From: Tomocerus qinae
Lineage: Eukaryota; Arthropoda; Collembola; Entomobryomorpha; Tomoceridae
NCBI GenBank assembly: GCA_020055645.1
Contig: CM034546.1
Span: 51,460,001 to 51,524,000, forward strand
Direction: 5' to 3'
DNA: 64,000 nt
A program made the translations under genes and the position numbers. A model generated the notes under the pieces. It ran no database searches and was not told the DNA's origin. It saw only the letters and a program-made list of their open reading frames with translations. Numbering within the stretch: position 1 is the first letter of the stretch; every line of letters starts with the position of its first letter. This document shows positions 1 to 64,000 of the stretch, one piece after another.

Positions 1-1460
1 GTAAAATACCTTCCTATACTATTTTCTTCCTCATGATTAGCTTTTGTATGATTTAATTCAGGAATATCACTCACTATTGGAAAAATCTGGACGGAGCAGC
101 GGCGGTTTGCTTTCTCATACCTTGGATCTGGGATGCGAAACAACGTGCCAATGGAAAGTTTAGTTCTTCACGAAGCAAATGAACTAATCAAAGATTTAAA
201 AGAAAAATGTGGTCGTTCAATATCTACTGGACATGTTTTTACTATACCGACCATAAATAGTTTATGGAGCATTATTACTGGGGAAAAATATTCTGTGAAG
301 GATCCTAAAATCTTAAAAGTTGTAGAAAACACAGATAAGTAAAGTTAATATTTTTTTGATTTTTTCATCAATGTTAATTTTTATATTAATATGTATCTTC
401 GGATAATTTTTTTACAGATTTATATCCTCTGCTGGAGTTCAAGGAATTTACCTTTATTTTCCTAAATTGTCAAAAAGGTTTCCGAAAATATCAGGCTATG
501 AGTATTTAATGGCTAATATAAATACAGGTTTGAAATTTATTGAAGAAATAATTAACAAGCACAAAGAAACTTACCAAGAAGGAGTTCAAAGGGATTTCGT
601 AGATTGTTATTTGCAAAAAATTCAAAACACAACGGACAAAAATTCTTCATTTTTTGGAAAAACTGGAGGTAATCTAAAAATATTAATTTATATTACATAA
701 TAACTTAATTTAAATTAACGAAATCATCAAAATATAAATTTTCTAGAGGAGAATTTACAATTTAGTCTTTACAATCTCTATTTGGGTGGATCGGAGACTG
801 TATCCACTACATTAAGATGGCTTATATTCCTAATGGCCCACCATCCAGATATACAAGAAAAGCTGTACAATACTATATCGAATAAATTGAAGCCGGGACA
901 GATGCCTTCTTTAAAAGACCAACCAGAGTAGAATTTAATTGAAATTCTGACAACTATTATTTTTGTTTAAATTTACCCATTGAAAATTAAAATTAATAAC
1001 TTTCAGGTTGCCTTTTGTTAAAGCGCTAATAACGGAAGTTATGAGATATTCCTCCGTAGCTCCTCTTTCGATTTTTCACGAAGCAACTGAAGATGTCAAA
1101 TTCCGTGAATATTTTATTCCTAAAGGTACTCTGGTGATTGCTAACCTTTACGGAATTGCTCACGACCCAGAAGTTTGGGGTGATCCTGAAATATTTCGAC
1201 CTGATCGGTTTTTGATTGATGATGGGAGAAAAGTAATTGAACATCCGGCAATGTTTCCTTTCTCATGTGGGCGACGAGTGTGCCCAGGAGAATCTTTAGC
1301 CAAGGACCAATTATTTCTTTTTACAGTTAGATTATTCCAATCGTTTAAGGTGGAATTTGACCCAAACGAGCCAAGTCCACCCTTGACATATACTACTGGG
1401 TGGTCACTTGCACCTATCTATCATGAGGTGGTATTTACAACGAGAGATTTGAAAGTATAG
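1..1460 (+). CDS. Cytochrome P450, CYP2-clan-like, last four exons
   Basis: Heme monooxygenase, presumably ER-anchored. I place exons at 62-338, 418-668, 747-927 and 1007-1460 (stop TAG), all with GT-AG introns and consistent phase, giving 386 residues. The window opens with GTAAAA, which reads as the donor of the preceding intron, so roughly 110 N-terminal residues including the membrane anchor lie outside. Visible motifs in order: C-helix WTEQRRF (88-108), I-helix GGSETVS in exon 3, K-helix EVMR in exon 4 (about 1034), the FRPDRF PERF-type motif, and the heme loop FSCGRRVCPGE (about 1258-1290) with its cysteine ligand. No stop or frameshift was seen in the four exons. Heme-loop and I-helix wording point to the CYP2 clan (family knowledge); substrate and CYP number cannot be read. 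Confidence 0.9.
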
Positions 1461-1517
1461 AATACAACTAAACCTTACAATGTTAGTCCAATTCGTTTTT
1501 AGTGCCTATAGTAGAAC

Positions 1518-1542
1518 AATAAAATTTTTCTGTCTTAATAAA
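1518..1542 (+). promoter_or_regulatory. Two AATAAA polyadenylation signals of the P450 gene
   Basis: AATAAA occurs at 1518-1523 and 1537-1542, 58-80 bases after the P450 stop codon. Confidence 0.6.
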
Positions 1543-2279
1543 TTAACATCCGACTTCATCCTTTCATTCATAAAACTGACAACGACACTCTCAATGCCCC
1601 AAAAAAATTTTTCATTATTCTCACATAAAATAGGGCATTGGCAAGCCTACTTTGTATACAAAACGAATAATGGATGGCTAAATTTAGGGAAGATATAAAT
1701 TATATCTATAATATAATAAGATATAAAATAGCTCGTGCAGATCTTCTGCTTACTTTCGGAATAAATTCAAATGTGCAATGTGTATATTATCATCAATCTG
1801 ATTCACAATAAAACCTACGTTTCATGTAAATCATTGCAACGTACCTGAATAATTTTAATTACAATAACTAAAGAATATTTACTGTCAATAGTTTATTGAT
1901 GTTACATAAATGAACATGAAACCCGCGACTTATAATATTAAAGCAATAAAATACCAGCGTAGTCAAATGTAGTCACGTAGAAACTTAGATTCACTTTTCA
2001 CCTCCTCTGCAAAAGATCATGCATAAATAAATTTATAAATATAAATATAAAAAAATTTAAAATAGTAAGTTTGTTGAAAGTTTTAAACGTTGAATAATTT
2101 TTGACAAACTTCAACATTGGAGCTTTGTCATGTCGTATTACATTGCCCCTATACGTTATAAATGATATAAAGAAAAACTTACTCTGAAAGTATAAACGGA
2201 CCAGAATGTCATAGCAAGCAACTCGAGCCTTATGTTTCTTAATTATAACTTAAAGTCAAAAAAGGGACAAGAGGGATTT
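1543..2279. other. AT-rich intergenic, end of a segmental duplication
   Basis: No gene seen. From about 1880 the sequence resembles 62440-62744, the stretch downstream of the last array member, so it is the 3' edge of a duplicated block. Confidence 0.5.
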
Positions 2280-3119
2280 TTAATATATTTCAGATGTGCA
2301 GTATTTTTCTTCATATAGTGTTACAATGTTGTCATCAGAAAATCCTAGTTTTGTTATATGGTCGATGATAGTTTTAGTTTCTGCACTAGTAAAACTTTTG
2401 CTTAATGCCAAAGCATGCCACCCAATTTCTCCATTAGGAAAACAATAGACTTCCACTTCAAAGTTGGCATTATCCGTGTAGGAGATGTAAGAGTGGAATT
2501 TTCCATCTTTACAAATTGAAACAAATATTAATATTCACCATTATGCTAGTAAGCCAATTTAAAAGTTGATAGAATATTATTTAGTTTTCAATAGAATGAC
2601 AACTTACTGTACTTCGGGACATTCGGATTAGTAACGTCGCACACAAAAACTAGAGGGAAATCTTTAGAGAATTTGCAATTCCAATTTGAAGTAAGATTCC
2701 AAAACCCAAAGAATTTGCCATTGCTGTTGTTGCCAAATTCGGTTTCTTCAATCGTTAACGTTGAGCACATGCTATCAAAACTGTTCGATAATGAAAGTTC
2801 CTCTCCTTTGAGGTACTCTGCTAGATGAAGTCTCATGATGTCATTTCCCAGAATGCTGTGCAATCCCTCTGGAGGTTGTCTTGTAATTAACTATCCCAAC
2901 ATAGACAATTAAAACAATTAAAGTAAATTTGAAGTTATAATACATGGAATGACTATTGGAGAATTAAGGATTAAATACCCAATCAAAATCCGTATCATTT
3001 ATTGGCTTAGGCTCAAAGCAAAGATCAGCGATATTTTTTTGAGAATTTTTAAACGTCGTCGAACAATTCCCGAATTTCAGTAGAAGATTGAATACAACAA
3101 ATTTTAATAAAAAGTACAT
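2280..3119 (-). CDS. Secreted lipocalin-like protein, array copy A
   Basis: Exons 3119-2979, 2890-2608 and 2506-2280 give 216 residues; phases 0 and 1, all GT-AG. The start is the ATG followed by a hydrophobic signal peptide (MYFLLKFVVFNLLL...GNCS). Family plan, valid for all copies: exon 1 encodes the signal plus a short segment ending FDW; exon 2 the LHxILGNDIxRLH helix-like segment, an FGFGNLT motif and WNCxFSKDFPxxFVCD; exon 3 a YxSYTD..N....CFPNGxxGW core, a helix ending LGF, and a terminal cysteine. The exon-3 half resembles the last strands and helix of ApoD-type lipocalins (a DxxNY strand, a W at a strand end, a C-terminal helix, a late Cys); the N-terminal GxW box is not obvious, so lipocalin is an inference. 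Oddity: the first conserved mature cysteine is Phe here. Confidence 0.8.
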
Positions 3120-3244
3120 TTTGTTATTTCTAAATCTGTTCATAAATTTTCTTTGCTTTCTAAATCCAGATTGCAATTGAATACAATATTGAGATATCAG
3201 ACTTTATACTAGAAATGAATGCTCTTTCTGAAGCATATTATAAT

Positions 3245-3254
3245 GTATATATAC
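3245..3254 (-). promoter_or_regulatory. TATA box of copy A
   Basis: GTATATATAC, about 126 bp upstream of the ATG. A second, related upstream segment repeats at about 3420-3530. Confidence 0.45.
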
Positions 3255-5265
3255 CTATACTGACTAACCTACCGCAACCAAAAAAATGTCTGGAGACTAC
3301 TACGCACATTCTTGATTCTCATTGCCCAGTAATAATATGTTTAAAAATATATTATTTTTAGGTAGTAGATTATAAAAAGTTGCCATCAAGACAGTGCAAA
3401 ACTGCATACTTCAAATGGGTCTACTTTTAAAGTATACATACCTATACTGATTGACCTATTTCAACCAATAGAAACTTTGAGTACTACTACCCACATTCTT
3501 GATTCTCATTGCCTAATAATATGTACACAGATCAGATACATGTGAATGGTATATTTTTAAAATAAATTTTTATTACTACTTATTTAATTTCTTGAATAGT
3601 TTTTCCAGTATATTCAATCACAAACCAGTTTACCAGCAAGTATTTACCATCTAGCAAACATCACATTATATTCTTGATCTACATTTCAACTCCTAGAGAA
3701 GTTGCCTTCATGAAATGCCAATTGCACACAATAATAAATTTTCTCTTAAAAATAGTGCCTTAATTAACCCCTACAACTTTATATTCCTATACCTTGTATT
3801 CTGTCACACCTACTTCCATGATGCACTCGTTCTGTCTTTAAAATTCACATACAGATGCAACATTAATTTTATATAAACTAGTGGCCACCAGAATGCATGA
3901 CTTCTGTAAGGTATGTAATATTCATACAGGAAACACAATTTATTTTTTTAAATTGCAACCATTTATTTTTTTTCAAAATTGCAAACATTTAATTTAAAAA
4001 AATTGGTAACATGTATTTGTTTCAAAATTACAAACATTTATTTTTTTTTGCTTTTCACTAACACATATAGTTACATACTACGATATATAATATACAATAT
4101 ACAGGCAAGTAAATTTATTGCTCTATCTAAAACAGTGGTTATAATATATAGATTATTGGGCTGCAATTTATATGAGTAGGTAGTTTAAACAATAGTAACA
4201 TTTAATAGGAGAATAAATCAACTGAAACTACTTTTAGCTTTAACTAAGCAGTAGAGAACTAGTTGTGAGAAATTAATTCTGCTCTTGAGAAATAAACTAA
4301 AGCGTTATCTTTACACATTATCATCACTTTAACTGGCTTTTTTATCGGCTAAAATGTTTCACATCGATCGAAGGCAAAGGAAACCTGCTACAAGTTTATA
4401 CTATTTTTATTTAGAACTGGCAGTCTTCAGTTTCAGCGTATTACATCATTATCATCGGCACCGTATTTAGAAGTCGATTTCGGAGGGGGCAATGACGACA
4501 TACACTTATTTGTGTTAGGCATAATTGCGCGAAGCACGGAAAATTTTGGCTTATTTCGTCTAAAAAGAGTCAAAAATAGCCAAAACTCACGTGCGAAAGT
4601 TTTTGGTATTTTGAGAAAAAAAATTCCCTTTTCTTTGATTTCGGGGGCGACAACTGCCCCAATGCCCCCCTCAATGCAGCCTAGATTATCATTATTATTA
4701 TTATTATTATTTGTAATAAGTACTGCTGCGTACTTGTTTAAAGTTGTCTTATTATTCTTAAGGTCTGAAAAAGATAAAGAATGATACATTACATTGCAAC
4801 ACGAGTGTGATCCGCCTATCTCGGCTGGAGTTTCCCGAGATTCTACTTTAAAATACCACAGCTACCATACCGATTATACTCCGACTACTATCTAGAAATT
4901 TATTCAAATAGAATGGAATAGCAGGAACAATGTACAAGATTTATGACTGGTTATCCTCAATGAAAGTTAAATAAATAAAAATCGAATTTATTACTACTAC
5001 ACAGGTTTATTAGTCTAGGTTACGTATTAGATTTACCTACAATAGAATTCAAGAGAATAGCTTAGAATGAAATTTATGCACAAAATGTCATAGTGATTTA
5101 TCAACAGTTAGCCGACCGAAGAAGAGAAAATAATCTCTCTGCTACACTTATGAAATTATATTCCTGTTTTTAAACAAGCATTGTTCTATCAGCAATCAGA
5201 AGTTCAGATTTTTAAATCTAGTCATTTATTTATACCATTTATAGGGATGGAAATTTGGAAAATCT
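3255..5265. other. AT-rich intergenic with simple repeats
   Basis: No gene seen. It contains a degenerate tandem repeat with a unit near TTTCAAAATTGCAAACATTTA (3930-4050), an (ATT)n microsatellite (about 4691-4711), and a G/C-richer patch (4440-4680) resembling phrases around 46040-46160. ORFs in that patch have no family features. Confidence 0.4.
4691..4711. repeat. (ATT)n microsatellite
   Basis: About seven perfect trinucleotide units. Confidence 0.85.
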
Positions 5266-6138
5266 TTATTTTGCTCCAGTTGTACAAGTTTTTTCTTCAT
5301 ACATTGTTACAGCGTTCTCACTAGAAAACCCTAATGATGTTACATGTTCAATGATAGTTTTCTTTTCGGTATCAGTTAGACTTCTGCTAATTGCCGAAGC
5401 AAGCCATCCAACTTGTCCATTGGGAAAGCAATAAATCTCCACTATGTAGTTGCTATTATCCGTATAGGAGACGTACGAGTTAAAATTTTCATCTTTATAA
5501 AAATAGATTAAACATTAAGACTTTCGAAAGTATACTGTTAATGACTCTATAGTTATTATAAACAAATGGATACATTTTTGTTAGGAATTGCAATAAATAC
5601 TTACGGTATTTTGTGACACCTGGATTAACATCGTCACACACAAAAAGTAACGGGAAGTCCTTAGAGAATTGGCAATTCCAAGTTGAAGTGAGGTTTCCGA
5701 AACCAGAAAAGGATCCTATGCTTGCTTCACTATCAGTTGAAGTTGAAGTGTTCGCACCAATCGTAGCAGTTAAACAGATATCATCGAAATTGTCAGATAA
5801 TTGGAGCAACTCTCCCTTAAGAGCTTCTGCTTGGTGAAGTCGGGTAATGTCATTTCCCAAAATGGCATGCAATCCATCTGTTGCTTGTTTTGTAATTAAC
5901 TGCGTATACCAAGTCAATATTATGTTGACAGTTGTACAGTAACTATTAGAAGTAATAAAAATTTTGATGGCAATAAATAGTAAACATTAAATCATACCCA
6001 ATCGAAATCCGTAATTGGTAATGGCTCAGGTGCAAAACAGAGATTGGCGTAATGTTTCTGAGATATTTTGCATGTTGTTGTACAGTTTCCGAATGCCAAT
6101 AGAAAATTGAATATCACAAATTCTAACAAAAACAACAT
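5266..6138 (-). CDS. Secreted lipocalin-like protein, array copy B
   Basis: Exons 6138-5998, 5899-5605 and 5492-5266; 220 residues, intact, stop TAA. Signal peptide MLFLLEFVIFNFLLAFGNC. Seven family cysteines are present. Exon 2 is slightly longer than in copy A, with a Ser/Thr-rich insertion before FSGFGNLT. Closest in the window to copy I (50885-51755), with which it shares about 1.5 kb of upstream sequence. ATG chosen by the signal peptide and the conserved start in other copies. Confidence 0.8.
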
Positions 6139-6295
6139 GTTTAAAAAATTTGTAAATAAAATGAACCCTAATAATAAATGTCTATAAAGATTTTGAATCT
6201 GATTTCAAAAAAATTTGTTAAAATATTTTGATTGCGCAAATTGTTATTGCGAAGGATAAAAATGTATAGACAAGAATGCAATAACTTTTGAAGTT

Positions 6296-6304
6296 TATAT
6301 ATAC
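6296..6304 (-). promoter_or_regulatory. TATA box of copy B
   Basis: GAAGTTTATATATACC context, about 160 bp upstream of the ATG; the same context precedes copies G and I. Confidence 0.5.
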
Positions 6305-6818
6305 CACATCGGGAAGTAAAAATGTAAATGTAAAACCATCAGACCTCTGAAAACATTGTTGATTTTTATTAAGTACAAATTAATATCTTACAATGAGTAA
6401 TTAAAAGCATCCAATCTTTTTAATCATTGCACATGCATTTCCTTTAATACTATTCTACCTAAAACCTGAATGTGCGTGTCTTGTAAATGGTCACACTAAG
6501 ATCATCTTTTTGATTTTCATCTCACTAAGCTCACCACCTTTAATGAAAACATATTATTAAATTTAGTTTTATGCATTGCTCTAAGTTAGTAAATCAAACA
6601 ACATTTAAATAAATAAATACTCTATGTAAAACATTTAGTACTCAATTGGTCTAAAAAAACTAATAGAAAACAAGGTACTTTGGTCCAAGCTTTGTGATAC
6701 GGGGCAGATGAGGTAATCATTGTTCTGCAGAGTGAATACTTTATTAAAGCATTAGTCAGTGGTTAAAATGGCAGTCAAAAAACAATAGTAGTCAAACTAA
6801 AACGTCGGTTTAAAAAAA

Positions 6819-7163
6819 TTAGCCAATTTGGCCATCACATAATGTACTTTTATACAGGGTGGCAACCATTGTCGAAACCCCTGTATTAAGAAATGTCTGT
6901 AAACTGATTTCCATTTCGTTTTCCATAAACCAGCCAAAATCAAAACATTTATACTGAAAATTTTTAAAAACGAAGTCATACATGCCCTCGACACAAGTCA
7001 AGAATCGAGGGCGCTGAAATACAAATTTGGCTTTATTTTGAAATGAATCCAGAAATTGGAAACACGTGCTAGCTGAGGCAGCCTTGACATAACATTGTAT
7101 GCACGAAATAGCTATTGTTGAGAAAAATGCTAATATAGTACAGTACAGATAACCATCCTCCAA
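6819..7163 (-). CDS. Possible Cys-containing ORF, unrecognised
   Basis: An open frame of about 114 codons that opens with TTG, not ATG. It has a hydrophobic start, then CIQCY...STCFQF...FLTC spacing faintly reminiscent of Ly6/uPAR-type proteins, which is weak and inferred. No splice structure could be fixed and no paralogue occurs in the partner duplication. May be chance or one exon of a gene. Confidence 0.2.
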   Translation of the reverse strand: MEDGYLYCTILAFFSTIAISCIQCYVKAASASTCFQFLDSFQNKAKFVFQRPRFLTCVEGMYDFVFKNFQYKCFDFGWFMENEMEISLQTFLNTGVSTMVATLYKSTLCDGQIG

Positions 7164-7189
7164 CCCTCCTCGATATTAAATAAATCAGC

Positions 7190-7523
7190 TCTTCGTAGCC
7201 GTGCGGTTTAAAAAATCTCTTTGAAGGCTTGTTACGTATTTTTTGTTTAAAGTGCAGACATGATCTAAACCATCAAATGGAAGAAAAACGTTACAGTGTG
7301 TGTTATAAGACCTTATTGTTTGTGTAGATGCAAAAATACATCTTTACCATTTAGTCAATAAAGCAAACACTTCCATTATCCATCTAACTCATACCACCTT
7401 GAACAAAGCCTAATGTCAGTGATCATAGTTAATGCATCTGCAACTGCAATTATATGCGTCTACCTCATACCATTTTAATTAGTTTTTACTACTGATAAAG
7501 CTATTATTTACTTAAACCAAAAC
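7190..7523. repeat. Dispersed noncoding repeat, copy 1, interrupted by the BEL element
   Basis: Shares phrases such as AAAAATCTCT, CAGACATGAT and CTACCTCATACC with 46425-46800 and 52845-53240. The BEL/Pao element is inserted in it after ACCAAAAC; the repeat resumes at 22685 (AAAACATAATA). No coding potential. Confidence 0.65.
7519..7523. repeat. Target-site duplication, left
   Basis: AAAAC, matched at 22685-22689 after the right LTR. Confidence 0.8.
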
Positions 7524-8180
7524 TATTTCCGTATAGGTATACTTCTATTTTAGTATAATAATAATTTATACCACTTGCTGACTATTTCTGCACCTACCGC
7601 AATATACGTATATTTATATAGCAATTATCGATGCTGTTTTCCTTATAGCGATAAGTATAGTCATTATTGCCCTTACGGACAGCTATTGTACATAATAATA
7701 TTGCCATACTAGAATAGGTACCTAAATGATAATAATAATATGTATGTACTTTATTTACTATTTGTAGTTTATGTAAGTTAAAATTAGATTACGTCCGGGA
7801 CGTGTGGTCCGGCTTTCCTTTCTAGTTTATAGTCTTTAAAGTTATGGATATCCGGACAGGATGATCCGGTCAAGATGTCAATAATTAGTTATAATTAATA
7901 TTCTAAGCGAAACCAATGTACTATATAAACCCCCGCACTAAATGTTAATAAACACTCTCAATTCCACATTGAAGTCGTCTCACTGTTCTCTCCTCCAGTT
8001 TATTTCTCATACACGTTCAATTCTACATTGAAATCATTTTACTGTGTCACTCTGCAAACACTCTTTCTACATACTCACCTAAATAGTTTAAGGACAGGAG
8101 TTTATCTCAATCATAAGAATTGAGGAGAGCTCCAGGTTATTTTCAGCAGTTATTTTGCGAGCTCTCCATATATCAATCTA
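7524..8180 (+). repeat. 5' LTR of the BEL/Pao element
   Basis: 657 bp, starts TATTTCC and ends ATCTA rather than TG...CA; both ends are fixed by comparison with the second copy and by the target duplication. Contains a TATA box (about 7922-7929) followed by AATAAA (about 7947). Confidence 0.92.
7922..7929 (+). promoter_or_regulatory. LTR TATA box
   Basis: TATATAAA-type sequence in CTATATAAACCCCC; AATAAA about 25 bp downstream. R would begin around 7950 (inference). Confidence 0.6.
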
Positions 8181-8975
8181 CTTGGCTCCCCTCACCAGGA
8201 ATCGAACGGAATTTCACTCTGTGTTGAAATTCTGTGCTGCAAAAGGTACTATTTGTCCCGGAAAGGATACGACCTTTTCGTTTGTGACAGATTTTCTGTG
8301 TTTTCGACTAAGCCTCCGATACGTGTCTATTTTGCCGGCTCCTACAGACACCTGCTCACATGTGTATGGTTCACTCTGCTAAAGTGTTCCTTTCGTCTCA
8401 TCCCCTTTCACACATCAGTCAGTGCTACTGTGTGTAATTCAACTGATATTTGTGCTCCGTCTACACGGACAGGCTGATTCTCGTGTTATCCAGTTCGTGG
8501 TTTGTCGCCTCTTTCAAGCCCAAACCACACAATTCCGTAACGTTATTTTTTACGCCAGCAGCCCATTTTTCTCTACGGTTGGGCTTTCCACTACAATTAC
8601 TATCTACACTACATTGAGCTCAGCTCTATTTCCTTCTGTTCGATTTTGTGTCATTCAGTTCACTGTGTGTATTAATTACTCGATTCGTTCTCCACTTCAG
8701 CGACGGTCCCACCTCGTTTTCTATACCAACACTTATTATTGTTTCTTGCTGCTGTTTCTCTTCTCTCGCTGCACGGACTCTGCATTTCTGCAATTTAGTA
8801 CTTGAATCTTGAACTTTTGTTCCGATTCCGTACCACCGTTTAAGGTCAGAATTTTTTGCCACATTTCTACCCGCTACTTGCCCACTTTTTCGGTGGCCAG
8901 GACTTGTCTTTACGACAATAGCAAATTCACCATATTAATGCTAGGGACACATAGTTCAACTATGATGTCCAACAA
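8181..8975 (+). other. BEL leader with primer-binding site
   Basis: 795 bp between LTR and gag ATG. A two-base spacer CT is followed at 8183 by TGGCTCCCCTCACCAGGAAT..., which reads as the reverse complement of a tRNA 3' half (T-arm GTTCGATTCC, then an acceptor-like stretch and CCA, with one extra base near the end). Short upstream ORFs are present but nothing recognisable is encoded; packaging signals may lie here. Confidence 0.6.
8183..8207 (+). promoter_or_regulatory. Primer-binding site
   Basis: Starts with TGG two bases after the LTR and includes GGAATCGAAC, the complement of a tRNA T-arm. The tRNA identity was not assigned. Confidence 0.65.
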
Positions 8976-11200
8976 ATGAACCCTCAAGATGACCAGCAAC
9001 CCACAAGCAGTAGATCCACTAGACAGCAAGGCCCAGCCAAACTCCCTCCTACCTACCACCCCGCAAAAAGTCCATTTAGAACAGCAAAGCAAGGTCACCA
9101 ACAAGCGGCAGAAAGTGCCCCCGCAGTTGTTTCTGACCAAGAATTTGAGAAACAATTTAGAAAAACTAAAAGAGACATCCTCACACCTCAACAGGGAACC
9201 TCAGACCCCCTCGCTAAAATCCCAGGTAGACGTGGTACCCAGCCAAGGTCAAAAAGTGACCGTACCACCACCCCCGAAACATCAACTAGCCACCCTTCTG
9301 AGACTTCACCGCCAAGACCGGTGCCCGTATTGCCAGGCCACCCGACACCAAGTCTGCCTCAAGACGAGCGGAAGTCACTCCTCACACAAGTCAGGCATAC
9401 GCTATTTGGGACCCCCGAGCAGTCACAACCAAAGCAAGTAGTAGCCTACGATACAACACCTCCACGATCATCTCAAAAGAGACAAAGATCTAACACCCCC
9501 TCAGATATGGACGGTTCTAATCAAGGTGAGGACAATCAAAATAACGACCCCCCTCTCAACGCCTTAGGAGGCGGAGGAGGAGGCGGAGGAGGTAATGGAG
9601 GACGCAACAATGGCAATGGAGATAGAAATGGACGAGATCGAGACCAAAGATCCCCAAACGATCGTTCTAGACGAAACTCAAGAGACCGATCACCTGATAG
9701 ATTCCCTAATGAAGAACATCAGGAGGCTAATGAGGCTATTGATTCCTCTCTATCAAAAATAGAAGCAGCACTAGAACAACATAACCAAAAAACTGAGATC
9801 CTAACCGCTATTGACACAGAAATCTACTTAGAAGACCTAAAAACGCTAAAAATAGATTTGAACAAACAGCACAAGAGTTGCTTTAAGTACTTCTCCAATG
9901 AACCACATGACTACGCTGACTTAACAGATCAAGAGAGAGCGTTAGAAACGTACAATAACTTAGAAAACAGATACATGAAAGTACTAAAAGAATTAATGGC
10001 CATAGCAAAAGTTTTATCCCCCTCCATATCAGCTTCAGCTGGAGCAGTAAACAAACTCAAGATTCCAAAATTCAGTTTACCAAGGTTCTCGGGAAAACCA
10101 GAACATTGGACAACTTTCAAAGACAATTTTGAGTCTGTAGTCATAAAACAAGCCGCCTTTTCCCCAGCAGAAAAGTTACGGTTGCTAAATGACGCGCTTA
10201 AAGACGGCACTAGAAAGTATATCAACAGTGATTTAAAAGTCACTGATGATAATTGGCCAATTGCTTGGAAACGACTGATTTCCAGGTATGACACGCCAAG
10301 GGAAATGGCACACGCCGCTTTAAGACCGGTATTGCATTTACCAACTCTCTCCATACAAACAGAAGAAGGCATTAATCGCATAGTAGATATAGCTCGGGCA
10401 TCGGAAGCCCAACTCAAGGAAATAAATACAACGGTACCATTGTACCACGTATTTTATATTCATTTCATTCTTGCAAGGTTAGATAGCAAAACCGCAAAGG
10501 CATTTAACGATTCAATTAAAACAGATGAAATTCCAACATTCGAATCATGTTTAGAATTTCTAGCGAAAAAAGCAAAGGCTATAGGATTAAATACGCAAAT
10601 TCGAAGTACAGTTCAAGGTTCATCCTCAAGGCCAAAAGATGTTAGATTTAGTCATAAATCTCGAAGAGAATCCCGTATCATGGTAGCTACTCAGGATACG
10701 GATGGAAATACTACAGATGCATATACAGATTATAATTCAGACACCAATGTCTCTGACACAAGTTACACCAGTAATAGTGTCTTCAGCGTCTCCAGTGAAC
10801 AGAAAAAACGGAGACAACCGCGAAAGAAAAATAAAGAGAAAAAGAAAACTATCAATTTCGCCAGCTCAAGGCAACCCCAAAGAAAGGAACGGCACAGAAG
10901 TCCGTCTCCTGCAGCAAATAGGAACTTCCAGAAAAATGGAAAAAATCAGCCTAAAGAGGCTACCAGAGCCCCATGCCCACTATGCAAAAGTAGCAATCAC
11001 AGGGTCCAGGCCTGCTCTAAATGGGAAGCAATGTCTCCCAGCGCCAGGAACGAATGGGCAAAAATAAACGCTCGGTGCTTTAACTGCCTTGCGAGCCACC
11101 GAGTATCCAAATGTACTAGCAAATATACTTGCATGGTGTGCCGAAGACGTCATCATACGTCATTGCACATACCCAACGAGGGACCTGGGCCTTCAAGGCC
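8976..11200 (+). other. Gag region
   Basis: N-terminal Pro/Ser/Thr/Gln-rich part with PPTY at residues 24-27, then Gly8 and an Arg/Ser/Asp-rich stretch, a helical part, the DUF1759-like core (10050-10560), a Lys/Arg-rich linker, and zinc-binding CPLCKSSNHRVQAC (from 10974) followed by CFNCLASHRVSKC and CMVCRRRHHTSLH. This is usual BEL Gag apart from the PPxY motif and long disordered head. Confidence 0.85.
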
Positions 11201-14200
11201 GAATAGTCCTAGCCGTGGTAATAGACAAACCACACCAGTATTAAACCATTCCAGGATAATTTTAGACGATGATGAAGAAGAAATAGGACTGCTGCCCACT
11301 GCAATCGTAAACGTACAAAACAATGGAAAGTCTCGAAAAGTTCGTTGTCTTTTAGATTGCGGGGCACAAAATTCCTTCATCACGGAAAAAGCTGCAAAAC
11401 AATTGCAACTTGAAGGTTACGGAGAAATCAAACGATTTACCGTTGCAGGAGGAAAAACAATTCCCTCTCTAGGAAAAACCTCATTTTGGATTCAATCGAT
11501 TGTTCATCCTCATAATTCATACCGTATTATGGCCTATATTCTCCCAGATATTACGTCACCGCTTCCAAACCAATCCTTTGACAAAAGAGAATTAAAGCAT
11601 CTAGAAGGATTACCCTTAGCTGACCCTTCCTTTAATGAAACCAAACCGATAGAATTATTGCTCGGCTCAGCAATTTACGACAAGGTAATGGAAGCTAAAA
11701 AGATAACAGGCACTAGGGGAACTCCAAGCGCTTATCGCACAACTTTAGGCTATGTTGTGCTCGGTGAAACAAAAGATGAAACAGCTAAATTATGCTGTAC
11801 TGCTATAAAACGAAGAGACGTGGTTCCAATCCCACTGGCACCCTTCAATATGGAAATGTTCTGGGAACTAGAAGAACTTCCAAGTATGAGGCCTTTGACA
11901 GAAATGGAAAAATTCTGCGAAGAACACTACGTAAAGAATACCGTTCGGCTACCCAACGGTCGCTACCAAATCAGACTTCCAATGATTGATACCCCTGAGA
12001 AACTAGGCAATTCCCTCTCAGCCGCAATTCGAAGATGGATGGGAACAGAAACTAGATTAAAGAAATTCCCAGAGTTAAAACAAGAATACAATGATCAATT
12101 GGAAGATTACTTGAAATCTGGACAAATGGAAATAGTACGAGATGAGAATCCGCTAGGACGACCTCATCACTATTACATACCTCATCATGCAGTATTCAAG
12201 CCAGATTCAACCACGACTAAGGTCCGTATCGTTTTCGATGCCTCTGCTAAAACCGCATCTGGAGTATCATTGAATGATATACTAGCTCCAGGCCCAACAA
12301 TTCAGCCAGACTTATTCGATCAATTACTCTACTTTCGGTTAAAGCCCATTGCCGTTGTAGCTGACATTGCCAAAATGTATAGACAGATACTTATTCATCC
12401 GGAAGAGCAAGATTTTGCTAGAATTGTATGGCGCAAAAACCCAGGAGAGATCTTAGAACATTATAAGATGAAAACGATTCCTTTCGGAATCAATGCCTCA
12501 CCATTTTTAGCCTGTAGAACTCTAAGACAGTTAGCTACGGATGAAGGGAAACGATACCCCCTAGCTGCTCAGGCAATAAAGGTACATTTTTATGTGGATG
12601 ACTACATGGCCTCGTATGAGAACATAAAGATTGCAAAACAGGTCAAAGATGAATTAATCAAAATTATGTCATCTGCTCACTTTGAATTAAGGAAATGGAG
12701 TAGTAATTCCAAGCAATTACTACAATCTTTACCCTCACACTTACGAGAAACACCAGAAATTCCCATGCAGATAGACCATACAGCTACAGTCAAAACGCTA
12801 GGATTAAAATGGCTACCTTCCGCAGATAAATTCATGTTTACAGTCAATTTAGATCCATTCAAGGCACATACAAAGAGAACAATACTATCCGATATTTCAA
12901 AGGTATTTGATCCATTAGGACTCTTAGCTCCAGTAATAACGAAAGCCAAAATATTGATGCAAAAGATTTGGATGGAAAAAATAGAATGGGATCACGCCAT
13001 CCCTGATAACCTCCTTTCCATTTGGCTTCATTACGCTAAGAATTTAAAACAATTAGAAGATATCCGGATTCCTCGATGTCTGAACTATGACAAGGCATGT
13101 TCTTGGGAACTCCATGGATTTTGCGATGCCAGCGAGAGGGCTTATAGTGCCTCAATATATTTGCGCGGCATAAAGGGGAATAAGGTTACTATTAATCTGA
13201 TTGCGGCAAAAACTAGAGTAGCCCCGATTAAAACAGTAACAATTCCAAGACTGGAACTACAAGGAGCAGTTCTATTAGCCAATCTAACAGACCATATAAA
13301 GAAATTATGGGATATTGAATACACAGCAATTCACTTATGGTGCGACAGCACAATTGCTCTAAATTGGATTCACTCGGAACCAATACGTTGGAAAATCTAC
13401 ATAGCCAACAGAATTACTCAAATTCAAGAATTAACTTCTAAGGAACAGTGGCATCATATTGCCTCCGAAGATAATCCAAGTGACTGCGCCTCACGAGGAT
13501 TAGACCCTGAAGAATTACGACACCACCCTCTATGGTGGCATGGTCCAAAATGGCTAGCTCAACCACAATTTCCAATGCCGAAATTCAACCCAACTACCTG
13601 TAGCAACGAAGTTACAGAAATAGAAGAAAAGAAGCCTGCCATGTGCGCTATTAAAGCATTAGACCCAACTGATGTATTAGCCAGTTTAGCTAAATTTTCA
13701 TCCTGGAAAAAGGCCATCAGAGTAACTGCTTACATTCTTCGATTCATAAATCGAAAACTAAAAGGAAAATCAGTAGTTTTGACGCCATCCGAATTAGATA
13801 CTGCAGAGCGTAAATTAGCTGGTTTAATTCAAGCAAGTATATATCCAGATTTAGGAATTACAGTTCATAATAGTAAGCATCATCCCTTTCGAAACTTGGA
13901 CATTTTTAAAGACTCTGAAGGTATTTTTCGAGTTGGGGGAAGGTTAAAAAATTCGCCCCTTCCATTTGAAGCTAAACATCCCATCATATTGCCTGGAAAT
14001 CACCCACTCGTAAAAGCCATGATTTTACACACTCACGTAATTTTGGCTCATGCAGGAAAACAAACTATTAACGCTCACATCAGACAGCGTTATTGGATCC
14101 CTAATGGCACTAAAACCATAAAAAGCGTGATCAACAAATGCTTGATTTGTTTTCGCTATAAAGCAAGGCCTGAAACCCAGCTTATGGGACAGCTCCCACC

Positions 14201-17200
14201 AGCCAGATTTAGCGATATCCGTCCATACTTACACTGTGGGGTGGACTGTGCTGGCCCCTTTGAATTACGAAACTTCACTGGCCGTAGTGGTTCTTTTAAA
14301 GTATGGATATTACTCTTCGTATGCATGAGCACCAGAGCTATACATCTTGAAATACTTTCTTCAATGTCAGTCGACGGCTTTCTGCTAGCATTTCGGAGAT
14401 TTATATCACGTCGTGGACGCCCCTCCCACATGTACTCTGACAATGGCACAAACTTTGTCGGAGCCTATAACCGAATGGAAGATTTTCATGAGCAAATGAG
14501 GACAGCAATCATGTCCAGGAATAAAATTCTTCCAGATATCGAATTCGAAAGAATGACGTGGCAATTCAATCCACCGGCCGCGCCCCATAAAGGCGGGTCC
14601 TGGGAGGCTGCCGTAAAACTGATAAAAAATCACCTCAAAAAACTTATCGATACTGACATTCATAAGTACACATGGGAAGAATTCGAAACAATAACGACAT
14701 TTGTGGAAGGAGTGGTTAATTCACGACCACTCACAGCAATATCAGAGGATCCCCGAGATCTAGAAGCTCTTACGCCTGGCCATTTTCTAATTGGCCACTC
14801 ACTAACAATAAATCCAGAACATGATGTCAGCCACATCAAAGAAAATCGTTTGGACAAATACCAGCGCATTTTACGACGACATCAAGAAATTTGGAGACGA
14901 TGGGAAAAGGAATACATCCTTTCACTTCAAAAAAGGCCAAAATGGATGACAAAGCAACCTAACCTCAAACCCGGAGATTTAGTCTTGATACTAGACGATA
15001 ATCAACCGCCACTCCAGTGGAGAACCGGACGTATTAAAGAAGTTCATCCAGCCAAGGATGGCCTCATTCGAGTAACTACAGTCGAAACGCAGAGTACTTA
15101 CGACAAAAAGAAGGATAAAATTCAGAAAACTGTAAAAGAATTTCTCCGACCCATCTCCAAATTAGCTAAGTTACCAGGACCGGATGAGGAAGACTTCGAC
15201 GTTCCTATGCTACCAAACGGACTAGAAGAAAAACCCAACGATACAATGTCACAAATTACTCATGTAGCTTGGAACAACGGATTCTACGACATGCCAAAAT
15301 TACGACCTCATCAAGGATTAAAAACAACCGTCTGGCCATGGATTTATACCGCGGTAATAATGTTGATGACAAACATTCCCAGTAGTAATGCCTCACAAGC
15401 TAATATGAGTATCCCTACCAAGAATTGGTGGACTACTACGATGGTTTTCTATTGCGTCGTGATCTTTGCCATCTTAGGAGTCTTAGGAAATACGATGACT
15501 ATTATAGCCATCCGAAAAAGCCCACATCTTAGAAAAAATAAGTTTAATTGGCTGATAACCAGTTTATGCTGCTCTGACTTACTATTCAGCTGTATCATTC
15601 TCCCATTAACAGCTCTAAGATACTATTACGATGCTTGGATATTGGGAAAATTTCTTTGCCAAGCATACGCCTTTCTTCTTTACGGACTACTTATCAACTC
15701 TTTGGCAAATATTTTGATTATCTCCATTAATCGTTATATTTGTATTGTCCATCATTGGCGTTACCCAGATTTATTTTCCAAATATAGGGTTTGGTTCATG
15801 ATAATAACAACCTGGGCTATAAGCTTTTTAATGGTCACCCCACCCGCTCTAGGAATTTGGGGTAAATTAGGTCCGAAGCCTACTAACTCAGCATCTTGCT
15901 CAATCATCCATGATGAGCGAGGGCAATCACCCAAAAAAGTAATTTGGATCTGTGGAATTTGCTTTCCAACTGCTATTATTTTGTTCTGTTACGCGCGTAT
16001 TTATGCGTACAGCAGAAAAATTAGAAGGCAAGTAGGAACTCACTCAAGTAGAGCAATCACGGGATATGAAGAGAGATCGAAGGAAGAAAAACAATTATTC
16101 CGAATGATTTGTTATGTTTTTCTCGGATTTCTTGTCAACTTCCAACCAGTAATTATTCTAAATCTGTACGACCCAAAACGTGAGAAAGCTTCAAAATTAG
16201 TGCACATTTGCAGTGCCTTATTAGCCTGGTCCTCTTCATGGACAAACGTGTTAATCTACGCAGTTTCCAATCGACAATATCGCTCAGCCTTCAGAAAAAT
16301 GCTAATGCCTAGAAACCCTCGTATGAATAATCAATCGTCAACTACTGCTATAACATTGACTATAATAATGTTATTAATTGGAACTGGAATGGCAAATGTT
16401 CATCAACCACAGCCAGATTATTCGCAATTGGCCTCTCCTTGTGAAGTAGAATGGACTCCTCATCATGACATACCTGGCTGCACTGAAGAAATATCGTGGT
16501 TACATGTCAAAAATAATGGTACTCTGTGCTATCAGAATCTGTCTTGTGGAAAAGACAAAATGATAGCAATCGAAGGAAGCTCTTGCACTCCGATTCTAAA
16601 CTCCTCTCGCTGTACAAAAATGAAAAAGATGACTTTAGACGATCTGGAATGTCAAACTCACTACACTGAGCCAGATCCAGCTATATTCTATCAAGATAAC
16701 ATGCGCTCCCCATTATGTGCAGCAGGAGACTACATATTAAAGCATTGTCAACACTCTACCGAACAATACGAAAATGTACCAGTTGTGTTACACAACAAGC
16801 GAATATATCCAGTCTCCCAGTTAAACATACAGCAAGACGCTCGCACAGATTCTTTCGAATCATATACTTGCACTGGATCTTGTAGTAAACACAAATGTAC
16901 ATCACGACAATGCAGAGGTGACAGAGTATTTTGCGAAAATTTTGGATGTTCAAATGAGGTCCGAGAAACGTGTGAATGCAACTATAATTCATCAACAATT
17001 CTTCATCGAATAGTAACTGACTTAGGCAGCTATTATCCTCATTGTTGGGGCACAATGCGCCTCCTTACACGAAAGGAAGATTTAAGCTATTCACAGACAA
17101 TATATCCCTGCGCCACATGTACAATAGAATGTTCAAAAAACAGATTACTAATTTCCACACCAGGCATAGTAGCAAAATATATCAAAGCGCAAAGAAATCC

Positions 17201-19373
17201 GCAATTTGTATCAGTCATACCATCTACCTCAGAGACACAGCTACAATTATCAAAAAATATGTTGAGCTCCCCAGGGCCAATTAAGCTTGAACTTTATTTT
17301 CTTGATTATGATTTTCCAACGGAGCGTGTCATTTCATGCCCTCGTATCCCTATTTGTGATTTAATAACTTGCAATATATGCATGGAACGATGGAAAAATA
17401 TTTCATGTTATACTTATGTACAGTATACCTTACTAGCCCTAATGGTCATAATTGGAAGTTCAGTTATTTTCACCCTTATTTACGTATATCAGATTCTCTA
17501 TACTCTACTAAAATGTATTTCTTGGCCTTTACGAATTCTTATACAATTCATACGGGCGAGGAATAAGCGGCCCAAACCTATGACGCGAGAATCAGAAGAA
17601 GATTTTGGTACCCCTCTTTTAGAGGTAGCCCCCCATAATTCAAATTCTTCTACACCCTCTACAGTTGAAACTATACGAGAAACACGTGAGACTTATAATG
17701 ACAACAGACGACATAACGATGGACGTAGTTCTTCCCGGGTACGACGCCGCGATTACTTACCCACTCGAGTAATTTCACTAATTACTTTATGTCTTTGTCT
17801 ATGCTTCTGTAATGGATGTTCTGACTTTGCCTCTATATCAGCACAGTCAAAAGAATGTCATTACACGTCCGACTCAACAGCTACCTGTACAGTACGAATA
17901 AACACTCGACTGTCGCTGGCAGCATTAGATCAAAAAACTTGTTTTCGAATAACAGATGCCAAAAATAATGTTTTGGGCTCTATTGTCCTCGAAACCAAGT
18001 CTTTAGCACTAACTTGTATGAAAGAATTATTATATTACGTCCCCAAAGCAGTACCAAATTGCATTAGTGCTATCAAATGCTATAATCTTTTTAATTCAGC
18101 CACTTGTCACGGGACCCACTGTGAAAGATTTCAGATTAATGATACCCTAAAAGAATTTAAACCCACAGAAAACAATTTAGGCTGGAATTTCTGTCGAAAT
18201 TTCCATCATCGCTATTGCTTTTGGCCCGTGCCAGAAGATTGCGAATTTTATCGTGTAGCATTAACTAATCCTACTAATCAAGTGTACAAAGTATGGAAAT
18301 GCGATGAATGGCGAAACTCAGTCAAATTGAATATAACTCATCATCTCGGAAAAATAACTACAACTAATTTGACAACCATTCATGCAGGCATACCGGTAAA
18401 AATTGGCAAAATGGAATTTACTTTAATTTCCGTCACACAGCCTTATACCCCAGTACTAAACCAATGTTTAATTTCACGTAACAATCAATTCAGTTTGTCA
18501 GCATGTCTAAATCGCGGACAAACGGAAATTGGTAGCCTAGGTGAAATTTCTTGCCCTAATGAAAAAGATGCAAAACAATTAAATCACCATTGTTTAGCCA
18601 ATTTGAATATCATTCGTACAATTCCAACGCAAGACGGTGTTCGATGTGTAGCTGATCTTGTAGACCCAGAAAAGGTGCTAGAAGAAAACAGGCTACCATT
18701 AAAATTAGAAAATGGCATGCTAATAGCTGACCATGGAAATATAAGTTTCATTTCGTCATCCACCACAGCATTGGAGATTCAAATGACTACGGATGATCTT
18801 CAAATAACGAAAGAAATTCAAGACGTTTCTTGTTCTATAGAGGTTTTAAATATTCATGGTTGTTTTCAATGCCTGCAAGGTTCTTCTATAGTGGTTGTAA
18901 CTCGAGTCGATTCTGGGACAGAAACAGGGACCCTAGAATGCCCTGAAGTAGGATTTTTTACTCCCATACCCTTAACCGACCAGTTTGTAAAACATGAAAT
19001 CACCATGAAATTGAACCAACCCGATATAAACTTGAATTGTACTTTTAAATGTGCTAAAAACATAATCCCATTAACTATATCAGGCCATTTACATTATTTA
19101 GAGGATACTGACGTTAGAAATGAAATCACTGATACGTCATTCAACCTTCCAAACGGTACGAATACCACTGATTCCAATTCGTTCGGAATTAGCTGGGATA
19201 ATATAGGATTTAACTTGGCCAGTATAGGCAGTTCAATCCTTAATTTTCCTTCTTGGATAGGTTCAATATTTTCCTCTTGGCTATTAAAAATAATAATAAT
19301 AATAATCCTAGTTATAAGTATCATCGGGCTTGTATATTTGTGTACTCAAAGGCTTGTAAAAAAATTGACATAG
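8976..19373 (+). CDS. Gag-Pol-GPCR-Env polyprotein, 3465 aa, one frame
   Basis: Single ORF, ATG at 8976, stop TAG. Approximate residues: 1-358 low-complexity Gag N-terminus with a PPTY late-domain-type motif (24-27), poly-Gly and RS-like stretch; 359-530 DUF1759-like Gag core (FSLPRFSGKPEHW); 667-731 zinc knuckles; protease LLDCGAQNSF near 794; RT with YVDD (catalytic Asp 1208/1209); RNase H with Asp 1384; integrase with HHCC domain and D1757, D1822, E1877; DUF5641-like tail to about 2070; hydrophobic signal-like segment about 2115-2135; GPCR 2144-2450; envelope Gn-like about 2470-2880 and Gc-like about 2931-3465. No frameshift or stop separates the parts. Membrane proteins could be freed by signal peptidase as in bunyavirus glycoprotein precursors, or made from spliced RNA (inference). 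Confidence 0.93.
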   Translation: MNPQDDQQPTSSRSTRQQGPAKLPPTYHPAKSPFRTAKQGHQQAAESAPAVVSDQEFEKQFRKTKRDILTPQQGTSDPLAKIPGRRGTQPRSKSDRTTTPETSTSHPSETSPPRPVPVLPGHPTPSLPQDERKSLLTQVRHTLFGTPEQSQPKQVVAYDTTPPRSSQKRQRSNTPSDMDGSNQGEDNQNNDPPLNALGGGGGGGGGNGGRNNGNGDRNGRDRDQRSPNDRSRRNSRDRSPDRFPNEEHQEANEAIDSSLSKIEAALEQHNQKTEILTAIDTEIYLEDLKTLKIDLNKQHKSCFKYFSNEPHDYADLTDQERALETYNNLENRYMKVLKELMAIAKVLSPSISASAGAVNKLKIPKFSLPRFSGKPEHWTTFKDNFESVVIKQAAFSPAEKLRLLNDALKDGTRKYINSDLKVTDDNWPIAWKRLISRYDTPREMAHAALRPVLHLPTLSIQTEEGINRIVDIARASEAQLKEINTTVPLYHVFYIHFILARLDSKTAKAFNDSIKTDEIPTFESCLEFLAKKAKAIGLNTQIRSTVQGSSSRPKDVRFSHKSRRESRIMVATQDTDGNTTDAYTDYNSDTNVSDTSYTSNSVFSVSSEQKKRRQPRKKNKEKKKTINFASSRQPQRKERHRSPSPAANRNFQKNGKNQPKEATRAPCPLCKSSNHRVQACSKWEAMSPSARNEWAKINARCFNCLASHRVSKCTSKYTCMVCRRRHHTSLHIPNEGPGPSRPNSPSRGNRQTTPVLNHSRIILDDDEEEIGLLPTAIVNVQNNGKSRKVRCLLDCGAQNSFITEKAAKQLQLEGYGEIKRFTVAGGKTIPSLGKTSFWIQSIVHPHNSYRIMAYILPDITSPLPNQSFDKRELKHLEGLPLADPSFNETKPIELLLGSAIYDKVMEAKKITGTRGTPSAYRTTLGYVVLGETKDETAKLCCTAIKRRDVVPIPLAPFNMEMFWELEELPSMRPLTEMEKFCEEHYVKNTVRLPNGRYQIRLPMIDTPEKLGNSLSAAIRRWMGTETRLKKFPELKQEYNDQLEDYLKSGQMEIVRDENPLGRPHHYYIPHHAVFKPDSTTTKVRIVFDASAKTASGVSLNDILAPGPTIQPDLFDQLLYFRLKPIAVVADIAKMYRQILIHPEEQDFARIVWRKNPGEILEHYKMKTIPFGINASPFLACRTLRQLATDEGKRYPLAAQAIKVHFYVDDYMASYENIKIAKQVKDELIKIMSSAHFELRKWSSNSKQLLQSLPSHLRETPEIPMQIDHTATVKTLGLKWLPSADKFMFTVNLDPFKAHTKRTILSDISKVFDPLGLLAPVITKAKILMQKIWMEKIEWDHAIPDNLLSIWLHYAKNLKQLEDIRIPRCLNYDKACSWELHGFCDASERAYSASIYLRGIKGNKVTINLIAAKTRVAPIKTVTIPRLELQGAVLLANLTDHIKKLWDIEYTAIHLWCDSTIALNWIHSEPIRWKIYIANRITQIQELTSKEQWHHIASEDNPSDCASRGLDPEELRHHPLWWHGPKWLAQPQFPMPKFNPTTCSNEVTEIEEKKPAMCAIKALDPTDVLASLAKFSSWKKAIRVTAYILRFINRKLKGKSVVLTPSELDTAERKLAGLIQASIYPDLGITVHNSKHHPFRNLDIFKDSEGIFRVGGRLKNSPLPFEAKHPIILPGNHPLVKAMILHTHVILAHAGKQTINAHIRQRYWIPNGTKTIKSVINKCLICFRYKARPETQLMGQLPPARFSDIRPYLHCGVDCAGPFELRNFTGRSGSFKVWILLFVCMSTRAIHLEILSSMSVDGFLLAFRRFISRRGRPSHMYSDNGTNFVGAYNRMEDFHEQMRTAIMSRNKILPDIEFERMTWQFNPPAAPHKGGSWEAAVKLIKNHLKKLIDTDIHKYTWEEFETITTFVEGVVNSRPLTAISEDPRDLEALTPGHFLIGHSLTINPEHDVSHIKENRLDKYQRILRRHQEIWRRWEKEYILSLQKRPKWMTKQPNLKPGDLVLILDDNQPPLQWRTGRIKEVHPAKDGLIRVTTVETQSTYDKKKDKIQKTVKEFLRPISKLAKLPGPDEEDFDVPMLPNGLEEKPNDTMSQITHVAWNNGFYDMPKLRPHQGLKTTVWPWIYTAVIMLMTNIPSSNASQANMSIPTKNWWTTTMVFYCVVIFAILGVLGNTMTIIAIRKSPHLRKNKFNWLITSLCCSDLLFSCIILPLTALRYYYDAWILGKFLCQAYAFLLYGLLINSLANILIISINRYICIVHHWRYPDLFSKYRVWFMIITTWAISFLMVTPPALGIWGKLGPKPTNSASCSIIHDERGQSPKKVIWICGICFPTAIILFCYARIYAYSRKIRRQVGTHSSRAITGYEERSKEEKQLFRMICYVFLGFLVNFQPVIILNLYDPKREKASKLVHICSALLAWSSSWTNVLIYAVSNRQYRSAFRKMLMPRNPRMNNQSSTTAITLTIIMLLIGTGMANVHQPQPDYSQLASPCEVEWTPHHDIPGCTEEISWLHVKNNGTLCYQNLSCGKDKMIAIEGSSCTPILNSSRCTKMKKMTLDDLECQTHYTEPDPAIFYQDNMRSPLCAAGDYILKHCQHSTEQYENVPVVLHNKRIYPVSQLNIQQDARTDSFESYTCTGSCSKHKCTSRQCRGDRVFCENFGCSNEVRETCECNYNSSTILHRIVTDLGSYYPHCWGTMRLLTRKEDLSYSQTIYPCATCTIECSKNRLLISTPGIVAKYIKAQRNPQFVSVIPSTSETQLQLSKNMLSSPGPIKLELYFLDYDFPTERVISCPRIPICDLITCNICMERWKNISCYTYVQYTLLALMVIIGSSVIFTLIYVYQILYTLLKCISWPLRILIQFIRARNKRPKPMTRESEEDFGTPLLEVAPHNSNSSTPSTVETIRETRETYNDNRRHNDGRSSSRVRRRDYLPTRVISLITLCLCLCFCNGCSDFASISAQSKECHYTSDSTATCTVRINTRLSLAALDQKTCFRITDAKNNVLGSIVLETKSLALTCMKELLYYVPKAVPNCISAIKCYNLFNSATCHGTHCERFQINDTLKEFKPTENNLGWNFCRNFHHRYCFWPVPEDCEFYRVALTNPTNQVYKVWKCDEWRNSVKLNITHHLGKITTTNLTTIHAGIPVKIGKMEFTLISVTQPYTPVLNQCLISRNNQFSLSACLNRGQTEIGSLGEISCPNEKDAKQLNHHCLANLNIIRTIPTQDGVRCVADLVDPEKVLEENRLPLKLENGMLIADHGNISFISSSTTALEIQMTTDDLQITKEIQDVSCSIEVLNIHGCFQCLQGSSIVVVTRVDSGTETGTLECPEVGFFTPIPLTDQFVKHEITMKLNQPDINLNCTFKCAKNIIPLTISGHLHYLEDTDVRNEITDTSFNLPNGTNTTDSNSFGISWDNIGFNLASIGSSILNFPSWIGSIFSSWLLKIIIIIILVISIIGLVYLCTQRLVKKLT
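9222..9531 (+). promoter_or_regulatory. Candidate 5' splice donors in gag
   Basis: CAG|GTAGAC at about 9224 and AAG|GTGAGG at about 9526 are good donor matches. Paired with acceptors upstream of 19634/20797 or within the env region they could give spliced subgenomic RNAs. Speculative. Confidence 0.25.
11280..15180 (+). other. Pol region: protease, RT, RNase H, integrase
   Basis: Aspartic protease motif LLDCGAQNS (Asp codon about 11355); RT fingers with VRIVFDAS (about 12222), palm YVDDY (12591-12605); RNase H acidic residues in FCDAS (13125), RLELQG, WCDST and NPSDCASRG; integrase HHCC from about 14030 and catalytic Asp (14244), Asp (14439), Glu (14604); then a DUF5641-like domain with WRTGRI. 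All catalytic residues present, so enzymatic competence is plausible. Confidence 0.92.
15320..16330 (+). other. Captured class A (rhodopsin-type) GPCR inside the polyprotein
   Basis: Preceded by a hydrophobic signal-like stretch. TM1 has the GN pair (GVLGNTMTIIAI); TM2 has CSDLLFS with the conserved Asp; a Cys (FLCQAY) starts TM3, which ends ISINRYICIVH (NRY in place of DRY); TM4 has the conserved Trp (TTWAISFL); an extracellular-loop-2 Cys follows (SASCSII); TM5 has Pro and Tyr (FPTAIILFCYARIY); TM6 keeps its Pro but lacks CWxP; TM7 ends TNVLIYAVSNRQYRSAF, so NPxxY is NVLIY with Val for Pro. Intronless and in frame with pol and env. NRY plus SNRQYR suggest the insect Moody/Tre1-like group (inference). 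Nothing comparable is part of standard BEL elements. Confidence 0.9.
16340..17760 (+). other. Envelope Gn-like subunit
   Basis: Begins with a signal-like segment (TLTIIMLLIGTGMA), then a Cys-rich ectodomain with N-glycosylation sequons, a transmembrane segment at about 17420-17500 (LLALMVIIGSSVIFTLIYVY) and a cytoplasmic tail with basic and Ser-rich parts. Position and topology match the first glycoprotein of a bunyavirus-type precursor; the identity is by architecture only. Confidence 0.6.
17761..19373 (+). other. Envelope Gc-like (class II fusion glycoprotein-like) subunit
   Basis: Second internal signal (ISLITLCLCLCFCNG) followed by a Cys-rich ectodomain; the segment around 18180-18260 (GWNFCRNF..., then CFWPVPEDCEFYRV) resembles the cysteine and aromatic-rich fusion-loop area of phlebovirus G2-type proteins known in some nematode BEL elements (Cer7, Tas). 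It ends with a membrane anchor (about 19275-19345) and a short basic tail. Family assignment is inference. Confidence 0.6.
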
Positions 19374-19633
19374 CCCAAAGAAGGAAAAAAATAGGCTTAA
19401 TTATTATTTACTTTATCTTTTCCGTGCTACTAAAACTAATAAAAGTAGCACATACATCCGAGACAAACACCTATGTAACCTACTTAAAATATAAAAAATG
19501 GGACACACATCCCCGAAAATAAAATTAGCAAGGTTAATAATTTACTATAAAAGAAACGACAATTAAGATGTTTAAGTTATAAGCAAATAGTTAGTCTTAA
19601 CTGTAACAATTAAGAGTTCCTGAAATTCATAGC

Positions 19634-20641
19634 ATGGATACTTCCACCCAGTTTTTCAACGGGACCATGGAGGAACTCGATTATCTTCTCAACATACCTA
19701 TTCCACTTTACGAGCCAACTCCTCTACCAACTTCTACACTTACTGAAAATATTTCTCCCCAACCGATTTCCACTGCAACTTCTGTGGCACCAGTACATAA
19801 CTCCTCCCCAATTCTAAACCAGATTGATTTGGACAACTTTTTGACGACACTACCCGCACCTGTCGCTTCCACTTCCCGAGACCAACCATTATCCGATATT
19901 TTGGACATCGAGCTCGGATTTCCAAATCTGACAGACCTGGCAGACGCTGATTTAACGGCTCTACTAGATCAGCCACCAATAATAGATCTAACCCAACTTG
20001 GCGAAGAATTGGACATACCCGATTTAAATCTAAACTCATTTCAAGATTCATTATTCGATCAACCAGAAGACTACCACCAACGATACAACATACAAGTACA
20101 AGAAAATTTGACAATCCGTCGTAAAATTATTTCTCTTGAAACTACGGTATCCGGGCTGCAAAAAGTAAAAGATCTGCAATCTGACCGCATCCGATTTCTA
20201 AATCGATATGCTTCAGAAATGAGAAGGTCGAAGAACTCAATTCAAAAGCAATTAGATTTGATTACCAAACCGGACCCTACTTGTCCACATCCCTTAATTG
20301 ACCTACAAAGGACTCCACTCTCTACTCGTGAGCGATTACTATATGAAGATCTCCTCTACTTTTGCAAAAAATCGGAAGGACTACAAATGGAAATACGACA
20401 GATTACCGAAGCAAAAGAAAAGGTAGAATTAGATTGGAGCCGTGAAAATGAAGGTCACGTTAAAGCTCTAGATACGGTACTAAAATTACAAAAACAAATT
20501 AAAAGTATGCGATTACGCATATTGCCTACTCTTCGTAAGCAGACAAAACCACCTCCGAAGACCACAAGAAAAAAGTGTGTCAAACGGACTGGAATCCCGA
20601 CTAAACGGAAAACGCCACCAAAACAGGAAACCACCAAATAA
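19634..20641 (+). CDS. Accessory ORF 1: acidic / coiled-coil / basic protein, 335 aa
   Basis: ATG 19634, stop TAA, starts 260 bp after env. Residues 1-140 are acidic and Pro/Thr/Ser-rich with repeated hydrophobic-acidic patches (ELDYLLNI, LDNFLTTL, LSDILDI, LTALLDQ) like those of transcription activation domains; about 145-215 and 235-290 are predicted coiled coils; about 290-335 is Lys/Arg-rich, a possible nuclear or nucleic-acid-binding signal. No family is recognised. Its place after env parallels accessory regulators of complex retroviruses (analogy only). Expression would need splicing; CATAG just before the ATG is one acceptor candidate. Confidence 0.75.
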   Translation: MDTSTQFFNGTMEELDYLLNIPIPLYEPTPLPTSTLTENISPQPISTATSVAPVHNSSPILNQIDLDNFLTTLPAPVASTSRDQPLSDILDIELGFPNLTDLADADLTALLDQPPIIDLTQLGEELDIPDLNLNSFQDSLFDQPEDYHQRYNIQVQENLTIRRKIISLETTVSGLQKVKDLQSDRIRFLNRYASEMRRSKNSIQKQLDLITKPDPTCPHPLIDLQRTPLSTRERLLYEDLLYFCKKSEGLQMEIRQITEAKEKVELDWSRENEGHVKALDTVLKLQKQIKSMRLRILPTLRKQTKPPPKTTRKKCVKRTGIPTKRKTPPKQETTK

Positions 20642-20796
20642 ACTGTCAGTGGATTTTACAACTCCTTTTAACTACTACTAAAATTCTTCATTCTTCAGTC
20701 TCGAATCTTTGCTGTACCTAACTATATCTGTCTACTTCAATTTCCAAAAACACTTTTTCATCATCAACCAGTTCTTATATCATAAGTGTTTTAACA
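20642..20796 (+). promoter_or_regulatory. Inter-ORF spacer with splice-acceptor-like tracts
   Basis: TTCTTCATTCTTCAG (AG at 20697-20698) and a second tract ending CATCAACCAG (AG about 20770) fit the 3' splice-site consensus just before accessory ORF 2. Confidence 0.35.
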
Positions 20797-21891
20797 ATGG
20801 AAAATCGTGATTTCTACCGATATTCCATGTTTAGTGTGTCTGATTTTGAAGAAAGTGATAAGGAAGATAGTCCCGATATCGAGACCATCAACAACATCGA
20901 CATTCAAAATGACGATCAGATTATTGAACATACAACAAACACTGAAATTGAAGTTATTGACTTGGCTGATACCGAGAGTTCTTTCACCAACAGTGAACCG
21001 GTGCCTTCAACTAGTGTTAACGATATAAGCACTTCGAAATACGACGAAATCCTTAGAAAATATAAAGATCTCGTCAATTGGAACGAAATTTATCGTACCA
21101 ATTACCACTCCCTCCGAGGAGATTCCTTAAATCATCAAAGTGCGTACGAACTAACATCATTAAAAGTTTGTGAATTGTTGGGAGAAACAGTGAATAAATT
21201 ACTAAATACGCGTTCTGAGCTCGAACGTGAACAATTCGAACATTTTAAATCGTTAAAATCTTTGGCATTTTATCGTGAAAGCTATCACGAAGAATCCGAT
21301 AATCTACTGCAAAAATCTGATGAGTGTGCTGTGTTAAGTCAAGAGAAGAATCAACTTCAGAAAGAGAAGGATGGCTTGCAACTTCTCTACAAGGGTTTAC
21401 AGCAAAAGTATAACCATACCCGACGGAATCTACTCGAAGTCACCCGGATTAACAACGGACTGGTCTCCGAGAAAATTCAGCAGGGACGCGAGACAACCCT
21501 CGCCAAGGAAGAGTTACAACACGCAACAACTCGACACGGCGACGAGACCTTCACTCAGAATATGGCCTTAGAAATCTCGAAATGCAGAGTTTCGGCTCTC
21601 CAATTTCAAGCAAATCGGCTTCACAACCAATTATCATCTCAGCGGCAATCGCAACGGCGCATCGAAAGAAGATATCGCAATCTTTGTGCAGTGCTCCACC
21701 TTCGCCGCACCCAATGCCAGGACATCTCTCTTCGTCTCCACACGTCTCAGGAGATATTACGCAAGGCTCAACGAATCCGCCGTCGGGCCAACCGTATACG
21801 AGTATACCGAACGTATGTCCATCCAATTAATAAAAATTTTGGCACACAAACTCCAGCCTCTGCGTTATCTCTAGGAGGAAAAACTAAGTAA
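20797..21891 (+). CDS. Accessory ORF 2: acidic / coiled-coil / Arg-rich protein, 364 aa
   Basis: ATG 20797, stop TAA. Residues 1-75 are strongly acidic (FEESDKEDSPDIE); about 85-300 form long heptad-like helices; about 275-345 is Arg-rich (RRIERRYRNL, RIRRRANRIRVYR). The layout repeats that of the preceding ORF, including a PSTS-type Ser-rich linker, so the two may be ancient duplicates, although I see little direct identity. No family recognised; nuclear or RNA/DNA-binding role is inference. Confidence 0.75.
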   Translation: MENRDFYRYSMFSVSDFEESDKEDSPDIETINNIDIQNDDQIIEHTTNTEIEVIDLADTESSFTNSEPVPSTSVNDISTSKYDEILRKYKDLVNWNEIYRTNYHSLRGDSLNHQSAYELTSLKVCELLGETVNKLLNTRSELEREQFEHFKSLKSLAFYRESYHEESDNLLQKSDECAVLSQEKNQLQKEKDGLQLLYKGLQQKYNHTRRNLLEVTRINNGLVSEKIQQGRETTLAKEELQHATTRHGDETFTQNMALEISKCRVSALQFQANRLHNQLSSQRQSQRRIERRYRNLCAVLHLRRTQCQDISLRLHTSQEILRKAQRIRRRANRIRVYRTYVHPINKNFGTQTPASALSLGGKTK

Positions 21892-22027
21892 TTTGGTATG
21901 TTCTCTCTATTCTGTTATCTCATTTTATCATTGTATTTAACAAAACTCAAAAACTATTCTTTACTATCTGTTAACTTTTTCACTCTATTTTATTTTTATT
22001 TACTTAGTAAATCAATTCGCGGGAGAA
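21892..22027 (+). promoter_or_regulatory. 3' noncoding and polypurine tract
   Basis: Short AT-rich trailer ending in a purine run GCGGGAGAA directly before the 3' LTR, the expected plus-strand primer site; it is short for a PPT. Confidence 0.5.
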
Positions 22028-22684
22028 TATTTCCGTATAGGTATACTTCTATTTTAGTATAATAATAATTTATACCACTTGCTGACTATTTCTGCACCTA
22101 CCGCAATATACGTATATTTATATAGCAATTATCGATGCTGTTTTCCTTATAGCGATAAGTATAGTCATTATTGCCCTTACGGACAGCTATTGTACATAAT
22201 AATATTGCCATACTAGAATAGGTACCTAAATGATAATAATAATATGTATGTACTTTATTTACTATTTGTAGTTTATGTAAGTTAAAATTAGATTACGTCC
22301 GGGACGTGTGGTCCGGCTTTCCTTTCTAGTTTATAGTCTTTAAAGTTATGGATATCCGGACAGGATGATCCGGTCAAGATGTCAATAATTAGTTATAATT
22401 AATATTCTAAGCGAAACCAATGTACTATATAAACCCCCGCACTAAATGTTAATAAACACTCTCAATTCCACATTGAAGTCGTCTCACTGTTCTCTCCTCC
22501 AGTTTATTTCTCATACACGTTCAATTCTACATTGAAATCATTTTACTGTGTCACTCTGCAAACACTCTTTCTACATACTCACCTAAATAGTTTAAGGACA
22601 GGAGTTTATCTCAATCATAAGAATTGAGGAGAGCTCCAGGTTATTTTCAGCAGTTATTTTGCGAGCTCTCCATATATCAATCTA
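22028..22684 (+). repeat. 3' LTR of the BEL/Pao element
   Basis: 657 bp; reading it base by base against 7524-8180 I found no difference. Confidence 0.92.
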
Positions 22685-22689
22685 AAAAC
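22685..22689. repeat. Target-site duplication, right
   Basis: AAAAC, matching 7519-7523. The flank continues CATAATA... as in the empty paralogous site at 46641. Confidence 0.8.
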
Positions 22690-24391
22690 ATAATAGATCA
22701 GTATCGTTCGTCATGCCAAGAAGTGCTGGTACTCCATTAGGTAATATTAATATTTTTTACAATTATTCTTAAGAATTAAAATGCCATTTATGTTCTTATC
22801 ACAACAAATTGCTGAAGTGGAAGGCTTTATTAATAATCTGAATTAGGATTCTAATGCGCATATGTTTTGATCCGTTAAATGTCTCAGTATATAAAAATAG
22901 CAAAAATCATCAAGCAATGACATGAGATATACACAAAGCAGCATGATCACTTTTTTTTACAAATTCTCAACACTGTTGGCTAATATTCCCAACAGAGTTG
23001 AACGAGTTTGATATGATAATTGCATACCTTACGTAAAAAAATAAGGGGGGAAGGCCACAAGTGTTGAAACCGGTCAAAAATGTACACAAAAGAATAGACT
23101 CCGACTCCAACCAACGTAATTTGATATAAACTAGCTGAATGCATTTATATATACATTGAAAGGATGTGCACAGAAACACTCAAATTATCGCCAACATTAG
23201 AATGATTTGCGTTTTAGCTTTAGGAATAAGTATATACTATCAACTCACATTATTACAGATAGGTGCTTAAATATAAATACATAGCTGAATAGTATAAATA
23301 TGGATAATTGTTTAAAGGTATTTCATAATATTAAACTTGTAATTGAATTTTTATATTTTATTACAATTATTAATAACATCCAACTGACAAAAGACCACCG
23401 AATTGTATACCTACATACTATTTGTGAGTTTCACCTTTATTAGTATAATTAATATTATTCCGTTAACACATAAATACATTTTTGCCAGAAGATGTCTTGT
23501 AAGTTGATATGATTGTAAATGCTTGGCAAATAATCAATAAACACGTCATAATTATTACTTATAGCTTCCACTACTAGTTTAGTTATTCTTAAGTGATGGG
23601 CATAGAAATGGATAAAATTTTATTCATCACAAATATCGCAATCGCATGCTTATTACATTACATCCACACTCCACACACGTTTACAACAACGATACTCATG
23701 GTAGGTTAAAAATATACTTTGTCGTGTCTAATTTGTCGTACTAACTATTACTATTGTTTCTAAGTCAATATTTTAGAATAGAATATATATAATTGACCAC
23801 AGTAGAAAAGGTTGCGTCATCTCACATGTCATCGCGAAAATCTTTTTGCGTCTTTAATTAGTTTACATGTTAGTCAACATTGATATCCTTATGTAGATCT
23901 CCGCACAATTTCAAAACAATTTGTGTCGTATGTCGTAGTTTGTGGTATATTGTCTCGTTGTTATTTCTAATTTGTCTGATGTCTGAATTCCAACCCTATA
24001 ATTTAAATCAATTTAAATTTAAATTTAAAAAAGAACATTTGGCTGAATGAAGTTCTTCAAATGCAACGAAATACATTTGTGGTTGGCACATTTTCATTTT
24101 AAAATGCCATCTATTGGACAATTGTGTCTACTAGTGAGAAATTAGATAAAACTATTATGATAATCGCGGACTTTGTTTAACGTTTATTATTTACCTTGAA
24201 TTTTAATTATTTAATATAGTAGGAGTTTAATGTTAGATAATATTCACAAAATTTGACGATACTTGTAATTGTTACAGCAATTACGGCATAAAAAACTTAC
24301 ATTGTATAAAGTATAAAATAATTAATTGTAAAAGGAACATAATATAATGTTGTCAGCCTTGATTTACATATTTACATTACATGGCTGATGA
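22690..24391. other. AT-rich intergenic
   Basis: No gene seen. A short stretch at 22962-23030 is weakly similar to 59325-59390. An ATTTAAATTT-rich simple stretch lies near 24000. Confidence 0.4.
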
Positions 24392-25347
24392 ATCCCTGCA
24401 AAACTTGCTAATAGTGACAATTGCTAAAATTCGCCCATCAACATCTGACGACAATGATCTCTCATTGGTCATAATTGCTGTCCATTTCGGGGATATTGAA
24501 TACAATGACGATTTCACAATGGAGTACGGCGTAGATTTCTAGTTCCCGACAACGATGGTTTGATCATCGCCTGAAGTATAACTTCACAGGAAGTAAACAT
24601 GATTTGCTGAATTACCTGACGGTGACGGATCGGGGCAGAATTTGGAAACCGATCCGAATATATACCTTCCCAATTTTTTGACGGGATATCTTCAACATGT
24701 TTTGTCACCAAAACGAGACATTCGAATTTTTCCGGCAAGTCAGGACAAATTATCACATGTCTCTCAGACTGGATTGTCCAATGAATTTTAGAATGTTTTC
24801 ATTTGACCATCCAACTTGCCCTTTCCTAATTGTGTCTTACTCTTAAAAAGAAAACGAGCTTTAAGCACAATGGAAAAATGACACTTCGGTCACAGTGGAA
24901 AAGGATTTTGTTTCTTGATTAGTTCGTTCTGAAAAACTATTCGGAATCTTACTATACATAATCGTTTTCTGCAAAGGCGCTCAAGGCTATATACTTGTCT
25001 GAGGCTGGATTTTCGCTTTAAACGTCAACTCTCTTTCTATCTACTCCAAATATGGCCCTTGCTTCGTGCTTGTTGTCTGTTCCTGGATTACTTTCTGTTT
25101 TGACGAAGCCTCTCGTGATGCTAGAATTACCATAGGAGTCACAACTATTATCACAGCCATTTTACAAGTTTATTTCATTGCATTAACCAGATCACACCTC
25201 AAATGGGAGAAACTTAAAAGAAAAGCGTTTCTATTTTCAGCATGGAAAAAAATCTCAACAGCTCAAAGAATTGACGAAATCGCTGGTTTCCTGTTTTCTT
25301 TTCTATTTTTCGTATTCAATGCACGTCTGCTTAACATTACAAAGTAA
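24392..25347 (+). pseudogene. Cys-loop ligand-gated (GluCl/GABA/glycine-type) channel pseudogene
   Basis: Conceptual translation in shifting frames gives landmarks in order: AKIRPS at the ligand-binding domain start, FGDIEYND, WFDHRL, RIWKP, then the canonical Cys-loop CPMNFRMFSFDHPTC (24776-24820, 13 residues between cysteines), an M2 segment SWITF...DARITIGVTTIITAI (about 25075-25160) and an M4 segment RIDEIAGFLFSFLFFVFN (about 25270-25325). Broken by a TAG and a one-base shift near 24540, a TGA near 24678, and several stops between 24836 and 25010. The whole M3 and most of the large intracellular loop are missing. No introns are evident, so it may be a processed copy. Pairing with anion-selective channels is inferred from the M2 wording. 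Confidence 0.8.
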
Positions 25348-27458
25348 CAAATCAATTTATCATGGCAGAGACAATGTGACTGTGACGATATAGTGTCACG
25401 AGTTAGGTTTGTTGGTATATTTGCCTACATTATTTTGTGTAATGTTAAATGTTCCTAGATGGGATTGTGGGATACTTCTTATGACGGAAGACAAAATACC
25501 TAGTTTATAAATATTAATGTACTTAGTAAGTAATTCTTAGTCTATTGTAGCAATGTGTTCACCAATATCGTTAGGAACTCACCCTTCAAGGGCCGTTAGG
25601 CAAGTTCCTTCAGTTTTACAGCAGGTTTTTACCATGAAATATCTGATTGGAAATTAACTTACAGTTAATATTTAGGTATATGCGCAAAATAATAACGCAA
25701 AGAAATACGTATATGTCCGTTTTCACCAAGAGCAGAAGTTCAAGTGCCATTTCAGCTCTCTTAATTTTATTGTCTCCTCTTTGCATTCCTCATACATGCA
25801 CGACACTCATGATGTAATTTTTATACAATGTTTTGTTTTGTTTTGCTTATCAGCAAATTATAGTTTGTATCTCTACATGCTAAATTCAATCCTTATTCTT
25901 CTCTTAATTATTACTATGGAATACCACAGTCAAGTACCTAATTATTTCTTATACATAGAGTTAAATAAATAAAACTAACTACCTACTTATTATTTATCAT
26001 GCATTTATTTTATCCTTTTTGGGCATTTCATCACAATATTAAGATTATTGTTGTCTAAGAGTTTTTAGCCTTATGAGCAATATTAACACATTTTGCTTGA
26101 CAACGTAAAACCAAACCAAAATTTTGCAGTAATTCATGTTGAGAGAGACTTATCTAATTACCAGTAAAATATTTTTAAGCTGTCATTACTCTTCATTGTT
26201 CTTATTTATTCAAGAGTCACTTAAATAGGTGCGAAGAAGTTAATTGATGCCCCAATTAAAGAAGTTTCCCCCAAGTCAGGAGTTAGAAACCAAGTTATTG
26301 TTTAACAATTGTCTTAGAAAAAAGTACTGATTTCAAACAAAAATTATTATTGCTAAATTCTCAGAATATATTCTTTGTGTCATTAGTCATTTGTGTCCGT
26401 CGTAGGTTCCCATAGTGTATGAATTGCTTAAATAATTGCAAATATTGACATTATTACCTTAAAAAGAACAAATGAATACATCATATGAAATCGGACAAAA
26501 CGAGTTCAAAGTTACAGTAGAAAGAATTTATTTTATATACTTTTTGGACACTACCTATTTATTCATAGGGAGAGATTCGAGGCAGGCTAACTGTCCTCAG
26601 GATTTGTCAATCCCTATGTATCCTTTTCTCCTTTGAGTCAAAACGACTTGTCATGCATACCTCAAAAACCTGAAACTTTTGGGGAAAAATTATAGATACA
26701 AAACGGGTAGATTACTCTTCGAACTACGTTGCGTTAGCTCAGCAACTCTGTCGGAGGTCCGATTCTCCCGCAGGACCCCGAAGATTCGGTTGTCCCATTG
26801 TTTGGTCATCATAATCCAATTCAGTTTCCGTAGATACAGTGTATAGTTAGCATAGTATTCTTTCAAATCCCTATCTTTACGTGTTATACGTCCACTCACT
26901 CAACTCTGTCATAGTAATACACAAGGTGACTGAATCCCGTCGCCTATTACTAATTCAAAGGATTTGAATTACTAGGTGCTACCATTGGGTGCAACCACAA
27001 CACCAACCTATCATTCCCCTGACAGGGGTTGGGGGTCAGAGCCTCTCATAAAACAAAATTCTTATATCATTCGATAGAGTACTTTATTAAAGATTTTGAG
27101 AATAAATGATAATATACATTTTACGGATTCCAGCCATTAGAAAAAATTCTAGGGATTTAAAATAATTTTACAAATAGGGAAATATTCTAGGAGTAGAAAA
27201 TAATTTTAAAAATGAGAATAAGAAATATTCCAGGAATAAAAAATATTGTTTTGCGTATAACAGACCTAAAATATTCGTACTTCACTGAGAATATTTTACC
27301 TAACTTTCAACATAGCGCTACATTACATATAAACTGTTTATAAACAATAAAAACAATAAAATAAAAAAATATTAAAAGGTAAAAACCTTAAAAAAGTCTT
27401 AGGGAGACGCAAGGAAAACCAGAAAGCAAGAAAGTTTCTGGATAATCAAAATAGGGTG
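25348..27458. other. AT-rich intergenic
   Basis: No gene seen. At 26690-27060 there is a less AT-rich patch with no recognisable frame. 26090-26280 has faint similarity to 45840-45900. Confidence 0.4.
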
Positions 27459-27724
27459 TTATTTAATAAAAAAGATGCCCCCAGTCTCCCGGTTGAAATC
27501 ACATATTCAAAATAAATCATCGCTTCACGATAATTGAAGGGCAGTGTATAAGAACTTGATCTTGATAACGACCAAATTGCAACACTCACACTATTTTTTC
27601 CCACCTAAAATAATTTTTCTCCAAAATCTCTGCTACTGAAAGAACATGCTACTCATTTTCACATTTCACAATGATCCAAAAGCAATTTCAACCGGGAGAC
27701 TGGGGCAATTTTTTATTAAATAAT
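27459..27724. mobile_element. MITE-like inverted-repeat element
   Basis: Arms of about 40 bp (27459-27500 and 27684-27724) are near-perfect reverse complements around GCCCCCAGTCTCCCGGTTGAA. The interior lacks an ORF. Target duplication not determined. Confidence 0.65.
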
Positions 27725-27780
27725 TAATTAAAATTTATTAATTTAACTACTTATAAGATCTAATTAAAAATAATTACAAA

Positions 27781-28095
27781 CTACTAGTAGTTAAAGATTC
27801 ACGAGTAGATATAGACTCTGACAGGACTGATTTATTTGTTGAATATAAAATGGCAGAAAAGTTAAATGCAAGTGTCTTTAGAATTAACATTGGATTAGAT
27901 ATCCCAGCAGCAGTGCTTATTATATTTCAATAAAAATTCTTACATAGTACTCATTGATATTATTTGATGTTTGTTCTAAAGTCTTTGGGCAATATTCTGT
28001 GACAAGGATACCAAGTCAGTTATCCTCAAATGGACAATGCATGACAACCAAAGAAATTGCAGATGCAATACCATTTTCTTATATATTTAGTGTAT
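27781..28095 (+). pseudogene. Relic of a divergent ionotropic receptor
   Basis: Matches the segment of the intact IR (29132-31042) between its second and third membrane spans: reading-frame pieces resemble LLVIKDLR, VFRINIGLDIPA, RIPSQL and CMTTKEVADAVPFSY of that gene, with indels and no start or membrane segments. It begins right after the MITE and stops abruptly near 28095. Confidence 0.75.
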
Positions 28096-29131
28096 TTAGG
28101 TGTATAATAAGCCCATGAGACAGTAAGTTATATTATTCAAGGTAAAAGATTTAGTATTACGCTTAATATTTTATTAGTAGCAATCAATAGTTTATGTAAA
28201 TAGACTTCGTATACTGCCTGCTCATCTATTTCTGGCTTCTAGTACAGTAGTATCATAATATTATACTTGTCTACTGTTTCCTATAAATTTTATGTTTTGA
28301 TTTGTACTGTATATTGACACAATCTTAACCCTCCACATGGTACATAAAAAGTTAAAGTATTATAATTCTTCTATTTTCTGTAGTTGGACCACACATTGAC
28401 TTATCCTCTAAAACTGTATCTGCATATCAAATAAAATATCACTTTATTCTGTATTCTGTATTATTATAAAGAAAAAATTACAATCTTTTAAATCGGAAAG
28501 GGAGGAATTCCGCTCATGCATGAAAGCTTTAAATAATGTAATATTCAATACAGGATGGTCATTTACTGAAAATGAATTATACTTAGGTAGATTAATTTAT
28601 ACTCAAGATGAGACAATTTTGCACCATGGGAATTTGCTGTTTTTGTTAATCAATACATGGTCATCAATAATATTGAAATCACGTCAAATATATGGATGGT
28701 GTACAAGACCGTTAAAACTTGTCCCTTTTGTCATATCTCAACACACCACGATCACTCTCATACTCATTTCCTACCTGATTGTTGGCCAATAAGTTCATTA
28801 TTTCACACTCTTGAGACTCCAAATTAACAATATTTGAGGAGGGAAACGAAGGATTTTTACTATCAATAGTATCAATTTATTCAGTGGCAATCAAAGAATA
28901 TAAATTCACCACTTAGCTATGTACTATGGTTAAATGGAATTACCCAATATTCAAATAGATCATGCATGTTCTATTTATTAAGAATTTATCAATACTTTCC
29001 AATTTTCATTGTCTATAGCGATATAAGAAAATGTGTTTTGAGGTTGTCGCCGATGACAACATTCAACAACAGACACAATTGTATCCTGCCTTTAGTTATA
29101 AATTCAATTTGGAGCCTGATAGTAGAGCAAA
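28096..29131. other. Upstream region of the intact IR gene
   Basis: AT-rich, no gene seen. No clear TATA box could be assigned to the IR. Confidence 0.4.
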
Positions 29132-31042
29132 ATGAATTTTAAAAGAATTTACAATTTCGATTCATTAGTTTTTCTTTTGTTTATTCTGAAGATCACCAAC
29201 GGCATCAGAAAGTTGTCATTTTACAAAAATTGCGATTTTAATTTGATAACCTTTCGTAATTCCAACTGGGCGACAAAGTTTTTATTGTACAATCAGCATT
29301 CTCAACCATGGACAGTTGCTTCATCGAGTTACAACAAAAGTCTCTTTGGTCGCGATGAGAACAATCCGCGGGATTTGTCTCCAAGTTTGTGCAGCGTCAA
29401 TATTATTCTGGAACCAGACAATTCGTTCGTCTATATTACTCAAATTTTCGGAAAAGAAATCAATCGTCTCTCTTCTACATTTATAATTGTCTACGAAAGA
29501 AGAAATTTTAAACATACACTCCAAACTTGGGAATTAAGTGTCCTGCAGGAATTGTCAATGACAACTCCTTTCTTTGTATTACTCATCGATAATTCCACTT
29601 ATCATTCAGTGATAACTGGAAACATGTACAAACAAGAAAGAGTCGCACTTGACACTCAAATGAATGAAGAAGACTGGGAAAGAATTTGGTATTCTTTAAA
29701 TGGACATTTAAACGGACTTCAAATCGGGGGGCTTAATGTGGATTTTTCTGATGGTCCTGCTGCTCCATGGCCAGAATGTAAAGAATCTGCATATTTAACT
29801 CTGAAATATGATGAAGTATGCCCTGGTACATACAGGGCGGTAGAATTAATGTCGGACAAATTAAATTTTACTGCAATTTATGCCAGAAGTGAGCACATTT
29901 TAAAACAGGAAACACTTTGTGGATGGATTTATATGTTGGGAAACTACAGGGAGTTTTCAAACAGTTGGGTTGCCACTACATTTATTCAATACTATGAAGA
30001 GAGGATTCCCTACTACTGTGAGGCATCTCCTAGTTTCTATGCCGTCCACCTGTCGGTGTTGATTCAGAATACATTTGATGACCATTGCTGGCTACTCATC
30101 CTTTCTCTTTTCCCACTTTCATTTTTAGTTTTAGTTATCGGCTGGAATTCTTCACCACTCAAGAAACTAGAATGGATTTTGATGTCATTAGTTGCTGTTC
30201 TTTTAGACCAGGGAGTTGTTTATAACAAAAAAAGAAGTCTGTTCTTGGTAATAGCAACTACGGGATTTGCAATCACTACTCTCTATCAAACGTGGATAAC
30301 AAGCGAAATAGTTGCACCTCCAGATAAGAAAATATTTAACGACTTCAAAGATCTTGTTGAAAATAATTACAAACTATTAGTGATTAAAGATTTACGATTC
30401 AATATAGACACTGAGAAGATGGATTTATTTGTTAGATATAAAATTACAGAGAAGATGGATACAAGTGTGTTTAGAATTAATATTGGATTAGACATCCCAG
30501 CAGTGGTGAAAATTTATGATATTTCGATAAAAATTCTTACAAAGTACTCCTTGAAATTATTTGATATTTGTACTAAAGTCACTGGGAAATATTCTGTGAC
30601 AAGGATACCAAGTCAGTTAGCCTCCAAAGGACAATGCATGACAACCAAAGAAGTTGCAGACGCGGTACCATTTTCTTATACATTTAGTGGCTGCTACCGC
30701 CATAATTTCCTATCGTATTTCCAAAAGATGATGGAAAATGGATTTTTAGATATCTATACCGACCAATTTGAATATAAAGATTTGCTTCCGGATATTATTT
30801 TTCACTCAAAAATTAGTTACGAAGAGAGTCGAGCCGTCGCTATTAACTTAGGAATGAAAGTTCACACAATTTTTATTTTGTGTGGATATTTGCTTCTTGT
30901 CTTTCTCCTCTCATTTTGCATGGAACTCGCTTGTAATGAAATTTCAGTCTTTTCTATTCAAAATTCTTTCAAATCTTTCGTATCTATATGCTTTAAAAAT
31001 CCTTTTAGACGCAAATGTTGTAGAAAGTGTAGATGTAGGTAG
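29132..31042 (+). CDS. Divergent ionotropic receptor (IR), intronless, 636 aa
   Basis: ATG 29132, stop TAG. Signal peptide at residues 1-24 (SLVFLLFILKITNG). Extracellular ligand-binding lobes follow, with many Cys and sequons. TM1 about 316-336 (WLLILSLFPLSFLVLVI), a pore-like helix about 344-361 (LEWILMSLVAVLLDQG), TM2 about 367-392 (LFLVIATTGFAITTLY), second lobe, TM3 about 577-601 (HTIFILCGYLLLVFLL), short basic Cys tail. The iGluR-type order S1-M1-P-M2-S2-M3 supports the IR call; the iGluR SYTANLAAF motif is not preserved, as in divergent IRs. Likely a chemosensory cation-channel subunit. Single exon. Paralogous to the broken gene at 36564-40574. Confidence 0.8.
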   Translation: MNFKRIYNFDSLVFLLFILKITNGIRKLSFYKNCDFNLITFRNSNWATKFLLYNQHSQPWTVASSSYNKSLFGRDENNPRDLSPSLCSVNIILEPDNSFVYITQIFGKEINRLSSTFIIVYERRNFKHTLQTWELSVLQELSMTTPFFVLLIDNSTYHSVITGNMYKQERVALDTQMNEEDWERIWYSLNGHLNGLQIGGLNVDFSDGPAAPWPECKESAYLTLKYDEVCPGTYRAVELMSDKLNFTAIYARSEHILKQETLCGWIYMLGNYREFSNSWVATTFIQYYEERIPYYCEASPSFYAVHLSVLIQNTFDDHCWLLILSLFPLSFLVLVIGWNSSPLKKLEWILMSLVAVLLDQGVVYNKKRSLFLVIATTGFAITTLYQTWITSEIVAPPDKKIFNDFKDLVENNYKLLVIKDLRFNIDTEKMDLFVRYKITEKMDTSVFRINIGLDIPAVVKIYDISIKILTKYSLKLFDICTKVTGKYSVTRIPSQLASKGQCMTTKEVADAVPFSYTFSGCYRHNFLSYFQKMMENGFLDIYTDQFEYKDLLPDIIFHSKISYEESRAVAINLGMKVHTIFILCGYLLLVFLLSFCMELACNEISVFSIQNSFKSFVSICFKNPFRRKCCRKCRCR

Positions 31043-31182
31043 TAGATCCTACCCAATCAAAATTATCCTAACCCTTCACTTCATTTTTGTTTATATTGGG
31101 CAACTAATAAATATTTACCGTTCTTATTCTCACTCGATCATTAAATTAAAGCATTTGTTTTGTATGATATTTGAATATTTGA

Positions 31183-31188
31183 AATAAA
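31183..31188 (+). promoter_or_regulatory. IR polyadenylation signal
   Basis: AATAAA about 140 bp after the stop. This 3' flank is duplicated near 47470-47690 without its gene. Confidence 0.55.
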
Positions 31189-31361
31189 ATTGTAAAAGTA
31201 AATTTAGCGCAATTGAAACTAAAAATGTTTTATTTACATCAAAATAAGAATAACAAAAAATTGCCTTTGAGTTCAAAAAATCCAAAATAGTACTGAGCAG
31301 GTATTTAATGTAGCTATATAAAAAATTGGGTTAAAACATTCATACAGTCTTAAACCAATAA

Positions 31362-32276
31362 TCATGGTGAGGTCGTTTCAAGCACCATGCCATGTGCCAC
31401 TGCCCAATTTGACCATGGATAAGATAGTCTTTGTATGTCAGGAGAGCAATTTTTTTCGTCGTATAATGTTACAGTTGTCTCATTAGCAAATCCTAATGAA
31501 GTGATGTGGTTGATGATAGTCGTCTTTTCTGCTTTAGTAAGACTACTGGTTAGCGCTGAAGCAAGCCATCCGACTTCTCCATTGGGAAAGCAATAGACTT
31601 CTACTATGTAGTTGCTATGGTCGGTGTACGAAACGTAAGAGTTGAAGTTTTCATCTTAATAAAAACAGAAATGTCAACATTTAGAGAGAATAACAAATTA
31701 AAAATGAATTTAAGTAATTTTTCAATATCACAATATTGACTACAAAAATGTAATAAAACTTACGATATTTCGTGTCATCCGGATTAACATCATCACATAC
31801 AAAAAGTTGTGGGAAATCTTTGGAAAATGTGCACTCCCATTTTGTATGGAGATTCCCAAAACCATAATGATGTCCATAGATTGTTGAGCTGTTGAAATTA
31901 CCCTCTAGAACTGTAAACCTAAAACAAATGTCATCAAAATTGTGTCGTAGTGAAAGTAATTTTCCTTTGAGGGTTTCGGCTCGATGCAGTCTCATGATGT
32001 CATTTCCCAAAACGCCATGCAATCCTGTCATAGCTTGTCTTGTGGTTAACTGTTAATTACAGATTATTTTTAATTTTGTAATAATAGTTGTAAAGCTTAG
32101 ACAATTAAATGTACAAATTAATAATTCAATACCCAAGTAAATTCCAAATCACTAATTGGCTTTGGTGCAAAACACAACTTTGCGAAATGTTTCTGAGAAT
32201 CTTGACACGTTGTTTCCAAACAATGTCCAGATATTATTAGCAGATTAAATATCACGAGTTTTAATAAAAAATACAT
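31362..32276 (-). CDS. Secreted lipocalin-like protein, array copy C
   Basis: Exons 32276-32133, 32049-31764 and 31654-31362; 240 residues, intact, stop TGA. Signal peptide MYFLLKLVIFNLLIISGHC. The C-terminus extends about 25 residues past the usual terminal Cys (ending HGMVLETTSP), shared only with copy H. Exon 2 carries a GHHYGFGNLH variant of the FGFGNLT box. Sister of copy H. Confidence 0.8.
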
Positions 32277-32430
32277 ATTTTAACGTCTTCTTGAAGTCAA
32301 AGTTCGACTAAACAATGATCACAAATTCCTTTTCTGGGAATAATTGTATTGCAATATAAATTATCTGTTAACTAAAGCTATGTGAACAGAGTGCGAAGTG
32401 TAATGAACTCGTCTTGCTTTATTTCCAAGC

Positions 32431-32438
32431 TTATATAC
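32431..32438 (-). promoter_or_regulatory. TATA box of copy C
   Basis: AAGCTTATATACCTGGCAT context, about 160 bp from the ATG, shared with copy H. Confidence 0.5.
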
Positions 32439-33310
32439 CTGGCATAGCAAAAGCAAAGGTTCTGTTCCTTGCATTTCATTTACCTATACACAGTATCACA
32501 AATTGTGACTCACAATCATGGTATTGCAAATCTACCTAAATAACTGGTATTATATTATCATAATATTATGTAGAAGAATTTTATAATTGCTTAATAATAA
32601 GTTCTAGTTCAACCAAAAAATCACATACGTAAATCTAACATTCAATCATGCATCTGTCGATCATATGATAGCAGTTCAAAGAAAGCAAATACACATACTT
32701 CATATTATATGGACTTAGATATCCTGATTTATATAGAGTAGCTGCCTCAAATTTAATGTAAAAATTGTTATTAAAAATGAAAATGACTGTTTTATAAAGC
32801 ATTAAAGGCTGTTCATATTTAAAATTTTAATTTTTGCTATTAATAATGCCTTCAAATGTCGATATGACCGATGGTCATTGACTGATTTAGAGATTAATTT
32901 CAATTTCAAATAAGTCATGTCAGATGCGATTATTAGGTGTACAATATCCATCGGTGAGTAGGATAAATCCCAGCATCTTCAATATTTTATTACAATGTTT
33001 AGCCAAATGGTTAGTATTAGTAAGGTGAAAATGAAATCTCACCTTGAGTGGGTGAATGATAATTTCAAATATCTATACGTAGTTGATGTTTAAGTAGGTA
33101 AGGCTGCATGTTTGCTGACAGTAGAAATACAACAAGCACATATTTTTCGAGGTAATAGCATCAATAATTTTTACATTAGCCACTGAGAACCTGTTTTACT
33201 ATCCCAAATGACGACTCGCATTTTATTTGCATTATTATATTATACTATGTATTTTAAATATGTGTGCTCCTATGGAAGTTAAGTATAGTATCAAATAAAC
33301 TGGATGCCAA
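32439..33310. other. AT-rich spacer inside the duplicated block
   Basis: No gene; matches 48860-49800 in pieces. Confidence 0.45.
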
Positions 33311-33703
33311 TTAATTTGTATGGCACACACATGACTTTTGTATGGAGGATTTTTTGACATTTAGTGTGACTTTGTATGGTGCGTTATGGCTTACCTAATG
33401 AATTTGTATGGAAATAATTACTATGTATGGTGATACAAACATGCATAGTATACCGATATATATCACCATAGGTTGGTAAATTTATTCAATGTTAATAATA
33501 TATTGTGGAATGATAAGACCCAAATAGAAATTTCACAACCATGCAAAATAATGAACCTATTATGTTAAATTAACTTACCTTGCATATCCAATATTGCCAT
33601 ACAAAGCATAAACCACCATACAAAGTCATACACCGCCATACAAAGTAATACTATCTATTTTTAGCTCTCCCATACAAAAGTCATGTGTGTGCCATACAAA
33701 TTC
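33311..33703. mobile_element. MITE-like element with TTTGTATGG repeats
   Basis: Inverted ends of about 35 bp: TTTGTATGGCACACACATGA (33315) and its reverse complement near 33680-33701. TTTGTATGG recurs inside both halves in opposite orientation. No ORF; target duplication unclear. The paralogous spacer near 49800 appears to lack it. Confidence 0.7.
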
Positions 33704-33901
33704 CTATTTTCCCAATCTATTTTAGCAATAGTGACCTTGCTACTAGTGAAGCTCGGAGTGCAATTTAACGAGATTATTATGCATATTATGTAACATTATT
33801 ATTATTATGATTAGCAAATGGTGTATTCAAATGAACTTATATTTTCATCAACTTTTTATTTACATTGGCTTTATAGGTGGAATTCTAAAGTTTCAGAACA
33901 T

Positions 33902-34718
33902 TTATTTTATTTCAGGTGTGCAGTATTTTTCTTCGTACAATGTCACAGTGTCGTCTTCAGAAAATCCTAACGATGTTATGTGATCCATAATGATTTTCTT
34001 GTCTTCATTAGTAAAACTTTTATTTATTGATGAAGCCACCCATCCAACTTCCCCATTGGGAAAGCAATAGACTTCCACCACAAAGTTGGTATTATCCGTG
34101 TATGAGATGTACGAGTTAAACTTTCCATCTTTATTAAAACAAAACATGTCGACATTTAATAGGAAAAGGCGTAAAAAAGTAATTGATTCTAATTTCTATA
34201 GAAACTTACGGTATTTCGGTGCAATCGGAATGTCAACGTCACACATAAAAAGTAAAGGAAAATCTTTAGAGAATTTGCATTTCCAATTTGAAGTGAGATT
34301 TCCAAACCCAAAGACATTTCCGAAGCTAGAGTTTCCAAATTCAGTTACTTGAATCGTAGAAGTTGTGCACAGGCTATCAAAATTGTCAGATGATGAAATT
34401 TCCTCTCCTTTGAGGTACTCTGCCAGATGAAGTCTTACGATGTCATTTCCCAGAATGCTGTGTAGTCCTTCTTGTGCTTGTCTTGTAATTAACTACCAAA
34501 TAAAGTCAATTAAACTCGTTGAAACATTATTTAATTAAATGTGTCTGGAAACCATTATGTTAAACAAAATCTTTTACCCAATCAAATTTCGTTTCGTCTA
34601 ATGGTTTAGGTACAAAACACAAATTAGTGAAATGCTTCTGAGAATCTTGACATGTTGTCGAGCAATTTCCGAATACCAATAAAAGATTTAGTATAACAAA
34701 TTTCAGTAAAAAATCCAT
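33902..34718 (-). CDS. Secreted lipocalin-like protein, array copy D
   Basis: Exons 34718-34578, 34492-34210 and 34128-33902; 216 residues, intact, stop TAA. Signal peptide MDFLLKFVILNLLLVFGNC. Exon 2 has IPIAPKY in place of NPxVxKY at its end. Its nearest relative is the decayed copy at 49985-50470; copies A and L are next by exon-2 wording (LAEYLKGEE). Confidence 0.8.
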
Positions 34719-34877
34719 CGTTTAGTTAGTTCAACCAAAATTCCAGTTAAATGTTAATTCAGCCCTCTTTCTGTAATAATTGCTTGTAACAAGTCAGAAG
34801 ATCATCCAGCGCTCCTTGAGTTGTGCCAAGGTTGGAGTCTAATATGTAAACTGCAAACTAAATATCGTTTCTGAAGC

Positions 34878-34885
34878 TTATATAC
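34878..34885 (-). promoter_or_regulatory. TATA box of copy D
   Basis: GAAGCTTATATACC context, about 165 bp from the ATG. Confidence 0.5.
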
Positions 34886-36563
34886 CAGAAACGATAGAGC
34901 TTTTAGTTGACATTACTGCTGCGCACTTGACATATCTCTGTAGCTTAATCTAACTGCAAGTAAGTAGCATAAATAAGGAATCATAAGGTTTTTTGTGGTA
35001 TATGCCGTCATTCTATGCAGTAGTATTCTTTATTTAACTGAAATAGGATTTTTTCAGCAACATTTCATTTGTCACCATCATTCTTCTTCATTTTTTGTAC
35101 TTGACCTTCGTACGAAGTGTTAATTTTTTGTTTGTGGAATGGTGGCTTCAGTGAATGTACAATACAGTGTACAAATAAGTTTAACCTTTCGGTTTCAAGT
35201 TGTAACCGATCATATACTTGCACGAGTAATGGGAATGTTAAAATATTTTTAGCTTAGCAGTGATGCAATCCTGTTTAGCATTTTCTTCCTTGACTTGCGT
35301 TTACCTGACGACGGAACTATATACTATTCAACAAGAAGCAAGAAACAGCATAAATTAATATATTATTAATGGAAGCAATATTCGAGAGCTCTCGGATATT
35401 GTGTGCCTCTCGAGAGGCACACAGTAAACCCTTTACAGCCTTTTCTGTATAGTGCAATTTTATCATTTCTTCATCTATTATTTAGCAGACACTATAGTAT
35501 GCGTAAAGTATACTCCTTCTGAGACAGAGGAATGCATGCATGGAATAAACCATTATTTAAGGCTACTTTGATACATCTGAGAATATCTCCATTTAACAAA
35601 CATTTTATAAGATACTCTTCGTAATTTAAGAATGCAAGTAAAGAATTATCTTTAAACTTTGGAAACCCAATTGACCACCGAAGAATCTTACATGTGAGCG
35701 AACCGTTTTAATCCGATACAATGATCTATTAACAGTCCAGAAAAGTAGAAAGGCTAGTAGTAGTAGCAATAGCGGTACTACTTTACTGCACTCTTACTAG
35801 ATTACTGTATGGCATTGTATTGGACGGCGCACAAATATGTTTCATAATACCAACTACATAATATTATAAAGTAAATGGTACTATGTACTTCTTGTGGTAG
35901 GTATTAGGTTTGTTTCCGAATCCTAACCAATATCTTATAAATCTACCCACTAAAGGAAATGAGTAATGCTTTGAAACATACATACACATACAACATTGAT
36001 GATGGCGTGTTTGCACATTTCCATTTGCAATACAAATTTAATGGCATGCATAGTGATAAACAGTTCCCTATTTGTTATTCACATCATTTTAAATAATTTG
36101 TTACAATAACCGATTTTTTATTAGAAATTTTGTTCTTCATGTTGGCGTTATGCAATTACAACTAAAACCACCAAAACTCCACCAACACATGAGTGAGTGA
36201 GGAGACACACTACATTTAATAATGTATGAACCCAACCCCAAACAAGTATGAATTCAGATTCGGAGTATATTTTGTGACTTATCACGTAAAGAATGGTAAT
36301 CAACTAAAAAGTTTTATAACTCCTACAGAATGGTGACTAGTAAATGATACATTTTGACCTTGATATCGCTATTCCGCAGGCAAGTTATATCTCCATGTTA
36401 TTGAATATATTGAAAGCAACCAAGGTCTGAGGTGGTTCTGGAATTGTGGCCATAATATTTCTAATTTATACTTTACTTATTTGCATGTACATTTGCATGG
36501 TTGGCGGTAGTTGATTACTTTGGCAAAATGTAATTTAAAACACGGTCTAAATTATTTTGGTTA
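34886..36563. other. AT-rich intergenic with two adjacent palindromes
   Basis: No gene seen. The palindromes at 35378-35422 are listed separately. Confidence 0.4.
35378..35422. repeat. Two adjoining palindromes
   Basis: 35378-35399 is an almost perfect palindrome centred on GAGAGCTCTC; 35401-35422 (GTGTGCCTCTC then its exact complement) is a perfect 22-bp palindrome. Only one base separates them. Confidence 0.8.
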
Positions 36564-37445
36564 ATGTCGACTCTCCATTGTTTTAAGAGTGCCCACTGCC
36601 TTCGAAATTTGTCGCTATTCAAAAATTGTGATTTTAACCTGATTTCATTTCTTAATTCTGTCTGGATGACCGAATTTTTGTTATCTAATCAAAATTTACA
36701 GCCGTGGACTACAGCTACATCAAACTACAACAAAAGCATTTTTGGTCGAAATGAAAATAATCCACAAGATGTGTCGAATAACCTGTGCAATGTAAATATC
36801 CTAATGGAACCAGACACTTCTTTTTCATATCTGACTCAATTTTTTGGCAAAGAAATCAATCGTTCTTCTTCAGTATTCATAATTGTGTATATGATAAGAG
36901 GAAATTTAAACACCGCCTTGAAAATTGGCAATTGGATCTCCAGAAAGAGTTGTCCAGCCTGCTGTTTGTATTAATCATCAAAAATGAGACTCATGATTCC
37001 ATTCGTACTGGCCATCTGTACAAATCAAAAGGATTCGTTCCAGATATAGAAATCTTGGATGAAGATTGGGAAAGAGTTTGGTACAATTTGAATGGACATC
37101 TTCATGGAATCAATATCGGTGGGATTAACGGTAATTTTCCTGGTGACAAACCTTCTATGATGCCCATATGCAAAACTACTGTTTATTCTGCAATGAAAAA
37201 AAGCACCAGACTGTCATGCCCAATTCCCTCTGGTCCCTACAGAGCTGTTGAATTAATGGCTGAAGGATTAAATTTTACTGCAGTTTATGCATGGAGGAAA
37301 AATATTTTAGTTCCGAAACAACTTTGTGGAACCGTTGACATGTTTGCAACTTACACAGAACCATACTCTCTTAATTTCTTGCAGACACAATTTATTGGAC
37401 ATTATGAAGAACGGTTTCCTTACTACTGCGAGGCAACATCCAAGT

Positions 37446-37453
37446 ATTATGAT
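37446..37453. repeat. Target-site duplication of the foldback element, left
   Basis: ATTATGAT, repeated at 39475-39482. Removing the element and one copy restores IR frame. Confidence 0.9.
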
Positions 37454-39474
37454 TAGTACTGCTTAACAGGCCTCCTTAGTAGGCCTAACAGGCCAAGGCC
37501 GTTATCAGGCCAGGCCGTTACCAGGCCAGGCCGTTATCAGGCCAGGCCGTTATTAGGCCAGGCCGTTATCAGGCCGGCCTGGTAACGGCCTTTTAAGGAT
37601 GGCCAGAACCAAACGACAAGCAACTTGAAAACTCATTCCAACAATACCTACCAATCTGAATTTTGAAGTTTTGGAACATGCTGATTTCGAATGAATTTGT
37701 CATTTTTGGGAAATTTAAAAACTGGGTGGGGCGACTCCACCCATTTTCTACTATATATACATTTAAGCTGCCAAATTATATTTTAAAGTTTTGGAACATG
37801 GTGATTTCGAATAAATTAGTCATTTTAACGAAATTTGAAAACAGGGTGGGGCAACTCCACCCATTTTCTAATATCTATACAATTAACCTCCCAAGTTCTA
37901 TTTTGAGGTTTTGGAACATGCTGATTTCAAATAAATTAGTCATTTTATCAAAATTTAAAAAGTGGGTGGGGCCAGTCCACCCATTTTCTAATATCTATGG
38001 AATTAAATCATCAAATTATATTTTAGGGTTTTAAAACATGCTGATTTCGAATAAATTAGTCATTTTAATTAAATTTGAAAAGTGGGTGGGACAACTCTAC
38101 CCATTTTCTAATATCTATACAATTCAGCTGCTAAATTCTATTTTGAGGTTTTGGAACATGCCGATTTCGAATAAATTAGTCATTTTACCAAAGTTTAAAA
38201 AGTGGGTGGGGCCAGTCCACCCATTTTCTAATATCTATACAATTAACTTCCCAAGTCCCATTTTGAGGTTTTGGAACATGCTGATTTCAAATAAATTAGT
38301 CATTTTACCAAAATTTAAAAAGTTGGATGTGGTCAGTCCACCCATTTTCTAATATCTATGGAATTAAATCATCAAATTATATTTTATGGTTTTATAACAT
38401 ACTGATTTCGAATAATTTAGTCATTTTAATTAAATTTGAAAAGTTGCCCCACCCACTTTTCAAATTTAATTAAAATGACTAAATTATTCGAAATCAGCAT
38501 GTTTTAAAACCTTAAAATATATGTTAATGACGTAATTGTATAGACATTACAAAATGCGTAGTCTGGCCACACCCACTTTTCAAATTTTGTTAAATGATTA
38601 ATTTTTTCGAAATCAGCATGTTTTAAAACCCTAAAATATAATTTGATGACTTAATTCCATAGATATTAGAAAATGGGTGGACTGGCCCCACCCACTTTTT
38701 AAACTTTGGTAAAATGACTAATTTATTCGAAATCGGCATGTTCCAAAACCTCAAAATAGAATTTAGCAGCTGAATTGTATAGATATTAGAAAATGGGTAG
38801 AGTTGTCCCATCACTTTTCAAATTTAATTAAAATGACTAATTTATTCGAAATCAGCATGTTTTAAAACCCTAAAATATAATTTGATGATTTAATTCCATA
38901 GATATTAGAAAATGGGTGGACTGGCCCCACCCACTTTTTAAATTTTGATAAAATGACTAATTTATTTGAAATCAGCATGTTCCAAAACCTCAAAATAGAA
39001 CTTGGGAGGTTAATTGTATAGATATTAGAAAATGGGTGGAGTTGCCCCACCCTGTTTTCAAATTTCGTTAAAATGACTAATTTATTCGAAATCACCATGT
39101 TCCAAAACTTTAAAATATAATTTGGCAGCTTAAATGTATATATAGTAGAAAATGGGTGGAGTCGCCCCACCCAGTTTTTAAATTTCCCAAAAATGACAAA
39201 TTCATTCGAAATCAGCATGTTCCAAAACTTCAAAATTCAGATTGGTAGGTATTGTTGGAATGAGTTTTCAAGTTGCTTGTCGTTTGGTTCTGGCCATCCT
39301 TAAAAGGCCGTTACCAGGCCGGCCTGATAACGGCCTGGCCTAATAACGGCCTGGCCTGATAACGGCCTGGCCTGGTAACGGCCTGGCCTGGTAACGGCCT
39401 GGCCTGGTAACGGCCTGGCCTGATAACGGCCTTGGCCTGTTAGGCCTACTAAGGAGGCCTGTTAAGCAGTACTA
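37454..39474. mobile_element. hAT-like foldback element (non-autonomous), 2021 bp
   Basis: Ends TAGTACTGCTTAACAGGCCT and its exact reverse complement; an 8-bp target duplication fits the hAT superfamily. Each arm is about 1 kb: a G/C-rich subterminal block of short repeats of the type AGGCCAGGCCGTTATC (37484-37590; inverted 39300-39440), then seven or so 120-bp tandem units (37669-38440; inverted copies 38450-39240). The centre is a palindrome near 38446. ORFs read from it are translations of the repeat, not a transposase. Confidence 0.9.
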
Positions 39475-39482
39475 ATTATGAT
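39475..39482. repeat. Target-site duplication of the foldback element, right
   Basis: ATTATGAT. Confidence 0.9.
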
Positions 39483-40574
39483 GCTTCACTGGCAGTTTTA
39501 ATTCAAAATACATTTGATAGTCAATCCTGGATGCTCATCTTTTCTCTCTTCCCACTGGCATTTTTAGTTTTGGTTATTCAAAATGATATTATTTCTTCAT
39601 TTGTCAAAAAACTAAGTTGGATTTTTATTTCCTTGGCAGCAGTTCTGTTAGATCAATCTGTATTGGGTTTTAGAAAAAAAACTTTGCTTTACCCGATAAT
39701 AATTTTAATGGGGCCCATAATCAGCAATCTTTATTGCTGTTACATAACAAGTGAAATTATTGCTAATCCTGATAAAAAACAATTTGAGGACTTTAAACAT
39801 CTGGTGGAAAATAATTACAAGTTACTTTGGCTGAGAGACAGAAGACGTGTTCTTATAGACGAGGATAATACTAACCTCTTTGACAAATACAAAATACCAG
39901 AAAAGAGGAATTCTAGTGTTTACAAATACGACTGGGAAATAGAAAAGCCTAATGAACCTCATGATTCTATATTTAGTGTGAAATTGATAACTAACTATTC
40001 CATGAAATTATTTGCTCTGGCTAGTAAACATCATAGTCAATTAATCAGGACTTTGCTACCAAAAATTTCACCAGATGGACAATGTACAACGACCAAATCT
40101 TCAGCATTCATCGTCCCAAATCCTTATTGTTTTGACGGTTGCTACCGTCATAAATTTTACGTATATTTTCAACGGATGTTTGAGGAAGGATTTTTAAATT
40201 TTTGGAAGGAGCAAGATGATTACTATGATTGTCTTCATTTTAAAGTAGGCTGTGCAAATAAGAACGACGCGTCGGATTCTGTCGTCAGTATCAGCCTGTA
40301 CATGAAAATTCACACAATTTTTATTTTGTATGGATATTTCCTTCTTGGGACTTTCCTTACATTGTGTGTGGAATTGATTTGGGCAAAGACGACCTTATTT
40401 CGTTTGCAACTTATTTTCCAAGGTTTATTTCGTACAGTCATTAATATGATTAATAAATTAACACAAGAAGGGTTTATTCTTTTCACAATATGCCATGAAA
40501 TCAAGATAAAATTTTGCAGTAGAACTGATGAAAACACAACTACTGTAATCGCTATTCAGTGTAGCAATCCTTAG

Positions 40575-41015
40575 TAGGAAATAAGCACAGACAAACTGTT
40601 ATATTAAATATGATAATTGATTAAATTGCTTTTCCCAATCGTCGAGCTTCAAAATGGAAACGTGATGGTGTTCCCCCTCACCAGTTTCCACTCTGCAACC
40701 GACGGGACCATAATTAAATTAATATTGGCATCAAAGTAGAAAATTTTATCAAAATCTGTTTTTATTAACATTCGCAAATTTTTATTATATTTTGCTACTT
40801 ATATTACTAACAAAAATAAATACTTATGTTCACAGTAAATATGTTGATAAATTATTAAGCGTTCGCACAAAAATCTTTGTTAAAATTATCATTTTTGCCC
40901 CAACATTTTTTGTTTGCTTTTAACCTTATTTTGTACAATCTAAATCTTCAGCAGATTGTGAAGATTCAGTTGTTTAACGTAAATATGAATTCGCAAAATG
41001 TCTATTTTGTTTAAT
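40575..41015. other. 3' flank of the broken IR, duplicated at 50510-50880
   Basis: No gene. The same AT-rich text (for example TGTTGATAAATTATT) precedes copy I at about 50740, showing that an IR plus array gene was duplicated as a unit. Confidence 0.55.
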
Positions 41016-41146
41016 TTGCACAAAGCACAAGACTTTTCTTTATACAACGTCACAGTGTTATCATTAGAAAATCCTAATGATGTAAAATGGTCGATGATAG
41101 TTTTCTTTTCTGCATCAGTGAAACTTCTGCTTACTGCCGAAGCATC
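41016..41146 (-). pseudogene. Fragment of an array gene (copy E), exon 3 end only
   Basis: Encodes the ASAVSRSFTDAEKKTIIDH... segment through the terminal Cys, then stops sharply at 41146, where unrelated sequence that also occurs at 43715 begins. No exon 1 or 2. Reads as a leftover at a duplication breakpoint. Confidence 0.8.
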
Positions 41147-41398
41147 GTAAGATAAACTTTCTACTTCATTTATAGTTTCATCATACAATAAGAAGTCACT
41201 AATATTACAATTATTATTAATTTTAATAGCTCATATTTATATCAATAATGTGGGTTAAGGACAACTTATAGAACAATTATATTTAGAGCCAGATTATTGC
41301 ATATTGTATCAAATTTCGTAATTTGCTAAAACAACGGCTAAATCTCAATCAGCCAGTAGTAAGTTCAACTCTTCAGAATACTGAATCAGAATTTAGTA

Positions 41399-41897
41399 TG
41401 TAAGGGGAAAACGGGTACTAGTAGTGTTGAGTCCCAATTCCTCTCCATTCCCGACTTGCCTAAGTAGCTTCAGGATGCTTACCGGTTTCGGGCATGGTCA
41501 AATGGGTTAGTCCCAGAGTGTAGAAAGTAGTCTGGCACTCCTGTGCCACACTGATACCCGGGGTTGTGCACTGTATGATTGTGGTATGATTGAGTGCGTA
41601 AATGTAATTAGTATTTAGTTAAGTGTGAATGCAAGTATAAATGATTCAGAATAAGAGCACAGAATAGTTGAGAGCGAATGCTTATTTGACCAGAACTTTG
41701 TCTCCTGGTCAGATTAGGAATGAATCGTAATTATCTGGATGCATGGAAATAGGTAAGTACACAGGTAAGATATAGGTTAAGGTATTAATAGGTATTAGGA
41801 TTCGATAGGTAGGGAGATGAGGATGGCGACATGCAGATCGCCTAAGATAAGGAAATGGCAATAAGCTGCAGAGTAATGGGCATGCATTGTTCCTGCA
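41399..41897. mobile_element. Solo-LTR-like insertion, 499 bp
   Basis: Starts TGTAAGG, ends CTGCA, flanked by AGTA on both sides (41395-41398 and 41898-41901). The paralogous segment near 44115 has one AGTA and no insertion. TATAAAT at about 41636 fits an LTR promoter. No internal ORF, PBS or PPT seen. Confidence 0.65.
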
Positions 41898-42196
41898 AGT
41901 AGAGACCTGAGCAGAGCGAGAGAGAAGTTCTGTCGGAATTCTATAATCTGTCTGACACATTCACGAAATGATACCTGTCATTTAGTATACTTATTGTTTG
42001 CTTTTATTCCTGGGTTAAGATTTAGTAATTCAGTTTTACTCAAATGAAAATAGTTTTGACAAAGTACTTAATTTTAAGTTCTAAAATACATTATCATAAT
42101 GTAAAAGAAAATTTTATAAGTTGTAAAACTTATAAAATTGTATCAATTTATAGTTATTTCAATAATATTTTTTATTTAAAAAAATATATTTTAAAT

Positions 42197-43033
42197 TTAT
42201 TTTGCTTCAATTCCACAAGACTTTTCCTCATACAAGGTCACAAAGTTATCATTAGAAAACCCTAATGATGTTACATGTTTGGTGATAGTTTTTTTTTCTA
42301 AATCGGTGAAAGTTCTGCTTACTGCCGAAGCCATCCACCCAACTTGTCCATTTGGAAAGCAATAAACCTCCACTATGTAGTTTTTATAATCCGTGTAGGA
42401 GATGTAGGAGTTGTAATTTTCATCTTTATAAAAATATATTGATTAAACATTGCAAGACTTACTACAGTAAAGAAAACATACTAATAGTGATAGAATTAAA
42501 AACAATGAAAACTTACGGTATTTCGTGACTTCATTAACGTTGCCACACAGAAAAACGAATGGAAAATCCTTAGAGTATTTACAATCCCAAATCGTAGTGA
42601 GATTTCCGAAACCGGAAAATGTCCCTACATATATTCCTCCACCGGAGGAGTTACCCTTTACCGTCTGCGTTAAACACATACCATCGAAATTGTCAGATAA
42701 TTGGAGCAACTTTCCTCTCAGAGCTTCTGATTTATGAAGTCGGGTAATTTCATTTCCCAAAATGGTGTGTAATCCATCTGTTCCTTGTTTTGCAATGAAC
42801 TGCTCATACGAAGTGAATATCAATGTTAATTGATTACAGTTGCTTGTATGAGTTGTGAATATTTTCACAAATATTAAAAATTCAAACATACCCAATCATA
42901 ATCCTTTTCTGGTTGTGGCTTAGGAGCAAAACAAAGATTAGCGTAATGCTTCTGAGAATCTTCACATGTTGTGGCGCAATTGCCGAAGACAAATAAAAAG
43001 TTCAATACCACAGATATTAATAGAAAAATACAT
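42197..43033 (-). pseudogene. Array copy F, one-base frameshift in signal peptide
   Basis: Exons 43033-42892, 42799-42517 and 42423-42197. Exons 2 and 3 are open and conserved, but exon 1 is 142 bases, not 141: an extra T in a T-run (43024-43028 region) throws the signal peptide out of frame, and no in-frame ATG rescues it. Otherwise very close to copy G, so loss is recent, or it is a sequencing error in the homopolymer. Confidence 0.75.
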
Positions 43034-43235
43034 TTTTAAATTATTTTGCAAATGATTTCATTATTGGCTATAGTTAATTAAAAATTTGGTGATCAATATA
43101 ATTAAAATGAACGCGCTTCGTGCGATTATATGTGTTTTTTTTAAATTGTGCAAAAAGAGATTAAAATTGAGGAGGTTCGGGAAATTATTCCTAACGGAAA
43201 TATATGGCATGGCATTGCCCCCTTCGAACTTCGAC

Positions 43236-43246
43236 TTCTATATACA
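43236..43246 (-). promoter_or_regulatory. Possible TATA box of copy F
   Basis: TTCTATATACA, about 205 bp upstream of the ATG. Confidence 0.3.
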
Positions 43247-44420
43247 ATACTGTATAGAGTCCCGTTTTCCCTTTGTCAAATTATGGTCAGCCAAACTTTA
43301 TTCAAAAGCTGACACTGTTACCTATTCAGTCTGTTGGTTTTAACTTTCTACGTTGACCCGTTGCCGAAGTTATTGACCACGGAAGTCTAAAACAACGCTG
43401 ACTATTTACTTCGTTCGCCGTACCAATGTGCATCTGAATTCTGAACTTGCTCCAACTAACTATCAAGGAATGTCAAAAACTTGAGTTTATTACGATATAT
43501 TATACCAGTCATGATATCGTGCAATAAAACCTACGTATTCATGTATCTAATTGTAGAAGCCTATAGATAGATTTATTCACAACAAATTATTTTTTGCAAA
43601 GGTATAAGTATAATTGCTATATAAATTGTACAAATTATATTAATAGATCATTGGAAATTTTGGTACATATAATTTAGTATATTTGATATTCTATTAAGTG
43701 ATGTAACTTAACTTCGTTAGATAAACTTTCTACTTCTTTTATAGTTTCATCATACAATAAGAAGCCATTAATATTATACAATCATTATTAATTTAAATAG
43801 CTCATATTTATATAAATAATGTGGGATAAGGACTACTTATAGAAGAAAGACATTTATTGTCAACTGATCTTATACTTAAGATTTGCCATAAATGGCACAC
43901 TAGTAAACAATTATATAACTACTATATATTACAAAATAGTATATTAAAATCTAATATGATAAAACATTTAAAATGATATATTTTTTACATATTATATATT
44001 TACATTTAGAGATAGATTATTGCATATTGTATCAAATTTCGTAATTTGCTAAAACAACAGCCAAGTCTCCAATCAGCCAGTAGTTAGTTCAACTCTTCAA
44101 AATACTATATCAGAATTTAGTAGAGTAGATCAAAGAGAGAGAGAGAGAGAGAGAGAAGTTCGATCGTACTGTACTGTCTGACACATTCACGAAATGATAT
44201 CTGTGATTTAGTATAATTATTGTTTGCTTTTCCTGGGTTAAGATTTAGTAATTCAGTATTACTCAAATGAAAATAGTCTTGACAAAGTAGTTAATTTTAA
44301 GTTCTAAAATACAATATCATAATGTAAAAGAAAATTTTTTAGGCTGTAAAACTTATAAAATGGTATCAATTTATAGTTATTTGAATAATATTTTTTTATT
44401 TTAAAAAATGTATTTTAAAT
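43247..44420. other. AT-rich spacer with (GA)n
   Basis: No gene. (GA)n at about 44132-44157. 43715 onward is the right copy of the tandem duplication, and contains the empty site of the 499-bp insertion at about 44117. Confidence 0.5.
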
Positions 44421-45256
44421 TTATTTTGGTTCAGTTGCACAAGATTTTTCCTCATACAAAGTCACAGTGTTATCATTAGAAAACCCTAATGATGTAACAT
44501 GGTCGGTGATAGTTTTCTTTTCTACATCAGTGAAACTTCTGCTTAATGCCGAAGACATCCACCCAACTTGTCCATTTGGAAAGCAATAGACCTCCACAAT
44601 GTAGTTTTTATAGTCCGTGTAGGAGATGTAGGAGTTGTAATTTTCATCTTTATAAAAATAGATTGATTAAACATTGCCAGACTTTAGAAAACATACTACA
44701 AGCGATGGAATTAAAAACAATGAAAACTTACGGTATTTCGTGACACCTTCATTAACGTCGTCACATACAAAAGAGAATGGAAAATCCTTAGAGTATTTAC
44801 AATCCCAAGTCGTAGTGAGATTTCCGAAACCGGAAAATGTCCCTACATACATTCCATCGCCAGAAGATTTACCATTTACCGTCTGCGTTAAACATATACC
44901 ATCGAAATTGTCAGATAATTGGAGTAACTGCCCTTTAAGAGCTTCTGCTTGGTGAAGTCGAGTAATGTCATTTCCCAAAATGGTGTGCAATCCATCTGTA
45001 GCTTGTCTTTCAATTAACTGCTCATACGAAGTGAATATAAAATGTTAATTTAATTGATTACACTTGCTTGTATGAGTTGCGAATATTTTCACAAATATTA
45101 AAAATTCAAACATACCCAATCAAAATCCTTTTCTGGTAGTGGCTTAGGTGCAAAACAAAGATTAGCGTAATGCTTCTGAGAATCTTTACATGTTGTGGAG
45201 CAATTGCCGAAGATAAATATAAAGTTAAATATCACTGATATTAATAGAAAATACAT
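44421..45256 (-). CDS. Secreted lipocalin-like protein, array copy G
   Basis: Exons 45256-45116, 45017-44732 and 44647-44421; 217 residues, intact, stop TAA. Signal peptide MYFLLISVIFNFIFIFGNC. Exon 3 has a YKNY variant of the DNSNY strand, shared with F. Likely functional sister of F. Confidence 0.82.
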
Positions 45257-45359
45257 ATTTAAATTATTTTGGAAATGAGTTAAATTTTAAGTATAATACT
45301 TCACTGTACAATGTTGCAATAAATCAAGAAAAGATACTGAAATTATTTTATTTTGAAGT

Positions 45360-45369
45360 TTATATATAT
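45360..45369 (-). promoter_or_regulatory. TATA box of copy G
   Basis: GAAGTTTATATATATC context, about 105 bp upstream of the ATG. Confidence 0.5.
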
Positions 45370-46424
45370 ATCAACCACTCCGGAAATATAAAATGCAATC
45401 ACTGCCACTGCATCAAATCGTATTGTTGATTCTTCCTACCAAAATATATTGTAAGTGCAATCATTATTTTTACTGCATTCTTGATTGATTAATATTTTTG
45501 CTAAGACAAAAATGTGACATTATCAAACATGAAGATCAGATGACGCGATAGTAGAAACTTTTTCCTTCCAGCAATAAAATTATACCGTGTCCAAGTCTTG
45601 TGCTTAGTCACTTTGCTCACATCTTGAAGATAATTAACGACCAGGAAACCAAAACTGCAGCTGACTGTGCTACTCTTTGACTGGATGTAACAAGGCGGAA
45701 CAAGCTTTTTTGAAAGCTAACTAAAAGCTCTAAACCCTATTACAAGCGTAATTTTATACATTTTCGTGAGGTGAAAATTAATTACTGCGTCGATAATTAG
45801 TATTATCAGCAGAGCATGCTAATTCATTGTTCGTGTTTATTCATGATTCATGAGTCAATTAATTAGTTGTAAAGAAGTTAATTAATGTACCTGCCCCGTT
45901 TTTCCTAACTTAGAGGTTAGGGAAAACGGACGCTATCAAGACTATAGGATAAACGTAAACTGGCTCATGGGCATAAAATAATGGTTGTATATGCGGGTAT
46001 GTTTTTGTGTACTCATGAGCAGGCACGTATCCACAAATTTGACCAATGAGGGGGACCGGGTGCAGAAATTAATGCCCAAAACTTTCATTTTTACGATTTT
46101 TGACCTTTTGAGGGAAAAAGCTTCTATTTTTCCCCGATTTAGGGGGCTCTGTGTTCCCCCTCCCGCTCCCTACTGGATGCTTGCCTGATACGAGAAGGTT
46201 TTGGCTGCGTTCCTGACGTTATGACTGCGAACTACGAATATACTATTATTAAACCGCCGTACTGCTATTGAAATTCAAAAGGGGGTAATACCAAACAGCC
46301 CAAGTACCAAACAGTCTAAGCTCAAGGACCAAACAGCCCAAGTCCAAGATTAGTCGCCCAAGCCGAAATTCCAAACAGCCCAAGATCCAAGTAACAAACA
46401 GCCCAAGCATTCGATGTTGTGTCC
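45370..46424. other. Intergenic with hairpin and short tandem repeat
   Basis: No gene. Hairpin arms 45896-45909 and 45916-45929 (CCGTTTTTCCTAAC against its complement with one mismatch). A degenerate repeat around CCAAACAGCCCAAG occupies 46287-46412. Confidence 0.5.
46287..46412. repeat. Degenerate short tandem repeat
   Basis: Six or so copies of a 15-25-bp unit with core CAAACAGCCCAAG. Confidence 0.75.
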
Positions 46425-46800
46425 GGTTAAAAAATCTCTGGAAGACTATACATAATATGTGTTGCTTTAAGTGAGTACAGACATGATCAAAACCATTAAA
46501 TGAAAGAAAATCATTAGAGTCTGTGTAAAAATATCCTTATTGTTTGTGAAGATGCACCAAGAATGCATCTTTCAGGTAATTACTAATGCATCTGCATTTA
46601 TGCATCTACCTCACACCTTTTATTTACTTGGACATGAACCAAAACATAATATCCGTAATCAGTATAATGCATCTACAATAATGTATCTACCTCATACCTT
46701 TTCGTCTGCTATTGCTACTGAAATAGCTTCTAATTACTTGAAGCAAAACAGTATCAGTATTGATCTTTATATTAAAAAATGCTGTTACTCCATCAGATAA
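46425..46800. repeat. Dispersed noncoding repeat, copy 2
   Basis: Related to 7190-7523 and 52845-53240. Contains ACCAAAACATAATA (46639-46652), the empty counterpart of the BEL insertion site. Confidence 0.65.
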
Positions 46801-46867
46801 TTTTTATCTGACAATGTTATAAGTGCTATCCCCAATTAAAGGTAAAATAAGTCTAGAAAGATCTTCC

Positions 46868-47330
46868 TCAGATTTGCCAATTTTTTCTTTTAGGAAAAAA
46901 CCTTTTTTCAATCAATTTTTTAGGATACTTGTTATTTATTAAAGCATTAGTCGCATTACTCATCTTCCAAAAACTTGTGCTGCATATTAAAAGGGCTTGA
47001 TATAGATAATCAATGTCTGAAGTTTTGTGATTATTAGCATGAAAAGATTCAAAATTGAGATATCTGTCAGTTTGTGTAGCTTTCCGAAATATTTTGAATT
47101 TCAAATTTTTCAGATTTCGTTATATCAATGTCTAAGAAAGGTAGATGATCATATTTTTTTTCTTCACATAAGTAAATTGTATGGAAGAGTGGTAATCATT
47201 GACTTTTTGCAACAAAGTGGAGTGGATTCCTGATGATAGAAAATACATCGTCACCATATCTTGTCCATATTTTGATGTTACACCATTGGGAATTGTATTT
47301 GATTCTAAACGATGTAGAAAAAATTAAGCC
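46868..47330 (-). pseudogene. Penelope-like element reverse-transcriptase fragment
   Basis: Minus-strand pieces: a WTRYGDDVFSII catalytic-type segment (about 47240-47275), FLDI (about 47130), and RYLNFESFHANNHKTS followed by LICSTSFW and a ...NKYPKKLIEKRF thumb-like stretch (46868-47060). This order is that of Penelope-like RTs. Frame breaks occur near 47110 and 47210; no GIY-YIG domain seen. Confidence 0.55.
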
Positions 47331-47816
47331 AGAATGGGACTCTCCCATTTTGGCTTAATTTAAATCTAACTCGTCAAGTTTCTTCCAAGTTGAACCTTTA
47401 TCCTTCTTACAATGTTAAGATTCATTCAAGAAGATAATATGAAACCGGAAAAGAAAATCAAAGAAAGACAAATTTAATTCGCAAATGTAGTTGCAAATAG
47501 TAGATCCTACCCAGTCAAAACTATCGTACTCCATGACTTCTTTTTAGTTATATTGTGCAACAGTTTTCTTATTCTCAATCATTGAATTGAAACACTAATG
47601 CCTAATTACGCTTTGTAGGAATTAAAAAATATTAGAAATACAATTGTAAGTAAATTTAGCTCATTTGATATCAAAGTTTTTTTATTTACATCATGAGATT
47701 TACAAAAACTGCATTTTGGTGAACTGGGTTCAAAAATTCGAAAATAGTACTAGGCAGGTCTTTAGATGTATAAAAAAATTTGCATTCATAATTCATAATA
47801 ATTTTTATGCCCGTGA
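47331..47816. other. Orphan IR 3' flank
   Basis: 47470-47690 matches the sequence after the intact IR stop codon, but no receptor-coding sequence precedes it; left edge of the duplication with 31.0-34.5 kb. Confidence 0.6.
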
Positions 47817-48707
47817 TCATGGTGAGGTCGTCTCAAGCACCATGCCATGTGCCACTACCCAATTTGACCATGGATAAGACAGTCTTTGTATATCAGGTGC
47901 GCAAAATTTTGCGTCATACATTGTTACAGTTGTCTCATTCGAAAATCCTAACGAAGTGATGTGGTTGATGATAGTTCGTTTTTCTGCTTCAGTAAGACTA
48001 CTATTTATTGCTGAAGCAAGCCAACCGACTTCTCCATTGGGAAAGCAATGGACTTCTACTACGTAGTTGTTATGGTCAGTGTAAGAAATGTACGAGTTGA
48101 AGTTTTCATCTTAATAAAAACAGAAACATGTCAAACAACATTTAGTATGAATTTAAAAAATCAAACAATTGACTACAAAAATATAATAAAACTTACGATA
48201 TTTCGTATCATCTGGATTAACATCATCACATACAAAAAGTTGTGGGAAATCTTTGGAAAAGTTGCATTCCCATTTTGTATGGAGATTGCCAAAACCATAA
48301 ATATGCCCATAGACTGTGCTGTTGAAATCACCCTCTAGTACCGTAGACCTTAAACAAATGTCATCAAAATTGTGTCGTAGTGAAAGCAACTTTCCTTTGA
48401 GGGTTTCGGCTCGATGAAGTCTCATGATGTCGTTTCCCAAAATACCATGCAATCCTGTCATTGCTTGTCTTGTGGTTAACTGTTAATTACAGATTATTTT
48501 TAATTTTGTAATAATAGTTTTAAAGCTATCGACAATTAAATATATAAATTAATAATTCAATACCCAAGCAAAGTCCACATCATTTATTGGCTTTGGTGCA
48601 AAACACAATTTAGCGAAATGTTTCTGAGAATCTTGACACGTTGTTCCCGAACAATGTCCAGATATTATTAGCAGATTAAATATCACGAGTTTTAATAATA
48701 AACGCAT
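47817..48707 (-). CDS. Secreted lipocalin-like protein, array copy H
   Basis: Exons 48707-48564, 48479-48197 and 48109-47817; 239 residues, intact, stop TGA. Signal peptide MRLLLKLVIFNLLIISGHC. Shares with C the extended C-terminus (SYPWSNW...AHGMVLETTSP). Confidence 0.8.
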
Positions 48708-48850
48708 ATTTTCTAGACCTAAATTTAAATATCGACAAAATAATTATCACGAATCACCTTCCAGAATTAATTGAATTGCAATAAACTTAAATTGTGTTAA
48801 CTTAAGCTGAGTGTAAAGTGTAATGAACTCGTCTTGCTTTATTTCTAAGC

Positions 48851-48858
48851 TTATATAC
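48851..48858 (-). promoter_or_regulatory. TATA box of copy H
   Basis: AAGCTTATATACCTGGCAT context, as for copy C. Confidence 0.5.
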
Positions 48859-49984
48859 CTGGCATAACGGATGGAAAGGTTCTGTTTCTTACATTTCACT
48901 TACCTATATACGTCATCTTGATATTCGATGCCTAAATACCTTAATGACGGGTCTTAGATAATATTATATAAAAGAATTTTATAATTGCTATATATTATAA
49001 TAAATTCCAATTTAACAAAAACATAACATACGTAAGTCTAACCTCCAACCGTGAATCTGTCAATCATAATTAATTATTATAGCAGTTCAAAGAAGGTAAA
49101 TATACATAGTTCGTTTATGCATAGAAGCTTAGGTATCTTGATTTGCAATATACCTGCCTCAAATTTAATGTAAAATCTAGATTTTATTAAAGTTTACTGT
49201 TTTATACACCATTAAAGGTTCTTCACAATTAAAATATTTAATCCTTGCTATTAATAATGTCTTTAAATGTCGATATGACTGTTGGCCATTGACTATTGGC
49301 TGATTTATCGATTTTCAATTCGTCAATTTATAAATCATATCAGGTACAATAATTACATTTTATACAACATCAATCGGTGGGTATATGGCATCACTGCATC
49401 TACAATTACTATTCTTCAATGTATACCCAAATGGTTAATAAGGTTAAAATGAAATGTCGGTAGTGTTTAAAAATATTTTACAATAATTTAAAATTATTGT
49501 CTTACTAAAAACTTGACTTTATAAACACCAAGCCTAATTTACTAGGAAATCCCACTGTCACCTTGAGTGTGTTAATGATAATTGCAAATATCTGTATGTA
49601 TAATGAATGTTTAAGTAGATAAACCTGCTTTTTGTTGATAGTAGGTAGAAATACCGAAGTACATATTTTACGACATCAATTACATATCATTTTACGTCAT
49701 CCACTGAGAACCTGTTTCTATCCCAAATAACGGCTCGGATTTTATTTTTATTGCCATGTACCACTTTATTAAGTATACTTATGAAAGTAAGCGAAGTAGT
49801 ATCAAATAACCTTTACACTACTGGCACTGAACGTTTATTTCTACATAATTCTATAAAGCCATTTTTATTAGTAAAGATTGGATTGCAATTCAATGACATG
49901 CATTATTATATAATAATTGGCAAAATGATATAATAAAATGTACTTATATTTTCAATTTTTTTATTTATGTGAAGATTTTATAGA
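48859..49984. other. AT-rich spacer of the duplicated block
   Basis: No gene; counterpart of 32439-33900, lacking the MITE at 33311. Confidence 0.45.
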
Positions 49985-50470
49985 TGGAATTCAAAAATTT
50001 CAAAATGTGCTGTATTTTTTTCGTACAATGTCACAGTGTCTTCGTCGTCTTTAGAAAATCCTAACAATATTATGTGATCGATAATGATTTTCTAGTCTTC
50101 ATCACAGTAAAAATTTTATTTAATGAAGAAACCACCCATCCAACTTCTCCGTTGGGAAAGCAATTGACTTCCACCACAAAGTTGGTATTATCCGTGTACG
50201 AGATGACGAGTTAAATTTTCCATCTTTAAAACAAAATGTCTCCATTCAGTAAACAAAGGCGGCAGGAAATAATCCAAAAAAGTAATTGGTTTTAACTTGT
50301 ATAGAAACTTACGGTACATCGGGGCAATTGGATTGTCAACCTCTCACATGAAAAGAAGAGGACAATCTTTAGAGAATTTGCATTTCCAATATGAAGTGAG
50401 ATTTCCAAACCCAAAGACATTTCCAAAGCTGGAGTTGCCAAATTCAGTTACTTGAATCGTTAGACTGAAA
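49985..50470 (-). pseudogene. Array copy J, degraded counterpart of copy D
   Basis: Exon 3 is recognisable (about 50005-50225) but carries an indel and TAG near 50090 and a one-base deletion near 50205. Exon 2 is present only in its 3' half (about 50312-50465), ending at TTCAGTTACTTGAATCGT; the rest of exon 2 and all of exon 1 are missing, replaced by the 50510-50880 block. Confidence 0.8.
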
Positions 50471-50884
50471 TCTTTTTAAGTGTATCAATTCCTTAGTAGA
50501 AAATATGATTTTTAGGGATAAATTTGATTAAATTGCTTTCCCCAATCGTTGAGCTTCAAAATCATAACGTAATATTATTCTGCCTCAGCAGTTTCAACTC
50601 TGCAACCGACAGAACCATAAATAATATTGAAAACACAGTAAAAATTTTATCGAAATTTTTTTTATTAACATTCGTGAATTTTAAATATCTTTTGCTTACT
50701 AACAAAAATAAATACTATTTAGGTATGCATGTTTACAAATATGTTGATAAATTATTCAACATTCGCATAAATATCTTTTTTGAAATTCTCAATTTTCCCC
50801 CAACCCTAAATCTTTGTAACCTTATATTCTATACAATCTAATTCTTCCATAGAATCTGAATGCACAAAAATAAATACAGAATAT

Positions 50885-51755
50885 TTATTTTTTTCCAGCT
50901 GTACACGACTTTTCTTCATACATTGTTACAGCGTTCTCACTAGAAAACCCTAATGATGTTACGTGGTCGATGATTGTTTTCTTTTCTGCATCAGTGAAAC
51001 TTCTGCTTATTGCCGAAGCAACCCACCCAACTTGTCCATTTGGATAGCAAACAATCTCCACTAAGTAGTTGCTATTATCCGTGTAGGAGACGTACGAGTT
51101 GAAATTTTCATCTTTATAAAATAGGTCAATCATTGTAAGACTTTTGAAAACATACTACTGGTGACTCTATAGATATTATAATCAATTGGATACATTTTTT
51201 AAGGATTGGAATAAATACTTACGGTATTTGGTGACACCTGGATTAACATCGTCACAGACAAAAAGGAGTGGAAAATCTTTAGAGAATTTACAATTCCAAG
51301 TCGAAGTGAGATTTCCAAAGCCAGAAAAGGTCCCTATATTTGTTTCATTGTCGGAAGTGTTAGTATTTATCGTAGCAGTTAAGCAGATACCATCGAAATT
51401 GTCAGATAGTTGAAGCAACTCTCCTTTAAGGGCTTCTGCCTGATGAAGTCGGGTAATGTCATTTCCCAAAATGGCGTGTAATCCTTCTGTTGCTTGTCTT
51501 GTAATTAACTGCGAAGTCAATACAGATACCAAGTCAATACAAATGCTTATAATAACAGTTTATAATCAACATTTTGAAAATATAGTAAATCGGACAGTTC
51601 AAAATGAATCATACCCAATCAAAATCCGTAACTGCTAAAGGCTCAGGTGCAAAACAGAGATTGGCGTAATGTTTCTGAGAATCTTTACATGTTGTTGTGC
51701 AGTTTCCGAATGTCAATAAAATATTAAGTATCACAAATCCTAACAAAAAATACAT
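50885..51755 (-). CDS. Secreted lipocalin-like protein, array copy I
   Basis: Exons 51755-51615, 51508-51223 and 51111-50885; 217 residues, intact, stop TAA. Signal peptide MYFLLGFVILNILLTFGNC. Clean version of all family motifs, including the seven shared cysteines (two in exon 1, three in exon 2, two in exon 3). Sister of copy B. Confidence 0.82.
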
Positions 51756-51918
51756 ATTTAAAATATTTGCAGTAAAAATGAACCCGAAAAATAAATGTGG
51801 TCACTAAAAATTTGGAATCTGGTTTCAACCAAATTTTGCTAAAATATTTTGGTTGCGCTATTGTTGTTATTGCAGAGAATGAAAACGAATAGACTATGAT
51901 GAAATAACATTTGAAGTT

Positions 51919-51928
51919 TATATATATG
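51919..51928 (-). promoter_or_regulatory. TATA box of copy I
   Basis: GAAGTTTATATATATG context, about 165 bp upstream of the ATG. Confidence 0.5.
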
Positions 51929-53700
51929 TACCACATCGGGAAGTAAAATTGTAAATGTAGAATCATCAGACAACGCACTGAAAACATTTTTGGTTCGTAT
52001 TAGGTACTTAAATTAGTATGTTAGTATGTGCAAAAGCATCTCATCTTTGTTATCATTGCACATATATAATTCACCTAATACTATTCTACCTAAAACTCAA
52101 ATGGGTGTGTCATGTACCATACATCGTCATCAAGTACGTTAAGATCATCTATTTGATTCGTATCTCATTAAACTTCTAAAACCATCTTTAATGTTAATTA
52201 GTTAATAAACATCGTTATAGTTTAATACGTTGTTACTAAATTTATCACGATCAATATTTATGTAGGTAGTGTGTAAAATATTTATCATTTAGTTGATCTT
52301 TACCAGAGTGTAACTACGCCTTAGTTATGTGATGGTTTGCAAAAGCGCTAATCATTGTTCTGCTCACTGAATAGCTAATTAAGCCACGAGTTTTAGTGGT
52401 CGAAGTAAAATGTAGGTTAAAAAATTAGCTAATTTGGCCATCAGCATTTCCTTTCTAAAATGAATGATCGTCTGTGTAATGAATTCCTGTATTAATGCAC
52501 AAGATTTATTGCATGCATTAAGAATTAATCTGTTTGCAATTATAATTCCACCGCCAGCCAATGTACACCGATGCCTTGTAAATAGTTAGAATATGACATT
52601 TATGGACCATGTATATATTATATATTATTGCTCAGATAAGATTTTATTCAAGATAATGAGTTTTCTAATACACAATGTTTCCCTAAGAGATACACGGGAG
52701 CAGCACAAAATGCTTTTTAGATCACTCTGACAGCATAATAAATCATACGGAAGAACAATTCATATCGAATGTGTTTAAAGATAGCATAAAAATGCTAACT
52801 TAATACAGGTAGCTCTCTTCGTTATATAAATAAATTAGCACTTCGTTGTTGTGTTCGGTTTAAAAAAAATCTCTTTGAAGGCTAGCTACATATTTTTTGC
52901 TTTAAGTGAGTATAAACGTACAGACATGATTAAAACCATCAAAATAAAAAAAAAACATTTTAGTGTGTGTTATACGATCCTTATTGTTTGAGTAGATGAA
53001 ACAATGCATTTTTCATGTAGTCAATAATGCAATAATGAATCTGCATTTATGCAACTACCTCATACCATTTGCTTACTTGGACAAGAACCAAAGCATAATA
53101 TCCGTAATCAATATGCAATAATGCATCTACCTCATATAATTTTGTATTGCGAAATAGCTTCCAATTACTTGAAGGGAAACTCTATCAGTATTGATCTTCA
53201 TACTAAAGAAGAGTAAAACGTTGTTACTCCATCAGATAATTTTTTAACACATTAACCTTAAGGTTTAAAAAACCAATTGTATGTTTCTTATCAAAACAAT
53301 TGTTGTATTGGAACGCTTTGCTAATGACCTGCATAATAATCTTCATGTGCGTATACCTTTTCATGGATTAAATCTTTCTGTGTAACAAAATAAAAAACAT
53401 TCATGAAATAGGTACATTATACGCTGTTGTGCGATTGCCTTTTGCCATACAATAATGCAATTCAACTGACATTATTAATGTTACCATATTATGCAAAATT
53501 ATTTTTGAAACTTAAGAAAAGCAAATACAAATTCTCCACTCCAGAATATTCCAACTGTTTTAATAAGCATTTGCTAATAATACGTGACCGAGTGTAATTT
53601 TCTACCATGTTAAATTACAAATCTAAATAATAATGCCTATTAAGTATAGCAGCAACGAGACCGTAAAGAAAATATCAGATAGCATGTTCCATAACATATA
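51929..53700. other. AT-rich intergenic
   Basis: No gene seen; counterpart of 6300-7475 with the third dispersed repeat copy at 52845-53240. Confidence 0.45.
52845..53240. repeat. Dispersed noncoding repeat, copy 3
   Basis: Closely follows copy 2 in order: AAAATCTCT, CAGACATGAT, CTACCTCATACC, CAAAGCATAATATCCG, then CTATCAGTATTGATCTT. Confidence 0.65.
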
Positions 53701-53715
53701 ATCATAGGGTTAATA
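53701..53715. repeat. LINE target-site duplication, 3' side
   Basis: ATCATAGGGTTAATA, repeated at 58658-58672. Confidence 0.85.
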
Positions 53716-54027
53716 ATAATAATAATAATAATAGTTTATTGTGCTTCTCGAATTTATACATTCATTACACAAATCTTAAAACAGCGAGATATTATATGAA
53801 TCATTTATTGCTATTATTACCCAAAATTTTGTACCATGGTATATTATTGTATCTTAGACCTTAACAATCATAGTATTAATTTCTCTTATGCTTTAAGTTC
53901 AATATTGTTGAATCTTATTATTAAATACAATATTATTGTAACTTATAACTTTAAGACTATTGTGAAGGGTGATAGTGGATTGGCAATCCCTGTATTGAGA
54001 CTATTTTATTTTAAGTTATTTTCATTC

Positions 54028-57000
54028 TTATTCATTAATTACCCATGACCGAATTTTCATTGCCCTTACAAAATAATTATATATTCTAATCAAACATTTT
54101 ATATTATCTACCTCAAACAGAGTACAGAAGTCTTGATTACCTAGGTTATTTAGGCTGTTGTCAAATAATGCCTCCCTAATGGGCTTATACACTAAACACT
54201 TACAAACTACATGGTATAAACTTTCACATTCTTTTTCGTCATTCATACAGATAGAACATAGATTATTATAATCGAAGTTGTATTTCATACCATTTATAAT
54301 AATTCTAGGTACCAGGGCATTAAACAGTCTTAGCTGACAAATTACACGGGTTTTGTCAATTGGCACCCTGAGACTTAAATATTTTTCTGGAAGCACAGCA
54401 TTAACATTTAGGTTATTAAATATTACGCAAGTCGAACCATTTGATTTTCTCTCTAAGTCAGATTGTCTTTGGATATCTGTGAGCCTTTCAACCATTTCAG
54501 GTAAGTGAGTAATAGCTACCGAAGCAGATTGAGACTCCCAGACAAAAGAAAATCCAATGCTTTCAATTAGATGCCGTAATTGAGAGGCCCAGTTATACTT
54601 ATCTAATACTTTGTTTTTCTGATCCAGTTTGTGTAATGTATCAAACAACAACCTCGGATATCTATTTCCATCCATGTCTAATATTTTTATCCATAATCTC
54701 AAAGCATACTTAAAGACGCACGTGATTACCTTATGTCTCCCTGTTTCCAGTCTAATAGCATAATCCGGAGTGTTACTAGGCAATTTTAGTAAGCTTTTTA
54801 AGAACCTTAATTGAACCCGTTCCATTGCATGATCTTGCATAAGGCCCCAGGTTGCACTGCTGTAAAGTAGTGTTGACTGACAGATTGAGTCAAAAATTCT
54901 CAATCTTGAGTTCCAACTATCCATTTTTGATTTTACAACAATGGACCATACAATGCCTAATTTTACATTAGCTCTTCTCACAAAGTCCTGACCTGCACAT
55001 TTCGATAGTCCCGATGTAGAAAACACAACACCCAGATAGGTGAACGACTTCACTATCTCTAGCTCTTGATCATTATAGAAATATTTATGTTTTCTCTTTA
55101 GTTGCCCACCCCTATTAAATACCATTATTTTTGTTTTTAGTATGTTGACTGTGAGCTGTTTTTTGTCACAATAGCGTTTCAGGAAGTTTAATTTAAGTTG
55201 GAGGGATCTAGCTGATGCTCCAAGCAAAATTAAATCATCTGCGTACATCAGAAGATGGATTCCTTTTCCACCCCCTATGTCAACTTTAGAGAATGTACTT
55301 TTTTCAAAAACGTCTTCCAAATCATGTACGTATAACGAAAACAATAAAGGCGAGCACAACTCGCCCTGTAATAAGCCTTGCGTGACATTTATCGGGTGCG
55401 TGTGACCATCAAATGCCTTTATGGTCATTGTTGCTTTATGGTAAAGAGATTGGAATACTTTTATAATTTTCGAGCTCACTCCCAGCTTTTCTAAGGTCTG
55501 CCACAGCAAATTAAAATTTATTGAGTCAAAGCAGCGTTCGAAATCGACGAACGCCGCGTGGACGTCATTATTTAGGTAGCGGATATTATACTGAATGATG
55601 GCATTAAGTACAAATATGTGGTCGTCACACCCTCTTTTTTTTCGAAAACCGGCTTGTGCTTCCGGAATTAGGTTGTTTCTCTCTGCATATACAGTTAATC
55701 TCATTAAAATTATAAATGTAAACCATTTCAGCAAAGTATTCAGCAGAGAGATTCCCCTATAATTCATGGGGTTTTTAGGGTCGTCCTTTTTGTAAATTAA
55801 TGCCACCTCAATCTCTGACCACTTATTGGGAACGCGCTCGGATATAAGTATTTCATTGAAAAGATCAAACGATACCTCTTGTAGCCTTGCGGGCATGTTT
55901 TTCAAAAACTCATTTTTAATTCCATCCGTTCCCGGACTTTTTCCGTTTTTTAATTTTTGCAACGCATCACCCAGTTCGTCTTTACTTATTGGCATGTCAA
56001 GTTCTTGCACTTCTAAACTATGGGGGGCATAAACAGGAAGCTCCGGAGGGGGCATGACATTCATGTAAAACGTTTCCCACTCCGCCTTATTTATCACGTT
56101 ACTTTGTACACACCGTGGTCTAAAAATGTTGGCACATAACCAAAAGTCTGCGTTGTCTTTTAAATTAGACAATGTAGTCGCCACTTTAAGGTCATGTTCC
56201 GACTTTTTCTGATTGTATAGCTTTCTAAGTGCTACCTTAAGATTAGACGCTATTAGATATAAGTCAGGACGAAAGTTTGCCTTCCTACATTTTCTTCTAG
56301 CTAATGTGTATTTCTTTTTTAGCAAAAAACATTCCTTATTAAACCACACTTGATTTTTAGGTTCCGCGAGTTTTACTAACTGCCTATTTTTAACCATATT
56401 GCAATTTTTAGCTGACTCTTTTATTGCACTAGCAATGTAATCGTATTTTAAGTTTATGTTACCAATCGTTGACTCAGGTCTATTCAGCTCACACCATCTG
56501 TTCACTTCGTTGCAGTATCTATCCGCCAATTCAGTATCCCATATAAGTATTTCCTTTGTAACTGAGTTATTCGAACGCCGGGGAGACAGAGCAACGGGTT
56601 TCAGCAAAACCTGGCAAATGTTGTGATCTGAAAGACCAATGTCATCGATGATTTTAAAGTCTAGAACATGTGAAACAAAACCATTATTAACACAGACTAT
56701 ATCATTTACACTTCTACCCTGTGGTGCTGAGAATGTAAATGCACCCGACTGATCAGCTGGGCAACGGCCATTTAGTACTACCAGACCCATATTTTCTAAA
56801 AAATTTAACAGAGTTTTACCCCTAGAGTCCATCTTAGTATCCTGAGAGTTTCTTACTTCTAGAACATGTGTGCCGGAACACACATTTACATCACAGTATC
56901 CACCCCTGCCAATTCTGCAATTTAAATCTCCACCAAAAATTATATTTATGTTTTCGTACTTATTTACTACTTCTAGAATGCTTTCTTCTAATAAAGTCAT

Positions 57001-57489
57001 CGCAGTTGTAACATCTTTTTTTTGATTTAAATAAGTATTAATTACTACAAATGATACATTACTTTTTTGTTCTTTTACCAATATAATAATCCACATGTTT
57101 GTTATTTCTATAGTTTTGATAATGACTATATTACTTACGTTAACTAGGATTGCCAACCCACCACTTGCCCGTCCCAGTTGCTTATCTTTAATGGCTTTAC
57201 TGCAAATGGACACAAAGTCTTGGAATGGAGGCGGGAGCGGGAGATCGTCTGATGATGAAATCCAAGTTTCAGATAAACAAATAATCGAATTTTTAGCAAG
57301 AAGAAATTTTTCATTTACGTCAAGACTGAAAAATTTAGAAATACCATTACAATTCCAATATATTATAGATAGATTTTCTATTGTATTTTCACTGCTATTT
57401 TCTATAGGGGAAGAGGATCTGAACGAAATAGGATAGTTAGGATCGGATGCAAGAGAGTGCTCAGAATAGAAAGTGAACTCTTCATTACG
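54028..57489 (-). CDS. LINE ORF2: endonuclease-reverse transcriptase
   Basis: Open from right after the ORF1 stop (57489) to TAA at 54028, about 1153 codons. APE-type endonuclease: WNCNGI (about 57345), LSETW (57261-57276), GGDLNCRIG (about 56930), SDHN (about 56625). RT: YADDLILLG (about 55231-55250) with upstream FRKKRGC and QGLLQGELCSP motifs. C-terminal zinc-binding CSICMNDEKEC...LYHVVCKC (about 54215-54260). No AUG occurs between the ORF1 stop and deep inside the endonuclease domain, so ORF2 must use readthrough, reinitiation or a non-AUG start, or this copy has lost its start. Otherwise uninterrupted. Confidence 0.9.
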   Translation of the reverse strand, partial: RNEEFTFYSEHSLASDPNYPISFRSSSPIENSSENTIENLSIIYWNCNGISKFFSLDVNEKFLLAKNSIICLSETWISSSDDLPLPPPFQDFVSICSKAIKDKQLGRASGGLAILVNVSNIVIIKTIEITNMWIIILVKEQKSNVSFVVINTYLNQKKDVTTAMTLLEESILEVVNKYENINIIFGGDLNCRIGRGGYCDVNVCSGTHVLEVRNSQDTKMDSRGKTLLNFLENMGLVVLNGRCPADQSGAFTFSAPQGRSVNDIVCVNNGFVSHVLDFKIIDDIGLSDHNICQVLLKPVALSPRRSNNSVTKEILIWDTELADRYCNEVNRWCELNRPESTIGNINLKYDYIASAIKESAKNCNMVKNRQLVKLAEPKNQVWFNKECFLLKKKYTLARRKCRKANFRPDLYLIASNLKVALRKLYNQKKSEHDLKVATTLSNLKDNADFWLCANIFRPRCVQSNVINKAEWETFYMNVMPPPELPVYAPHSLEVQELDMPISKDELGDALQKLKNGKSPGTDGIKNEFLKNMPARLQEVSFDLFNEILISERVPNKWSEIEVALIYKKDDPKNPMNYRGISLLNTLLKWFTFIILMRLTVYAERNNLIPEAQAGFRKKRGCDDHIFVLNAIIQYNIRYLNNDVHAAFVDFERCFDSINFNLLWQTLEKLGVSSKIIKVFQSLYHKATMTIKAFDGHTHPINVTQGLLQGELCSPLLFSLYVHDLEDVFEKSTFSKVDIGGGKGIHLLMYADDLILLGASARSLQLKLNFLKRYCDKKQLTVNILKTKIMVFNRGGQLKRKHKYFYNDQELEIVKSFTYLGVVFSTSGLSKCAGQDFVRRANVKLGIVWSIVVKSKMDSWNSRLRIFDSICQSTLLYSSATWGLMQDHAMERVQLRFLKSLLKLPSNTPDYAIRLETGRHKVITCVFKYALRLWIKILDMDGNRYPRLLFDTLHKLDQKNKVLDKYNWASQLRHLIESIGFSFVWESQSASVAITHLPEMVERLTDIQRQSDLERKSNGSTCVIFNNLNVNAVLPEKYLSLRVPIDKTRVICQLRLFNALVPRIIINGMKYNFDYNNLCSICMNDEKECESLYHVVCKCLVYKPIREALFDNSLNNLGNQDFCTLFEVDNIKCLIRIYNYFVRAMKIRSWVINE

Positions 57490-58425
57490 TCATTGTGTTT
57501 TCGTTGTCGAGAGCTTGTGGATGAATATCAAGGAGTCATCTTTGCCAATACCAAAAACTTCGTCATCAATGAACAGGCGTAGTCCAGATAGTCTTGCTCT
57601 TTTACCGGAGGATTTTGCTTTGTGCATTTCGTCAAATAGGATTTTTCGTCGTCGTTCCTCGTCTCTGGTAAAGTCGGATGAAATATATATTCTTTCCTTT
57701 ACCGGTTTGCTTGCATTGAAGGATTTTAGATTTTTTGCGTTTTTTAGAATTTCAAATTTATCAGAAGAGTGGATTAGTTTTACCAGGTATTTAGGAATTT
57801 CAGAGTTCCGCAATTTGATTTCTTTCACGCTCGATACACTGGTGGTGACATTTAACATTTTTTGAAAAAATGATTGTAGTGCATCTTCAGCGGAACGAAA
57901 TGCTGGTTTGTCAATTTGCAGGCCAGTCACAATTATGTTATTGCGTTTGGAATCTGCTTGAAGTGAATCCGTTTGCTTACGTAATAATTTAATTTCTCCG
58001 TCTTGGTGATCCAGTTTTTTCTCTAGGGCTTCCACTGTGCGCTCTAAGCTTTCAGTTTTTTCCTCTAGGTTGCTAACAGCATTGACTATTATTTTCATGT
58101 CAGACTTTATTATGTTCAATGGAGAGATTATTGCAGACAAACCCTTTTTAAAAGAACTTAAAGTGAGTGGTTCGTCTTCTCGTCCACCAAATGAAGGGAT
58201 TTCAAAATTGTTTTCGTATCTCTCAGCAAGTTCGGCAGTGTTTGGATAGTCAGTTCTTGTACGTTTACCTTTTGGTTTTTCTGTGTTCGGTGTCGTATCA
58301 GCTGTTTTGTAGTTCGCAAAAATTCCATAATACTTGTTGGGTTTTCCGCTTGACTGTGGTGCTTCGCTGATCACGTGGTTGTCTTGCGATGAACAGTCCA
58401 TTCCTACGGGAGCTTGTTGAGACAT
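57490..58425 (-). CDS. LINE ORF1: coiled-coil RNA-binding protein
   Basis: ATG at 58425 chosen (an upstream frame opening at 58443 begins GTG). About 311 residues: charged N-terminus with a basic patch (KGKRTRTDY), a coiled coil near the middle (LEEKTESLERTVEALEKKL), then an RRM-like segment starting RNNIIVTGLQ, and a basic tail with FTRDEERRRK. Architecture of L1-type ORF1p. Ends TGA in the same frame as ORF2. Confidence 0.85.
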   Translation of the reverse strand: MSQQAPVGMDCSSQDNHVISEAPQSSGKPNKYYGIFANYKTADTTPNTEKPKGKRTRTDYPNTAELAERYENNFEIPSFGGREDEPLTLSSFKKGLSAIISPLNIIKSDMKIIVNAVSNLEEKTESLERTVEALEKKLDHQDGEIKLLRKQTDSLQADSKRNNIIVTGLQIDKPAFRSAEDALQSFFQKMLNVTTSVSSVKEIKLRNSEIPKYLVKLIHSSDKFEILKNAKNLKSFNASKPVKERIYISSDFTRDEERRRKILFDEMHKAKSSGKRARLSGLRLFIDDEVFGIGKDDSLIFIHKLSTTKTQ

Positions 58426-58657
58426 GTATGTACCAATTTTCACTTTTTATTTTCCAAAAACTCACTTTTTTAGGTTAAATAATTTTGGGAATGGATGGGT
58501 TTTATTTGAATAATGAGTAGAGGGATACAAGGAAGGAGGGAGAAGTTTCCACTATTAAAGTAATTATCAGATAAAGTATTTAAATTAATTTTAATAAAAT
58601 AAAATTAGGACGATATAAATTTCCGTCCTTCCACCTTCGAATCTCCCGCTCCCCTCC

Positions 58658-58672
58658 ATCATAGGGTTAATA
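58658..58672. repeat. LINE target-site duplication, 5' side
   Basis: ATCATAGGGTTAATA. Confidence 0.85.
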
Positions 58673-59716
58673 TAATTGTACACCTCAACCTTATCATTCT
58701 ATCTCAAGTTCGGCATCAACTCAGAGTTTGAGCTCCGCCCAAGCCTTAATCTCAGATCAGAGTTCAAGCTTCGTCACATCTCAATCTCAACTCAAACAAA
58801 TACAAAAAAACTAATTATCAATTATTAACTTTAAAAAAGTAAAACGAAAATTAATATCAATGCATTTCTAATGCACAAATTAATTTGTTGTACAATTATC
58901 TATAGTGACTCTTTATTCGTTTACATTGCAATATTCTATAAAAATTACAAGAATGATGATGATTGAGCAATAATCTTTTTTTAATATGTATTGACTTAAT
59001 TTTCTTCTGCTTTAGAACTGTCGGTGCGTATAACTATTATAACTACTATCAGATTTGCAAATGCAAATGTAATAATGTAAATGTAATACAAATGTAATAA
59101 TATATTGAATAGAAACAAGAGGGATGTTTCACTTGAAGGAAGAATTAACTATGATTACTTAGGTACCTAGTTAAAAAGGTATAATATACATATAGGTATA
59201 TATATTATGTGTATGAAATGATAATCTATAATGTATCTCATGTACCTTTTTAGTTTTTATTACCGATAACCTGTCCTAACATCCACAGAACCACAAAACA
59301 AGAATGTTATTCTGCTGTTCACATTCCCTGCACTGCTGGCTGATGTTTCCAACAGTATTAAACGAAATTCGAGATGATAGTTTCCTAGCTGCTTTGGTTC
59401 CTCGTTCTTATCTGCTCAAAAATAGTAGAAGGTGAAGTTTGTTGTTAAATTTAGTTGTGGCCACATAATACAAAAGTTGGATTGGATTCATCTAGCGCAA
59501 AAAGGTATGTTTCTTGTTTGTAATATTTTACATGCTTAATCTATTCATTACGCATTACCTACATGGTAAATAATAATTTATAGGTAGTGAAACCTTTAAC
59601 AATAAACATATTTAGCAAAAAATGTTTATTTTTCTAAATAATAATCTAGAATGGTTACTAAAGGTGAAAAACAGGAGTATGTAAATATTGTGTGTGTTTA
59701 TACTACTAATATAATA
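58673..59716. other. AT-rich intergenic
   Basis: No gene seen. Confidence 0.4.
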
Positions 59717-60357
59717 TCGTCCCTTAAGGATGGAAAAAGCCTCTATCCACTTTCAGATTGGTACAGGAATAAGCCTATATCCATTTTTTGTTTGGCACAG
59801 GAAAAAGCCAAAATCCATTTTTTGTTTGGTACAGGAATAAGCCTAAATCCACTTTTCGTTTGGTGCAGGAAATAGCCTATACCCTCTTAGCTTTGCTTGT
59901 ATAGTTATAGGGGCGTATTGATACATGGTTAATATGGGCGGCGGAATTGAACTTTCATTCTTCCTTCCAGCCAGTTTAGTTTTATCCACTATCAAAATCC
60001 GAATTTGAGTCGTTAAAAGTTTTGTTTTTGTCTTATTGTGTAATTAGCTAAAATTTTATAATGTTTATGTACATTATAGCATGATATATTTCAAGTATCA
60101 ACATAAAAATAATAAATACTTCATTTCGTCAACTTGTTTATTCTTACTGTGCCCCGACAACTTTACGTAAGGCTTCCTGCTGTAATAGGATAGAGGCTAT
60201 TTCCTGCACCAAACGAAAAGTGGATTTAGGCTTATTCCTGTACCAAACAAAAAATGGATTTTGGCTTTTTCCTGTGCCAAACAAAAAATGGATATATAGG
60301 CTTATTCCTGTACCAATCTGAAAGTGGATAGAGGCTTTTTCCATCCTTAAGGGACGA
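59717..60357. mobile_element. Inverted-repeat MITE with internal tandem repeats, 641 bp
   Basis: Arms 59717-59885 and about 60180-60357 are reverse complements beginning TCGTCCCTTAAGGATGGAAA; TA on both outer sides is a possible target duplication (Tc1/mariner-like). Each arm holds four roughly 40-bp units around TTTGTTTGGTACAGGAATAAGCC. ORFs across it are repeat translations. Confidence 0.8.
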
Positions 60358-60626
60358 TATGTAGGTTTAAAATTGTCACAAAATTTTTCACACATAGGTG
60401 TAAACATTAAATATTTATTTTAAGTATTTATTAATCGATGCCTTTATTTCTTTGTTAGTATCTCTATTAGGTTATTAAAATCACAAACTATTTTATAAAT
60501 CTGAAAATTTAGAGATAGGCGTTAGAGATATTCAGGTTTCAGTCTTTTTTATGTTTTTACAAATATTAAATTAAAAACTAATTAATATTCTCTTAAAAAT
60601 CAATCTTGATAATTATAATTTGCAAA
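60358..60626. other. Short AT-rich spacer
   Basis: Nothing seen. Confidence 0.4.
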
Positions 60627-61540
60627 TCAGGGGCAAGGACATTGACACATTTTGCCATCGTTAGTAGAATTAGAATTCAAGATAATATTTGACGGTGGGA
60701 CTGGCAACGATTTGATACGCAATTCTTCACAGTGGTTTTCCTCGAACATTGTTACAGTGTTTTCTTTAGAAAATCCTAATGAAGTGATATGGTCGATGAT
60801 AGTTTTGTTTTCTGCATCACTGAAACTTTTATTTAGTGATGAAGCAAGCCATCCAACTTCTCCGTTCGGAAAGCAGTGGACCTCAACGATAAAATTAATA
60901 TGGTCCGTGTAAGAAATGTACGAGTTAAAGTTTCCACCTGTGTAAAAATGAATTAAGTATGTTAATACTACAAGGACTCAATTAAATCTCCCGGAAACTA
61001 TTCATTCATTTAGTATCAGATTAAAACTTACGGTATTTCGGAACATCCGGGTTGACTTCGTCACACACAAAAAGTAATGGAAAATCTTTAGAAAATTCGC
61101 AATTCCAATTTGCAGTGAGATTCCCGAACCCCAAAAAGTTTCCATAGCTTACGTTGCCCCATTCGGTTTCTTCTATCCTCACAATTGTGCAAATGTCATC
61201 GAAATTGTCAGACAATGAAAGTTTCTTTCCTTTAAGGGTCTCTGCGTAATGAAGTCTTGCAATGTCATTTCCCATGATGCCATGCAATCCGCCGATTACT
61301 TGTCGCGTAACTAACTATATTATGTAATATAATACCAAATCAATTAAAATATGAACCAAAAAATATTTTTCTATAATAGTTATAAAAGTTTAGTTATTAC
61401 CCAACCAAAGTCGACATCAGCTAATGGCTTAGGTGCATAGCACAGTTTAGCAAATTGTTTTTGAGATTCTTGACATGTTTCCGAACCCTTTCCGAATATC
61501 AATAGAAGATTAAAAATAAGGAATTTAAATACGAATGCAT
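60627..61540 (-). pseudogene. Array copy K, one-base deletion after the ATG
   Basis: Exon 1 61540-61401, exon 2 61314-61032, exon 3 60937-60627. Exons 2 and 3 are open with good splice sites; exon 3 adds a tail after the usual last Cys that ends KMCQCPCP. The ATG aligned with the other copies (61538-61540) is out of frame: exon 1 is 140 bases instead of 141. The family frame (FKFLIFNLLLIFGKGS) has no ATG before an upstream stop at 61629-61631, only a TTG at 61616. So either a fresh pseudogene, a sequencing error or a non-AUG start. Confidence 0.7.
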
Positions 61541-61709
61541 ATTTAAAATTCTTGATCTCTCTTCTTTCACAATTGAGCAACACAAGAAATATTATCAGAT
61601 GCAGGTAGTTGCACAAACTTATTACGAACTAAGGTACAATATTTGAAGTAGTAGTGGATAAAGTAGTAACATAATAAAATGTGCCAAGAAGTAGTGTCGA
61701 TTTTCAAGC

Positions 61710-61717
61710 TTATATAC
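61710..61717 (-). promoter_or_regulatory. TATA box of copy K
   Basis: CAAGCTTATATACAACC context. Confidence 0.45.
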
Positions 61718-62744
61718 AACCGAACTGTACATAATTTCCTTTGAAATGCTACACATTCTTTGAATATCATTACCTACTGTAAATACAGTGTACAAAATAT
61801 CATTTACCACCTAATAATGGTAAGTGCGGGTTTTAATGGTATTTAACGTTGCACATCTTAACGTACAGTCTCAGTTGAATATGCAATTCTTCCATTAGAC
61901 TTCAAATGGGCGTAACCTGCAAGGGTTCATCTGTTTGTCATAGTTAATGTTAAATATTAAGGAAAATATTTTAATGCATTCCTAAAAGATCATTTGCAGA
62001 TATTTTTTCATAAAGTCAACTAACTAGTATCTAACAAAGTATTTTTATATAGCAAGAACAACTTATTTTAGGTATACGTAATACTATGAACATTTCAGTT
62101 ATGATATACAGACGGATAGATGGTCACTGACCCTAAAAAATATTGAATTCTTACTAACCGGAAAGTTTAGCTGAAGTATTCTGCCCGATCAAATATTTCT
62201 CATCTTATTTTCAGTCAATTTCAATTTCTGATATAATATGTATGCCCTTACTAAAAGAAATGTCAGAGAAAAGCCTGAGAGCAAAGTATAGTATCTCGTT
62301 ATTACTCTTGGAATGCATTTTTAATTGTCAAACAAATGTGCAATGGGCATTCAATCTAGTTCAATGAAGTCTACCTTTTTGATGCAATTCATTATTCATT
62401 GCATGATACCTCAAGAATTGGCCAGTAATTCGATAATATTGTATACCGTCAGAAGTTTATTGAGGTATTTATTACATAAATGAACATGAAATTCACGAAA
62501 TAAAATACTAAGGCAATACATTACTAGTAGATACGTATCAATTTGTAGTTTTTTGAAGACATTACACGTTAATAAATGTTTGACAAACTTCAGGCTAGAA
62601 AATTTTTTATATTTTTATACTTTGAACAAGATTTACAAATAGTGCAAAGATAAAATGAAAATTGACACTAAAATTTCATGCCTGCCAACTCAAGCCTTGT
62701 TATATTACCCTGTTTAAATTTACAGTCCAAAAATAACGAGATTT
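61718..62744. other. AT-rich intergenic
   Basis: No gene seen; from about 62440 it is the partner of 1880-2279. Confidence 0.45.
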
Positions 62745-63611
62745 TTAATATATTGCAGATGTGCAGTATTTTTCCTCATAAAGTTGTACAGTGTTGTCAT
62801 CAGAAAATCCCAGTTTTGTAATGTGGTCGATGATAGTTTTAGTTTCTGCACCAGTGAAACTTTTGCTTAATGCCGAAGCAAGCCACCCAACTTCCCCATT
62901 ACGAAAGCAAATGATTTCCACTATAAAGTTGGCATTGTCTGTATAGGAGATGTACGAACGGAACTTTTCATCTGCATAAATAGAAACACAATTAATTAAT
63001 TAAAATCTCTCTTAAAATTAGAATTAGAAAATCACTATGCTAGAAAGCCCATTAAAAAGTTGATACAATATTATTTTGTCTTTAAATGAAAACTTACGGT
63101 ACTTCGGGACGTCCGGGTTAGCAACGTCGCACATAAAAAGTAGAGGAAAATCTTTAGAGAATTTGCAATTCCAATTTGTAGTGAGATTCCCAAAACCAAA
63201 GAAATTTCCAGTGCTAGAGTCTCCAAATTCAGTTTGTTGAATCGTGTATGTTGAGCAAATACCATCAAAATTGTCAGATAATGAAAGTTTCTCTCCTTTG
63301 AGGTACTCTGCTAGATGTAGTCTTACGATGTCATTTCCCAGAATGCTGTGCACCCCGTCTAGTGCTTGTCCTTTAATTAACTAGCCAAACAAAGAAAATT
63401 CAGACAATTAATACAAATATTTATAGTTGTAATACATGGAATGTTTATTGGAGAATTAAGGATTCAATACCCAATCAAAATTGGTCTCATTTATTGGCCT
63501 AGGCTCAAAGCACAGATCAGCGAAATGTTTTTGAGAATCTTGACAAGTCGTCGAACAATTCCCGAATATCAGTAGAAGATTGAATACAACAAATTTTAAT
63601 AAAAAGTACAT
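62745..63611 (-). CDS. Secreted lipocalin-like protein, array copy L
   Basis: Exons 63611-63471, 63380-63098 and 62971-62745; 216 residues, intact, stop TAA. Signal peptide MYFLLKFVVFNLLLIFGNC. Paired with copy A but keeps the first mature cysteine that A has lost. Exon 3 has CFRNGEVGW in place of CFPNGxxGW. Confidence 0.8.
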
Positions 63612-63742
63612 TTTCTCGTTTCTAAATCTGTTGATTAGTTTCTTTTTCTTTCCAACGTCAGATTGCAATGCAATTGATTATTTAGTTGCTATCCAGAGAG
63701 TGCAAACTGCATACTAGGAATAAATTTTCTAGTGAAGCATAT

Positions 63743-63751
63743 TATATATAC
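63743..63751 (-). promoter_or_regulatory. TATA box of copy L
   Basis: AGCATATTATATATACC context, about 130 bp upstream of the ATG; the upstream flank matches that of copy A. Confidence 0.45.
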
Positions 63752-64000
63752 CTACACTGACTAACCTACCACAACCAAAAGAAAGTCTGGAGACTACTAC
63801 GTACATTCGTTATTCTCACCAATATCAATATCCTTACAAATATATAATAGAGATAGTAAATTGTAAAAATTAAAATATTTTAATTGCTATATAATTTGTT
63901 TAATAATATCCCTAATTCAACCACAAACCAGTTTTCCAGAAAGTATTTACTATCTAGCAAATACGTCATTACATTCTTCATCTAGATTTCAACTTCTAAA
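63752..64000. other. Upstream flank of copy L
   Basis: Matches 3255-3700; no gene. Confidence 0.4.

What the first reader, a model, noticed from the sequence alone, without database searches (positions are those of the whole stretch)
15320..16330. A complete GPCR sits between integrase and envelope in a BEL/Pao element
Seven hydrophobic spans with class A landmarks (TM1 GN, TM2 Asp, TM3 Cys and NRY, TM4 Trp, TM5 Pro/Tyr, TM6 Pro, TM7 N...Y) are in one frame with pol upstream and env downstream. GPCR capture is known in herpes- and poxviruses; I know of none in an LTR retroelement. If displayed on particles or infected cells it could steer cell migration, tropism or signalling, especially if it derives from the Moody/Tre1-like group.
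Basis: partly seen in the sequence, partly recalled or inferred. Interest (0 to 1): 0.96.

Follow-up and report, generated by a model that had tools for sequence, protein, structure and literature searches.

The report
Retrovirus-like element carrying a GPCR gene
A virus-like jumping gene in an animal genome carries, between its integration enzyme and its coat proteins, a complete cell-surface receptor related to one that guides migrating germ cells in flies, and evolution has kept that receptor in working form in many copies.

Summary
Confirmed. Window 7524-22684 is an LTR element: 657-bp LTRs without a mismatch, 5-bp target duplication, one open frame 8955-19373. It reads gag, protease, RT, Pao-type peptidase, integrase, a full-length class A GPCR (PF00001, E 4.9e-39), then phlebovirus-type Gn and Gc.

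It is not an assembly join. I fetched 26 further GPCR loci of this genome: 26 of 26 have a Gn stretch beside the GPCR, 24 of 26 Gc, 24 of 26 the integrase tail. They fall into two lineages whose receptors are about 46% alike. 14 related env loci lack the GPCR.

The receptor evolves under strong purifying selection. The viral receptors form one group (94/94; 84/85 in a second tree) inside the Tre1/Moody family. The donor is unresolved; this genome's own Tre1 has introns. NRY is kept in 17 of 17 copies; NPxxY is NVxxY in 16 of 16 that align there.

Best reading: a captured signalling receptor made as the first module of an envelope precursor. Steering infected cells towards the germline is inference. 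None of 10 paper searches listed a GPCR in an LTR retroelement.

The parts
7519..7523 (.). left target-site duplication AAAAC
   Evidence: right copy at 22685-22689
7524..8180 (+). 5' LTR, 657 bp
   Evidence: 0 mismatches to the 3' LTR
8183..8210 (+). primer-binding-site-like stretch (TGGCTCCCC...), reads like the complement of a tRNA 3' end
   Evidence: sequence; the tRNA was not identified
8955..19373 (+). single open frame, 3472 codons: gag-pol-GPCR-Gn-Gc
   Evidence: first ATG 8976
10086..10520 (+). gag-side DUF1759 domain
   Evidence: PF03564 E 8.9e-22, residues 378-522 of P0003
11307..13349 (+). protease, reverse transcriptase (YVDD), Pao-type Peptidase_A17
   Evidence: PF13650 6.2e-06, PF00078 8.7e-08, PF05380 2e-55 on P0004; YVDD seen
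14019..15167 (+). integrase (zinc-binding H2C2 to DUF5641 tail)
   Evidence: PF17921 1.3e-10, PF18701 1.1e-27 on P0001
15291..15392 (+). in-frame ATG and signal-peptide-like stretch ahead of the GPCR
   Evidence: cleavage not predicted by a dedicated program
15384..16320 (+). class A GPCR, Tre1/Moody family, seven TM spans, short tail
   Evidence: PF00001 4.9e-39; Tre1 hits; tree; motifs
16323..16397 (+). second signal-like hydrophobic stretch leading into Gn
   Evidence: (peak at 16344)
16398..17753 (+). Gn-like glycoprotein with TM anchor
   Evidence: PF07243 3.7e-16 on P0002; TM peak at 17430
17754..19373 (+). Gc-like class II fusion glycoprotein: signal-like stretch, ectodomain, C-terminal TM
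   Evidence: PF07245 4.8e-63 on P0002; TM peak at 19290
19634..20641 (+). accessory ORF, 335 aa, no Pfam family, kept in other lineage-A copies at about 40% identity
20797..21891 (+). accessory ORF, 364 aa, only a sub-threshold Pfam hit (SAS4)
22028..22684 (+). 3' LTR, 657 bp
22685..22689 (.). right target-site duplication AAAAC

Best explanation
This is an env-bearing BEL/Pao (belpaovirus-like) element whose ancestor captured a spliced mRNA of an arthropod Tre1/Moody-type receptor and placed it between integrase and a phlebovirus-type Gn/Gc envelope. Shown: the receptor is part of a multi-copy element, in frame, with its class A core intact, and under purifying selection in the element. Inferred: it is made as the first module of a GPCR-Gn-Gc precursor. 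A signal-like stretch would send it into the ER. A second one ends the receptor and starts Gn, so signal peptidase could free a seven-TM receptor with a tail of about ten residues. At the surface of infected cells it would couple to G proteins and alter polarity, adhesion or migration as Tre1 does. My guess for the benefit is better passage between cells or from soma to germline. Rough odds: real, retained module 0.97; acts as a signalling receptor 0.65; helps reach the germline 0.3.
For: Identical LTRs, target duplication, one open frame. PF00001 over its full length in the window and in 4 of 4 further copies scanned, from both lineages. 26 of 26 fetched GPCR loci have Gn beside the receptor. 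GPCR dN/dS between copies: L012-L015 0.017, L021-L015 0.040, L017-L015 0.10, L015-L018 0.15, L013-L018 0.175; window-L010 pS 0.763 against pN 0.067. D2.50, both Cys, NRY, P5.50, Y5.58, P6.50 kept in 17 of 17. A hydrophobic stretch precedes TM1 in lineage A and in lineage B copies. Tre1 acts in germ-cell and blood-cell transmigration (passages of PMC6122984).
Against: No expression, splicing, cleavage or signalling data. V at 7.50 in place of the Pro of NPxxY could mean altered or weak G-protein coupling. Many copies are broken. Related elements C and D do without a GPCR. Purifying selection would also follow if the protein served only a structural role in the membrane.
Confidence: 0.6

Rival explanations
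1. Virion or cell-surface tropism factor: the receptor is packed with Gn/Gc into particles and binds a ligand or lipid on target cells, with signalling of little weight.
For: It is encoded in one frame with Gn/Gc, directly ahead of Gn. The ligand-side disulphide cysteines are kept in 17 of 17.
Against: The cytoplasmic NRY, Y5.58 and P6.50 are kept just as strictly, which binding alone would not need. No particle data.
Confidence: 0.17
2. Polytopic helper: a membrane-spanning spacer or chaperone for Gn/Gc folding and transport, in the place where phleboviruses have NSm (recalled), with no receptor function.
For: Lineage C has, in the same place, a shorter piece with a signal-like stretch and one hydrophobic span. 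The Pro of NPxxY is lost.
Against: PF00001 fits over its full length in both lineages and class A switch residues are kept across receptors about 46% alike.
Confidence: 0.15
3. Passenger: a host receptor gene picked up by chance and carried without function.
For: Host genes are picked up by retroelements (general knowledge); some copies here are broken (one search lists stops).
Against: Low dN/dS between copies and two diverged lineages with the core intact.
Confidence: 0.03
4. Assembly join or host gene placed in the element by error.
For: None found.
Against: The same order recurs at the fetched loci; a near-identical second insertion on contig C21 has other flanks; host Tre1 lies elsewhere and has introns.
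Confidence: 0.01

Closest known systems
Atlas virus of Ancylostoma ceylanicum (Belpaoviridae; PMC9094657, abstract, section 6 and passages seen)
   Same: Identical LTRs, one Gag-Pol-Env frame without stops, phlebovirus-type Gn/Gc env at the end of a belpaovirus pol.
   Different: Section 6 describes no GPCR; RT motif there YVDN, here YVDD; nematode host.
Tas of Ascaris and Cer elements (recalled; Tas and Cer13 named in the Atlas paper)
   Same: BEL/Pao elements with phlebovirus-like env.
   Different: No GPCR known to me; not compared here.
GPCRs of pox-, herpes- and giant viruses (BFVD hits)
   Same: Class A receptors carried by viruses; the window model matches their predicted structures.
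   Different: Large DNA viruses with separate genes, 8-21% identity in the listed hits; here a reverse-transcribing element, in frame with pol and env, from the Tre1/Moody family.
Insect Tre1 / mammalian GPR84
   Same: Best named relatives: Sitophilus oryzae Tre1 41%; GPR84 is the best PDB hit. NRY shared.
   Different: The viral forms lack the NPxxY proline, have a tail of 8-12 residues against 36-49 after NxQYR (five viral, three Tre1 measured), and sit behind a signal-like stretch.
MDG1-group LTR elements with sORF2 (PMC11952523, abstract and outline seen)
   Same: LTR elements with an extra membrane protein that, per the abstract, lets capsids pass from soma to oocyte.
   Different: A short fusogen-like protein in another LTR group; no GPCR in the abstract.

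Membership tests
BEL/Pao (Belpaoviridae) | pol with Pao-type peptidase A17, DUF1759 gag side, integrase with DUF5641 tail | tested here: met
   BEL-type pol relatives
BEL/Pao (Belpaoviridae) | LTRs and short target duplication | tested here: met
   657-bp LTRs, 5-bp duplication
BEL/Pao (Belpaoviridae) | RT tree placement | not tested
   no RT tree was built
Phlebovirus-type env | Gn (PF07243) and Gc (PF07245) in tandem with TM anchors | tested here: met
   PF19019 only sub-threshold (0.00043, 20.4 bits against cut-off 25)
Phlebovirus-type env | active membrane fusion | not testable with these tools
   needs protein work
Class A GPCR | 7tm_1 profile over its full length | tested here: met
Class A GPCR | GN, TM2 D, TM3-ECL2 Cys pair, (D/E/N)RY, W4.50, P5.50, P6.50 | tested here: met
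   17 of 17 copies for all but GN (16 of 16 that reach it)
Class A GPCR | NPxxY in TM7 | tested here: not met
   NVxxY in 16 of 16 copies that align there; a common but not universal mark of the class, and the fold profile and other switches are kept
Tre1/Moody receptor family | groups with Tre1 and Moody-like receptors apart from other class A receptors | tested here: met
   99/98, 100/100; 'Moody-like' for L053 and L055 is my recalled label
Tre1 orthologue | branches within Tre1 | tested here: inconclusive
   AU p 0.15-0.47 for the alternatives
Virus-encoded GPCR | signals in infected cells | not testable with these tools
   needs cell assays

The most novel reading that the evidence does not exclude
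A retrovirus-like element took over a germ-cell and blood-cell migration receptor and uses it to make carrier cells cross epithelia, or to draw particles and infected cells to the gonad: a soma-to-germline homing device built from the host's own guidance system, kept through two long-diverged element lineages.
Probability: 0.25. Interest if true: 0.97.

Novelty: new variant of a known kind. Interest (0 to 1): 0.92.

Why it matters
GPCR capture is known to me only from large DNA viruses, and the named hits among viral structures with E up to 0.001 are of that kind. A receptor kept by selection in a reverse-transcribing element would show that such elements can acquire host signalling, not only entry proteins. 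Its family controls cell transmigration in flies, which makes a concrete test of how elements reach the germline possible.

Tried and rejected
Rejected: assembly join and passenger. A protein search for long polyproteins holding this GPCR found none with E up to 0.001 among 668 candidates (limited to 1118-3558 aa and to shared words). None of the 120 listed of 5896 integrase relatives shows PF00001, PF07243 or PF07245. Three IMG/VR scans (GPCR, Gc, integrase) found no relatives. Donor: the trees do not settle whether the receptor came from this host's Tre1 line, another Tre1 or a Moody-like gene (AU p 0.15, 0.197, 0.464; 0.472 and 0.166). Gain and loss order: integrase puts C with B (85/88; GPCR-bearing rows as one clade AU p 0.124), Gc puts the GPCR-bearing rows together weakly (62/42), Gn undecided (p 0.442). 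Whether lineage C's one-span piece is a GPCR remnant: no GPCR hit at E up to 0.001 in 14 of 14 GPCR-less loci; open. The DUF5641 rows came from an out-of-frame query and were replaced. The window-L009 dN/dS of 0.99 comes from indels, with one substitution, and was set aside. Most A-to-B and A-to-A values across sublineages are saturated at silent sites, so no ratio is given for them. The structure model is weak (pLDDT 62), so fold hits count only for the class.

Full report
What is there. Window 7524-22684 is a complete LTR element on the + strand. Its LTRs are 657 bp with 0 mismatches, flanked by AAAAC on both sides. One frame of 3472 codons, 8955-19373, holds everything from gag to envelope. 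Pfam finds DUF1759, an aspartic protease, RT, Pao peptidase A17, integrase zinc-binding and DUF5641, then 7tm_1 (E 4.9e-39 for the segment alone), then phlebovirus G1 (3.7e-16) and G2 (4.8e-63). Two further ORFs follow the envelope, without an above-threshold Pfam family.

The receptor. The segment 15384-16320 has three relatives at E up to 0.001 among 831 candidates in the protein collection: a Brassicogethes protein (39%), Sitophilus oryzae 'protein trapped in endoderm-1' (41%) and an unnamed one (39%). The best PDB match by sequence is GPR84, E 6.6e-27. The AlphaFold model has seven long helices but low confidence, mean pLDDT 62. Foldseek finds class A receptors in the PDB and, among viral structures with E up to 0.001 that bear a name, receptors or membrane proteins of pox-, herpes- and giant viruses.

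It belongs to the element. The window lies in a 334-Mb genome of 115 contigs. A search with the receptor gave 73 matches there, several of them pieces of one locus or ordinary host receptors. I fetched 26 further receptor loci with flanks. 26 of 26 have a Gn stretch beside the receptor, 24 of 26 Gc and 24 of 26 DUF5641. The distance from integrase core to Gn could be measured in 19 of 26: 17 give 1469-1598 bp, L033 gives 1753 and L021 1971; the window gives 1548. A second, nearly identical insertion lies on contig C21, with different flanking DNA and LTR stretches listed at 100%; it is broken in several genes.

Relatives without it. The 14 other env loci that I fetched show no receptor match at E up to 0.001. 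In the 9 of 14 that can be measured the distance from integrase to Gn is 470-695 bp, shorter by about the length of the receptor. By similarity of Gc and integrase they fall into lineage C (L035-L040, L044, L047), lineage D (L041-L043, L045, L046) and L048, unplaced. The receptor loci fall into lineage A (window and 20 of the 26) and lineage B (L025-L027, L030, L033, L034). In C, a shorter piece with two hydrophobic stretches ahead of the Gn signal takes the receptor's place; in D the integrase runs on to Gn with one.

Selection. 17 rows (window and 16 copies) have a receptor frame without stop over at least 80% of its length. NG86 ratios within lineage A: L012-L015 0.017 (bootstrap 0-0.08), L021-L015 0.040 (0-0.111), L017-L015 0.102 (0.039-0.22), L015-L018 0.151 (0.066-0.323), L013-L018 0.175 (0.064-0.403). 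Window against L010: pS 0.763, pN 0.067. Window against L009 gives 0.987 (0.581-2.169), but the two differ by one substitution and by indels, so this is a frame artefact. L025-L027 differ too little. The other receptor pairs are saturated at silent sites. Integrase, Gn and Gc show like ratios, 0.02-0.21 in the pairs that can be computed within lineages, apart from Gn L025-L027 at 0.48 with a wide interval.

Origin. With six viral receptors, four Tre1, two further host receptors that I call Moody-like from recall, and three other host receptors, the viral ones form one group (94/94) inside the Tre1/Moody set (99/98). With two rows dropped the support is 84/85; a third tree gives 93/94 for viral against Tre1. 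Only three outside Tre1 sequences were at hand. This genome's Tre1-like gene is read in several exons (the exon joins are mine), whereas the viral copies run through, which fits capture of a spliced mRNA. No test fixes the donor. Shared V in NVxxY (16 of 16 aligned copies; P in 4 of 4 Tre1) and a tail of 8-12 residues in the five viral copies measured, against 36-49 in three Tre1, favour a single capture. The gain and loss order among A, B and C is open.

How it may work. The polyprotein order resembles Atlas virus, which per section 6 of PMC9094657 is a single Gag-Pol-Env frame with Gn and Gc at the end. A hydrophobic, signal-like stretch precedes the receptor and another follows it in the copies whose flanks are open: 15 of 17 upstream and 14 of 17 downstream. 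This fits a precursor threaded through the ER and cut by signal peptidase; no cleavage or splicing program was run. Passages of PMC6122984 say that Tre1 serves germ-cell and blood-cell transmigration, that NPIIY is needed for Rho1-dependent repolarisation and that NRY acts together with Wunen. The viral receptor keeps NRY and has lost the proline of NPxxY. I infer that it signals with altered coupling, not that it copies Tre1.

Novelty. The paper searches were made, and I saw their listings. Three returned nothing; none lists a GPCR in an LTR element. Most subscription papers are not in that library. The phlebovirus-type envelope in BEL/Pao elements is known (PMC9094657).

Noticed in passing
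window 19634-20641: Accessory ORF with no Pfam family, open and about 40% alike in other lineage-A copies: a further conserved gene of the element, function unknown.
   Followed up: partly
window 20797-21891: Second accessory ORF; a search of the genome gave 17 rows, far fewer than for the first.
   Followed up: partly
L036:2387-3150 and the other lineage-C loci: In place of the GPCR, a shorter piece with a signal-like stretch and one further hydrophobic span before the Gn signal; remnant of a receptor or an older module.
   Followed up: partly
window 37442-39486: Array of about 120-bp units with long inverted arms (589 nt, 100% complementary) lying between two ORF stretches of what looks like one gene, 36534-37456 and 39453-40574.
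   Followed up: no
window 2251-6133, 31350-34713, 40940-45251, 47805-51750, 60627-63685 (minus strand): About ten copies of a gene with at least three exons, product with a conserved FGNLT..W.C motif; 2 of 2 exons tried have no Pfam family.
   Followed up: partly
window 54028-58446 (minus strand): Non-LTR retroelement with long ORFs of 1153 and 318 aa; RVT_1 E 2.1e-31.
   Followed up: partly
window 29126-31042: ORF of 638 aa without a Pfam family, by eye like a divergent ionotropic receptor (recalled, not tested).
   Followed up: partly
protein hits P0039 and P0062: BEL-type polyproteins of 2416 and 2476 aa with PF12259 (Baculo_F by recall): another kind of env in this superfamily.
   Followed up: no
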